A stretch of DNA of 64,000 nt from Nannochloropsis oceanica. Lineage: Eukaryota; Sar; Eustigmatophyceae; Eustigmatales; Monodopsidaceae. The notes below the pieces were generated by a model. That model did no database searches and had not been told where the DNA came from. It saw only the letters and a program-made list of their open reading frames with translations. The number at the start of each line of letters is the position of its first letter. The first letter of the stretch is position 1. Shown in pieces: positions 1 to 64,000 of this stretch. The stretch lies in NCBI GenBank assembly GCA_004519485.1, contig CP038115.1, positions 744,001 through 808,000 on the forward strand, given 5' to 3'. The translations under genes were made by a program, and so were the position numbers.

Positions 1-610
1 AGGGAAGGAGGAAGGGGGAGGTGTCCTGGGCAGCGGCAGCAGCGGCTTCTGATTTAAGTGCGGGAAGGAAGGAAGGCAGGGAGGGAGGGAGGGAGGGAGA
101 GAGGGTGAGTAGGATTAGAGGTCATGACAATAGGGCCAGATATCCCTTTCTCCCTCCCTCCCTTCTTCCTTCTCTCTCTCCTTCCCTCCCTCCTTCCTTC
201 CCTTCCTCACCTTTCCGGAGCTGCTTGGCTGCCACATTCCGCTTCACCACCGCACTTATCGATCCTTCCTCCTTCTCACCCTCCCTCTCTCCCTCTTCCT
301 CCTCTTCTCCGCTGAGCATAAGCAGGGTTATCTTGCTCGTGGCCGTGAGGGGAGGGAAGGAGGGAGGGAGGGCGAGGAAGGCTGCCTCAGAGAGCCCGAA
401 CCTGGCTTTGCACGACAGCGAGAAGGCGAGGGAGGAAGAGGGGGAGGAGGAGGGGGAGGTGGTGGGTCGAGATCGTTTCAGGCCGCTCATGGTTGGTGAA
501 GGGAGGGGGGAGGGGGAGGGGGAGAGGGAGGACGGTTGGCAGGAAGGGGCGCGATTTTCCTTGCCACTCTTTCGGTGGCCAGGGACACGGCCTTGGGGGT
601 GTGTGTATGC

Positions 611-666
<56 letters not shown>

Positions 667-1165
667 TTGTTGTTGTTGTTGTTGTTGCTGCTGCTGCTGC
701 TGCTGTCGTGCCACCATATCGCCTTCCCCCCCTCCTTCGATGTCTCTCCTTCAAAATTTGCCGCGGTTCCTCCTCCTCTTCTTCCTCCTCCTCCTCTTCC
801 TCCTCAACCTCTGGCTGCTCTTCATGATAATACCGTTGCCGAAGATATCTCGGCCTCTTCTTTCTCCCTGCTCGCCCTCCCTCCCTCCCCTCCTTCCTTC
901 CTCCATGGTTGGGATGGTGAGAGACGGAGGCCACGAGCACTGCGGCACCTGCCGAGCCTTTTCGACGATGGGAAGGGAGGGAGTGGGGGAGAGAGGACAA
1001 GTGCAAGGTCCGTGCTCCGTAGACTGCGCTGCGTTTGCCGCTGGTGCCGGTGGTGGTGGAGGAGGAGGAGGGGTGGGAGGGAGGAAGGGATGGGGGAAGG
1101 GAAGGACCACGCGTGAAGGGGGAGAGGATGGTGTTGAGGATCATGCCGGTCAGGCCCTGGAGTTC
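1..1165 (-). CDS. Partial low-complexity polyQ/polyE gene, structure uncertain
   Basis: Unrecognised. On the minus strand a long open stretch (about 1144 to 122) carries acidic, Ser/Pro-rich and trinucleotide-coded homopolymer segments. A credible donor lies near 211 (CGGAAAG|gtgagg) and a credible acceptor near 56 (aaatcag|AAGCC), so the gene would run off the left edge. Another acceptor-like site near 1163 (ctccag|GGCCTG) precedes a hydrophobic helix-like stretch GLTGMILNTILSPF. Minus strand is preferred because the splice sites and the pyrimidine tracts point that way, as in neighbouring genes. The reading frame through the repeat at 608-705 cannot be fixed: Gln, Ala or Ser runs result depending on frame. 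No domain is visible. The gene could also be two genes or untranslated sequence. Confidence 0.3.
608..705. repeat. CTG/CAG trinucleotide run with an internal TTG block
   Basis: About 32 consecutive trinucleotides: CTG units, then a block of about eight TTG units, then CTG again. Read on the minus strand this is CAG/CAA (polyGln) or another homopolymer in the other frames. The internal TTG/CAA block is the kind of interruption that stabilises such runs. Confidence 0.9.
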
Positions 1166-1239
1166 GTCAGGAGGGGAGGAAGGGAGGAAGGAGGGAAGGA
1201 GGGAGGAAGGGGTTAAGGGAAGGAGGGAGGGTTAGGGTC

Positions 1240-2510
1240 CTCCACAGGGAAGGGAGGGGAGGGGTGGGTGCGAGGGGTGATGGGAGAAATGGGTAAGAGG
1301 GCCAGGCCACGCACCATTCCTCAAGGTGCTTTCAGAATGCCCTTTGTTTTGCTTCCCAGACCTGTGTGCGAGAAGTAAGGCGCGGGACCTATTCCCTCTC
1401 GCTCCACGATACGGCACAACTATTCTTTTTCACCCTGCTGACGACTATTAGGCTTAGGCTGTGCTTCCTGCTGGTAGCTCACGTCCTGTGCTGGAGACAG
1501 ACCGACCACACCACACCAGACGCAAGACCGCTCCTCCTTGCTACTACCGGTGCTGCTGGGCTGGCGCCGCGGTTGGCGCTGCAGCTGGTGCTGCTGCCTG
1601 TATGCAGTCGTAATGGCATGAAGGAGAGGTGAACGGTGAGGAAAATCATCAGAAACCGACCACGGTTTTGGACATGGGAAATTAGATGGCTTTATGTCCG
1701 CCGCGCGCCATCCCTTCCACCTGCCAGACGTAACGTTTGTTTATTTTCATACGGCGTCATTGGGTACGGTGGATTTGTTCTCTTGGAACCAGAACATTTG
1801 CGCTTGGAAGCGAGCAGCCGAGACAGACAAGCCAAGGGAGAGGAAGAGGCGCTTTTTCCTTCTGATGACTCGTAGCTGCCCTTTCTTCCTCCCTCCCTGT
1901 ATGGCCTGCCTAGAACCGCCCAAGCCAGCACCACCGCGCTTCTCTCGTGGCATATATATTCCTGAGTCCACCCCCTTGAGACAGGAGTTGGGTGAGTGTG
2001 TGTCGGCATGATTGGAGACCCGTAAAGTGGAGTGAGAAGATGCGTGAGCTGCTGGTCGCTTGACTTGAGATGATGCAGCTGTAATGATGAAAAAGGCCTC
2101 GGTTTTGCATACGCAGGTTGCATGCAGTTCTAGAGGTATTAGTACTACACCGCTGGCAATCCCAGTTTTGACTTGTCGTTGCCTGAGAGGAGAAAGCAAT
2201 CAGGGAAGCACGACGAGCCGGCTGCACCCAAAGGAAGATTAGCCCCTCATCCCAAGCTTTTATCCAAGGCCCTTTTTGACGTGCAACAAATTTTACCCCC
2301 CAACACACGATACGACTTGCAGTGCAGGCGTGTACTTGCGCACGTTTTTAAAAAAAAGAAACGCCAAAAGCTCCATGAACAAGCACACAAATTTGCCCTG
2401 GTTTTTAATCTTCTTTCCTATCGCTATACAAGTCCTCATTGTGACTTGTAACTGCCTCCCTGTCTCTTCCTCCTCCTTTTCACAACGTAACCACATGCAG
2501 CCTTGCTTCC
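1240..2510. other. Intergenic region, no gene supported
   Basis: Only short overlapping open frames on both strands and no recognisable domain. It should contain the promoter of the gene starting at 2511 and, if the polyQ locus is real, that gene's 5' end. A possible small exon on the minus strand near 1320-1375 (cacacag acceptor, gtgcgt donor) could belong to the polyQ locus but is not proven. Confidence 0.5.
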
Positions 2511-3319
2511 ATGCCTTTCCTCCCGGTGCTACTCGTCGCTCTCCTATCCTTCTTTCCTCTCTCATCCGTCGCTAAAGGAGAACAAGGCGTCGTCGAGTCC
2601 CTCTACTGCGCCCCACTAGTCGTCCTTCCTCCCTCCCCTCCCTTGCCTCCCCACCTTCCACCAGTTGGCCGCCTCTGGACCGTCGCCTGGCAGGGCGAGA
2701 CACAGGGCTACATACTGTCCTCCACCCCCTCCTCTATGGACCCCAAGAGGAGGCTGCTTGCTCAGGGCCTCATATCGAATGCCTCGGTGAACCATTCGGG
2801 ATGGTGGCAGTTGGCCATACGCACGGACATCGACCTCGATGACCACAAGGACGAAGGCGCGGAATACAAGGAGAAAGGCGATTTGGGAAGAAGCCATGAT
2901 AAGACCATCGGTTTAAGGCATCAGAACAGGGACGACGACAACAACAACAACGGCAAAGACGACGGCAAAGACGACAACGAACACGCTGCTTGGATCCTGC
3001 GACGGTGGTATGCAGCCGGACTCTTGGAAGGTTATGTGACTGCGCCCCTGATGGCCGAGTACGCCTTGAATGCCAAGCACTCTCTCTTTGGTGCCCACCA
3101 CTATCCCAGGTCAGAAACGGGACAAAATTGACATCTTTTTGATGTGTGCTTGTTTGCTGCTTTTCCGTACATTTCTCCCATGATTCCTTCTTCCATTCCC
3201 TCCTCCATCCAATACGCATCACCCCTCCTTTCTTTCTTTCAGCGATGGTCTCTTGGATTTCTTTGAGGAAAATCGGGCCTATGTCCGCTCTCAAATCAAC
3301 TTCTACTATGGTCGGTATC

Positions 3320-3350
<31 letters not shown>

Positions 3351-6089
3351 CACCGAGGGAGAGTTAGAGGAGGAAACGAATGACAAGACGGTTAAAAGGA
3401 ACTACTGGCTAGGAGCCGCGGCTGTGCTTGCTCAATTTCAAGGTACGGTTGTGACACTTTGAGATGTGGGCATGTCTACAATGGCCCATTTCCTCCCACC
3501 TCTCACCTCACTTTTCATCCCTCCCCCCCCCTCGGTCCCTCTCTTCCGCATCTCCCCATCCTCCAGGCCTCGTGGCAGGATACCACGCCACGGCCACGCA
3601 TGCCCAACACGCCCCCCTCTCCGCCCTTGAACTCTACCTCCTCAATGCCTACGGCGATATCTTTGATCTCTCTGCCCTCTTTCCCCCTCAACGCGGAGCG
3701 CCACCCTCGCGGCTGGGACGGTGGTTGGGAGGGAGGGAGGGAGGGAGAAAGGCAGGAGACGAAGAGATGGAAGAGGAGAAGGAAGATCGGGGGACAGCTG
3801 TGTGGGAGAGCAGAGATAATGACCGCTGTAGTGTTTTGATCAAAGGAACGAAGGGGAAAGAGGTAAGTGTGTGACTTCCGTCACCACACTCACTAAGTTC
3901 ACTACAAATAACAGAGGTTCGGGCACCTACCCCCTTTCCTCCCTCCTTCCCTCCCTCCTTTCTTATTTCCTCAGGGGCCGGATGTGCTCATCGGACATAC
4001 CACTTACGACTACTACATTGTGGCTTGGCCTCGCATCGTCAAGGAGACAGTCCTTCCCTCCGGGTACGTGAAGAAGAAAGAAATGGGGAGACGAAAGTCA
4101 CAGCACTCTGACACTCTGTTCTCCCCTTGTTAATTTGATATTTTCGTTACATCCAGTTTGGGCTGGACCCGCTCCTTGTATTCCTCTTCGCCGGGACAGC
4201 TGGCTTCTCTGGACGATCTCTACGTGCTTCAGGGAGGAGGAGGAGGAGGAGGAAGAGGAGGAGGAGAACGAAGGCGAGAACGACGCACAGACCGACAAGG
4301 AGGAAGAGCTGAGCTAGAAAAGCAAATGGTGATTACAGAGACTACCATTAGTATGGTAAGAGGGGAAAACGCGGGAAGGGAAGGAATGAAGGAAGGAGGG
4401 TTGAACTTCTCAAAATATACAACTCAATACATGCAAGATCCAAATCCACGCTCTCCGCCTCCACGTTCATAGAAAGACATAAGGACAGACGCACTCCTAC
4501 CCATTCTGAAACCGCAAGCCTTACTGTACTGGATGCGTGTTGCGATTGCGAACAGCTGGGCGCAGAACGGGGAGCAGTGGACTGAGGTATAACACACCCT
4601 ACTTATTTTCCTTCCTTTGTCCTTTTGGGTCGTATTGGACGCGCTTTTGGTATCGAGCACTTCTCAAATCAATCTCCCTAAGATCTCTCTTTGTATCTGA
4701 TTTGTCATCCCTCCCTCTGCCCTTTATTGTTTTTCCTCTCCTTCCCTTAATTTTTCAGATTTTTTCCGAGGAAAATAGTGGAACTTACAATTGCGAGTGG
4801 ATGGTGCTCGACGTCACACAGCGTTCCTTCCACGTGTTGGACCAGGTGGGTGAGAGGAGGGAATGGGGAGGAAGGGGAGGAGAGGGAAAGCGAAGCAAGT
4901 GTAGATGAAGTTCGACTCGGCGTGCTTGTATACAGCATGCTAACTTCTTTGACTTTCTGATCTACCTCCCTCCCTTCCCTCCTCACTTTCCTCCTTGCTT
5001 CTTCCCCTTCTCTCTATACCCTCTCCAGGCCCCCGACAAGGTGAAAATCACCGATCACACGCCTACTCTATTCTCTCCGTCCACGTCCCCATTCTCCAAT
5101 TACTTTGCATCGTATAATATACCCTCGGACAAAGAGATCTACGATTACCTCGGTTTTGGCCTCAAGGTAAGGTAAAATAGGCGTGAAGGAGGAACAAAGA
5201 GCAGGAGGAAGAAAGGAAAAGAGAAAATGGTCGCATGTTTACACAGAGATGTCTACGTGGGCTGTGTCGGTACCAGTATTGATGACGATCAGTCCGACTC
5301 ATACAATTCTTATTTTCCCTTCCTCGCAGGATCCCCACAAGATCAAGTACCTTTTGGAGAAGCATGGGGAGTCCCCACGTGCTCTCATGCTGGGGGAAGG
5401 ACAGCGAGAGGTGTCTTCCTTGGGTGAAATGAAGGTGAGTGGAGGAAAAGGGGAGGAGAAAGGGAATCGGATGGGAAAACAGTTCAGTTGCAGGAAGGAC
5501 GACGGAAATTAGCACAGAACAGATGCGCTCCCCCAATTGTCATGTGAAAGGCGTCATAATTGCCGTCTCCTTATTTGCACAGTACCTCATCCAATACAAT
5601 GATTATGAGCACGACCCTCGCTCTATGGGTCATGCCTACTTGGCTGTGGCAGGCCGAGGCGATCTGGAGGCAGCAAATACAGAAGTTATGTTGGCCAAAG
5701 ACCTAGAGGACGCAACGGAAAACGATCCGCTATTCAGCTCTTCCTCCTCATCTTCGTCCCAATCTCCCCTCTATTCGATCAGCCCGTCGCCCGTATTTGC
5801 ACCGCTGGAAGGGGCGATGGACGCCAAGGTGGTCTCAGTGCGCGAGGCCTTCTCCAGCCCTGACGGTCATCTGAGTCTGCACGCTCGCGTTGGACCAACA
5901 CACGACCAACAAATACCTTTTTGCTGGGCAGGTCACGAACAAGAGGACGGGGAGACGACAGATAAAGGAACACGACCTGCCTGCTTCTGCTTTGCGTGGG
6001 AGCGTCTCTCCCCCGGGAAAATGCTGGCTGAGGAAATTCAGCGCCAGTATGGGCGACGGTCCTTATTGTTGCGTGGGGGAAAGGTGTAG
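2511..6089 (+). CDS. Phospholipase B-like (PLBD/LAMA family) Ntn-hydrolase, 10 exons
   Basis: Secreted or lysosome-type amidase/lipase-like hydrolase of the PLBD family. Exons: 2511-3109, 3243-3442, 3567-3862, 3975-4063, 4157-4355, 4473-4586, 4759-4845, 5029-5166, 5330-5434, 5583-6089; all phases match and the sum is 2334 nt (777 aa). The first 22 residues form a signal peptide (MPFLPVLLVALLSFF). Family blocks seen in order: GLVAGYHA, LLNAYGDIFDL, DRCSVLIK, PDVLIGHTTYDYY, GQLASLDDLYVL, VITETTISM, MRVAIANSWAQNGEQWTE, NSGTYNCEWMVLDV, YLIQYNDYEHDP, AMDAKVVS and GPTHDQQIPFCW. In this family the Cys of the CSxL motif (here Cys354) becomes the N-terminal nucleophile after self-cleavage. Family members have roughly 550-600 residues; the excess here is low-complexity insertions (Asp/Asn-rich near 140, polyQ near 228, Gly/Arg near 425, polySer near 650). 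It looks intact. Confidence 0.9.
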
Positions 6090-6982
6090 GTGTACCATTG
6101 TTTGAAAAGGTGCTTCGATGCACAATTAAACTGAATTATGCCCTGTATGAATGATTGAGATCAAATTAGGGTTATGGTGTACTTAAAAATACGTAGTTGA
6201 TAAAAAATGTTTCATACTCTTGGCAACAATTTTGTCTCACTGCTTCTCTAAACTGTGCTGTCAAGATATGATCGAATCGATATAACTACACAAGCATGGT
6301 CCTATCACTTACATTACTTGTCATGCATCATTAACCTTATCTTTATTGAAATGAATGCTCTAAGGATCGGCGGTAAACCTCCCCTTAAGTTGTTCTCTGC
6401 GTATACAAATTGCCTTCATGAGAAGAGCACATAGACGACAATTTTTTTGTTATCTCAAATCTGCAAGGACCGAACTATTTGCTTCATGCCCTTTGATGAC
6501 TTGTCGTGTCTCGTTTTCCGACCGTTAACGGCAGTTAGGGGAGGTCATGAGCAGCTCGAAGCCGACAGCAACAACAACATCAACAACAAAGATGACGCTT
6601 ACTAATAATGAAGCTCTCTACACTTGCATGGTGTTCATATAAAGTTTTGCGTAGCTGGTGCAAAAGGCCTCTGTAGAAGTCGAGCGGTATGCCGCTTCGG
6701 CGTGCCTCATATTCCTTGCTCCTCCCATATTTCAATGCCTCCAGTTCGTTACTCTGTTGGCCTTCCCCTTTCATATCCCTCGCCACTTACCCTCACCGCT
6801 ACTGACGAGCTCTCTACACCCTATTCTGCTGTCTTACCTCTCCCCAAAAATAGACCTAGAGATAACAAAGTGTAACCAAAAAAATCATTTTATGCCCCTG
6901 ATTACCAATCCATCCATCTCACATGCTACAGCTCCAGACTTCCAGATCATTTTAAAAGCAAATAAGGCCGAGATCCGGAGTT
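6090..6982. other. Intergenic region between PLBD-like and GH5 genes
   Basis: AT-richer than its neighbours, with no domain in any short open frame. It must hold the end of the PLBD-like transcript and the promoter of the GH5 gene. No terminator or core promoter motif could be fixed by eye. Confidence 0.6.
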
Positions 6983-8395
6983 ATGGTATCTTCCCACCTC
7001 TTTGTCGTCATCCTTGCTTTATGCTCCTCCGTCCGCTCCACTACCGCTGTCATCTCTTCCTTCGTCGGAACCCTTGACAACGACCCTGCTGCAAGGGATC
7101 GCCACCTCCTTCCCACAGTGAACGCCAGTAATGCAGCTGCTACCCTCCCCCGTGGTCTTGAAAACGAGGACATAGCCATATGCTTTGACTTGGACGTACC
7201 ATTGCAATGGACATCTGAGGAAGGGGAGCTGCGCGTGAACGGCTTTCCTTTCCATCTCAAGGGAATCTCATGTATGTCAATACTTTCATTTCATTTTTCA
7301 ACCCACTCTCCTATCATTCATTTTTACACATTCAATCAATCTATTGCAGATTTTGGCTTCGAGACGGGCACCATGTATCCAGGTGGCCTGTCCGGGAAAA
7401 CCACCGTGCGTGACGTCTTCACCCTGCTTCGGGCCGAGGGCTTTAATGCTTTGCGTATCCCTTTTTCAGCCGAGATAGCCCTGAATCCAGACCGTATCCT
7501 CCGCGTCCAAGATCCCGATTTAGATAATCTCGGACATATGGCACGCTTGGCCAAATTTGTCGACGTGGCGGCTGAATTTGACCTCCTTGTGATGCCCGAT
7601 ATGCACCGCCTGTACGCGAATGGTGGGATTGATGCGCTCTGGTACGACAACAGGACACCCTACTCCCGTCTTTTGGAAGCCTGGACAAACATCATGGGGG
7701 CGATAGAGGACAAATGGAACTTCGCGTTTATCGATTTGAAGAACGAGCCTCATGGGCAAGCCACGTGGGGAAATAGCAACCGGGCGACAGACTGGAACAA
7801 GGCGGCGGAAGAGCTCTCCAAGGCTTTATTTGGTCGTTTTCCGCAATGGCATGGGCTTGCTTTCGTAGGAGGTATCGAGTGGGGTAACGCTATTCAAGGA
7901 ATGCGCAACTTCCCTATTGACTTGGGTCGCCCTGATTGGACGCGCCGCGTCGTCTACTCCCCTCATGTATACGGACCCGATGTGTACGACCGACCTTACT
8001 TTAATTTTGGTTTTCCGGACAACTTACCAGGCATCTGGGAGTCGAGCTTTGGCTTTGTAGAATCCCTCTACGGGCAAAACGCGGTGGTTATTGGCGAATG
8101 GGGCGGTAAATATGGACGAGGTCCCAGTGGGAGACGAGACAAGACGTGGGCGGACACTTTGGCTAAGTGGGTCGTAAACCGTTGCTTGGAGGATAACTTC
8201 TACTGGTGTGTCAATCCAGACAGCAGCGACACGGGGGGTATTTTGGAAGATGACTGGACCACGCCGGTAAAGCCCAAGCTCGAACTCCTTCGCCGCGTCC
8301 AGCCCCATCCGTCGCTTTTGTACGGGACATCGCAGGGTAATGTTGTGTGCTTGTCTGAAGGAAAGTATGCGAACCCCAACTGCCGTCGCAAGTAA
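6983..8395 (+). CDS. Secreted glycoside hydrolase family 5 (endoglucanase-like), 2 exons
   Basis: Predicted retaining beta-glycosidase of family GH5, probably a cellulase or related glucanase. Exons 6983-7271 and 7350-8395; the 78-bp intron is a multiple of three, so it reads open. Spliced length is 444 aa. A signal peptide (MVSSHLFVVILALCSSV) indicates secretion. Splicing restores the family block KGISYFGFETG. GH5 motifs: LRIPFS near 135, MPDMHRL, the acid/base in LKNEPHG (Glu229), SPHVYGPDVY with the usual His and Tyr, and the nucleophile in VIGEWGG (Glu346), followed by the substrate-binding Trp in FYWCVNP. All catalytic residues are present. The next gene (9122-10604, minus) is a paralogue in tail-to-tail orientation. 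Exact substrate cannot be read from sequence. Confidence 0.9.
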   Translation: MVSSHLFVVILALCSSVRSTTAVISSFVGTLDNDPAARDRHLLPTVNASNAAATLPRGLENEDIAICFDLDVPLQWTSEEGELRVNGFPFHLKGISCMSILSFHFSTHSPIIHFYTFNQSIADFGFETGTMYPGGLSGKTTVRDVFTLLRAEGFNALRIPFSAEIALNPDRILRVQDPDLDNLGHMARLAKFVDVAAEFDLLVMPDMHRLYANGGIDALWYDNRTPYSRLLEAWTNIMGAIEDKWNFAFIDLKNEPHGQATWGNSNRATDWNKAAEELSKALFGRFPQWHGLAFVGGIEWGNAIQGMRNFPIDLGRPDWTRRVVYSPHVYGPDVYDRPYFNFGFPDNLPGIWESSFGFVESLYGQNAVVIGEWGGKYGRGPSGRRDKTWADTLAKWVVNRCLEDNFYWCVNPDSSDTGGILEDDWTTPVKPKLELLRRVQPHPSLLYGTSQGNVVCLSEGKYANPNCRRK

Positions 8396-9121
8396 ATGAG
8401 CAAGGAAATATTGCAGAGGGTGAAAATGCGTATGGAATTTGAGAACGCAACAAGAAAAAGAAATAATATAGCTCAAATACCCGTCAAGAAGTAACTGCTT
8501 CCCGAAGAAAGATAGCTATTTTAGATATGAAAAAGCAGCAAATGAAGAAGAACGGGGGAAGTAAAGACATGCAGCAGGCTGTGAATAATGGGTGATATTA
8601 ATAAGACACATAATCATAGGCAGGCTTCGGAAATTTCCGAGGAGGAAAAAGTCGACAGAAATTCAGAGGAGGCACTGAAAGTACACGATTAATAAACAAG
8701 GAATGAGATAGAACATCACCGAGAAGTGTCAATATAGAAAAGTAGAAGCATTTCCATATCTGATTCAAGTATGCAATACTTCGGTGTGGTCGATAATCCT
8801 CAATTTGATTTTCTTTTTTATCATATCTTTGGCGGTTTAATGAGCCACAAGGTAGGATTGCTTAATGATACTTTTTGTTTCCATCTCTTTTTCGCTTGTT
8901 GTGCTTTGCATGCGCTGACGATTTGTTTTTGATCATATTTCTTTTTTCTTGGATCGTCTTTCCCTTCTACCAATTAAAGCCATCTTATTCTCCTCACTTT
9001 CCTAACCTTTGTGACTTTTCATGCTATCGTTACCTGCTCCTTCCCTTTCTTGCTCACCATCCTTCTTCGATCCCTGCCCTCTCTAGGCCTGTTCCTGTCC
9101 TGCCTTCCTCTACCTCTTGAT
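8396..9121. other. Convergent intergenic spacer between two GH5 paralogues
   Basis: The two GH5-family genes end toward each other across this 726-bp AT-rich spacer. Only short open frames with no domain are present. It probably holds both 3' ends; no terminator could be defined. Confidence 0.6.
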
Positions 9122-10604
9122 TTACAAATTGCAGATGGGATTCGCCGAGCTGCCAGGCATAAAAGACCACCCGCCCTCTGGCTCGGCGTTGCGGAGTAAG
9201 ACCGATGGGCGGGGTTGTATCCGGGCCAGCAACGCCAATTTGGCTTCGTTAGGGGTCCGCCAATCGGCCGATAGCACACCGCCTGTATCTTTGGCATTAG
9301 GATTAAGGGCCCAGTAGATAGTGTCGTCTAAGCACCGGTCGATAAAGTAATCGGCAACGGCCTTGTGCCACATGGCATCACCCTGCTGCGCATCATCGAG
9401 GGAACCGCCCCACTTGCCAACCACCACGGCTCGGCCAGTCGCCTCCTCTACGCCACCAAAGAGGTCGTCATAAGCCGCATACATCTGATCGGGGAAAGAT
9501 GTGGTATATACATATCCCATCGACGGGGAGACGGAAGGCCCCATGAGCAGCACTTCGTATACCACACGCTTTGTACTCGCCGGGGTAAACAGGTCCAGCG
9601 ACTGGGTCAAGGCACCGCGCAGGTCCGTCGCATATTGGGCTGCAAATTCCCCGCCCTCAATACCTTGTATTAACCACAAGCCATGGTACTGAGGGTATTC
9701 CTGAATGAGGATGGCTGCCGTGTCTTGAGCTGCCAAGTTCCAGTCCGTGCTGGGGTTGTTTTCGGCCCACGTTGCGCGGCCCCGGCCTGGGCGGTCGAGC
9801 AGGTCCACACCCAACAGGTTCCAACGGTCGCCATATCGAGTCAAGAGCCGGCGCCAGGCGTTTTGGAAGTTTTGGTATGAAACTTTGGAGCCATACCACA
9901 GCCCCTGGTCTTGGGAGCCGAAGAGTGTGGTAGCGTCGTCGTTGTAGAGGGCAAGTACCACTAAAATGCCCCGCGCTGCTGCCCGCTCAAAGATGGTGTC
10001 GAGTAGCTTTCCCACGTTCAGTCCGTGCAACGAGGAATCACCGGATATAGCTGAGCTCGGAACGCGCAGGGCCAAATCACACGCTATGGTATATGCAACA
10101 GGAAGGCGAAGCACGTTGAACTTGTTGAGGGCCAAGAAGTCCAATACGTCGTCAAGGGTCGTAGCCCACAAACCGTGAGGAGCCCGCGTGTCGGCCGTAT
10201 CCATGCCAAACCTTGGAGAAGAAAAAGAAAAGGCAAGAAAAGGAGAAACAGAGAGGAGAGAGAGTCAGGAGTTATGTCCTTCTCTTAGAGGACAAAGCCC
10301 CCAAGGGGTAAGAGGCGTGCCCGGCCTCTGGCCAAGAAAATCGAAGGTCGCATACTTTTACTCACCACGTCAGTCCCTTCATGTGAAAGTGATGACGACC
10401 ATTAAGTAGGATAGCACCTTGTTCCGTGGTCCACGATAAGCCACGCAGAAGGAGACAGGCGGTGATGGGCGTGGCGAGGGAGGCGAAATCGCTTTTGCCG
10501 CCGCGCAGCATACTCCGGGCCGGCGCCCGGGACGGACTCTGGGCGGCGACCAGGGCGAGGAGCATCTGAAGGAGAGTAACAACAATAACAAAGTATACCA
10601 CCAT
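9122..10604 (-). CDS. GH5-family pseudoenzyme (both catalytic Glu replaced), 2 exons
   Basis: Paralogue of the neighbouring GH5 enzyme. Exons 10604-10366 and 10211-9122; 442 aa with no internal stop. Start chosen at the Met of a good signal peptide (MVVYFVIVVTLLQMLLALVAAQ); an in-frame upstream ATG at 10808 would bury that peptide. Splicing yields KGLTWFGMDT, matching KGISYFGFET of the active copy. Overall fold markers persist (WNLLGVDLL, STDWNLAA, YPQYHGLWLIQGIE, YWALNPNAKDTGG). The acid/base position reads LLDRPGR (Arg220 in place of Glu), the nucleophile position reads VVGKWGG (Lys346 in place of Glu), and the SPHVYG block is replaced by EVLLMG. The frame is intact, so this is likely an expressed secreted non-catalytic protein, for example a glucan-binding or regulatory one, rather than a dead gene. 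That role is inference. Confidence 0.85.
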
Positions 10605-10975
10605 TTCGGGTCGCGGGATGTATTTGACGCGCCGGGTGTGCTTTCTTGCGGGTAGTCGAAGGGTGGAAAGGATCGAAAGAGTTTGGAGTGAGGAGGACGC
10701 GATGGATGATAAACACCAAGGAAATATGATCAAGATGTGGAGACTACATTTGTGGATTATTTGGGTCTTCTTGCGTGCATTTGGGTTTGAAGTGGCATAT
10801 GGTCGCATGCATGGGCGCGATGCTGAGAGACATTAGTAGCTCGAAATGGGGCCGAAGGAGGCACAAAAAATGTATAGAACAACGTCTGACGTACACGTGA
10901 AATCAGAGGCCAACACAAGCGAAAATCACGCCTTAAATGCGTTTTCATCACTCAAAATCCACAGACAAGCAGGCC
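10605..10975. promoter_or_regulatory. Divergent intergenic region (putative bidirectional promoter)
   Basis: A 371-bp gap separates the start codon of the GH5-like gene (minus) from that of the NSF-like gene (plus). Both 5' ends must lie here, so the segment probably drives both. No specific motif is claimed. Confidence 0.5.
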
Positions 10976-13900
10976 ATGGCGGCCAGAATAGAAGCTATGG
11001 CCACTGTCGCAGCAGCATGCTTCGTCCTCCTGTTCTTTCCTTTATTGGCCTCCGCCTTTTATCATCACCCTCCTCTCCCCCTCCTCTGCCGGCAACCTCC
11101 TCATACCCGCCTCTCCACGGCCATGGATGGCGCCATGTCTCCCTCCACCACTTCGTCGTCCTCCTCTTCTCAATCCCAGGCCCCTCTCCTTCGCTTTGCC
11201 GCAGATGCACCCGGCGTCTTGCAGCACATACAGCCGGCTATTGCCGCGTTGCTGGCGGGGTACGTCAAGGGAGCGAGGGAGGGAAAGGATGACAGAGAGA
11301 GAGGACAACGCGACGGTAAAAGTGAGGCAACGACTCCATGGAAGAAGCGTCACATTTGTATAAAACATTCTCTCTCTAACAGGCGAGGGATCAAGAGGAA
11401 AAAGGGCAAGAAGAACCTGGGCGACTATATCAGGGAAACAGAGCTGACAGCTCTTTTGGTGCGTTAAGAGTAGTGGAGGGAGAATATGAGGCAAACAGGC
11501 AGGGAGGAGAGGCGGAAGGAAATAAGCGCGAGAGAAAGGGGATTGGGAGAGAGGGAGGGTGGACGGAAGGAGAGGGACATGATAGAGGGTAGACTCACTT
11601 CTTTCACTCATCTTTTGAAACAAACAGGAGGAGATGGTGCTGGACGAGCACCCATTTCTGGACGATCAAGAAGAGGAGGAGAAAGAGGAAGAAGGGCCGC
11701 GAGACTTCGGGGAGAAGACAGGTGGAGGCAGCATCAGCAGTAGTAGCAACAGCAGCAGCAACAAGGAAAAGCAGTCTCGGCAACGGCCCCGGCGTCCTCT
11801 TCACATTTCACTGGTGGAAGACGAGGAGGAAGGCTACCGGATAGCGGTCAGTGCTGAGGGAGGAAGGGAGGGAGGGAGGGAGGCAGAAGAAGGACGAACG
11901 AGAGGAGTGGGGAGGGACGGGTGAGGGAAGAGACAGAGGGAGAGGCAAGACAGATGGAGATGGAGGGAGCGGGGGAAAGTGGCTGTAGAGTCTCTTTCAC
12001 TAGATAATCCTCGCTCCATTGCCTTATCCCTCCCTCCTTCTCTCCCTTCCTCCCACTCTCCCTCCTGTCTATCTAGATGCATCTTCTTCCCTTCGCCGGC
12101 GACATCCTCCCTCCCTCCCTCCCTCCCTCACTCCCTCTCGGTCTGCACCAGCCGCAACAGTCGCCTCAGCAGCGCGGACAGCGTACCTTCACCCTTACGA
12201 AAATTTTGCACGGCTCGCTGCTGGGGAAAAGCACCCGTCCATCCCCCTCTTCCTCCTTCGCTCCCTCTTATTCCTGGTGTGCTTGTTTTGGGAGCAAGGT
12301 CTGTCCGCGGGCCCAATGCGACTGGAGGGAAGAGCGGGCTCGGCCTTTCTCCGTCCCGTCCTCGTTCTCCCCCTCCTCCTCCTTGAGAGAGATCAAGCTG
12401 TCGGCGTCGTCCCCTCTCCTGGTGATGGACAGCGAGGAGGGGAGGTACGAGGGAGGGAGGGAGGGTGGGGGGGGCAGTCTCTCCCTCCATGCCTTGGAGC
12501 CGTCTGTGCTTCTGGAGGTTTCGTTTCTGGTGAGGGAGGAGGAGGAGGAGGAGGAGGAGGAGGGAGGGAGGGAAGGAGAGAGAGGCATGGGCGAAGAGTG
12601 GGAGGCGGAGGAGGAGGGTATGTTCTCCCCGGCATTTGTGGCGTCATTGCCATTTCCGTTAGGAGGAGGAGACAAAGAAGGGCCGGAGAGAGGGAAGGAG
12701 GGCGGAAGTGAGGGCGGAAGGGAGGGCGGGAGGGAAGGCGGGAGGGAAGGCGGGAGGGAAGGCGGGAGGGAGGGCGGGCTTGAACGACGGATGGCAGAGG
12801 GAGCCATAGCTCTAGAGCGGTGGGCGGAAGGGAGGGAGGGAGGGTGGGAGGGAGGAGGGGCGTACATCCGCAGGTGGAGGGACAAGGAAGGAGAGGCAGA
12901 GGCAGCTGATGCGGGGGTGGGAATGAGGATAAAGGGGGAGGAAGAGGAGGAGGAGGAGGAGGAGGAGGAGGGGGAGGACGCCGCTATGCGGCTGCTGTCC
13001 TCGAACCCGTCGAGGCGGTTGAGGGAATTGGGAGTGGGAGGACTGGATGGGGCGTTCCAGGAAATTTTCCGTCGGTAGGTAGGTTGGTATGGAGGGAGGG
13101 AGGGAGGGAGGGCGACCCCTCGCCGCCCCCGCACAATCGAGGTGGCGATCCATCTGACCTCCCTGCCTCCCTTTAACCCTTCCTGCCGCATTCCCTCCTT
13201 GAATCCCTCCTCCATTTCCCTGTCCCAGGGTTTTTGCCTCGCGCCTTGCCCCCATTAAGATGGTTCGAGAGATGGGATTGAAGCACGTCAAGGGCATGCT
13301 GCTCTATGGTAGGCAGAGAGGGAGGGAGGGAGAGAAGGAAGGCGGGAAGAAAGGAGGGAAGGGGGGAAAAGAAAGGAGGAAGGGAAATCGGGCGTGGCGG
13401 ATGCCTTCTCCATCCTCCTCTGCGTCTTTGTCCTTGCCATGCCTTCTACATCTCTCTCCCTCTCCCTCTCTCTCACCCTCCCTCCCTCCCTCCCTCTCTC
13501 CTTCCCTCCCTTCCTCCTCCCTTCCTCCTCCCTTCTAACTCCCTTCCTCCTCCCTTCCTCCTTCCCTCCCTTCCTCTTTCTCTTCCTCCCTCCCTCCTTT
13601 CCTCCCGCCTTCCCTCTCTCCCTCCCTCCCTCTCTCCCTCCCTCCCTCGCTAGGCCCCCCGGGCTGCGGCAAGACCCTCCTGGCCCGGCAGCTGGGCGTC
13701 TTACTCGACACTCGAGAGCCCAAAATTGTTAACGGACCGGAGGTGCTCGGACAGCTGGTGGGGGAGAGTGAGGCGAACATACGTAAGAAGGGAGGGAGGG
13801 AGGGAGGGAGGGAGGGCTTCGAGGACTGACGGTCTGACAAGAGGGTGATCTCTTTCTCTCTTCCGCTTTTACAGGTGCCTTGTTCGAGGATGCGGCGAGG

Positions 13901-16177
13901 GAGCAGGCGGAGAGAGGGGATGAGAGTAAGCTTCACTTGATCATCCTGGACGAGGTACGCCCCCCCCCTCCCTCCCTCCCGCCCTCCCCTCTCTCCTTCC
14001 TTCTTCTCTCAATCCCTCATCCCCCCCCCACCTGCAGGTCGATTCGATCCTCTCCAAACGCAGCGGCTCCCCCTCCCAAGGCTACCGAGATACGGTGGTG
14101 AATCAGCTTCTGAGCACCATGGACGGGGTCAACGCCCTCCACAATGTCCTCGTCGTCGGTGCGTGCCCCTCCCTCCCTCCCTCCTTTGCCTCGACGCGAG
14201 TCCTAGGCCTGCTGCAGTTGCGCTCTTTCTGACCTTCTCGCACCATCTCCCTCCCCTCCCTCCCTCCTTCTCTCCGCCCCTCCCTCCAGGCATGACCAAT
14301 CGTAAGGACCTCTTGGATGAGGCTGTTCTCCGCCCAGGTCGTCTCGAGGTCCATGTCGAGGTAGGGCCCGCAGCCCTCCCTCCCTCCTTCCCTCCCTCCC
14401 TCCCTTCCTCTTGTAACTATTTTTTGATAATGTTTCTGTCGCTTTCCACGTTGCCTTTCTCCGTAGGCAAGAGCAGCGACGAAATCTCGAAGGAGCGACC
14501 GCACACACCTATCTTTGCTCACATTTCTCCCTCCCTCCGTCCGTCCTTTCTCCCCCCCTTCGTGCAGGTGAGCATGCCCAGCCCTGATGGTCGGCTGCAG
14601 ATCCTGAACATCCACACGGCCTCCATGCGCGCCAGTCGCCGCCTCGCCCCCGGCCTCCAAGATCGCTTTCCGGAGATTGTCGAGTACGCCCTCCCTCCTT
14701 CCCTTCCTCCCTCCCTCTCTCCCTCCCTCCCTCCCTTTCGCCTCTCCACTCGTTATTTGTATCTTGCATCACGCACTGAACTCATCTTTGCCCTCCCCCT
14801 CTCCTGCCCTTCCTTCCTCCCTCCCTCCCTCCCTTGCATAGGCGCATGGAGGGCTACTCAGGCGCTGACGTGGAGGGTGTCGTCAAGAGCGCCGCCTCGC
14901 ATGCCCTCGAACGGGCCCTCCTTCGGTACGTCCTTCCCTCCTCCTTACCCCCCTCCTCTCTCCCCCTTCGCCCGCTCAGTAGGCTAATCGTCCTGTCCGC
15001 ACTTCCATCCCTCACTTCTTCCTTTCCTTTTCTCCCTTCCCCCTCCAGCACGGGCCCCTCGGTCGTCTCTTGGGACGACTTCGAGACTGCACTCGAGGAG
15101 GGTAAGGACATGACTACCCTCCCTCCCTCCCTCCCTCCCTTCCCTCTCTTCCTTCCTCTCATCTTCCCTCCCTTCCCACTTTCACTTCCCACAGTCACAC
15201 CCACGAGCACTCCCTCCTCCTCCTCCTCCTCCTCCTCCTCCTCCTCCTCCTCCTATCCCCCCCCTCCTCCATGGGGCGTCCTCGACCCCACACTCACCCA
15301 CGCCTCCGTCCGCCGCCGCCTCCGTTCCCTCCTGCCTTCCCTCTCTTCCACCCTTCCTCTCTCCTCCTCTTCTCCTTCCCTCCCTTTCCTCCTTCTCCTC
15401 CACGGACCCCGCGGATGTGGCAAGACGACATTGCTTGCCTGGCTCGCCCACGAGATGGCGACCCTCCCTCCCTCCCTCCCTTCCTCTCGTTCTGCCTCGG
15501 CAGCCTCCCGCCTTCCCCTTTTCCTTTCCATCCCTCCCGGCACGGCCGACCCCGCACAACGTGTGAGGGAAGCGCTCGATCAAATAGAGAAGGAGGAGGA
15601 GGAGGGAGGGGGAGGCAGAGAAGGAGGGAAGGAGGGAGGGATGAATACGCCTGGGCCCCGCTTGCTTTTTCTGGACGGCCTCGAGAGTGAGGAGGGCTGC
15701 CTGGAGGTTTTGACTTCCCTTGCTTCTTTCTCTCACTCTTCTTCCTCCTCCTCCTCCTCCTCCTCCTCCTCCTCCTCCTCCTCCTTTTCCCCCTCCTCCA
15801 CCTCGTCGTCCAGCTTGTCCGTTCCTTCCACCCGAAGCCAGTTCGTGGCAATCGCCGCTCTCTGTACCACCGACACCGCCTTCTCCTCCTCTTCCTTCTC
15901 CCCTCCCTCCTCTGTGCCCTCCTCCTCCCTTTTGGGGTGTGCACACGCTCACTTCGGCTTGCCCTGGCTGACCGACCTGGAAACGGAGATTCTGCCCACA
16001 CTGCGAGAAATGGTAGGAGGGCGAGGGGAAGGGAGGGCGGGCGGGAGGAAGGGAGGGAGAGTGACAATGAGGGGATTGGAAGGGGTGGCAGTGATGGCAA
16101 AAGCGCTGAAGGGGGGAGGGATGGAAGGAGCGGAGGAGTGGACGATGGAAGAGTTGTTGGAGAATGTGTGGGTCTGA
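10976..16177 (+). CDS. NSF-type AAA+ ATPase with ASAF plastid-type leader, 13 exons
   Basis: NSF-family ATPases disassemble SNARE complexes. Exons: 10976-11259, 11383-11458, 11628-11846, 12077-13074, 13229-13308, 13654-13782, 13875-13954, 14038-14158, 14290-14360, 14568-14683, 14842-14925, 15049-15101, 15195-16177; sum 3294 nt (1097 aa), all phases consistent. D1 is plainly [23 protein letters not shown], Walker A GPPGCGKT (553-560), [20 protein letters not shown], Walker B LIILDEVD (Asp621, Glu622), [33 protein letters not shown]2 is very divergent but keeps Walker A GPRGCGKT (near 841) and a Walker-B-like LLFLDGLE. The leader [21 protein letters not shown] fits a heterokont signal peptide with ASA|F cleavage. 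The middle (about 200-520) is acidic low complexity, and the usual NSF N-domain is not clear. D1 is certain; joining exons 1-3 to it rests on phase and proximity. Confidence 0.75.
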
Positions 16178-16752
16178 AAGAAGACAAGGGAGGAGGGGGG
16201 GAGGGAGGGAGGGAAGGAGGGAGAGAATGACAAAGGGGATTGCTGGTGAGTGGAGAACGTCGTGGCCCCAAGGGCAAAGGGTAGGAGGGAGGGATGGACA
16301 GATGTACTGTTGGTGTAAAAGTACAGTTCACCCAGCGGGTCAAATACAGCCACAGCCCCTCGAAGCAGAGCCGCCACAAGAGGAACCCAGAAATTCAATT
16401 TAAAGCAATATAATGTATGGAATCAAGTGAAACGTTGAATCAACGAGATAGTTTGACAGTCAAACAAGCCTGGACGTGTCTCGTGATTTTTCGCGCGCAA
16501 AACGTATGTAATGAAGCTTGTTTCCTTCTTCCTTTTTTCCATATTTCTTTCTCGTTCAAGGATGGAGACGCCGTATTTCCGGCCAACCATTTTGCGCGCT
16601 TGTTTTCGCTGCGTCTGCTTGCTTTTATTTCTTCGCTCTTTCTTATTTTGTCGTTTCTTGTTGCCTTCTACTCCTTAATCATTGCATTTACTCTAATCAT
16701 TGTTATTCGTGCTGTTGCTGCTCTTTCTGCTCTTTTAGGGTTGTTTCTCACC

Positions 16753-16804
<52 letters not shown>

Positions 16805-17694
16805 CCTCTGTCGATTGACTTCTTTCTCTTTCGGTCCATTGACCTCTTTCTCTATTCCTTCTCTCGCTTCTTTCCCTCCCTTTGTCCTTCCCATGCCGCC
16901 GTGTGCTCCTGCTGCTGCGGCCTCAATTTGTTCCATCCCATTTTCATTCGTCCCATGCACTATTCCTGCGGCTGATGGCCGACTCCCTTCAACTCCTTCT
17001 CACTCTCCTCCCCCCTTCTTCCCCAATAGAGAGCCCTCCAGGTCTAATTATGCGTGTGTGTATATGTGTGTGCACCCAGCGAGAGACGCACACCCCCTTT
17101 GCCCATCCCTTCCTCCCTCCCCCGCCAGTCCCTACTCTCTTCCCTCCATACAGCAGCATTCTACTCTACCAGTGCCTCCATGCCCTATGCACACATCTCT
17201 TTCAGTGCCTTCTATCTCAGGTCTTGACGTGTACCCTACAACACTATGAAAACAGATAAAGCGGCTTATCTACACCCCCACACCGATATCTTTCTCAGGC
17301 GAAAATGCATCAAATTAATCCACAAGCTACAGCAGCTATTTCGACGACAAACGATCAAAAAAGTCCAACGACGAATAGAAAGGACAACCCCTTGCTCCTC
17401 TCTCTCTCCTCTCCTCTCCTTCCTATACACAAGCTCGAAACCAAAAGAATACATGCGCCTCCTTTTCTTCTCCGCCCGCTTTTCTCTCACTTCCTCCCAC
17501 TCTCCCCTCCTTCCCTCCCTCTTCCTCTTCCTTCTTCTCTCGGATGTTGTTTTCGTGCCGCTGCCGGCGCCACCGCCGCCATCGCCGCCGCCGCTGCTGT
17601 TGCTTCTACTACTGTTCTTGCTGCTATGTACTAAACAACTCCAAATTTCCGACCGCCCTCCTCTCCTCCCTCCGATCGCTCGTTTTCTCTCTCT
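16178..17694. other. Convergent intergenic region with a CT microsatellite
   Basis: This lies between the 3' ends of the NSF-like gene (plus) and the Ank-Fic gene (minus). It is pyrimidine-rich on the plus strand, with a pure (CT)n run near 16757-16798. Short open frames here are low complexity and show no domain. Confidence 0.6.
16757..16798. repeat. (CT)n dinucleotide microsatellite
   Basis: About 20 uninterrupted CT units, read directly from the sequence. Confidence 0.9.
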
Positions 17695-20600
17695 TCACAC
17701 GCTCCCACTACGCTCCTCCTTTACACCTATGTTTCCCCCCGCTCCGGCTCCCTCCATCGCTTCCTCTATCCCTCCTTCATCCAGCTGCTGAAGCCGCTGG
17801 TGGGCCTTGGCTGCCCGGGCGCTGACTTCCTTCGTCACAATTTCGAAAAACTGCAGGTTGGGGGTAGGGTGGGAGGAAGGGAAGCAGGGAAGGAGGAGAG
17901 TGAGAAGAGACAATGAAGCGACAAAGGGAAGGGGGGAGGAAGACAATAAGGGCACATGAGGTGATAGAAGAGGGAAAGGTTGGGATGCTCGACTGCAAGT
18001 GAGGGAGAGAGGGTGTTACGAGGGGAAGGAAATAGGGAGGGAGGGAGGCAAGACGACGTACCTCCTTGAGAGACAGGATCTTGTTCTCGGAGTGGATGAG
18101 AGCCCGGGGGAAGCCGGCGCGACGCAACAAGACCGAGGCCACCACACGAGAGAACCGGCCGTTACCTGGAGGAGGAAAAGAGGAGGAGGGAAGGGCAGAC
18201 AGAGAAAAAGTGAGTGTGCACTGGGGAGGAAAGTTGAAGCCTTCCTCTCAAGAGCCAGAGCACTCCAAAACAAAGATTAAGGGAGGAAAGGGAGGGGCGA
18301 AAAGGACCAAGAGACAGAGCTGGCGCAGAGCCAACCAGCTCCCCTGACAGCCCCTCTGCTACCGTAAAGCCCAGCCTCCACCCCCCCCACCCCCCATCCC
18401 CCAGCTTAACCCTAATCCCCCTACTCAACCCTACGCCTCAGCCTGCCTGACGAAGGGGGGGCGGGCTACAGAGAGGCGACAATAATTCCAATTCTCTGTT
18501 AAACCAAACAAGGCCAGCACCACCACAGGAACCCCCCTCCCCCCGCCCCCCTCCTCCACCACCTTCCACACGCACCGTCGTGGAAAGGATGCAAGAATTC
18601 CAGTACGGACTTGTAGAGGACGAATATGGCCGTGGCCGGCCGCCCTTCTGCCCACAAATGGTCCACGGATCGGTGCAGCTGAGCCCAGGCCTTGGGGAGC
18701 TCGTGTGGGTGCAAAAAAGTGCGGTACAGGTAGTGCGTCACCACGCCCTGAGGAGGAGGAGGAGGCGAAGGAGAAGGAGAGATAAAGGGAGGGAGGGAGG
18801 GTTGGTGAGTGCGGGTGTGGAAAAATGCGGCACGGTAGTGCGCCTACACACCCGGAGGAGGAAGAGGAGGAGGGAGGGCAAGAGGGGTGAATGTAAGAGC
18901 ATCGAACCTGGCTTGCACCTGAAAACAACCCTACAGCCTCCCTCCCTCTCTCGCTCCCTCTTGCTCATGTGCTTACCAGTGCAGCCCCTTGCCGCATGGC
19001 TCCCGATCCGGCCAGCTTAGTGGCCAAGCACTCGGCGTAGGCTCGGTCGTACCAGGGGAAGGCCCCGCCTAAAGGAGGGAGAGGGGAGGGGGAGAGAGGG
19101 AGGAAGATCAGTAGGTGGAGGAATGACAGAGGAGAGACAAGTGAAGGGCACGCTACAAGACATGTGAGGGAGGGAGGGAGGGAGGGAGGGAGGGAGGGGA
19201 GGAGCACAAGGGGGGAGCGCAGGAGAGTGGGAGGGCGACCGAGGCAGAGCCTACCTTGAGGCGCCGCCAGAGAGGAGAGGAGGTCGGGCAGGGTGTGGTC
19301 ATACTTGTGCTTCCCGATCAAGTCGAACACGTCCCGGTGGGAGAAGGACCAGGGCTGGAGCGAGGACGCGAGGGAGGACGAGGGGGAGGACGGGGAGGTG
19401 CCGGAGGAGGGGGTGGCGCCCACCTCCTTGCTCCCGTGGACGCGGGTGCTGATGGAAGATGGTTGGCTGCTGGTGCTGCTGCTGCCCTTCATCTTCTTCT
19501 CCACGTCCTCCGACCGGGCTTCCAGCAGCTGGGGGATAAGTGGGGGAGGGAGGGGAAGAGGGAGGATGATGGGGAAGGGAAGGGGAGGATGAAAGGCGAC
19601 GGAGGGGGCGCACCGAAAGGGAGCAAGCAGGGGAGGAAGGGAGGGGAGGAGGAAGGAAGGGACGGGGACAACGTACCTGCACGGCTCCCTGGGCGTGCTT
19701 GAGCTCCAGCTCGAGGGCCTGCCCCTGGTCCGTCCATGCCCGCAGGAGGGACAACCACTGCGTATACACGGGCGAGTCCACCTGCGGCAAGGTGAAGGGA
19801 GGAAGGGAGGGAGGGCATGGTGGTGAGTTATTCCAAAGGGGCAAGTGCCAGAGGAAAAAGGAGGAAGGGAAAGGGGAAGGGAAGGAGGAAGAGAAGGAGG
19901 AAGGGCAGGGACAAAAACGAAGGGACCCCCATCCCCGTAAAGCATCGCCTGATGTCCCCTCCACCTCTCTCGCTCTCCCCTCTCCCTTCTGCCCTCTGCC
20001 CTCCTCCTCCATTCCACCTGCCACCACGTCCTACCTGAGCTCGCAGGTCCGGCGGCCGGAAGCCCAGTCGCCGGAGGTCGCTCGCGCACTCGGCATTGAG
20101 GGCGAAGAGCGGCTTGGAGGGCGGCATGGGCAGCAGCACGTCCACCATGTAGAAGACCGCATCTACCAGCTGTTGCACCCACGGGCAGCGCTGGGGGAGG
20201 CAGGGTAGGTGGGAGGAATGAGGGGGGAAAGGCCGAGAGGGGGCATGAGAGCAGTGGAGGGGAGGAAGGGGGGAGGAGGGGCAAGAGGGAGGGAGGGGGG
20301 GAGAGAGGGAGGGAGGGGAGGCACGTACTTGGCAGACGTCGGCGAGAACGATGAAACGGCGCTGGGCAAGAACTGCCTGAAGGGGGCATCGAGAGAGGGA
20401 GAGGTAGGGAGAGGAAACATGTTCAGTGGATACAGGAGCACCGCCAGGAGGTGGAGAAATCATTGAATCTTGTCGGTGGTCTGGCCTCTCATTACTCCCT
20501 GCCCTTCCTCCCTCCCTCCCTTCCTCCTCCCGTCCCTCCCTCCCTTCCTCCTCCGTACCTGCAGCACGGCGCACATGGACCGGTTGGGGTTGTAGAAATT

Positions 20601-23600
20601 GTACGATTCTTGCGAATACTAGGCCCAGGGAGGGAGGGAGGGAGGGAGGGAGGGAGGGGGGAGTGGGTGAGATGGTGTGGTATCAGATGAAAGTGATGGA
20701 ATGCGACTCAAGAGGAAGAGAGGGAGGGAGGGAGGGAGGGAAGCTTACCACTGCAGCAATCCACTCCTTGATGCGTTGCTTGAGCCAGCGGGACTGGAGG
20801 AGGAGCTGGATGCGGGCCGCGTCTGTGGAGGGAGACGATAACCAGGCGTTGAGGTCCTGGGGAGGGAGGGAGGGAGGGAGGGAGGGAGGGAGGGAGGATG
20901 AGTACTGGATAAAAAAGGCCCACAAGAAGTTGCTTGCTGAGTAGAAGATCAAGGAGGATGGAAGAAATGGAGGGAGGGAGGGAGGGAGGGAGGGAGGGAG
21001 GGAGGGAGGGAGGGAGGGAGGACGTACCTTTTCTGTGCCGGAGACGATCTGATGCACTTCCTCCCCCAGACGGGTCGAGAGCTTGGGAGGCTCGGGGCTC
21101 TTGAAGAGGAGAAGAAAGGCGCCAAGGCGACGCCCATTCAGGAGAACGGGGAGCACGGCCAGGTGCTGAGGGAGGGAGGGAGGGAAGGTGAGTTTTCGAT
21201 GGCAGGTTGATAGAGAGAGAGAGACACGGGAATCGGCAGGCAGGGAGGGAGGGGGGGAGGGCGCACCTTGTTTTGGGTGTAGGCCATGAGGGGGGAGAGA
21301 AAGAGGTCGTTGGGATCCCGGCCTGCCGCCTCGGCCACCACCAGGGGCTTGTTGTCCTACATGGAGGGAGGGAGGGGGGGATGGGGGGGGAGGAGGAAGG
21401 TTACCGTGAGTGGGGAAGAGGGAGGGGAAGAAGGAGGGAGGAAAGGCAGGAGGGAGGGGCATACCTTGAAGCTTTCGTCCAGGAACCAGGTGCGGTCGTC
21501 GAGGACGAGGTGGGACATGACGGCGTCTGCCTCTTCCTCGTCCTTAGTGGAGGGGGAGCCGCCCGCCCCACCCTCCTCCTCTTCCTCCGACGCGCTGGCC
21601 CAAGAACGGATGGAGGAGGAAGAGGACCTGAACGACAGGGAATAAGGGAGGGAGGGAGGAAAGGAGGGAGGAAGGGAGAAAATTTTGGTGAGTGAGGAGC
21701 CTGTTTCCAGGCAGCGAGGAACAAGGAGGAACCGAGGGGGCACGACAAACACCGAGGCCTGAGGATGTGGGTGATGAGGAGGGGGTATACGAGGGCACGA
21801 CAAACACTGAGGCCTGAAGAGGTGGGTGATAAAGAGGGGGGGGATATGGGGAAAAAGGACGCACCGGTTGTCGGTAACGAGGCGAGGCCGGACGGAGCAG
21901 CAGAGGAGGAGGGAGTTGTGGTGGGTGGAGTGGAAGAAGCGGACGAAGGAGGGCCGGGGGGAGACGGCGGCCCAAAAGAGGAGGGAGGTGGCCAGCTCGA
22001 GGCGGAGGAAATACTGGTCGCGGGGCTCAATCACCACCTGGGGAAGAAGGGAGGGAGGGAGGGAGGGAGGGAGGGAGGGAGGGCGTCACGACTGATGCGA
22101 GGGACGGATGGACACGTCGAAACCAGCCGCCAAGGACGGGAGGCGGTGCGCCATAACATCTCTCCCTCCCTCCCTCCCTCCCTCCCTCCCTCCCTCCCTC
22201 TTTCCCGACGTGCACCGCACCTGCTGGGAGTCGATCTCGAGGAAGAGGCAGGCGCCGTGGTCCCGCAGCATGTCCGCGATCTCGTCGTTGCCTAGACGCA
22301 CGGCCTCGGCCAGGGGCGTGGTGCCCCACCGGTTCCTCTTGTTCACGTCCGCCTTAAGGTCGTGGACGAGGGCTGGAGGGAGGGGCCGAGGGAGGGAGGG
22401 ACCGAGAGGAAGGGAGGGAGGGAGGGAGGGAGGGTGAGCTATGGCGGAGGCTTGGGTCTAGGTATACACTCTAGTTGGAGGGGGCCACCATGAGGGAGGG
22501 TGAAGGAGAGAAAGGGGAGGAGAAAGGGAAGGGAATGGAGGGGAGGGAAAAGAGGACGAGGCCCACCTCGTGCGGCGGCAGCGTGGCTGTAGCGGATGGC
22601 GCAGTGCAGAGGGGTGTTGAGCTCTGCATCCAGGCTGTCCACCGGCCACTCCCTGCCGTACCTGCCGGGGGGGGGGGCGGAGGAGGAGGAAGGGAGGGCG
22701 GAGGGAGAGGGGAAGGGAGGGAGGGGGGGGAGACGGAGGGAAGAAGCGAGGGGCGGGTGAGAAAAAAAAGGCGAGGATGAGAAGTAGGAAGGGAGACAGG
22801 AGAGAAGGGAGGGAGGGAGGATTGTCGTTGAAAATGCTGCAGCTGGATGCAGCTCGTCCTCGTCCCTCTTACCTGAGGACGGCCTCGAGGGAGCCGCACT
22901 CGGCGGCGGCGTGCAGGGGGGTCTTGGGCGGGGGCATTCCCTCCTCGTCCATGCCCGTGTCTGACGAGGGCGAGGAAGGGAGGGAGGGAGGGACCGAAGG
23001 AAGGAGGGAGGGTGGGAGGGAACGTAAGTGGTGACCTCCACCTCGATCGAGACGAGTGTGCCATGCCGGCCGCTTCCTCCTCTCCCGCCCTCCCTCCCTC
23101 CCTCCCTCCCTCCCATCGCCCCCGTACCTCCGTCCTCGACCTCCTCCTCCTTCCCCGTCTGCATCTTGCTCCTGCTCCGGGCCACAAGCATCTCGAAGGC
23201 CTTCAGGTGTCCGCTCATGAGGGCCACCTCCGCCGCCGTGTGCCCCTCTTCGTCCCGGACGGGGAGCTCGCCTGGGGAGGGAGGGAGGGAGGGAGGGGAG
23301 AGAGGGAGGGAGGGCGGGAAGGAAGGTCAGTCGGTGCCAGAGAGACGAGGCGGTCGACTATCTGGAGGGGGAAAGAAAGGAGACAAGACAGACAGGGGGA
23401 ACCAGAAAGAAGCAAAAAGAGGGAGGGGGGGAGAGAGGGCGGGAAGGAGGGAGGGGCAGGGCGTACCTCCTAGACCGGCGGCGAGCAGCATCCGGAGCAT
23501 GGCCATGTCCCCCTTCTTGGCCGCCTTGTGTAGCAAGCAGTAGCCCTAGAGGGAGGGAGAGAGGGCGGGGGGGAGGGAGGGGGGGAGGGAAAGAGGGGCG

Positions 23601-25684
23601 AGCTGACAGATGAGCAAGCGGAAGGGGTGATGGATGGATCCAAGTCCATCGACGGGGAGGGAGGGAGGGACGGAGGGAGGGAGGGAAGGACGGAGGGACG
23701 TACCTCGCCCTTGATGTGCGTGCCGCGAAGGAGGAGCTCCTTGAGGCCCCGGACGTCGCCGGCTTCCACCACGCGCTCCATCGTGTCCTTGCCGAGCTCC
23801 AGGCCTGAGGCAGGGAGATCGAGGGGGCAAGAGGGAGGGAGTGAGGGAGGAAGGGAGGGAAGGGAAAAGGTTGAACCATGCGTTGATGAGAATAAATCCA
23901 CCGATTCGTCCAATAATTCCGTTCGCACTTTCCCTCTCTCCCTCCCTCCCTTCCTCCCTCCCTTCCTCCCTCCCTACCTCGCAGGTGGTCCCTGACAAGG
24001 GCATGGCCCCAGTATTCCGCCTCGTCCGCCGGCGTGTGCCCGTGGATGTCCCCCGCGCCCACGTCCGCGCCCCGGGCTATCAGGGTCTGGAGGGAGGGGA
24101 AGAGGGAGCACAGGGAAGGAGGGAGGGAGGGAGGGAGGGAGGGAGGGAGGGAAGGCAGTGTGGGTGCGTGGGAAGGAATTCGATAGTACGCATGCTTCAC
24201 AAGAAAGAGAGGGAGAGAGGGAGGGAGGGAGGGGGGGAGGGAGGGGGGGAGGGGAGGAGCGTACCTTGACCACCTCCATGTCTCCCCACCGGGCCGCGTA
24301 GTGAAGGGGCGTGCGCCCGTCCGTATCCTTCTCGTGCACTAAGACGTCCACGGTGCTCTTGCTCCGACGCAGGGCGGCCTTTTTGGTCGCTGGAGGAAGG
24401 AGGGGGAGGGCCGGGGGGAAGGGGGGGGGAGGGGAAGGAGGGGCTGAGCAGACCCCACTTACAAGAGAGCCTCCGAGTGCACCGAGTCGTCACCGGTCCA
24501 CTCAGCCGCCATGTGCCAACTCTCCCCCCCCCTCTGCCTCCACCCCTCCCTCCTCACCTCCCGCCGCGGCGCCGTTGCCCTCCTGCGGCTGCTGCTTCTT
24601 CTTCTCGGCAGCGGCGGCAGCAGCGGCCTCCTCCTTGTCCGTCTTGGTCAGGATCCAATTCACGAGCCACCGCTACAACGAGAGAGAGGGAGGGAGGGAG
24701 GGAGGGAGGGAGGGAAGTCAGGACATGGACGGCGACAATGACAAGAACGACGAGGGGAGGAAGAGAGGAAGCGGAGGGCGGCCATATCGTGGAAAGGGAG
24801 GAAGCGGAGGGCGGCCATATCGTGGAAAGGGAGGAAGCGGAGGGCGAGGAAGGCAAGTGGGTGGGGAGGTGGTCAGAAAAAGGAAAGAGGACAGCAGGGG
24901 GAAAAAAGAGGACGGGCGAAAAGAAGCGAGTAAGGAAAGAAGGGCGGGAGGGCGGGAGGGAAGGAGGGCGTACCTGTTGATTCTTGACGGCGTGCAGGAG
25001 GCGCTTATCCTTGCTCTCTTCGAGGCGGGGCAACGACTGAGCCCGTCGCACGAGGGAGGACTTGAGGTCCGGCGTGGTCAGCTCCTCCACCAGCTCCTGT
25101 GTGTTTGCAAGATGGAAAGGAAGAGCGGCGAGGGAAGGAGAGATAAAAGGGGGAAAGGGAGGGAGGGGACACTGGTGAGGAATAGCACGAGCTTGGAAGG
25201 TAGCCAGCCTCATCAAAACCAATAACCGAAGACGTGCACCCTCCACTCTCACAAGTCGTCCTGCTCCCCTCCGTCCTCCCCCCCTCCCTCCCTCTCCCTC
25301 TCTTCCTCTCCAACGCACCTGCGACAAGCCCAAGGGCATGCCTGTCAGGGAAAACGACGGGTGATGTCCTTGCCCCAGTGCTGGTTCTCCCCCTCGCCCT
25401 CCCCTGCCTCCTCCCGCGGCCCCTGCTGGGCGCATGGCTACGGTGTGGGCACCGCTGATAGTCACTCCTCGCTTCGTCTTCGACGGCTTGGGAAAAATGG
25501 AGGACGACGAGGTAGAGGAACGAAGGAGGGAGTGGGCGCCGTCGTCGGCAGTAGCCTTTCCTTTCCCCCCCGCTGCCGCCTCTTGCTGGAAGCCTGATAA
25601 GTCCAGCTCATCGTCCTCCTCCACATCGCTGTAGCTCCCACTCAGGTCGTCTTCCTCTTCCTCCTCCTCTTGCTGTCCATTCAT
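17695..25684 (-). CDS. Ankyrin-repeat / Fic-domain protein, 25 exons
   Basis: Fic domains transfer AMP or related groups from nucleotides to target proteins. Reading the minus strand, 25 exons were joined, each with GT..AG borders and matching phase: 25684-25319, 25096-24974, 24672-24558, 24389-24265, 24086-23978, 23804-23704, 23545-23467, 23271-23128, 22960-22873, 22661-22567, 22372-22221, 22037-21865, 21627-21465, 21356-21267, 21165-21028, 20856-20749, 20618-20559, 20376-20329, 20190-20035, 19781-19677, 19528-19255, 19068-18977, 18747-18576, 18165-18062, 17850-17695. Sum 3336 nt, 1111 aa. Acidic/Ser-rich N-terminus; ankyrin repeats about 200-500 (GRTPLHYAARWGDMEVVK, KTPLHAAAECGSLEAVL, NTPLHCAIRYSHAAAA, WGTTPLAEAVRLGND); a possible GAF-like segment about 590-690; Fic domain at the C-terminus with the complete active motif HPFHDGNGRFSR (1021-1032), split by the last-but-one intron. 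No clear inhibitory (S/T)xxxE(G/N) motif was found. The start could lie further upstream, since an acceptor-like site sits at about 25732. Confidence 0.85.
20619..21027 (-). repeat. Example of (CCCT)n-rich introns on the coding strand
   Basis: The introns around the exons at 20856-20749 and 20618-20559 consist largely of CCCT units on the transcribed gene's sense strand (GGGA on plus), placed just before the acceptor. The same organisation recurs in nearly every intron of the Ank-Fic gene and, on the plus strand, in the NSF-like gene (for example 13480-13650). Confidence 0.85.
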
Positions 25685-28288
25685 GCCCGAGCCGGAGGAA
25701 AGGCTCTGCAGGTTTTCACTGAAGCTGTGTGGGTGTGGGTAAGAGAGGGGAGGGCGGGAGGGCGGCAGATGAGAAGATGAGGAAAGAGAACTGCCGATCC
25801 TCAATTGCCACAAAAAGATGTGCCTTTAGGCTGGCCCTAAAGACTGCCCGCTTTGTCAGAGGGCGCAAGGGGTAAAGGCATGAGCCGAGGGCAAGGGACA
25901 TACAGGGGAAGGGGACAGTGGTAGGTAGGGGGCTTTTAGCTTCAAGACAAGGGGGACTTGGCCTGACCGAGTGGCTTCAACCGTGGCATGCGAGCCAGGC
26001 AGCCTCCGGGGGCAAAACGAGCGTATTTATACGAGACTGATTAAGCCTCCATGTCTGTGAGAAGCCGTCGTGTCCTCATACACGACAGAACGTGCAGACT
26101 ATGCGACAGGTCAACACGGCGTGAGAAGAGGGCTTTGCCGAGCACTTGTCTCCTTCATTCCTTCCCGTCTGCCCACAACCCTTTTCTTCTGTCCGCTGCA
26201 TCCCTGACCCACCCTTCCTTTCTCCTGAAACGAACCTGTGTTGCGCATAGGGGGCAGTCGTTGGAGGCTTCATCGTCCCGGCGTTTTGGGCGCTGTTTGT
26301 GCGAGTGCTTCACCTGTCGTCTCGCCTTCCCTATGGTGGTTCAGTGGGATGTGGGTGGGTGTGTATGTGCATGTGAGATGACAGTCTGCCATTTTTAGTC
26401 AGGTGAGGAGGAGAATGTCAGGGTAGGGAGGGTGACATGAATCAACAGGCTACGAAGACCAGCTCGGCACCAATTGCTCGGCACCCTCAATTCGGTTGGC
26501 AACGTCAGAGGAACGAGGAAACACCTCCTTGGGGATTGTGGTGAGGCCAAGCATGCTCCAGGTGTGGACTCGGTGATAATGATTGGGCCACCGAATGACC
26601 TCGACATACAGAGTACACATGATTTAGAAGGCACCAGGTGGTTGAAGCCTGCCTCCCAGAATTGCCCCGTTTCGAAAAAAGAGGTGGAAGTGAAGCCCCC
26701 GGAGATGCGGGAGCGGAGAGGTCGGTGGTGGTGTCTGGAGACATCACACACCTTGAGGTATGGCAACTCGTGACAGGAAAGTGCCGTACTGTGGCTCACT
26801 TCCACGCCTTCCTTTACGGTCAGATCTGCATAGAATGATGTCCTTTACGCCTTCGATGCCGCCTTGCTGGCTTTATGTGAGGTTCTTTTGGGTGTGGTAA
26901 AATTTTCGAAAAGAAAAGGACAAATTGGTCGTCTGAGATATGTCGCCATCTGCGCTCAAATTTCTTTTAAACTTTATTAATCTCTTTTTTAATGATTGAA
27001 TTCAATGATTCCTTTCGTGAGATCGATGCGGGTCATGGCTGAACCTTCACCGTCTCTTGAAATGTGGTGTAGGTCGGTCGAATGCGTGTGTGATCCACAT
27101 CGCCCACTATAACCCGTCAGGTGGGGAGGGAGTCGGTCAAAGCTTTTGCAGAATTGTCTTTCTTGCTCCGGACAGGTCTACACAGATGGCCCGGATCTGG
27201 GCCTCAATCAGTTACTTTGCTGGAAATGTGGAAATGTTGCTGTGGTCTTATAGGCCTTCCGATGCCTAAAGCAGAAGAGCGTGAGTCCAAACCCGACAAA
27301 AAGAGGTGCCCGCTCGTACACGTCACTTGAAGGTTCGAGTTTCCCCCCATCTCTTTATTGGCCAAGGAGAGGTTAGGAAAGGTTTTTTTCGACAAAACAC
27401 ACTTGCGAGGGAGAAATTAGCTCGGCAATGGACATGATGGATGAATAGGACAATGGAAATGCTGGAGATGATGGGTGCCAATGGTTGATGCGGATATGGG
27501 CGCTGAACTATGGCCCCAAGAGCATGAATGGGCCAATGGGCCACCCGTATCCTGTTTTCTGGGCTTGAGCAAAAGCATTCGGGCTGTTTGAAATTGTTTC
27601 ATGTGTGTATTTGAGGCGAAAATGGACCCGCTGTGTTAGTTTGTTGTCTTGTGTGGATCTGAATCGCGAAAGATGTCCCTCGAGAGGTTGATGGACCCGA
27701 CGTACGCACAGAATAAAAGAGGACGCAGAAGCGCATCGGCATGAGAGTGCTGCTTTTTGGCTCACTCTTTTTTCTTTAACGTGCTCAAATGTTTCAGTTT
27801 TACTTTCATCTTTCCCCATCGAAGTCTCTCGAATCGATGAAAAGAAAATACATTACAATTCCTTTCCTTCTGCTGCCACCGCTGTTATTGCTCCTCGCTG
27901 CTGGTGCTCATCAATACCGCTTTACTTGCCGAGACCATAATATCACTTCACTCTTGCTTGCTTGTGCGCTGACTGTAAGTGCCATAAGCATCATCAGTTT
28001 TCCTGTTCTCGCATTCGAATCCCCTGCGTCTTTCCCCTCATTCAATTACCCTCCTCCAGCGTGTTTCCGCTGTTATTCCTTTTCAAGTCCATCTCGCGCT
28101 CCCTCCCATCCTCCCCATTGCTATCCCTCCATAAGCCCATCTCGCGCTTCTTCTTCATCCTTCCTAGCCAGAATCCTCTTCTCTCACTTATGCTTGCAGA
28201 GAAAGAAGAAAACCCATGCACGACAAAAGAAAATCCTCGTCCATCCCCCTCACTGAGCCACCGAGCCGTCAGCCCGTCTTTCTCTATT
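25685..28288. other. Long intergenic region, no gene recognised
   Basis: About 2.6 kb between the 5' end of the Ank-Fic gene and the 3' end of the ZIP-like gene, both on minus. It must contain the Ank-Fic promoter and perhaps a 5' exon, given the acceptor-like site near 25732. A plus-strand frame at 27834-28256 starts with a hydrophobic leader-like stretch but then becomes Ser/Pro-rich and matches no family. No tRNA or other RNA gene was seen. Confidence 0.5.
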
Positions 28289-30942
28289 CTAAGCGCCCTC
28301 TCCACTGGCGTCCTGGATGTTCTGCTCTAGCAAGACGGAGGCAATGAAGCCCACAAAGAACATTAGGTCCACGTACCACACATGCGGGCCCCCCTCCTCG
28401 TGCGCCTCCACCAGCAGCTCCTCCGTGATCAGATACAGCAGGGACGCCGCGCCGAAAGACAGCAAGCCCACCTATAGTGAGGGTGGAGAAATGGAGGGGA
28501 TGAGTGCGATCTGAGTCTGCTTCCTGTCTATCTACCTCCCTCCTTCATGCCCTCTGTCGCTTACCTGGTAGGTGGGGTTGGCTGCCAGCAGTGCTGCTGC
28601 CAAGGCGCCCACGGTCCCTCCCACAAGAATCATCAACGGCGCCCCAACCACCAGGGCGTAGCGAAGCACAGGTTCCACCTGGCGTGCAAAAAAGCAGAGG
28701 GCGGGTGAAGGGAGGGAAGGAGAGGAGGAGGGAGATTCAGTACCGGTCGTGAGGGAGCTAGGAAGTGTGCTCTAGCTGTCCTCCGTAAGGGTGGGGTGTG
28801 GACGTGACTCCCTCCTCTTCTTTTCCTCGCATTCCTTTGTCTACACTTGCACGGAGCAATCCTACCCTCCACAGTTTCCTTCTCCCTTCCTCCCTCCCTC
28901 CCTCCCTCCCTCCCACTCGGCCTGCCTCCCTGCCTGCCTACCTTGGAGACCCCCGCCGAGAAGGTGAGTCCAAGGAAGCCCATCTCTATGGTCAGCGCGA
29001 TGGACATGATCAGGCCCGCGCTCTTGCCTATGAACCGAGGGAGAGAGGGAGAAAAGGAGGGAGGAAATGAAACGAAGGATGAAGAGGGCGGTACAGGAGG
29101 ACCAGGAAACAAGGCAAGGGAAGGTCAGATCAACCAAGAACCACTCGTCTCCCTCCCTCCCTTTCCTCCCTCCCTTCCCCTCCCCCGTCCTCCCTCCTAC
29201 CAGCCACAGCAGCCAGCCCGATGAGCAAGCCATCCATCACCGAGTCCACATAGACAGGGATGATCAGTGTCCAGGGAGGGGGAGCGTAGGGCGAAGGGGA
29301 GGAGGGGATGAAGGGGAGGTTCCGATCGAGCTCGCCATTTTCCAGGGCAGCGGTGGAGGAGGAGGAGGAGGAGAGGAGGAGAGAGGTGTGTTCAGTGGGT
29401 AGGTTGGAGGAGGAGAACGAGGGAACGAGGGAGGAGGAGGGAATATGCTCTTCGAATATGGTGCGGCCGACGTTGGCAGTCTTGCTCTTGGCCATGCGCT
29501 TAGAGGGGTGAGGGGACGAGGAGGAGGAGGGGGGGGGAGAGACGGAGAGATCAAGTGCGGCAACAGAGGAGGAAGGACCACGGGCAGTGCGGGGGTTCGA
29601 TACGGTAACGGCCCGGCGCATGAGCAAGGGGGAGGCAGCGCCCTGGGAGCAGGCTTTCGCGAGGGCTGCTTGCTGTGATGACGGAATGGAGGAAGAAATG
29701 ACGGGAGGGAGGGAAGGACGGGTAGATGGATGGATGAATGGATGCACGGATGGCAGCGTCATCTTTCAGGCGTCTTCATCCGTTCCGATCTTCGTCGCTA
29801 GCCTGGCGATATAAACGACATTCCTCTCAATATTACACAATATTCTTTTACATACATAAATATCAACATCCACTCCACGCCTCCTTTTCCCTCCCTCCCT
29901 CCCTCCCCCCTCTCCTCCCACCGTACGCACCCGGTACGTCTCCATCAGACTGCGGCGTCGGCTCAAAGTGGGAGCACGGACCATTCCATTCCTCCCCACG
30001 AGGGGGGAGGGCGGGAGGGAGGGCGGGAGGGAGGGCGGGAGGACCTTGCCAGCCGAGAGCGAGCTGGCCTTGGGCATCACCGGCAAGAGATCGTCACGGA
30101 CGGCATGCTCCCTCTTCTTCTCCATACCCTCCTCCTCTTCTTCCTCTTCTTCTTTTTCGTTCTCCTCCTCTTCGGGCTCGCCGCAGAAGTGTGCGACGCC
30201 AACCATCATGGCCACCCCACCGAAAAACCCGACGAGGGTCGCCACCGTATTCTGCCAGCTGCCAGGGCAGAGGGGGAATGGAAGGAGGAGAGAGGATGAG
30301 ACGGATAGGTGAGAGGTAAAGTCGGAATGAAGAAAAAAGAAAAGACAGCTGAGAGTCTCTCTCGTTTCCTTGCGTCTCAGGTGAAGAGCTTGTGCGCCTG
30401 CTGCACCCGCGCATCCTCCATTCTATCCCCAGCGAAAGTCCACCCACCCTCCATTTCTTCTTTCTCCACAGCTACCTGTGCTTTTGCTTGCTCATGGCAG
30501 GCAGAAGCTCCGTGGCCACGGCAGAGAGGACGATGCCGCCACCTGTGTGAGGGAGTAGAAAGTAGGAAAGTAGGAAGAGGGAAGTGGGTTAACATGCTAG
30601 GGGAGGATAAATCTATGCAATCAATCACCATGTTGCACACTCACAAGAATAGCACCTGTCAGACCTAAAAAAGACGATGGAGTCATACACTTCAAGGAAT
30701 CATGCAAGATATGTTGGCCAATTCCCTGTCATCCGCCACAGTCACCCTCTCTCTAACCTTCAATCGGCCTCCCCTCCTCCCTTAGCTTTTCACGTACCAA
30801 AGTGTTGCATGGCATTCACAAAGGTGGTGCTGGGCGCCTTGACGAAGATAGCAAAGGACATGATGAGCATGAACACGCTCGGGCCCAGGCATAGCTCGAT
30901 GGTGTGAAGGAAGGCGGGCAAGATCGACTCGTGAATAGCCAT
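28289..30942 (-). CDS. ZIP (SLC39)-like metal transporter, 7 exons, altered metal-site residues
   Basis: Multi-pass membrane protein resembling ZIP divalent-metal transporters. Exons: 30942-30798, 30542-30476, 30258-29931, 29672-29201, 29027-28942, 28678-28565, 28471-28289; sum 1395 nt, 464 aa. Hydrophobic helices: FVMLIMSFAIFVKAP-type near residue 25, GGGIVLSAVATELLP, TLVGFFGGVAMMVGV, then a long Ser/Glu-rich cytosolic loop (about residues 85-260), VDSVMDGLLIGLA, IALTIEMGFLGLTFSAG, LMILVGGTVGALAAALLA, LLSFGAASLLYLITEELLVEAHEE and WYVDLMFFVGFIASVLLEQ. The last-but-one block is typical of a ZIP subgroup. In canonical ZIPs helices 4 and 5 carry HNxxDG and HExPHE-type metal ligands; here they read DSVMDG and IEMGFL, keeping the acids but losing the histidines. 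An acceptor-like site just upstream of the ATG suggests a 5'UTR intron. The family call is good; transport activity and metal are uncertain. Confidence 0.7.
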
Positions 30943-31495
30943 ATCGCGAGGATGCCGCCTGTGGAAAAGTAAAGGAGAGTTAAGCGGAAGCAAGTGCTTG
31001 AAATGACCCCAAAACCCCCAAAAAAGCAAGGCACATCAGCATGTAAATATGCATGTAGGACTAGGTAATCAGGTGGATGTATTTGTGGCTTGTTAGTCGA
31101 TAAGGGGGTCTTTCATTATCACTCGAGTGTCCCTGTCCCAGCAACAGCAGATGCCGGGTCTAAAACGACACACACAACACGTAAACAAATCAAAATGAGT
31201 CAAAATCTGACACGCTACTAGATATGCCTCTGTCCTCGAATGCCTAAGGGCCCCCTAAAGGGAGAGAAGCAAGCATGGCCCGGACCCCCGGGAGAGAATA
31301 CTGCGGTCTTAAACTTCGGTATTAATTTTATCTGATCTATATGTTCGTGGACCCATATCTCGCACACATTCCCTATAATAATTTGTGACGTTAAGGGAGA
31401 CAGAGCAAGTTGAAATACGGTAGATGTAGAGCTCCTGGTGACTTGAAGCCCAACAAATAATACCATGAAAAGTAACGAGCTCGTACGCTCTCTCT
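30943..31495. promoter_or_regulatory. Divergent intergenic region (putative bidirectional promoter)
   Basis: A 553-bp segment between the ZIP-like start (minus) and the WW-protein start (plus). A pyrimidine tract ending in AG just before the ZIP ATG hints at a spliced leader exon for that gene. No specific motif is claimed. Confidence 0.45.
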
Positions 31496-33483
31496 ATGTT
31501 CACCGACACACAGGCCATGCGCGGTCTCAAAGCCTTTCAGAGGAGGGGTGCAGACACAGAGGAGGAGGAGGAGGAGAAGGAGGAGGAGAAGAAGGAGGAG
31601 AAGGAGGAGGACACGTTAGCAGCAGTTGCAACAAAGAAGCGGGGCCCGGGTGACGATAATCAGAGCAACGACCACGACGAGGAGAAGACTGCAAATGAGG
31701 ACACGGGGAGTCCAGCAGGAGCAGGGCTGGAGGAGGGAGAGCTATGCGACGACGATAAAGAAGCGATTCAGACAGCAGTATCTGCAGCAATAGCAGCGGC
31801 TATCGAGGAGTGGGGCGATAGGCAAGGTGAGGAAGAGGAGGAAGAGGGAGAGGGGGAGAAGAAAAAGCGAGAAGATGGAAACGACGGCAAGGAGAGTGCG
31901 CCACTTGTAGCAGCAGGTGGGGAAAATGAGGAGGAGGAGGACGAGGATGTTGAGGCTTCACTTTATCCCCCGGCCCCACCATCCGGCCTGCTTCCTCCGT
32001 TTTGGGCCGCCGCGCAAGACCCCTCTACGAATGCCACCTATTATTTCCACCAACAGACGGGCGTGCGCTCCTGGGAACCGCCACCATTACTTCCTTTGTC
32101 GCCCCCTCACACTTACCCTGGGCAGGCCCCGGCTGCCCCTCCCTCTGCACCACAGCTTCCCCCCGAGCTGGCCAAGCTACACGCGGCGTTAGACAAGGTA
32201 GGTCCAAGGGGAAGAAAAGACGGTAATGCGATGGGGAAGACGGAAGGGAAATTTTAACAGGCTTGACCCGGAATCCTAAGTGATGCTGATCTGAGACAGG
32301 CATCGAGGAAGGAAGGCGTCCCTTCTTTTTCTCCGACTCCCTCATTTGAGCACCTTTTTCATCGCTATTCCGCCTTTTTCCAGCTCATAACAGCATCATT
32401 TTCCCTCCCTTCATTTTGCTATTCAACCTTCCCTACCAGGTGGACAGCACCCTATCAAATGCCGACACGTCCTCGTTTCCCCCTGCTGCCGTTACATCCT
32501 CTGTCCCCCTCTCGCCCTCCGAGGCGGCGGCGGCCGTCTGGGTTGAGCTCGTGGATGAGGGCACGGGGCGGGTGTACTATTACGACAATGTCTCGGGAGC
32601 GACCCGATGGTCCATGCCCCAGGCCTTCCAGGTCTGTGGGCTTGGGAGTGGGCTAGTTTCCTTGCTCTTTCCCTTGTCTGCTTTCATTCTTTATCCGTGC
32701 CTCTTTTTGTCTCTGTCTCTGTATCTACCCAACAAATACTTGTACGAATAGAAGTACCTGAGATTCTCGATCCCTCCCACTTAACCTCCTCCCGCCTACC
32801 TTCCTTTCTCAGGGCGAAAGTAGGACAGCCTGGCCAGAGGGAGGCCTTCACGGAGGCCTTCAGGTACGGCGATCGAATGGAGAAGGATAGAGGGGAAGGG
32901 CGGGAGGGAGGACAGGGTGGTGAGAGGGGAGTTCATTTCGAGGCGTCAAGAGTGTGTATATAGCCACTGCTTTGGGGAAGCAGTATGCGAGAGAGCCCTC
33001 TCGTGAGAGGGCACCACATTGGTGGAATCGGGGGGAAGGGGAGGAGGAGGTATGAAACAAAGTGAGAAGTGAATGGATAGCAGAAGGGCTGAGCAAAATT
33101 TGATTCAACCACTCTCACCCCTGACTGACTTCTTCCCTCTCCCCCTCCCCTCTAGCCTCCTGTCATTTCCGCCTACGACCGCGACGTACGGATTTTGAGC
33201 CACTTCTTCGACCCTTCCACTCTCGCGGCTAACCGGGAGGAGGCCAAGAGGAAGAAGGCGGAGATGTGCACAGGTAGGTGGAAGAGGAGCCACGGATATG
33301 CAGCAAAGGGAAGGGAAGCTAGAAAGGCAGTAGGCGTCTCGTTGACTCACCTATTGACTCGTCTTCTTTTTCCCTCGCTCTCTTTGTCGCCCTCCGTTCG
33401 TAGGCGTTGACTGGCGCCAGGTGAAGGATAAGAAGAAGGCGGAGAAGAAGCGCAGGGGAAACGAATGGTTGTACAAAGGATGA
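31496..33483 (+). CDS. Nuclear WW-domain protein (splicing-factor-like), 5 exons
   Basis: Exons 31496-32197, 32440-32631, 32813-32863, 33156-33273, 33404-33483; sum 1143 nt, 380 aa, all phases match. The N-terminal 160 residues are strongly acidic with Lys/Arg patches, typical of nuclear proteins. Two WW domains are visible: about 165-197 (PPFWAAAQDPSTNATYYFHQ, then GVRSWEPP) and about 265-298 (WVELVDEGTGRVYYYDN, then GATRWSMP), each with two spaced Trp and a Tyr block. The C-terminus has VISAYDRDVRILSHFFDP and then a very basic tail DWRQVKDKKKAEKKRRGNEW. Paired WW domains with a basic tail are common in pre-mRNA splicing factors that bind proline-rich partners, so that role is likely but unproven. 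Exact orthologue not identified. Confidence 0.75.
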
Positions 33484-33966
33484 ATAACGTGGAGGATGCC
33501 AACTGCCGCGAACTGCACCAAATCGAGGCGACATTTATGGCGGTGACCATAAAGGATGTCTTGCATTCTTCGTCGACATCATTGGTCTCGGTTCTGAGGG
33601 AAGGATTAGGTGCGATCGCACTGAACCGGAGGGAATCTGGGTGGGTAGTGTTAATGTCAAATGCGACAACAACAGGACTTCCTGAGGAAGGGAAGGGGAG
33701 GGAGAGAGGAAGGAAGCGGGATGAAGGCCCATGTCGTGGTACCGGCACGCTGCCAACCATCGTATTAAAAGGCCTGCCTTTCGATGAGGAGAGGAGCAGG
33801 CAAGGTACACATCTCATATACACATGTACCATATGTATCTTACCTACATGTATCGCACATTTCACTCATATACCCGGCATCTCACATGTACGTAGCATAT
33901 CTCACACACATACTATATAAATGTCTTCCACACACATATTACATCTGGCACTCGTACATAATAAAG
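33484..33966. other. Intergenic stretch with CACATA-rich low complexity
   Basis: No domain in any frame. Positions 33800-33960 are rich in CACATA/ACATGTA words (simple-sequence drift). This is also where upstream exons of the truncated MFS transporter would be expected but are not seen. Confidence 0.5.
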
Positions 33967-35721
33967 CATACTGGCGTTGGCTTTCCCCGTCGGTGCCTCT
34001 CATCGGACAAGGCCTAGCTTACAGGTAAGCGACCTCTCTGCCGCGTTTCCCTTTGCTGCTCTACGTATTTCCAACACTCTTCTCTCTTCCCCTACTCCCC
34101 TCCCTCAGCGCCTTCGCGGCGGTTCTCTGGCCCTCCGTCCCTTTCACAGTCCCCGAGGATCGGGTCGGGGTGGCGTACGGCCTCACCACCGCCATTCAAA
34201 ATGGAGGCCTGGCCCTCTTTCCTCTCTTGGCGGCGGCTATCTACAAGGTAGGAGGAATGGGGAAGGAGTAAGGGTGGGAATGCCGACGGGGATTAGGGAT
34301 AAACGCACTGCTGTAATTTGCTAAATTTGCTTTCTCCCACTCTTTTCCCGCTTTTTAACTTCCAATCCTCCCTCCCTTTTTCGCTCAGGCCGCCGATTCT
34401 CGCTACCTTCCTCATGTGGAGCTTTTGTTTGTGTGCTTGGCTATAGTGGGCGTCTTCTCCCTGTCCTGTCCTTTCCCCTTCCTCCTCTCATCCCTATCTG
34501 CTTACCTCCCTCCTGTTCGTCTCTCAGAGAGCTACTACGATCGTTGGTATGAGGTAGTGATGCACCTATCCTCTTCTCCCCTCCTCTTTCGGCTGCGTCG
34601 TCGTCGTATCCCCCTGCCCTCGACCTGGTACGACTGGTGGGAGAGAAGGAGAATCGCGCACAGGCTGACCAAGGAAACGCTATGGAGAAACCTGGTGGTG
34701 GCGCCACTGACGGAGGTAGGGCATGGGAGGGTCAACACAAAGGGACAGAAATTTGAGAACTTCATTCCATCCATCGCCCGGCCTCGACTTGAACCTATCT
34801 GCCTTCTTTTTTCAAGGTCCCTTCTTCCCTCCCTCCTTCCGCTTACAGGAAATCGTATTCCGTGCCTGCATGCTCCCTCTCCTTTACCAAGCTTCCTCCT
34901 CCCCTTCCTCCCTGGATTCCCCCCGAGCTATCCCTTTCGTGAAACTGATCTTCTTGTAACCCCTTTTTTTTGGTCTGGCGCACGCCCACCACGCCCTGCA
35001 GCGGGTGCGAGAAGGATTGCCGGTAGGGGACGAGGGAAGGCGGGATGAAGGAGGCAAATCCTAAAAGAGAGAGCACCTACGAAGAGCTGAGGCAAAAGAG
35101 CGTGAGGTTCATGAAATTCTGTTTTTCTCCCCTTCGCTCTCCTCGTTTGCCTCACAGCCCGCACAGGCCCTCCTCGAAGTAGCGTTGCAAGTTGCCTACA
35201 CCAGCATCTTCGGCTGGTATGCAGGTAAGGGCATGTTGGGGGCCGGAGGGATAGAGAGAAAGTTAGGAAAGAGGACGCCTTCAACTTTTCCCCATTCTCG
35301 ATTATATATTCAGTTACCTCTCTTTTTCCACTCTCCAGCGTTCCTTTTCCTCCGCACCGGCTCTCTCCTGCCCTGCATCCTAACCCACTCCTTCTGCAAC
35401 TTTGTGGGCCTCCCAAACCTGGCCTTTATGCTTTCACCCTCCTCTCTTACGCCCTATCCTGCCTTCGCCTTCCTCCTGTACGTGCATCGATGGAAGTTTC
35501 TCGCTGCTCACCTTCTAGGGATCGCCCTTTTTGTCGCACTTTTGTTCCCATTCTCGGATCCGAAGCTGTTCACCGAGAGAAGATTAGAAGGGGAAAGAGG
35601 TGTGCCATTATACTGGCAATTAGAACGGCAAAAAAGGCATGCGAGGGCGAGGGGGTTGTGGATAAATTCGTCCTTGAAAGGGAGCTCTGGAGGAATTAAT
35701 CAAAATAAAGAAATGAAATGA
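33967..35721 (+). pseudogene. RCE1: MFSD1-like transporter tail joined in frame to RCE1-like CAAX protease core
   Basis: Open segments: about 33967-34024, 34109-34247, 34389-34715, 34849-35022, 35158-35224, 35339-35721, with matching splice phases. The first two and the start of the third resemble the last helices of an MFSD1-type major-facilitator transporter (PSVPLIGQGLAYSAFAAVLW, PSVPFTVPEDRVGVAYGL, TAIQNGGLALFPLLAAAIYK). The third continues without a break into RCE1, the ER-membrane protease that trims prenylated CAAX proteins: LWRNLVVAPLTE|EIVFRACMLPLLYQ (catalytic Glu pair and Arg), PLFFGLAHAHHAL (His), FLFLRTGSLLPCILTHSFCN (His/Asn). A TAA at 34957-34959 lies in frame between the two RCE1 blocks and no intron of matching phase removes it. 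Neither the MFS N-terminal half nor the RCE1 N-terminal helices are present. This is either a rearranged pseudogene, a real fusion with a sequencing error, or two overlapping decayed genes. Confidence 0.6.
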
Positions 35722-37621
35722 AAATGTCTCTTTAAGTAGGCTTCGGCATATTTAGCGCTAAATATCCCAATTGGCAATTGATGCTCGCTATTTTGCTTTT
35801 GATGACAGTGAATTGTGGGCGTTAATCATTTATGATACTGGCCATGTATTCGACGCGCCCGCGCCGCATCATCATATTTGGGAGAAATGAGACGGATCTC
35901 GAAGGAAGTAAGTGCCCACCCAACAATTCACATGCGAGGCCCAAGAATGTCTTTTACGTGATTGCTAGGCTCCATGATTTATGGCATCCATCTGGCTTGT
36001 GTTATCCGTTGAACGTCAGGGAGCGTAATACAAATAAACAAATTGTTGCGTTTTGGGGGGGGGAAATGGTGGGGGGTATTTTTTTCCCAACTTACAACCA
36101 CACAAGCACTCCTCTGTATCTGCATCGTTACCTATGTACACGTTTACATGCAATTTACAAGTGAATGGCATAGCCCATGTGCGGAAAACACGGCTTGTCG
36201 AGTTTCAAACCAGCAGCCGTGCACCAACCATCCCTCTGCCGCGCCCCTCTTTCCACTGCGCTTCTCCATCCTCCCGGTTTAGGTGATGCTTACCAAGTCC
36301 TATCCTAGACTCCGATGCTTCGTACACGCCAAGAACAATGTATGGGTGTATGGCGGTACGCGTCGTAGCGACATACGGGACAGCTACGCACGTTGTGCAG
36401 CCGTCCGCCAGCTGCCGCTGCCGCCCAGTCATCAAGTCTTGCCTCTTGTCAAAGTCAATATTTTGTGCCAATTCTTGAATAGTGCCCCAATCAGGTAAGA
36501 ATGTGCCTGTTCTCTATACCAAAATTGATTTACCAGATAGCCCATAAGAGGAGCGACAGCGAAAGAAATAAAGAAACGATTCAAGTAACATGGCCACAGT
36601 GGTGGGCTATAGAAAGGTCACTGCGAGGACCCAAATAAACCAAAAAGCAACGCGCATACCACGCACTCAATTGTCGTTCACACGACATGAAGCAGTCACT
36701 CACTACACTGGCGGAGATGAGTCTCCAAACGTCTCCACGCCGGAGATACACGCACGAGCGTTCGACCGACAAAAGCCCTACCTAACCTATCCCCTTTCAT
36801 TCAACTATACGTGCTTTTCATCTCCCACTTGATTGCCATATCCCTCCGGTACAAGCAGACACACTACGCTGCCGATGTGAGAAACGACAACTATCGATAA
36901 AAAAGGGCCAAGGCATTGATATGAGCCGCTGGCCCACCCTTTCACGAGTGTGCTCTCCAGAGAGGAGGGGAAGTCTCACGTCCACTTCCGAGTCGTCATA
37001 TTACGCTGAAATATAAAGTAGAAATGCTCGTCCGCTGCAAGAAATAGTGAGATGGTTTTAGCCCTGCCTATAAACGTGTGGTAGGAGGGGGGAAGGTGAA
37101 AGAGAGAGGGTGGATGCTGCAGCTCGACCATCCATGGTTACCCCCGGACCCATCCAGATCCTATTTTTACCCTCTTTCTCTCGTAACACTCGAGCTTGCC
37201 TCTTTCCCTCGCCTCTAATCTCCCTCTCATGCCCCCGTCCTCTTTCAGATGTTTCCCATCCTCGCCCTTTCAGCCTCCACCTTTCCTTCGCAACCCTTAC
37301 CCCGCATACGCTCCTTGTGTTTGCCCTCTCAAACCTATTTTCTACAATTTTGTAGGCATATCATAAAGCTTGGCCATATCAATGCCCTTAGGATGGTCTA
37401 TTCGTCTATTTCTCTCCCTCCCTCTCTCTCCCTCTTCCTCTACTTCTCACCTCTTCCCCTCCGTCGTCTTGTGGCGGCCTCGGACGCCTCCAGCTTGCTC
37501 TCAAGAATGTCTGGATCACATGTGTACCTGTATTTACGTGGAAAAAAAGTGAATGTCGCATCAGCACCTTCTCGCAGACAGGCTCTCAAGTCGCAAATTC
37601 AGGAGAGTCTACGTTCAAGGC
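35722..37621. other. Intergenic region at the change to subtelomeric sequence
   Basis: No recognisable gene on either strand. A long G-run with a following T-run sits near 36052-36087. Base composition becomes more even, and the (CCCT)n/(GGGA)n signature of the left part largely disappears from here on. Confidence 0.5.
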
Positions 37622-37956
37622 GTATGGGCCCATCACCACACAACATGATTATCATGAGCCCACAGCACAGTTTAGCCCTTTGATTGCGCAGACCTAGGCA
37701 GAAGGAATATCATGTGAAGCAGAAGGGAAGTGTGCCGGTGGCAGCTGCAATCTCTGTCATCCATGCTTTGCATAGTATAGCATATACGTATGGGCCCATC
37801 ACCACACAACATGATTATCACGGGCCCACAGCACAGTTTAACCCCTCTGATTGCCCAGACCTCGGCAGAAGGAAAAGGTCACGTGAAGCAGAAGGGAAGT
37901 GTGACGGTGGCAGTTGCGATCTCTGTCGTCCATGCTTTGCATAGTATAGCATATAC
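37622..37956 (+). repeat. Direct tandem duplication, two copies of about 167 bp
   Basis: Copy 1 (37622-37787) and copy 2 (37788-37956) both start gtatgggcccatcacc and end in catagtatagcatatac. They differ by scattered substitutions and small indels (roughly 90% identical by eye), so the duplication is not recent. Confidence 0.9.
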
Positions 37957-38159
37957 GCACACAACATGTTGTCATTTATGGCCGCAGGCCTTCAAACGAG
38001 TTTTGACGGACAGAGCCGAGCGACGACCTCTTGGGAAAGATGATACGAATCTCATGCAACATGTGGAGTCAGCCATCGGGAATGCGAGAATGCAAAGGTA
38101 CTGTCGATACACTTGAGAGAAATCCACTAATTAGACTCAATCTTGCACAGAAAAGATTA

Positions 38160-38293
38160 TGGGGAGAGGCGTCACCGATGAAGAGTGGAGACTTGCTTTT
38201 GAGGCGCTCAGGAGCCGTTTCGCCCCCTGCCGTTTCGCCATGATAGCCTTCCTATGCAAGTTACCTTTGCACTCCTCCTATTACGAGGAGTAG
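38160..38293 (+). other. Short coding-like fragment, unrecognised
   Basis: One frame reads IMGRGVTDEEWRLAFEALRS and ends at a stop at 38291-38293, with amino-acid usage like real protein. A splice junction is visible just upstream (donor at 38098, acceptor ending 38150), but the phases of the flanking frames do not match, so no gene is proposed. It may be the tail of a decayed gene. Confidence 0.25.
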
Positions 38294-38295
38294 AT

Positions 38296-39120
38296 AGGGG
38301 CAGTGGGCCACACGTTGGACAACTGTTCTGCAAAACTGACCCGTACGACTAATTATTATGAAAGTCGTAAATAGTCGTAGGTGGTCATGTGAGTAGTCGT
38401 ATCGTGTATGATTCCCCTCCTCCTCATCCTCCAAGTCCTCTTCGTCTTTCGAAGCCATGGCTATCTCTGCATCTATAGACTCCAACATTTGTCGCAGATT
38501 ACGATCCATTAATACTGCCTGATTTATCTGCTGCACTTGATTTTCCGATAGAGTCTTATTTGTGCGCGGACCAACTTCAAGCTCCGCCTGGAGTCTCATG
38601 TGTTGAAGGATGATATCACGGGAAAGGAATTTGATTTTTCTCTGAAGAATCTGACGAGCGTTCGGACCAGTCTCACTGAACCCACCCCAGGGTTTCTGCC
38701 TCCCGTTCATCTTCGAGCGCCTTTTGATTGTGAGTTGACGGATTTAAATGTCCATGTCAAGTCAAGCTACTCGATAGTCAATTTCGATTACAATTGGGCG
38801 AGAATTTTGTCGATCTTCAGGTGTAATTGATCGAGCGTCGAGTCATTCACGATAATATAATCGACGCGCTCCAAAGATGCGACTCCTTGTTCTGTAATAT
38901 TCATATCTATCATGCTGCTTCTCCGTTCTTCTTCCTGTTTCTCATGACGCACCCTTGCCTGGTGGGAATCCTCTATTTGTTGGCGGCTCCAGACTGCCCT
39001 TTCCTGCACCTCGTTCTTGTACCATAGAGTTGATCCTGCAGTTGTACCGATCTCCCGTGGAAAGAAACGACGTACTGTCTTTTTTTGCGTGATGATATCA
39101 TGATGTTATGTCGTATTTCA
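38296..39120 (-). other. Remnant ORFs on minus strand, unknown origin
   Basis: Two minus-strand open segments (about 39036-38791 and 38710-38300) have coding-like composition, helical and Glu/Gln-rich. The first ends in VDYIIVNDSTLDQLHLKIDK, which faintly recalls the C-terminal region of nucleoside-monophosphate kinases. The second has RQILQRKIKFLSRDIILQHM. They look like pieces of a larger, interrupted coding region. A virus-derived or selfish-element origin is possible but no hallmark gene is seen. Confidence 0.3.
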
Positions 39121-39369
39121 AGAAACGTAGTACCAGCTCATGAAGTGGGCGGTACACTCCGATGCCCAACTTTCCCCTTGTCTGTGTCATGTCATTATTT
39201 TGTACATCACCATTTATACTCGTCCATGCAAGGAGGTATTCGCCACGTACGCCTCGAAGGCGAATCGCATCGACGGCGCGCGGGATGAATGTAGTTTTGG
39301 CGGAGGAATTGATCATACTGAGCTCAATGTTGATGACAAAGAGGTGGTGCTCGAGTGTGCCTACGAATG

Positions 39370-39620
39370 CCATTCCCCCTCCGCCTCCTCCTCCTCCGCC
39401 TCCTTCCTTCTCCCTCCGCCTCCTCCTCCTCCGCCTCCTTCCTTCTCCCTCCGCCTCCTCCTCCCCCTCCGCCTCCTCCCCTTCTCCGCCTCCCTCCACC
39501 TCCTTCTGTCTCTTCCGCATATCTCTGCATCCCCCGAGTCCTCCCCCTCCTCCCCCTCCTCCCCCTCCGCCTCCTACCCTTCTCCGCCTTCTCCGCCTCA
39601 CTTTCTCCGCCTCCTCCTGT
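39370..39620. repeat. CCTCCG/CGGAGG-rich low-complexity block
   Basis: Imperfect repetition of CCTCCTCCTCCG-type words on plus with repeated cttccttctccctccgcctcc segments. On minus it inserts Gly/Glu/Arg-rich sequence directly before a normal-looking frame (HHLFVINIELSMINSSAK..., about 39360-39098). Confidence 0.8.
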
Positions 39621-41159
39621 CTCTTCCTACCAGTAATGTGTCGGTGGTAAATATTTTATGTAAGCGGTAAGGTAGGTGCGAATCAGAACTGGTCCAGCGT
39701 GGCATTTGGAAACGGCGTATTTGTCGCCGTGTCCACCAACGGCATTGGAGCGGGTTGTTTTTCTTTGCAGCCCTTGGTAGACAAATTACGTGCTAATATT
39801 GTTTCAAGGGCATCAAATTTTGGGGTATCAGTATCAGAAAAATAAAATGTATGTACTACTACACACCCACGTCAAAAAAAACATGTACACATTCATGATT
39901 CATTCTTTTACGAGTACATATCATCGATCGTATTGGACATTAATGGAGAAACGTCGACCGCGTTCTCACTTGAACCAAGAGTCCGGGATTGCGAGCATCA
40001 ACGAAGCTCTCAATGATGTCGAGACAATGATTATCACCACCACGTCGTCGATAATCACCAGTCATGAAATCATGAGTGCATCCGAGGCAATCATGCCGAC
40101 GAGGCTCAGAAACAAAATCAGTCAACATGTTCACACATCATTTTCAGAACTTGAACGAGAAAATCCGACCGGTGGTCTTATCGTCTCCACTGACAGAATA
40201 CACGCCGATCTGCTGTCCATCGACGTCACCCTGTCCCAATCCGCATCCACTACCTACACCGCCCCCACTACTTTCCCCGAAACCCCCATCCCCCCCACTA
40301 CTTGCCTTACTATTACTTTCTCCACCTCCATTATTTGCCTCACTACTACTTCTACCACCTCTATTGCCCACACTACCACCTCCAACCCCACTACCTCCAT
40401 ACCCACCTTCACCACTACCTCCAACACTTCCACTACTTGCCTCACCTCCACCAAATCTCCATCTTCACCTCCATCATCGCTATCGCTGCCGACCCATTCG
40501 TAACTATCATGATAATGCTGTTGCATTGCCAAGTTTTGAGAGCACCAATTGTATCGCCACGGATTGTAATCCTGCTCGTTTCTTCTTCATGAGGGCGCGA
40601 ATTGCCGTATCGGAAGATAGTGCAATTCGTACATTGGCATCCAGGATCTCCAAGTCATCTCCCCCCACTTTACTCTCATATGCATTCGTCGATGTTCCAA
40701 GGCACCGCCATCATTTCATAAAGTTCCCGTTTCAACGATCTCGCCAGACAGTTTCCCGTAGGCATGCTTGGCGAGTACGACATGAACACTACGCGGAGGT
40801 ACTTTATCAAGGAGATTGTTGAATACCCTGGAAACCATCCGTGGATCGAGTTTCGAGTATCCATTGTATCCGTGCATACCAATAATCCTAGAATATAATT
40901 TCACGATACGGGTCGTTTGAGTCGGTAGCGATAGAGCGCAAAGATGCCGACAGCGCTTGTTACGACGACAGCTATTCCGATCGTTGAAAATGGTCTTGGG
41001 ATGCATGGGTCGAGATGCTGTCGAGCGGGGGGGCGAGGGATAAATGGTAGTTGTCGTGGAGGGAGGTGACATTGGCTCCTGATGAATTGGTGCTGATGGC
41101 GCCTTGGGTGTTGTCACTGGAGGGCTTGTCATTGGGGTCGTTGTTTGGGCATCGGTACG

Positions 41160-41180
41160 TTAGGGTTAGGGTTAGGGTTA
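41160..41180 (+). repeat. Interstitial telomeric tract (TTAGGG)3TTA
   Basis: Perfect 21-nt tract with the G-rich strand on plus. It sits 35 bp from the end of the conserved block at 41216-41313. Confidence 0.95.
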
Positions 41181-41215
41181 CTGACTGTACAATGTGTACG
41201 TTTTTGGCTCTTTTC

Positions 41216-41313
41216 ACTTTTTTGGGGGATTAATCACCATTATGAGCCTTATCATCCGGTACGATCGCATCTACTTCTATCATGATGTGAGCATCAAAAT
41301 AAGCCCGTCCCGC
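41216..41313 (-). repeat. Subtelomeric repeat-family terminus, copy a
   Basis: On the minus strand this copy encodes AYFDAHIMIEVDAIVPDD, then a stop, then a C-run and A-run (ccccc aaaaaa). It shares the core atgatagaagtagatgc and the C/A-run with copies at 51291, 56521 and 58195, and is followed at 35 bp by the telomeric tract. Confidence 0.75.
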
Positions 41314-41652
41314 ATATATAAACACCTCTGGCGGTACGGTTATTTCAAGGGCTGGGATTCCGGACAGAGAATTGAATTCATGTTGACACCCATTTAGATC
41401 CTCTCAAAAGCAGTTTAGATACTGCAGTGGATTTGATAGGTCGAAACTATATAGACCTTGGTGAACAAGAGTATAATCCCCTACCATTAATACGTTTTGT
41501 GTGGGTATGTTGATACTATAGTCTCCAGTTTTATGGCGATTAGGAATTGATTGTCCGCGGTACAGGAGTGGACTACATTCAAAAAGAACATAGCTTACTG
41601 TATTGCCCACACATAGGATGGGGTTAGCAAGCATAAGTTTACTTCTTCGCAA
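41227..41652 (-). other. Unrecognised ORF ending in the repeat-family terminus
   Basis: A minus-strand frame of about 142 codons with protein-like composition (MLANPILCVGNTVSYVLFEC, NIPTQNVLMVGDYTLVHQGL, IPALEITVPPEVFIYAGRAY), ending at 41227 inside the conserved block. It is interrupted once. No family recognised; it may be the gene carried by the dispersed subtelomeric repeat. Confidence 0.35.
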
Positions 41653-41747
41653 ATCACTTCGTGAGGGAATCCATCACGCAGAAAATCGATAGACAATACC
41701 CTCGAAACATGCGGTCCCCCAGCTCCAACTGCATCTTTGGTGCTGCA

Positions 41748-42427
41748 CTACTTAGTGGGAATGGAAAGCAATGTTTCGTTGCAAGCCCTCTGAATTATCT
41801 TGATCGCCTTTTGCAGGGCCCTTGTCACCACAATGGATCCGCATGAGGCCTTGACCACAGATACTGACTCTCCTCTCAATCCTACCCTGAGTTCCCCCTC
41901 AAGATAATCATGAAAATCGACTTCCCATGCCAGACGTAGAAATTTTGGCTCTATCCCTGAGCTTCCACCATACACAAAGTACTTATCGGCGGCCACCGAT
42001 ACAAGTGCGGACCCAAACATGCTAAGAGGCATATCGCTAGCATATTGAAATGTCCTTGTGTCCATGTGGTATTGAAGCACCACATCGGAAACGTACTGAG
42101 CTGCCCCAGTCTTTTGGCCTCCGAGTAATAGCGCCACGTTCTTCCCTCGGACTTGCAGTGGCGTACGTGTTTCCAGGGGCACACATGGGATGTGGACTTC
42201 TTCCGGCAACCAGATGTTCATGCGCAAATCGAAGAAGAACACTTTGTTGATGACGTGTGAATCAGCGGGACGCCCCGGGAGGAAGTGAATGAGTTGATGC
42301 TTTTCATCAAGTAAAAGCGTCGCATGTGTGGTATTTACACGCGGTATTGAAAGCCATTTGAGTACCGACAATGTGCAAGGGTCAAACTGGAAGAAGCGCA
42401 AGGGGGTTTGCACGAACTCATTGCTGC
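41748..42427 (-). CDS. Kelch-like beta-propeller ORF, 5' end missing
   Basis: About 225 codons on minus. Blade-like motifs: KVFFFDLRMNIWLPEEV, NVALLLGGQKTGAA, DVVLQYHMDTRTFQYASDMP and KYFVYGGSSG, giving at least two kelch-type repeats with the GG pair and spaced aromatic residues. There is no convincing start codon: the frame is open back to the C-terminal end of the transposase remnant upstream (42430-43800), so the 5' part was probably lost when the transposon landed, or lies in another frame. Intronless. Kelch propellers are binding scaffolds or oxidases; no catalytic residues can be assigned. May be a pseudogene. Confidence 0.45.
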
Positions 42428-42429
42428 CA

Positions 42430-43803
42430 TGTGACCTCCGCCGTACGTGCCGTGGGGCAGAAAGATTTCATCCAGGGTTGGCGATTCTCCCCCGAAGTAG
42501 TAAACCGTTTGATTACCCCCATGCAGGCAAGTATGTACATTTGTTAAAGTGGTACAGACCAGATGCAGCTTGCCCAACGGAGAAACACCCACCTAGATGT
42601 GTGGCACGAGACGCAAACGGCGCCAAAGCGAAAATATGCGATCGAACGTCCATTCAATGCAGACGCGCGCCCGTCAAAGGTTGCCATTGTGAGTGAGATC
42701 CTCTGGTGTGAAAGGTCTATTGCGGTCGTGTGACGTGACTTTAAAAGCTCTCATGCGTCGACCACGGTAAGCCGGGTCACCCAAAGCTGCGCACGCTCTC
42801 CCCACACGTGCATTGATACGGATCATCGCACTGAAGTTACAGGCGATATCCTACATCGCGGCGTCATTGCGTACACTAGGAAGAGGACCATAGCACGACT
42901 CGACGAGTCCCACTGAGGACACTACTCCTTGGAATTTGATCCCGTGATATTTGTAGTCCCCGTTGTAGTACCGTTCCTGGTGCCTGGTAGGATAACAAAC
43001 CCTCTTGCAGGTGAGGACGGTGAATGTGTGGAAAGAGTGTGAGAGGGGTGGGCCAGTGTGGCCCATGGAGGGGTACGACAAGGAACAATCAGGGCGACGG
43101 GGACATACGGCAAAACGTTCACGCCATCAATGCAAAGATAGGATTCGCAGGCAGACGGATCCACCGGGTTTGCTTTCGTGCCCAAGAATGTGCAGTACTC
43201 TACCATCTTGTTTGACAAACGTTCCTCGTTCAAGTCCAAAAGGAAGGCCCATTGGTCAAACAAGTACTCCAGCATGTTGTTGGTCCATTTTGTTGTTTGT
43301 ATACGGTCATATCCGTACAACTTTTCCATCGTACCTCGCACAGAGTAGAGATGGGAATTGCGGCCAAGAAGCATCACAAATACCATCCCTTCACATATTT
43401 TTGGCATCCTGTCCATGTTGACAGGCGGGCGATGAGGTAAACGGTAGGAGAGGGGGAGAGCGGGTAAGCCATTTATGGGTCAAGAACTACAGCGTATGCC
43501 TTTAGGAAGATTAGCATGTGCAAGACAGTAATTATTGGCCATGAGCGCTTACCCTTCCAACTCGACAACTGCATCAATGCGGAGTCTGGGGAGCATGCAC
43601 CACACCTGCTCCTTGGTAAACCGGTGCATTTTCAGGAAGAAATCATCGGAAAAGTCTTCGAAGAGCTGCGGCAATTTACGAGTGCGTTTGGATCTAGATT
43701 GCAAGATGCACCGGATAGCTAGTAGTCGTCAAAGAAGCTCATGTACAGAAGGACCACAAAAATTACGAGGTCTTCATCATCCACATCCATCAAGTGTTCG
43801 TCC
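42430..43803 (-). mobile_element. PIF/Harbinger-like DDE transposase, decayed
   Basis: Plain cut-and-paste DNA transposon remnant. Blocks in order on minus: LPQLFEDFSDDFFLKMHRFT near 43670, KICEGMVFVMLLGRN, YRV/CYPTRHQERYYNGDYKY after a probable intron (about 43105-43005), GIKFQGVVSSVGLVESCYGP, LGDPAYRGRRMRAF, RARVCIEWTFDRIFSLWRRL and KLHLVCTTLTNVHTCLHGGN with FGGESPTLDE at the end. The catalytic triad is visible: Asp in CIDG (about 43127), Asp in LGDP (about 42777), Glu in IEWTF (about 42654). The frame carries at least three in-frame stops (after NDAAM, after THNGNL, after LVPHI) and the N-terminal part is frame-disrupted, so it is inactive. Terminal inverted repeats and target duplication were not located. 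It abuts the kelch-like ORF. Confidence 0.7.
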
Positions 43804-44460
43804 ATGTTGGACAAACCAAGCGTACTCTGCCTTAGCAAACACCTCGAGACAACGCTGTGTATGTGATTGGAATCGTGTGAGGAAAGAGGGAGGAAGTGGT
43901 CGTGAAGGACATCTTATGGGCAAATAAATGCCTTTGATGTGAGCACTAAAATAGTGTATCGGAAGGTAGGGTGGGTAGCATGCCACGCACCTCCGCGAAG
44001 CGACCATCTCCAGAAGTTAGGATTGGGAAGGACACTTTGTGATTTAAAGCTGATGCATGGGTCCTACTGTGATATTTGTACGCGTGTGGTCGCTTTGTAC
44101 GTGTAAGGGAGGGAAGAGATGTATGGGTTAGGATTAGATCATGGGGCTCCCATCCTTCCTTTCTCACTAAGTATTTGCTTAATGTGCAATATATCAGGGC
44201 GCTTCCTCACTCACGCTACACGTCCACCATCCTCCTTGCTCTGCCAATCTACCACAGCGGTGCATAGCGTCTCGTAAGTCTGCCGGCCGTTGGTGCCTTT
44301 ATGACTAGCTTTTCCCACTGCACGACGTCTTGGATGCGGTCCACCAACTCCAAATTCAGCCTGTCGTCTTCCTTGTAGTACAGGGTGACATCGGCCTTGA
44401 ATCCATCTATGACTACTGCCCTCCTCGTCAACAGTCCCCACACGCGATCAAAATATTTCA
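43804..44460 (-). other. Unrecognised minus-strand segment
   Basis: Contains a 70-codon frame (44461-44249; FDRVWGLLTRRAVVIDGFKA) with protein-like composition but no recognisable family. It may be the continuation of the coiled-coil ORF just upstream, in a different frame. The rest (43804-44240) shows nothing identifiable. Confidence 0.25.
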
Positions 44461-44674
44461 TGCTTAGCTGGCCACGAAAAGAATTGATTTGGCAAGGACG
44501 TCCGCCCTTCGGTAAATCGTAGATCTACATATTTCCGTCTTATCCTTTTCAATGTCTCCTATCACCACACATACTTCCATCTTCGTCTTAGCAGCCTTCA
44601 GTTGCTGGATGTAGCGCTTGGCATTGTCGAGGGCAGCCTTGGTTTTCCTGGGCTAGGTGCATGCACTTCCCCCT

Positions 44675-45197
44675 TTAAATCGCCGCCTTCTCTTCCATTC
44701 TGTTCAAATGTTGCACCTCTGATTGAAGATCTTTCTTCTTCCTTTCGTCATTGATGCTCTTTTCCTTCCACTTATCCCGCTCCCTCCTCACCTCCAGAAT
44801 GTGAACCTTGAGAGTATCCACTTGCTGGCGGGTTTTATGAAGGGAAGCGTTGTACTCCTCCTCCCTCCGGGCTCGCTCAGTAATTCGTGGGTCGTTCTTC
44901 TTCCGCATTGCGTCTAGCTCGATCTCCTTCTCCTTCTGCACTCTCGCAATCTCCAATCTTAAGTTCGTATCGGCGATGCTAGCGTAATTGCTGCGCTGCT
45001 CCCTCCTCCAGATCTCCACGTCCCCTTCCAAGCGTTTTACGCGAGCCGCTGCCATCTTGGATGCTGCCCGGCTCGCCGCCGCAAGCACCTCATCCTTCGT
45101 CATTTCCAAGACGTCTTTTGCCTCGATGATCCTCTCGCATACCCTCAATGCCTCTTGTACCTTTCTGAATCCTTGGGGAGAATAGTTGCTATAGGGA
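44675..45197 (-). CDS. Coiled-coil protein ORF, partial
   Basis: About 170 codons, almost entirely charged heptad-like helix (RVCERIIEAKDVLEMTKDEV, RLEIARVQKEKEIELDAMRK, VHILEVRRERDKWKEKSIND). An acceptor-like site (ccctatag|CAACTATT, near 45190) suggests that an upstream exon exists; there is no ATG near the 5' end of the open frame. A further open segment downstream (44650-44465, DNAKRYIQQLKAAKTKMEVC) may be another exon or a frame-shifted tail. No family recognised. Confidence 0.4.
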
Positions 45198-45199
45198 AG

Positions 45200-45861
45200 T
45201 CGGAGGTGGAAGAAGACAAAGTAAACTTCCGAAAAGAAAATAAGTAAAATGAAAATATAGAAGGATAGTCACACTTTTAAAAAAGACGCAATCATTCCTC
45301 ATTTATTTGATTTCGATGTTCGTGTCTGATAATGTCTCTTGCCAACAATTGGAGAGGAGTCCCCCTCCAGTGGCTGCAAGTCAGTAAAAGCAGCCGAGAA
45401 AGAATGATGCCCCTCCGCTTCCCCACTGTCGTCCCGGATGTGACAAGCATATGAAATGCATGCTTGTAAAGCTTGTAATCCTATTTCAGTCACTCATGGT
45501 TGAACCATAGCTCCTCTTTCTCTCAATCTCGTCCCAGATTACATCGTCAGGCGCTACTGCTGCTGCCCATGGCAGCTTGATGTTAGGCGCGCGGTATTAT
45601 TATCGTCGCGTCCATCCTAAAAAAAGAAAGTAACTCATGAGCGATTGAAATACAGAATGTGTCTGCCTCAATACGATGGAACCACAATTGATAAAATTAG
45701 ATTTCATAGAAGAGTGACGAAGAGTGAAGAAGGTAGAGTCTGACTGATCTTCTCGTTATAATTCTGCGGCTCGATCATGAGATCTTAACCTGAATTTGAT
45801 TTTTGCTGTTGAAAAGACTTGCGATCGATGCTCTTTGCTATGAGATGACTTTGCGATCGAC
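45200..45861. other. Intergenic, nothing recognised
   Basis: AT-rich and without coding signal. It ends in two near-copies of the word gacttgcgatcga/gactttgcgatcga just before the telomeric tract. Confidence 0.5.
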
Positions 45862-45882
45862 TAACCCTAACCCTAACCCTAA
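45862..45882 (-). repeat. Interstitial telomeric tract TAA(CCCTAA)3
   Basis: Perfect 21-nt tract, the same length as at 41160 and 55270 but in the opposite orientation. It lies 124 bp upstream of the WbsX-like start codon. Confidence 0.95.
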
Positions 45883-46005
45883 CAGAGATCATCGTGTCAA
45901 ACAGTTCGATTCGTGTTCGAAATTGGGCGTCCGAGTTTGGAAATCGAAATATCTAACTAGTTGGAAGGCATAATTTTTGCCGGGCTATTGCTATTTGCCT
46001 TCATC

Positions 46006-48114
46006 ATGTGGCGGTTAAAATGTGTGGTGGCATATGCTTTTGCATTACACTTCATCGCCTTTCTTCTCATTGGAAAAATGATTCATTTGAAAGAACGAGA
46101 TTTTTTTCTACTAGCAAAATTTCTTGAGAGGACTTATGAGCCCACTTTGGCGGTGGGACAAGAGAAAAAAGTGATCGCTGCCTACTTTCCTCAGTTTCAT
46201 GAATTCGAGGAGAATAACCAATTTTGGGGAAAAGGCTTCACAGATTTCTCCAATGTCGCAAAGATTCACCAAAATCGGTACGGTCAGGCAATTATTAGGC
46301 CTGCCGAACGAATGGGCTTCTATGACTTGATGTCTCCCAGCCAAAGGCGTTTTCAGGGGGAGCTAGCAAGGAAGTATAATATTCATGGATTTGCCATTTA
46401 CCATTACTGGTTCGGCACCAAAGCTATCATGGAAAAGCCACTGGAAATGATGCTCTTAGACGGCTACCCTGACATTCCTTTCTGTCTAACTTGGGCAAAC
46501 GAGCCCTGGATGCGACAGTGGGATAAAAAGGACGGGTCAGAAACTCTCCTCAATCAGACTTACGACCGAGAAACCTGGAAGCCTCATTTTGACTGGCTTT
46601 TACCCTATCTAGAGCATACAAATTATTTAAAATATAAGGGGCTACCAATCATCCTAATTTACAAAGCGGACGATATTCCCGATTTGGAACGAATGATGAT
46701 TCAGTGGAAAACGTGGGCGAGGAATGCAAATTTAATGGGCCTTCACGTGATACAAATCAATGGTGTAGGCTGGAATGGATCGTCTTCTTGGGAATTGCAG
46801 CCAGGAATGGATTCTCTGGTCGAATTCTTCCCAAATTACATTTCGGCGTCCGGCTCTACTATGAACAACCTTGTGAGCACCCAAAAAAAGGCAGACAGTT
46901 ACTTCTACGGCGCTTCCGCTGCCTTTGACAATTCTCCTAGATACTCCGACCCTACCGCTGGTGCTACGATCTATCCATTTCATCCGTCACATTTGTATTT
47001 CTGGCTCCGTCAAAATCTGGCCAGGACGGAGCCTGGTGGATTTGTGTTTTTAAATGCATGGAATGAGTGGGGACAGGGGTCTGCCATTGAGCCAAGCATC
47101 CAATGGGGTAGGCGATGGCTTGAAGCCATCCAAAGAGCTGTCTCCGATGAACAGCGAGGCCATGTATCAAAAACCACGCCTGACGGTTATGTGAGCTCTG
47201 TGCCTTTGGAGGAGAACCCTGGTATGCCTGTAAGCCATAAGGCGACACAAGATAGAGTGTGTATTATCGTCCGCACCTATAAGATCCATGCAACAGGCAT
47301 CTACAACATCCATCAAATGCTCAACACTTTGCTTGCTTTGAACCACAAAAACTGGAGAGCTTTCATCGTCAATACAGATGTAATTCCATTTGAGGATCTG
47401 CATACTATCGTTGACAAATATGAACATAAAGGAAAGATTGAAATTTCTCCCCTAACTGCCACTCGGAGCTTTGCAGATGACCCTAATTCGGCCTATGATA
47501 TGACAGATAGAGCCATAGAGCACCACTGTGGTTCTAGCAAGGAGTTCAAATGGCTACTAGTCACTAACGGAGACAATTGGTACACTCCCGATGCTTTGGA
47601 TTTCCTTCCTAATAACGTCGATCTTGTCTTAATGAATTTTTATTCACGATACTCGATCATGAGTGCAATTGTGTGGACAAATGCCCCGCACGATCAGGCA
47701 TGTTGCGAAAGGCTTCAAAACTATCAATGCATGGTAGCCGATCTCAAAATGGGCCACATTGATCTTGGCGCAGTGATATTTAATTATCAGAGATATCGTA
47801 AAGAGCACATCTCTTTTTCAACATTTAATGAACAGTCCAATACTCGATGTGGTGTAAAAAATGGCGGCTGCCACGATGGCCTCCTGCTCGAGTATTTGAA
47901 ACAAAATGAATGGTCCTATAGTGGTCTTCCTGTTGATGTATGCACTATGTATCACAATTCAAACCCCAAAAGCTGCGAGCTTGTTGGTGGGACATGGTTC
48001 GACACAATGGATCTGAGTGAAATGGGCTGTTACTATGGGAATATACTACCCGTGCCTCTGGAATCCGTGAACTATCAGGCATATATGGCAGCCCATGCAG
48101 CATGCGTGTGTTAA
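46006..48114 (+). CDS. WbsX-family glycosyltransferase fused to a second GT-like domain, intronless
   Basis: 702 aa from the first in-frame ATG at 46006; the frame is open back to a TAG at 45958, but the codons before 46006 contain no ATG. An N-terminal hydrophobic helix (VVAYAFALHFIAFLLIG) suggests a type II membrane anchor in the Golgi/ER. Residues about 50-400 match the WbsX family of bacterial and viral polysaccharide synthesis: VIAAYFPQFHEFEENNQFWG, KGFTDFSNV, YNIHGFAIYHYWF, FCLTWANEPWMRQWD and GGFVFLNAWNEWGQGSAIEP. Residues about 420-680 form a second domain (RVCIIVRTYKIHATGIYNIH, WLLVTNGDNWYTPDALDFLP, NVDLVLMNFYSRYS) that resembles GT-A glycosyltransferases. Absence of introns, unlike the genes at 2.5-35 kb, hints at acquisition from bacteria or a large DNA virus, or retroposition. 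It appears whole. Confidence 0.8.
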   Translation: MWRLKCVVAYAFALHFIAFLLIGKMIHLKERDFFLLAKFLERTYEPTLAVGQEKKVIAAYFPQFHEFEENNQFWGKGFTDFSNVAKIHQNRYGQAIIRPAERMGFYDLMSPSQRRFQGELARKYNIHGFAIYHYWFGTKAIMEKPLEMMLLDGYPDIPFCLTWANEPWMRQWDKKDGSETLLNQTYDRETWKPHFDWLLPYLEHTNYLKYKGLPIILIYKADDIPDLERMMIQWKTWARNANLMGLHVIQINGVGWNGSSSWELQPGMDSLVEFFPNYISASGSTMNNLVSTQKKADSYFYGASAAFDNSPRYSDPTAGATIYPFHPSHLYFWLRQNLARTEPGGFVFLNAWNEWGQGSAIEPSIQWGRRWLEAIQRAVSDEQRGHVSKTTPDGYVSSVPLEENPGMPVSHKATQDRVCIIVRTYKIHATGIYNIHQMLNTLLALNHKNWRAFIVNTDVIPFEDLHTIVDKYEHKGKIEISPLTATRSFADDPNSAYDMTDRAIEHHCGSSKEFKWLLVTNGDNWYTPDALDFLPNNVDLVLMNFYSRYSIMSAIVWTNAPHDQACCERLQNYQCMVADLKMGHIDLGAVIFNYQRYRKEHISFSTFNEQSNTRCGVKNGGCHDGLLLEYLKQNEWSYSGLPVDVCTMYHNSNPKSCELVGGTWFDTMDLSEMGCYYGNILPVPLESVNYQAYMAAHAACVC

Positions 48115-49390
48115 TTTCACTCTACCTTGGTCTCTGGAAATCGTGGATTATCAGGCATCAATGGTAGTTTCCCATGAATCTTCGTATGGTGATCTATATT
48201 TACAAACTACAGGGATTGTGTAAAGTGTAAGCAATTATTAGGGTACCTCACCTCGTTTGATACGCCTCATTCCTTGTTTTTCCAGTTGAAGTATTTCTTT
48301 TCGCATAGCTGACAGGACTTCTTCAGTCCCTCTCTCATTTCTCTTGTTTACAACCTCGACACATAATCGTTTCTCTTGTCGTCCTGTTTTTCCACTATTT
48401 GTCGTGTTTTACACCCTGGCTCCTCCACGGACTATTCACGCGAAAGTTTCTTTATCTCCGACAAAAATGGTGACAAATACTTTATATTGCCTCCATGCGG
48501 ACCAATTAAAACGCAGCACTCATATATCTGCTGTTCCATTTTCCACATGGGATTGTTGTGAGTTGGGCCAGGAGGTTAATTGTTATGGCTAAACCCTTCG
48601 TTAGGGTTAGGGTTAAGCTTCTCTATATGTACGAGAGGTGGAAGTTGGACCAAGCTCCTCCGTTCCAATCCTTCCACAACGCAACAAAATCAACCAAATA
48701 GCCTGTATACAGGAGGGGTGGAACTTGCCCACTATAGATTGTCGATGTCCAGTGCCCACCTACACGGGGGTTCAAGCTTCTCTTCAAGCCGAATTACTTT
48801 GAACCGCGTCAATCGAGAGCTGCTATGAATTGTGTCATCCAACATTATAATACGTAAGTTGGTTATTCCATTGAGGGTTTCGATTTGCATAAGGAAATCA
48901 TCAGTTTATTCTCTTCCCTCCTTCTTCTTCCTTTCCCCCTTTTCTTTCCTTACTACTCTTTTTTAAAATTTTTTATTCCGGGTACCCAGGTCACTCGTGT
49001 ACTCTGTTGCAAATCATAACCCGGGTGGGTTTTTATCCTAATTTTGGCTCAGATTTTGCTGGTACCCAGAATATCGATACCCGGTGCTCCCTTTTGATAA
49101 AGAACAAAAGAAGGAAATCGGCTCTGTTCTGGCTAATCGTGGAAATCAGAAATATTCAAGCGCTCACATTTCTTTTGGGCTTTGTGTTTGCCTTTTTTCC
49201 CTTTATCTCATATTTGTGTTTGCTCTATGTACATAATATTTGTCTTATTTTGGCTTGTCTCTAATTGGCTTGGCTTCGCTGCATGTTTAATAATCAATGC
49301 TTTCTACATATACTAGAACTACTAAATAATGGTCATAAGCTATATTCGACATTTTCATGAACGACCTCACTTATCATATATCTTAGATCA
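48115..49390. other. Intergenic region with a short telomeric tract
   Basis: No domain in any frame; AT-rich. Holds the 15-nt telomeric tract at 48601-48615 and probably the 3' end of the WbsX-like transcript. Confidence 0.5.
48601..48615 (+). repeat. Short interstitial telomeric tract (TTAGGG)2TTA
   Basis: Perfect 15-nt tract, G-rich on plus. Confidence 0.85.
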
Positions 49391-49885
49391 CTAAGTTCCT
49401 AGCGATGAAAAATACGTGTGGTGCAGGGTACAACTTCGCGAGAGATCGGGCAGACACCAGGATACTACAGCGAAGTTGGCATCTAATCCTTGTAATTTTG
49501 GTGCTCGGGCTTCTGTCACATGAAGAAACATATTATATTCTTCCAACCTCCAAGATTTCAATCTTCTCTGCAAATTCCTCCTCACCAGCCGATACTAGGG
49601 AGTTTGGGGCAATTGATCCGACAAAAAGTCGCAGGTTTATGAAACCAATTATATTTTCTGGGACAACCGATGTGCAACTCCAGCGATATAGAGATAGGAT
49701 TACAGAAGAAGAGCTCGACAAATGGTTTGAGGCGGAGCAATCGTGTCCATGACAATATTTCAAAAGACACTGCACTGTCTTTCCGCCACCAGATTTGAGA
49801 ATCAGTCAATTTCCCGGTCTCTTTGTCAAAGAAGAAAAAAGACCCAGCCTTCACTGCCAACTTTTCACGGACATATTCCTCCAAG

Positions 49886-50727
49886 TTATGGACGGCCTGC
49901 ACTTTCAACTCCCATCGATTGCTCTTGCCATTCGTCTTCAGAATCGACAAATGAGTTCAATATTGCCATCGCTTCGGGAAGGAGATCTTCATTCAAATGA
50001 GGGGGGGGTTCTTGCTGCATGGTCAGCGCCCTGGGTGCTCGTAAGGGACTTCCGATCAATGGCTCCACACTGCTGTGAGTCAAATCATAGTCGTCAATTT
50101 GTCCCGAATACGCGATGCTTGCACAAAGGCACACCAGTCCTTGACGGGCAAATCGCACACTGTACATGACATCTCGGCATCGCCGTTGAAGTATCCGGAC
50201 TTCTTCGGTACTTTCATCGAAAATACTATTATAAATCAGCATTTCATGCATAACCCTTTCAATGTTACCTAGCCGATTGCATACCTCTCTGCAATTGTCG
50301 GGCTCTGGAACGACAAGGCCATTGCCGTTCAGAGAACCAACGGTTCTCAATTTTTTTTCAATACTTCCGATGCAGGTGCACCTTTGGATGTCCATACTGG
50401 CTCCAACTCGGCAAGAGCGTTGATGACTTCCTCACTATTTTGGATGACAAGATCACACTTTTGATTGCCCGCTTGCTCCGCATGCCTTTTCGTATTCGCT
50501 AGTAGATCATTGTTGGATATCTCAGGCGGCTCGACTTTGGCTCCTTGCCAAGGCGGCTCCTCGTAGTCATCATCCGTTTCGTAGTCGTGCATGATCCAAA
50601 TACGTTTATGTCGTCGTGCTGTGAAACCTGATTTAGTGAAGCTTGAGTTACTTGGTGTGTATGTGTGTTGGATAGAGCACAACATGAACATGTCTTCATC
50701 GTCTGATGAAATCGAATCAATAGCCAT
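49886..50727 (-). other. Two overlapping unrecognised minus-strand ORFs
   Basis: The 50727-50347 frame is acidic (AIDSISSDDEDMFMLC, HDYETDDDYEEPPWQG, ISNNDLLANTKRHAEQAGNQ). The 50395-49886 frame carries IEKKLRTVGSLNGNGLVVPE and RVMHEMLIYNSIFDESTEEV. They overlap in different frames and both look protein-like, so they may be parts of one gene. Plus-strand frames here are weaker. No family recognised. Confidence 0.35.
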
Positions 50728-50818
50728 CAAGCGGCTTTAGCTTGACTTACCTGACCGATTATTGAGTTGACTTCATCCACTTCCGCGGGAGGCTTCAGGG
50801 CGATGCGCAAGTTAATGG

Positions 50819-51175
50819 TCAAACCATCCGCGTGATGACGCTGTTATGGAGAAAGTCGGGTATCGAGACTCGCCTCATCGTGATAGCAACGGACGAGGAC
50901 GAAGGGGGCCACTGCGGCCAGTACCGGTGCATGGAGAATTTCATACTCTCCTTGTCCATAATGATGACACCACAAAGAATTCGACAAGTGAATCGGCCAG
51001 TGCCAGTCAGTGCCTGAGATATGGCGCGCAAGTCAGAAGCCCTGTAGATACCGTGACAATCTTGGGCGTGCCAAGAGGCCACCAAGACTGGACACATCTT
51101 CATGGGAGCGGCCGCAGGTTTGCTCAAGATTTGAGCGCATGGTGGGGGAAGCTGGTAGGGCACGCAATTCTCCAT
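50819..51175 (-). other. Unrecognised ORF on minus strand
   Basis: 118-codon frame with coding-like stretches (CRILCGVIIMDKESMKFSMH, SVAITMRRVSIPDFLHNSVI). A plus-strand frame (50846-51259) overlaps it completely, and sequence alone does not settle which, if either, is used. No family recognised. Confidence 0.25.
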
Positions 51176-51290
51176 CGAGCCAAATACGTGAGGACGTATC
51201 GTCCGTATGCGGATAACAGACTTCCTCCCCCTTCAGCGAGAGCTTCTTTATATGCGTGACCCATGCCGGCACCTACCGCGTCATACGGGG

Positions 51291-51420
51291 CGGACTTGTT
51301 TTGGTGCTCAAAATGTGATAGAAGTAGATGTCACCATGCCGGTGGCAAAGCGAATAGTGGCGATCAACCCCCCCAAAAAATAACAATAAAAAACTTACAT
51401 AACTTTCTGTATAGTCCGTA
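51291..51420 (+). repeat. Subtelomeric repeat-family terminus, copy b
   Basis: Encodes QNVIEVDVTMPVAKRIVA in the frame equivalent to copy a, followed by a C-run and A-run and then tacataactttctgtatag (one change from the 19-mer at the array unit borders). Just beyond lies cttaggggttgg, which could be a worn telomeric repeat. Confidence 0.75.
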
Positions 51421-51928
51421 CGCTTAGGGGTTGGAGCGCTGAGGAGCCTACACATAATTGATCTGAAAAAATACAAGGAATAAAGAAAAAAACATTACTG
51501 CATCTGTGACGTTCTTGCTCAGTCCTTTAGCTGTTCATTGAACGGAAAGTCTTGCTAACTCTTCTGACAACATACAACCGATCCAAAATGGGTGTAAGGT
51601 CACAAATTCCTCTCTCAGAGGCGTTGATCAAGGCGATGCTTGTCAATTTGTCCATTTGGCCCCGGTCCCGACCAGAGTTTTGGACAGATCAAGACGACGA
51701 GGGTCTTGTCGGGCAATAGGTGGCAAACGAAACACGTGATAATAGATTACAGATCTGGGCGAGTTTTCCGATCTCTCTTTAGCACCCCGCCAATTGGTGC
51801 ACCCATGACAATCGCATTCATATTCTCGTCAATTGATGCAACTTTACCATCATCTCTCTAATCGAATGTTAAAAATATACATACATGATATAAACTTTCC
51901 AAGGATCGTGGTGCACGTTATGCTGTTG
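51421..51928. other. Intergenic, nothing recognised
   Basis: No domain. Lies downstream of the STELLO-like gene (minus) and probably includes its 3' end. Confidence 0.5.
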
Positions 51929-54199
51929 TCAAGGGTCGCCATGTGCACGGCGATCTAAAGGTTTCACGAGGCATGCTTGGATTTTGGGTTCATCAATTAG
52001 TTGCGAGTTTGCGTAGAGACGTAGAAATGTGTCCAAATATTGCTCGGCCGTCCATCGGGGGTGTAATTTCCATCCCAATAGATCTCGATGTGGTAGATAA
52101 AGCAGTCGATCAAGATATTTGTCCATTTCGTCAGTACGCCCAATGCCGAACCAGTCCTCATTGCCGCAGCAGCAAGTTCCTTTATGGGCATGGAATATTT
52201 TAGAAGAACTATCGCCTATGTTTGCAAAATCTAGATCCTCAAGGCCAGGAAAGACTCCTAAAAACGAAGTGTCTGGACGCAAGCGGATGATGTAATCATA
52301 GTCTATTCCCGTCTCGCTGGTATATTGCTTTCGCATTTCATTACATTTGTACATTCCATACAACTGCTGATGTAGCCCATTGATACCATGATCATCGGGA
52401 TACCAGTACTCGTCCATGATGGGCGCTTTCCAACGCCAGCGTATTTCCTTTTCTACCGAGCAAAAGAGTTTGTTGGTACTGTTGGGAGGTCTCAGCGGCT
52501 CACATACATCGCGATCCCCTGCGGAAGGGGTTCGAAGCATTTCATCTCCAGGTGACGAGACGTACATAAACACATCAAACCCGTACTTTTCCAGTGTAGT
52601 ATATAACTTATCTTGAATTGTTTGATAAACAGGACCATGAATAATCGGTGTCGAAACGTTGCACATCATAGGGGCCCATGATTTGGGGTAATTTTCCTCA
52701 TCAATTTGCATTTTTAGTGTTCGAGGCTGCCCACTGATACAGACTGCAACCCTTCCATTCTGCCGTTTTGCACTGGCTGATTGCAGTTTTTGAGACACGG
52801 TCGCATCAAAGGAAGCTTTTACAGGTTGATATTGAGCACCCTCATTGATTACGGGAAAAATATACCCTGCAGCATGTAGATCTTCAATCCATGCTTGCCA
52901 CAGCAGCACGTCCGTCTCCTCTAAAAATGTGTGCTCATAGAGAGAAATGATTAGTTCCTCCAGTCGTCCTTCAAAGGTGGAGCTTTGAGGTTTCCATGCC
53001 AGCAGAAATTTGATTAACTCGCCTGCTTTGGAAAACAAATCTTGTTCAGCATTAAAATCCGCCATGTAATTGTGGGCGTTACGGTATTGCACAACAAATG
53101 GTGATGAGAAAGCAACTCCTTGACCTATGTCCCACATCAATCTTTGCATTATGTATGACCGCCAAATATCAGAGACACGGCCGTGTACTGATGCCGGCAA
53201 TAACAGGCCCCAAAGGCACCTTTGAGCAAATAGGGTGGCTTGTGCGTTGAAGGGGGCCATCATGCCCGGGGGCAATCCTCTTGCCCTATTCTCAATGGAG
53301 AACTCCATGGGCAGATGGGCCGTGAGCCGAAACATTGAATCCACATCTGGTTCGTGGTTTGCCAATGATTGAAGCACGCCTATCTCTGGTGTTGATAGGT
53401 ATTCATTATCATCCAGAGTGAGGTATGTTTGTGGTTCGCGGATGGTTTCGAGAGGAGTGCCACGAGGCCATGAAAAGATGCGTTCCTTTGACGTCTTCTT
53501 GATGGATCCAAATTCAATGTACGGATTGTAAACGTGTTGAAGAGCGTGTCGAAGCTTCAGGGGGATTTGTGCATTTGGGCTCGTCATGTAGTCGACGGGT
53601 ATATTTGGCGTAAGCAAGACGTTGTCGTCATCTGTATCGTATATAATGGAAGCTCCATGGTTGATAGCATACAAATATCCGATATTCTTCCGCGAAAAAT
53701 GGTTCCACTTGAGGTGTTTTAAGATCTGATAAGGTAGAGAAAGCTGTGTATCGGCATTCAAAAAAGTAACTTGTTTTCGAACATCGCTCATATCGTAGTC
53801 TTGGATGCCCTTTCTATCACCAACAATTACGACACACCATTCCGTCAAGTTGGCGAGTTGATAAGAAAGCAACGTCGGCTCAAATATTGTCGTCATGACG
53901 ACCCACTTGTCACAAATCTCCCCATCATGAGGAATATAGGAAGGCTGATTCTTCTGCGCTTTGGGAGCCCTCTTATGTCCTTTACACCCATCGCAAAAGT
54001 GAGGACAGCCCTTAAACGAATGGACCTTTTGGGCTTGAAATACTTGGCCTTGTGAAGATGTAAGTCCCATCACTTCCCATGTGCCCTTACTGAGTGTCAT
54101 GGCGTGAAGTGTTTTCGACGAAACACGAAAGTGCCACAATAAGAGGGCAACTAGAGAAACAACTGCTCCCGAAAGTGCATGTAATCTTTTACTTTCCAT
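51929..54199 (-). CDS. STELLO/DUF288-like glycosyltransferase, intronless
   Basis: 756 aa from the ATG at 54199. An N-terminal hydrophobic segment (GAVVSLVALLLWHF) suggests a type II Golgi membrane protein. Residues about 95-420 match DUF288/STELLO proteins: KWVVMTTIFEPTLLSYQLAN, WCVVIVGDRKG, RKNIGYLYAINHGASIIYDT followed by DDDN (acidic DxD-type metal motif) and RVSDIWRSYIMQRLMWDIG. Plant STELLO proteins act in the Golgi on cellulose-synthase assembly. Residues about 480-740 form another domain (GRVAVCISGQPRTL, YGFDVFMYVSS, DYDYIIRLRPDTSFL, GTCCCGNEDWFGIG) that resembles a second GT-A-like fold. A single exon of 2.3 kb is unusual in this genome and is shared with the WbsX-like gene 3.8 kb away, pointing to common acquisition or subtelomeric expansion. 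It appears whole. Confidence 0.75.
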   Translation of the reverse strand: MESKRLHALSGAVVSLVALLLWHFRVSSKTLHAMTLSKGTWEVMGLTSSQGQVFQAQKVHSFKGCPHFCDGCKGHKRAPKAQKNQPSYIPHDGEICDKWVVMTTIFEPTLLSYQLANLTEWCVVIVGDRKGIQDYDMSDVRKQVTFLNADTQLSLPYQILKHLKWNHFSRKNIGYLYAINHGASIIYDTDDDNVLLTPNIPVDYMTSPNAQIPLKLRHALQHVYNPYIEFGSIKKTSKERIFSWPRGTPLETIREPQTYLTLDDNEYLSTPEIGVLQSLANHEPDVDSMFRLTAHLPMEFSIENRARGLPPGMMAPFNAQATLFAQRCLWGLLLPASVHGRVSDIWRSYIMQRLMWDIGQGVAFSSPFVVQYRNAHNYMADFNAEQDLFSKAGELIKFLLAWKPQSSTFEGRLEELIISLYEHTFLEETDVLLWQAWIEDLHAAGYIFPVINEGAQYQPVKASFDATVSQKLQSASAKRQNGRVAVCISGQPRTLKMQIDEENYPKSWAPMMCNVSTPIIHGPVYQTIQDKLYTTLEKYGFDVFMYVSSPGDEMLRTPSAGDRDVCEPLRPPNSTNKLFCSVEKEIRWRWKAPIMDEYWYPDDHGINGLHQQLYGMYKCNEMRKQYTSETGIDYDYIIRLRPDTSFLGVFPGLEDLDFANIGDSSSKIFHAHKGTCCCGNEDWFGIGRTDEMDKYLDRLLYLPHRDLLGWKLHPRWTAEQYLDTFLRLYANSQLIDEPKIQACLVKPLDRRAHGDP

Positions 54200-55269
54200 C
54201 ACACCTATCTAGTACAACAAATTTGAGCGATGGTGACTTAGTTCTCTACTTTCAAAAGCGTATGTGGGAATGAGTGATAATGATTAGACAGCATATCTCC
54301 CATATATGATGCAAATCCTCAGAGTTGCGATACGCAACTTTGATACCCGGCGGCCGGAAATGACACACTATAACGCGCGATGCCTGCACTTCGTACACAC
54401 ACCTGCACTTTCCACATCAAATTCATACCCTGATTGAAGGAAGATAGATAAATTCAAGGACAACCATTCATCATACATGATCTCACAAAACTTTTTTTTT
54501 TAAAATCAAGGAATTAAAATAAAATAAAATAAAATAAAAATGCTACACACACGGAAAAAGGCTTATTTTTACCCCAACCATGCTCGATGTGTTGCTTGTA
54601 AGTGACTACATATACTTTTGATGTGTTGGCAAACGGAAAACCTACGATAACCTCGCAAGAACGCTGATTCTGAGCGTTTCGACTTCTTGTAAAATTTACA
54701 ATTGAGTGGTACTCTCGAGGGAGCAAGGCTCAAGGAGCATTAAAAAAATGTAGATTTGGCAACAAACATGCACAAAAACATATATTTTTATAGCAAGGGT
54801 ACGATGTTCGAGCAATTGGGTAAATTTGGTCCTAGGTGTGATGAGCTCTGGTCACTGGCGCACGACGACACATGTTGAACAACGCCTTACACGCTGCGAT
54901 GTGCCACCTCAACCAGTCAGACACGTGCAAAATCATGAAAGCCATAGAAAAAGGCGGAGATGTGCAAGAAGCTGGTAGGTGCATATTCTTCACCAGATAC
55001 GCCGTGCCCTGCGTCAAGGGACGGGTAAAAGCATACTTGACTGGCAAATTGAGATCTGGACCTCGCTGAGTTCCTCAGCTTCGAGGGGACTACATTACTG
55101 GTTACGTCGAGGGGACCACATTACTGATTACGTCAGATTGCTCTGTTGTAAACATCGAGGGACTGCATTTATTTGAGTGGGGAAAGGCCGATTAGTTTGT
55201 TGTCGAATTGAAGATACGTGTAGCTACAAGGGGTCAGTTTATATATACACCGGACTAGTCTCCTCATCG
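54200..55269. other. Subtelomeric spacer
   Basis: Upstream region of the STELLO-like gene. Contains an AAAAT microsatellite near 54516-54540 and a 71-codon plus frame near 54870-55067 (CHLNQSDTCKIMKAIEKGGD) of unknown status. Two near-repeats, gaggggactacattactg and gaggggaccacattactg, lie at 55083 and 55109. Confidence 0.5.
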
Positions 55270-55290
55270 TTAGGGTTAGGGTTAGGGTTA
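55270..55290 (+). repeat. Interstitial telomeric tract (TTAGGG)3TTA at the array start
   Basis: Perfect 21-nt tract directly abutting the first base of the 2988-bp tandem array (gcaaaatacgtac at 55291). In later units the same position is preceded by the C/A-run of the preceding unit instead. Confidence 0.95.
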
Positions 55291-56520
55291 GCAAAATACG
55301 TACATAACTTTCTGTGTAGTCCGTCATGAGACGAAGGGGAGGACGTCTTTGTCTTTGATCTCTACTTTTCGCCAACAATTTGTGAGAGGATAAAGGGGGG
55401 GAGATCCAGATTAAAAATCTCTGCGCATTGGGCAAAGGATTTACGAGCAGCCTCGATCGGTTTGTATTTCTCTAGGCAGGGAGGAATGGAGGCATTATTA
55501 TTGTATTGTCCTGTCATTCCCTCTTCTACATAGAACGAACGTGGGCAACATTCGATAGAGAACAAGTGCATGACATTCTGATCGCCCTTCCATGGACGTC
55601 CTTTTACTTCATGGCCTGTGGTCCCACGTCAGATGTGGAGATGTCGCTTGCTTATCTTGCTTCCCAGTTGTAACGTCAGGGCTGAGCAAGGGAAGGGGAG
55701 AATATCGTCCGAGGTAGAAGTGGTGCTTAAATGGAAAATGACAAAAATACTTTTCAAGCATGACGTTTGGATATGTGATTGGGTGGAGCCTCCACCGTGG
55801 AGGTGCACTCTGTAAAAATATGTCAAGGCAAGCCAAGGAAAGATGACGTTGTGCAAGCGGGAGCATCGAGATGGCAAAGATATTGTCCGAGCAGGGATTA
55901 TTATTTATTATCATCTCTCGTTAACAGGTGGGCAGGCTTTCTTTGCAGGAAGACTTGAGGTGGGTGTGGAGGGCTGGTAGTATCGTGATTGTATGGGTGT
56001 GGTATGCATCGTACGATAAAAAGGGGGGAGAGAACGGGGTGTGGCCGTGGCCAGGCTTACAGGAGGGTTCTGCTTAGGAATTAAAGCATAGCACTCCGAG
56101 TCCTGAAAAACAATTTCCGAGCGCGAAAACTTGGCAAGCAATTATGGGGGCATTCTTCTTTGAAGTTTGTCGAGCGAGGCGACGACTTTGCTCTCTGGTC
56201 GAGCACTGTGCGGTGTCTGCCCTCACAAAGAGGGCAACAAGGGACAGTAGATGCGAGTGGTACATTGTTCTCTCCTTGAACCCACGACTGCATTCTAGAA
56301 TAGGATGAATCACAGTGCAACGAGCACACACAGGCATCGTCGTCATCCATGAGCGGGACATAATGAGGGGTGATCGTCCCTCGTAAACATCAAAAACAGG
56401 TCTGACACCGATAGCAACATCCACCCAGAAGCCAGTTGGGTCGGTCGAGGAGGCGTGAGGTTGAGGGAGCGCATCGCTTTCGAGATGATTTACTTTGCTC
56501 TTGAAGCCTCGTGGGTCTCG

Positions 56521-56640
56521 GGCGGGCTTATTTTATTGCTCATAATATGATAAAGTAGAGGCCACCATGGCGGTGGCTTTGTCCGTGATGGCGATTAGTA
56601 CCCCAGAAAATAAAAAATAAAATAAAAACTTTGGTCCGTA
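56521..56640 (+). repeat. Subtelomeric repeat-family terminus, worn copy c inside the array unit
   Basis: Resembles copies a, b and d (gcttattttattgctcataatatgataaagtaga, split by many changes) and is followed by an A-rich run and aaaactttggtccgtagg. Repeated at 59509 and 62497 as part of the array. Confidence 0.6.
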
Positions 56641-58194
56641 GGTAATTGCCATGCATGCTGAATGACTGGCTAAGCATCTCACTTCCCCCCACGTCACTAA
56701 TGATAATAATATTATTAATATAATAATGTAATCGGCAGAAGAAATGTGGTTTCCGCGATGGACGCTGGGTAATTGAGATGGAATGACCATATCCATGATG
56801 ACTCGGTGCTCCCTCCGATCATCCCGGCCCCCACCTCTACACCCATTTACACACCCATACCTCAAGCTGCGGTCACCATGCACGCTGCCTTTCCGATGCT
56901 CAGGTAGACAGAGATGGTCAGACCTTCGCGATGGACTCTGCGGGTGACTTCCCCCTCTCCCTTCCTTCCTCCATGCCTTGTTTTATCCCTTCGTCATTCG
57001 ACGGTCTTTTGCTTGCCCCCTTGACGACGCCCTCTGCCGGTCCTTTGAGCACGCAGACACCACTTGCCTTTTCCCCCATCTAGGTGGTTGTGGGAATACC
57101 TGAATGTGGTCACCAAGGCAAGATTTCGAGCGGGAGGCTGTCTTTCGAAGGACGAGATGGAAAGCATACTTCAGGAGGCATGGCGGAGACAATGACAGAA
57201 ATGCAGGAAAGATTCGCCTTGTCGTCTTTCATGAAATTCAAGTGTGGTATGGAGAAGCAGAAACAGACACACAGAGCAGACCTTCGATTTCTCTCTTCCA
57301 ACACGTGCTATCTCTGCATGCTTTGCAAACAACAACTTGTTCTGCAAACAACAACTTGTTTTCCGGACGTCCGAACACGTCCCGGACGTTCCTGTCTCCT
57401 TGCCCATAGGTCTTTATTTTGGGGGGACTATGTCTCTTCCCATGTTACAAACCACAAAATGTGCTGCATACAAGGAAGTCGTGTACTGTTTCAAAACTAG
57501 GGAAGTGTGTCGCCTAGGTAATGATAGGGTGTATCTGTGGCGCAGGCATGTACCATGAGCGTATTCAGATAATGCGTTTGTGCACGTGACGCAGGCAGGT
57601 ACCACTCTTCCCTTCAACTCCAGGAGAGGAGCACAGGAGCGCGAGGAAGCGAGCGATAGATGCCGCTGAAAACAAAGTCCACAAGTTGTCATGGCAATTC
57701 TGACGATGTTTGTTGGAAAGGCAGGGGATACATGGTTCGTATTTGTCCTTCCTTTCTTCCTTCGTCTTTGCCAGCCTCTTCTCTTCCTCGAGCCCTTTCT
57801 CCTCCTCTTCGACTTCCAGCCTATCCTCTCCGAGGTAGAACTCTGAATGGGATAGCATGTTTTTCTTTCACCCCTCCTCTTTCAAAAAGACGTGAGTTAG
57901 GACCTGGGACTGTAAAGCACACAGCAAGCACACGACGAGGAGGCTTGCTGCAAGACAGCTTGAACGTGGTGAGCACGTTTTGTCCCCGTCGTATTTTTCC
58001 CTCCTTGTTTCACCAAGGTCATGAAAAAGGATTTGGTGCTTCAAGTCTGTGGAAACAGCGCACTCTTCGGTGGAACCTATCGTGGCCCTGTCGACTTCCA
58101 AGCGAGATCGCACTCGCATTGTTCTACGACGCCGGCAGTTGGGTGGGCAATGTGTTGTATCGTTTTGATTTGTTCTGGTTTTCAATATTGATTT

Positions 58195-58312
58195 CGGTCT
58201 CGTCGCTATGATAGAAGTAGATGCCATCGTGCCCCGGTGGCAAGGCTCGTGATGGTAGATTAAAACCCCCAAAAAAGAGCAAAATACGTACATAACTTTC
58301 TGTGTAGTCCGT
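58195..58312 (+). repeat. Subtelomeric repeat-family terminus, copy d at the unit junction
   Basis: Encodes GLVAMIEVDAIVPRW, then stops, then aaaacccccaaaaaag, then TACATAACTTTCTGTGTAG of the next unit. The array junction (58278/58279) lies inside this block; the same arrangement recurs at the 61266/61267 junction. Confidence 0.75.
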
Positions 58313-61300
58313 CATGAGACGAAGGGGAGGACGTCTTTGTCTTTGATCTCTACTTTTCGCCAACAATTTGTGAGAGGATAAAGGGGGGGAGATCCAGATT
58401 AAAAATCTCTGCGCATTGGGCAAAGGATTTACGAGCAGCCTCGATCGGTTTGTATTTCTCTAGGCAGGGAGGAATGGAGGCATTATTATTGTATTGTCCT
58501 GTCATTCCCTCTTCTACATAGAACGAACGTGGGCAACATTCGATAGAGAACAAGTGCATGACATTCTGATCGCCCTTCCATGGACGTCCTTTTACTTCAT
58601 GGCCTGTGGTCCCACGTCAGATGTGGAGATGTCGCTTGCTTATCTTGCTTCCCAGTTGTAACGTCAGGGCTGAGCAAGGGAAGGGGAGAATATCGTCCGA
58701 GGTAGAAGTGGTGCTTAAATGGAAAATGACAAAAATACTTTTCAAGCATGACGTTTGGATATGTGATTGGGTGGAGCCTCCACCGTGGAGGTGCACTCTG
58801 TAAAAATATGTCAAGGCAAGCCAAGGAAAGATGACGTTGTGCAAGCGGGAGCATCGAGATGGCAAAGATATTGTCCGAGCAGGGATTATTATTTATTATC
58901 ATCTCTCGTTAACAGGTGGGCAGGCTTTCTTTGCAGGAAGACTTGAGGTGGGTGTGGAGGGCTGGTAGTATCGTGATTGTATGGGTGTGGTATGCATCGT
59001 ACGATAAAAAGGGGGGAGAGAACGGGGTGTGGCCGTGGCCAGGCTTACAGGAGGGTTCTGCTTAGGAATTAAAGCATAGCACTCCGAGTCCTGAAAAACA
59101 ATTTCCGAGCGCGAAAACTTGGCAAGCAATTATGGGGGCATTCTTCTTTGAAGTTTGTCGAGCGAGGCGACGACTTTGCTCTCTGGTCGAGCACTGTGCG
59201 GTGTCTGCCCTCACAAAGAGGGCAACAAGGGACAGTAGATGCGAGTGGTACATTGTTCTCTCCTTGAACCCACGACTGCATTCTAGAATAGGATGAATCA
59301 CAGTGCAACGAGCACACACAGGCATCGTCGTCATCCATGAGCGGTACATAATGAGGGGTGATCGTCCCTCGTAAACATCAAAAACAGGTCTGACACCGAT
59401 AGCAACATCCACCCAGAAGCCAGTTGGGTCGGTCGAGGAGGCGTGAGGTTGAGGGAGCGCATCGCTTTCGAGATGATTTACTTTGCTCTTGAAGCCTCGT
59501 GGGTCTCGGGCGGGCTTATTTTATTGCTCATAATATGATAAAGTAGAGGCCACCATGGCGGTGGCTTTGTCCGTGATGGCGATTAGTACCCCAGAAAATA
59601 AAAAATAAAATAAAAACTTTGGTCCGTAGGTAATTGCCATGCATGCTGAATGACTGGCTAAGCATCTCACTTCCCCCCACGTCACTAATGATAATAATAT
59701 TATTAATATAATAATGTAATCGGCAGAAGAAACGTGGTTTCCGCGATGGACGCTGGGTAATTGAGATGGAATGACCATATCCATGATGACTCGGTGCTCC
59801 CTCCGATCATCCCGGCCCCCACCTCTACACCCATTTACACACCCATACCTCAAGCTGCGGTCACCATGCACGCTGCCTTTCCGATGCTCAGGTAGACAGA
59901 GATGGTCAGACCTTCGCGATGGACTCTGCGGGTGACTTCCCCCTCTCCCTTCCTTCCTCCATGCCTTGTTTTATCCCTTCGTCATTCGACGGTCTTTTGC
60001 TTGCCCCCTTGACGACGCCCTCTGCCGGTCCTTTGAGCACGCAGACACCACTTGCCTTTTCCCCCATCTAGGTGGTTGTGGGAATACCTGAATGTGGTCA
60101 CCAAGGCAAGATTTCGAGCGGGAGGCTGTCTTTCGAAGGACGAGATGGAAAGCATACTTCAGGAGGCATGGCGGAGACAATGACAGAAATGCAGGAAAGA
60201 TTCGCCTTGTCGTCTTTCATGAAATTCAAGTGTGGTATGGAGAAGCAGAAACAGACACACAGAGCAGACCTTCGATTTCTCTCTTCCAACACGTGCTATC
60301 TCTGCATGCTTTGCAAACAACAACTTGTTCTGCAAACAACAACTTGTTTTCCGGACGTCCGAACACGTCCCGGACGTTCCTGTCTCCTTGCCCATAGGTC
60401 TTTATTTTGGGGGGACTATGTCTCTTCCCATGTTACAAACCACAAAATGTGCTGCATACAAGGAAGTCGTGTACTGTTTCAAAACTAGGGAAGTGTGTCG
60501 CCTAGGTAATGATAGGGTGTATCTGTGGCGCAGGCATGTACCATGAGCGTATTCAGATAATGCGTTTGTGCACGTGACGCAGGCAGGTACCACTCTTCCC
60601 TTCAACTCCAGGAGAGGAGCACAGGAGCGCGAGGAAGCGAGCGATAGATGCCGCTGAAAACAAAGTCCACAAGTTGTCATGGCAATTCTGACGATGTTTG
60701 TTGGAAAGGCAGGGGATACATGGTTCGTATTTGTCCTTCCTTTCTTCCTTCGTCTTTGCCAGCCTCTTCTCTTCCTCGAGCCCTTTCTCCTCCTCTTCGA
60801 CTTCCAGCCTATCCTCTCCGAGGTAGAACTCTGAATGGGATAGCATGTTTTTCTTTCACCCCTCCTCTTTCAAAAAGACGTGAGTTAGGACCTGGGACTG
60901 TAAAGCACACAGCAAGCACACGACGAGGAGGCTTGCTGCAAGACAGCTTGAACGTGGTGAGCACGTTTTGTCCCCGTCGTATTTTTCCCTCCTTGTTTCA
61001 CCAAGGTCATGAAAAAGGATTTGGTGCTTCAAGTCTGTGGAAACAGCGCACTCTTCGGTGGAACCTATCGTGGCCCTGTCGACTTCCAAGCGAGATCGCA
61101 CTCGCATTGTTCTACGACGCCGGCAGTTGGGTGGGCAATGTGTTGTATCGTTTTGATTTGTTCTGGTTTTCAATATTGATTTCGGTCTCGTCGCTATGAT
61201 AGAAGTAGATGCCATCGTGCCCCGGTGGCAAGGCTCGTGATGGTAGATTAAAACCCCCAAAAAAGAGCAAAATACGTACATAACTTTCTGTGTAGTCCGT

Positions 61301-64000
61301 CATGAGACGAAGGGGAGGACGTCTTTGTCTTTGATCTCTACTTTTCGCCAACAATTTGTGAGAGGATAAAGGGGGGGAGATCCAGATTAAAAATCTCTGC
61401 GCATTGGGCAAAGGATTTACGAGCAGCCTCGATCGGTTTGTATTTCTCTAGGCAGGGAGGAATGGAGGCATTATTATTGTATTGTCCTGTCATTCCCTCT
61501 TCTACATAGAACGAACGTGGGCAACATTCGATAGAGAACAAGTGCATGACATTCTGATCGCCCTTCCATGGACGTCCTTTTACTTCATGGCCTGTGGTCC
61601 CACGTCAGATGTGGAGATGTCGCTTGCTTATCTTGCTTCCCAGTTGTAACGTCAGGGCTGAGCAAGGGAAGGGGAGAATATCGTCCGAGGTAGAAGTGGT
61701 GCTTAAATGGAAAATGACAAAAATACTTTTCAAGCATGACGTTTGGATATGTGATTGGGTGGAGCCTCCACCGTGGAGGTGCACTCTGTAAAAATATGTC
61801 AAGGCAAGCCAAGGAAAGATGACGTTGTGCAAGCGGGAGCATCGAGATGGCAAAGATATTGTCCGAGCAGGGATTATTATTTATTATCATCTCTCGTTAA
61901 CAGGTGGGCAGGCTTTCTTTGCAGGAAGACTTGAGGTGGGTGTGGAGGGCTGGTAGTATCGTGATTGTATGGGTGTGGTATGCATCGTACGATAAAAAGG
62001 GGGGAGAGAACGGGGTGTGGCCGTGGCCAGGCTTACAGGAGGGTTCTGCTTAGGAATTAAAGCATAGCACTCCGAGTCCTGAAAAACAATTTCCGAGCGC
62101 GAAAACTTGGCAAGCAATTATGGGGGCATTCTTCTTTGAAGTTTGTCGAGCGAGGCGACGACTTTGCTCTCTGGTCGAGCACTGTGCGGTGTCTGCCCTC
62201 ACAAAGAGGGCAACAAGGGACAGTAGATGCGAGTGGTACATTGTTCTCTCCTTGAACCCACGACTGCATTCTAGAATAGGATGAATCACAGTGCAACGAG
62301 CACACACAGGCATCGTCGTCATCCATGAGCGGGACATAATGAGGGGTGATCGTCCCTCGTAAACATCAAAAACAGGTCTGACACCGATAGCAACATCCAC
62401 CCAGAAGCCAGTTGGGTCGGTCGAGGAGGCGTGAGGTTGAGGGAGCGCATCGCTTTCGAGATGATTTACTTTGCTCTTGAAGCCTCGTGGGTCTCGGGCG
62501 GGCTTATTTTATTGCTCATAATATGATAAAGTAGAGGCCACCATGGCGGTGGCTTTGTCCGTGATGGCGATTAGTACCCCAGAAAATAAAAAATAAAATA
62601 AAAACTTTGGTCCGTAGGTAATTGCCATGCATGCTGAATGACTGGCTAAGCATCTCACTTCCCCCCACGTCACTAATGATAATAATATTATTAATATAAT
62701 AATGTAATCGGCAGAAGAAACGTGGTTTCCGCGATGGACGCTGGGTAATTGAGATGGAATGACCATATCCATGATGACTCGGTGCTCCCTCCGATCATCC
62801 CGGCCCCCACCTCTACACCCATTTACACACCCATACCTCAAGCTGCGGTCACCATGCACGCTGCCTTTCCGATGCTCAGGTAGACAGAGATGGTCAGACC
62901 TTCGCGATGGACTCTGCGGGTGACTTCCCCCTCTCCCTTCCTTCCTCCATGCCTTGTTTTATCCCTTCGTCATTCGACGGTCTTTTGCTTGCCCCCTTGA
63001 CGACGCCCTCTGCCGGTCCTTTGAGCACGCAGACACCACTTGCCTTTTCCCCCATCTAGGTGGTTGTGGGAATACCTGAATGTGGTCACCAAGGCAAGAT
63101 TTCGAGCGGGAGGCTGTCTTTCGAAGGACGAGATGGAAAGCATACTTCAGGAGGCATGGCGGAGACAATGACAGAAATGCAGGAAAGATTCGCCTTGTCG
63201 TCTTTCATGAAATTCAAGTGTGGTATGGAGAAGCAGAAACAGACACACAGAGCAGACCTTCGATTTCTCTCTTCCAACACGTGCTATCTCTGCATGCTTT
63301 GCAAACAACAACTTGTTCTGCAAACAACAACTTGTTTTCCGGACGTCCGAACACGTCCCGGACGTTCCTGTCTCCTTGTCCATAGGTCTTTATTTTGGGG
63401 GGACTATGTCTCTTCCCATGTTACAAACCACAAAATGTGCTGCATACAAGGAAGTCGTGTACTGTTTCAAAACTAGGGAAGTGTGTCGCCTAGGTAATGA
63501 TAGGGTGTATCTGTGGCGCAGGCATGTACCATGAGCGTATTCAGATAATGCGTTTGTGCACGTGACGCAGGCAGGTACCACTCTTCCCTTCAACTCCAGG
63601 AGAGGAGCACAGGAGCGCGAGGAAGCGAGCGATAGATGCCGCTGAAAACAAAGTCCACAAGTTGTCATGGCAATTCTGACGATGTTTGTTGGAAAGGCAG
63701 GGGATACATGGTTCGTATTTGTCCTTCCTTTCTTCCTTCGTCTTTGCCAGCCTCTTCTCTTCCTCGAGCCCTTTCTCCTCCTCTTCGACTTCCAGCCTAT
63801 CCTCTCCGAGGTAGAACTCTGAATGGGATAGCATGTTTTTCTTTCACCCCTCCTCTTTCAAAAAGACGTGAGTTAGGACCTGGGACTGTAAAGCACACAG
63901 CAAGCACACGACGAGGAGGCTTGCTGCAAGACAGCTTGAACGTGGTGAGCACGTTTTGTCCCCGTCGTATTTTTCCCTCCTTGTTTCACCAAGGTCATGA

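Follow-up and report, generated by a model that had tools for sequence, protein, structure and literature searches.

A putative ankyrin-repeat Fic enzyme of Nannochloropsis oceanica with a complete Fic motif and no strict inhibitory motif

A gene on the minus strand of the window (the whole 64,000-nucleotide stretch of contig CP038115.1 that was analysed; positions below are counted within it) encodes a protein with N-terminal ankyrin repeats and a C-terminal Fic domain. Judged from its sequence, this protein is reasonably likely to be an AMP-transferase that is aimed by its ankyrin repeats and controlled by other means than the canonical inhibitory helix.

Joining 25 exons from 25684 to 17695 produced an open frame of 1111 aa terminated by TGA. 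All 24 introns have GT..AG borders and lengths of 101-410 nt, nine of the 24 being divisible by three, and the G+C content at codon position 3 of the joined frame is 0.83. The originally predicted layout of 25 exons and 24 introns was thus recovered with every exon placed in one frame, with the caveat that exon 1 probably lacks part of its 5' end. The reading frame remains open 5' of the ATG at 25684 (in-frame extension of exon 1: SFSENLQSLSSGSG), and an upstream exon running from an ATG at 26273 to 26236 is compatible in phase with an exon 1 that starts at 25724. The donor of this predicted exon scores 7.9, as compared to 8.1-13.2 for the 24 used donors; the runner-up upstream donor scores 3.1. 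At 25724, the acceptor reaches only 5.5 (range of the 24 used acceptors 2.0-22.8) and ranks 43rd of 507 AG sites. The ATG at 25684 is probably not the true start; the upstream exon would add 26 aa, giving a predicted gene of 26 exons and a protein of 1137 aa. The features are as follows.

26236..26273, minus strand: predicted extra first exon, MKPPTTAPYAQH plus 2 nt, chosen as the best in-phase upstream donor and lying beyond the earlier 25-exon model.
25319..25724, minus strand: exon 1 with predicted 5' extension, acidic, Ser/Gly-rich N terminus (earlier start ATG 25684).
24974..25096, minus strand: exon 2, aa 123-163, N-terminal region (spliced frame).
24558..24672, minus strand: exon 3, aa 164-202, N-terminal region (spliced frame).
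22221..24389, minus strand: exons 4-11, ankyrin repeats (Pfam Ank_2).
24389-24265, 24086-23978, 23804-23704, 23545-23467, minus strand: exons 4-7 (spliced frame).
23271-23128, 22960-22873, 22661-22567, 22372-22221, minus strand: exons 8-11 (spliced frame).
21028..22037, minus strand: exons 12-15, aa 500-687, segment with a weak likeness to GAF (profile similarity around aa 605-665).
22037-21865, 21627-21465, 21356-21267, 21165-21028, minus strand: exons 12-15 (spliced frame).
19677..20856, minus strand: exons 16-20, aa 688-846, without known family (no Pfam match).
20856-20749, 20618-20559, 20376-20329, 20190-20035, 19781-19677, minus strand: exons 16-20 (spliced frame).
19255..19528, minus strand: exon 21 (aa 847-938), a linker rich in Ser that contains STRVHG (spacing, shuffles, MAFFT).
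18977..19068, minus strand: exon 22, aa 938-968, start of the Fic region, diverged (alignment placement only).
18576..18747, minus strand: exon 23, aa 969-1026, flap region, HPFHD and first base of the Gly codon (Fic profiles).
18062..18165, minus strand: exon 24, aa 1026-1060, GNGRFSR (second half of the motif) and downstream part (Fic profiles).
17695..17850, minus strand: exon 25, aa 1061-1111 and TGA, C-terminal part (spliced frame).

The Fic motif HPFHDGNGRFSR at aa 1021-1032 is formed by the end of exon 23 (CACGACG) and the start of exon 24 (GTAACGGCC), and every residue of HxFx(D/E)GNGRxxR is present. The original prediction held that a perfect motif arises only upon splicing, from halves that are not recognisable alone. 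This agrees with the finding that a single one of 339 GT x AG combinations around the 18576/18165 junction gives HxFx[DE]GNGRxxR in an open frame, and with the lack of any Pfam Fic match (E <= 10) to exon 23 alone, exon 24 alone or exon 23 with read-through into the intron. Across the gene, 9077 GT-AG joins spanning 60-600 nt were considered, and one yielded HxFx[DE]GNGR. Because the gene has 24 introns the split motif is in itself unremarkable, the chance of an intron falling inside it being about 22%.

A Fic profile match had been expected within about aa 850-1060, and PF02661 was found there at aa 975-1039, scoring 26.1 bits for the full protein, only 2 bits above the cut-off of 24, and 29.9 bits for the isolated domain. 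A profile of 96 prokaryotic and viral-contig Fic proteins gave 46 bits over aa 978-1054, from the flap to the helix following the motif. The PDB sequences matched at E <= 10 (n=34) were of Fic type, whereas the six NCBIfam models that matched each remained far under their cut-offs. Neither Pfam nor the 96-protein profile matched the outer helices of the fold, at about aa 905-975 and beyond aa 1054, and the domain therefore appears to be diverged or shortened.

Relatives were collected in several searches. With the single Fic domain as query no relatives were confirmed, the pattern matches numbering 67 in genome contigs and 19 in viral contigs. By tblastn, 26 phage records were found at E <= 10 (best 8e-4 among the matches listed), none with 80% query coverage; of 353 plasmid records at E <= 1, seven cover 80% of the query. 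Eight plasmid matches were fetched, from which L013, L017 and L019 were left out because they lack the Fic pattern used. An alignment of the remaining five with the window protein led to at least 65 viral-contig loci and to at least 132 confirmed genome-contig loci, the latter trimmed to the best 80. The 144 relatives counted below are 145 loci minus one labelled Rickettsia typhi (L055), which was excluded before counting.

In the own genome, the Fic profile matched nothing at E <= 0.001; the window gene was missed too, since its Fic domain is split over exons. Two candidates for a second Fic gene were rejected. The sole weak profile match, on C14 (16.9 bits), falls in a gene that looks, on inspection by eye, like a phytanoyl-CoA dioxygenase, and the sole pattern match, on C29 (one mismatch), is antisense to what by eye is an apparent DEAH helicase. 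Searching with the whole protein gave 57 matches (best 41 of 55 candidates scored). The 25 on its own contig are the exons of the gene, and among the 32 elsewhere, 31 fall in the ankyrin part (aa 174-497) and one (E 2.5) in aa 772-897.

The claim that several ankyrin repeats are encoded upstream of the Fic domain was well supported by Pfam (Ank_2 4.7e-39, Ank 1.2e-26, five stretches each). Counted by eye there are roughly eight repeats, at about aa 215-493. Ankyrin-like repeats occurred in none of the 144 Fic relatives among the matches listed, as judged with a crude regular expression rather than a profile. Among the open-licence PMC papers listed by the literature searches, none describes an algal protein combining ankyrin repeats and Fic in its title or abstract opening.

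AMPylation by an enzyme of the eukaryote's own making is best known from FICD, which acts in the ER of animals. Like metazoan FICD (HYPE), the window protein is eukaryotic and has an N-terminal repeat scaffold, a C-terminal Fic domain and the full motif, and FICD chains (from 1e-5) rank second to 3cuc among the PDB matches. The customary hydropathy threshold for a transmembrane segment is 1.6, and the largest 19-residue value in the window protein, within the GAF-like segment, is just below it at 1.59. FICD is a class II enzyme that inhibits itself (PMC3667792), and its chain includes TPR repeats as well as a transmembrane helix (PMC2686095). The window protein, in contrast, carries ankyrin repeats, with no TPR match in Pfam, and appears to lack both a clear transmembrane segment and the strict inhibitory motif.

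The Legionella phosphocholine transferase AnkX also combines Fic and ankyrin repeats in one chain. Their order is reversed in the window protein, with the ankyrin repeats first, as had been noted at the outset. AnkX further has a CMP-binding domain and an insert within its Fic domain (PMC4454073). AnkX matched only at 0.02 in the PDB search. With bacterial class II Fic proteins of the SoFic type the window protein shares the motif and the flap region, as reflected in the 46-bit score, and among PDB sequences the nearest is 3cuc (9e-7), which is of bacterial type. It differs from most of them in the absence of [ST]xxxE[GN]. From these comparisons the window protein would be neither FICD nor AnkX, and may represent an ankyrin-scaffolded variant of known Fic enzymes.

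The same comparisons bear on the chemistry. That the protein is a Fic protein transferring UMP, phosphate or phosphocholine, or one that chiefly de-AMPylates, appears unlikely. Proteins with other chemistries such as AnkX do have the same fold (PMC3667792), and the sequence ahead of the Fic motif of the window protein is diverged. However, the same source describes adenylylation as typical of proteins with HxFx(D/E)GNGRxxR, a motif from which AnkX departs (HxFxDANGRxxV; PMC3667792), whereas the window protein keeps GNGR and the second Arg. The AnkX equivalog model likewise scored 12 bits, its cut-off being 1400. De-AMPylation by FICD requires the inhibitory Glu, and the strict form of this residue is missing here.

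The prediction that there is no obvious inhibitory helix was borne out for the strict motif: [ST]xxxE[GN] has no match in the 1111 aa. The near-matches are QQLDEG (aa 1081) and EEAMEG (aa 1089), which lack Ser/Thr, and STRVHG (aa 873-878), which lacks Glu. Among the matches listed, 123 of 144 prokaryotic or viral-contig relatives have [ST]xxxE[GN] at 114-153 aa (median 139) before the catalytic His, and it is present in all eight plasmid relatives. In the other 21 (again among the matches listed) it is absent from the expected distance; 11 of these are too short to contain it there, with fewer than 110 aa preceding the Fic motif.

STRVHG lies 148 aa ahead of the catalytic His, within the range of the relatives, and in the MAFFT alignment it coincides with the inhibitory motif in five bacterial relatives. 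The protein could on these grounds be a class II Fic enzyme in which the inhibitory glutamate was replaced, STRVHG being the former [ST]xxxEG helix and self-inhibition being lost. We consider this quite unlikely. The surrounding stretch is Ser-rich, and a comparable match at a comparable distance turned up in 2.1% or 6.6% of shuffled linkers, according to how strictly the pattern was defined; the pattern itself was picked after it had been sighted. Moreover, the profile of 96 class II proteins stops short of STRVHG and hmmalign leaves it unaligned. As a relic of the class II inhibitory motif, STRVHG is tentative: its spacing and MAFFT placement are suggestive, but the profile does not support it. 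Finally, a catalytically dead Fic scaffold serving only for partner binding is very improbable, since, although profiles leave parts of the fold unmatched on either side of the motif, the motif residues are all intact, which would not be expected once catalysis was lost.

Of the GAF-like segment foreseen in the original prediction, a weak profile similarity was recovered, while the Pfam and PDB searches gave no GAF match. The segment (aa 500-687) includes an acidic, Ser-rich loop at about aa 557-597. Pfam detected no GAF domain at E <= 10, and no GAF chain was among the PDB matches of the segment. Its best PDB match, a designed helical repeat (0.0083; 0.23 with a longer segment), was taken as chance. 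A GAF profile built from 25 of 30 loci, five cut-off loci being dropped, gave 6.1 bits, above all 500 shuffles, the similarity spanning 60 columns. The whole protein scored 3.3 bits with this profile (1 of 500 shuffles equally high) and an unrelated control segment, aa 690-850, 2.6 bits, also above 499 of 500 shuffles. The hhalign probability against the profile was 22%, as compared to at most 8% in 60 shuffles. Searched against the own genome, read exon by exon, the GAF profile had no match at E <= 10. The GAF label for aa 500-687 is only weakly supported.

In the preferred reading, the gene product, about 1137 aa long, would act inside the cell as a Fic enzyme. Its Fic domain would take AMP from ATP and attach it to a side-chain hydroxyl of a partner protein, which would be bound by the ankyrin repeats, and these would set the specificity. 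Control would not proceed via the usual inhibitory glutamate; it may instead be exerted by a partner protein, by the expression level, or within the chain by the ankyrin array or the weakly GAF-like segment. A more detailed proposal, in which the glutamate brake was given up with STRVHG as its relic, and the ankyrin repeats and a GAF-like sensor form the switch of a ligand-controlled AMPylase in the algal cytosol or nucleus, is speculative and rather improbable.

If the preferred reading is correct, an algal Fic enzyme that lacks the standard brake and carries its own ankyrin scaffold would extend AMPylation to another branch of the eukaryotes, and such a system would be present in an alga for which genetic tools exist. 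It would also raise the question of what keeps an unbraked Fic enzyme in check.

The gene on the minus strand of the window could be joined into a single open frame of 1111 amino acids that is spread over 25 exons and ends in TGA, in agreement with the original prediction.

25684-17695, minus strand: ankyrin-repeat Fic gene as first modelled, 25 exons, 24 GT..AG introns
26273-26236, minus strand: predicted additional first exon, the top candidate among phase-compatible ATG exons upstream (donor score 7.9)

The introns measure 101-410 nt, and G or C occupies codon position 3 in 83% of cases. Whereas the joined frame stood, the start at ATG 25684 (from which residues are numbered here) probably does not hold: the frame continues open 5' of it (SFSENLQSLSSGSG) and an extra exon is predicted. 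Splice sites were scored with matrices built on the gene's own 24 introns. The acceptor score of 5.5 for a candidate exon start at 25724 (rank 43 of 507 AG sites; 2.0-22.8 for the 24 acceptors used) would not be convincing by itself as support for an upstream exon. The donor of exon 26273-26236 scored 7.9 versus 3.1 for the runner-up. The product is likely a protein of 1137 amino acids encoded by 26 exons, as predicted from sequence. The introns are often strongly pyrimidine-rich, with CCCT runs (e.g. 20857-21027), so that sense and antisense frames read PPSLPPS or GREGG repeats, which lengthens the mechanical ORFs in the ORF list.

Other reading frames in the window gave the following matches.

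6983-8395, plus strand: glycoside hydrolase family 5 (cellulase), PF00150 1.2e-27
9122-10204, minus strand: glycoside hydrolase family 5 (cellulase), PF00150 1e-11; adjoins the former in opposite orientation
14834-16174, plus strand: AAA ATPase match (AAA_lid_3 9.6e-7, AAA 3.4e-4); adjoins the Fic gene convergently on the other strand
31496-32257, plus strand: acidic WW-domain frame, WW 1.2e-8
45961-48114, plus strand: WbsX-type glycosyltransferase, long open frame, 2.3e-79
51929-54202, minus strand: STELLO-type glycosyltransferase, long open frame, 5.7e-23

A profile search of the 1111-residue product supported the Fic assignment: PF02661 matched residues 975-1039, scoring 26.1 bits on the full protein (cut-off 24) and 29.9 bits on the Fic domain alone. 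The 34 PDB sequence matches at E ≤ 10 were Fic-type proteins, with 3cuc the best (9e-7), FICD from about 1e-5 and AnkX at 0.02. Six NCBIfam models, all Fic-type or mobile-element proteins, matched far below their cut-offs. A class II Fic profile of 96 proteins (123 before removal of redundancy) gave 46 bits over residues 978-1054, from the flap through the helix after the motif; the outer Fic helices beyond this range had no match to it. The proposed ankyrin repeats were also recovered (Ank_2, 4.7e-39), with roughly eight counted by eye at residues 215-493. No Pfam family matched residues 688-846, and no clear transmembrane segment was found in the protein (19-residue hydropathy peaks at 1.59).

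The Fic motif is formed at the junction of exons 23 (18747-18576) and 24 (18165-18062). Pfam found no Fic match in either exon, or in exon 23 with read-through, and the match was regained in the whole spliced protein; the claim that neither half is recognizable alone was thus correct. The junction is specific, since only 1 of 339 GT × AG combinations around it produced HxFx[DE]GNGRxxR and 1 of 9077 joins across the gene produced HxFx[DE]GNGR. That an intron falls within the motif carries no signal on its own, because with 24 introns in 3336 nt the chance of this is about 22%.

The segment proposed to be GAF-like (residues 500-687) found weak support. With a profile of 25 GAF sequences from bacterial genomes, residues 605-665 or so scored 6.1 bits, aligning in register with the domain's second half; this score was equalled by 0 of 500 shuffles. 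These shuffles are a lenient control, since the whole protein (3.3 bits) and the unrelated residues 690-850 (2.6 bits) were each equalled by only 1 of 500. Using hhalign, the segment gave 22% probability against at most 8% for shuffles (n = 60). Neither Pfam nor the PDB matches included a GAF domain, and the segment is only weakly GAF-like.

In Fic proteins the inhibitory helix comes from an antitoxin in class I and from the protein's own N- or C-terminal part in classes II and III, and the helix's glutamate competes with the ATP γ-phosphate for the second motif arginine (PMC3667792), present here as R1032. The canonical motif [ST]xxxE[GN] does not occur in the 1111 residues, consistent with the original prediction of no obvious inhibitory helix. 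It was present in 8/8 plasmid relatives, 138-146 residues ahead of the catalytic His in the five with a recognizable Fic motif. Among 144 relatives (best matches from prokaryote genomes and viral contigs) it lay 114-153 residues ahead in 123; 11 of the other 21 were too short ahead of the motif to show it. STRVHG (residues 873-878) lies within this range, 148 residues ahead of H1021, and MAFFT places it on the bacterial inhibitory motif. A similar pattern arises in 2.1-6.6% of shuffles, the setting is a Ser-rich linker, and the class II profile does not extend to it; as an inhibitory-motif counterpart STRVHG is a lead, not a result. QQLDEG and EEAMEG near the C terminus both lack the Ser/Thr.

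FICD carries TPR repeats and a transmembrane helix (PMC2686095) and a class II brake (PMC3667792), unlike the present protein, while AnkX differs in domain order, motif and its CMP-binding domain (PMC3667792, PMC4454073). Eukaryotic Fic proteins were reported in 2009 from metazoa and a few fungi (PMC2686095), and a 2015 account divides them into four major eukaryotic groups, which fail to cluster together and are attributed to several transfers (PMC4454073). Searches among open-licence PMC papers listed none on an algal Ank-Fic protein. With 25 exons the gene is an outlier relative to the N. oceanica mean of 2.87 per gene (PMC6610115), and this speaks against its having been acquired very recently from a bacterium.

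As read from the gene, the chain combines a complete Fic motif and an ankyrin scaffold with no canonical brake. The enzyme would transfer AMP to a hydroxyl of a partner protein selected by the ankyrin repeats, and control would lie with the scaffold, with the GAF-like segment or in how strongly the gene is expressed. An antitoxin-like partner of the class I kind may also supply the brake.
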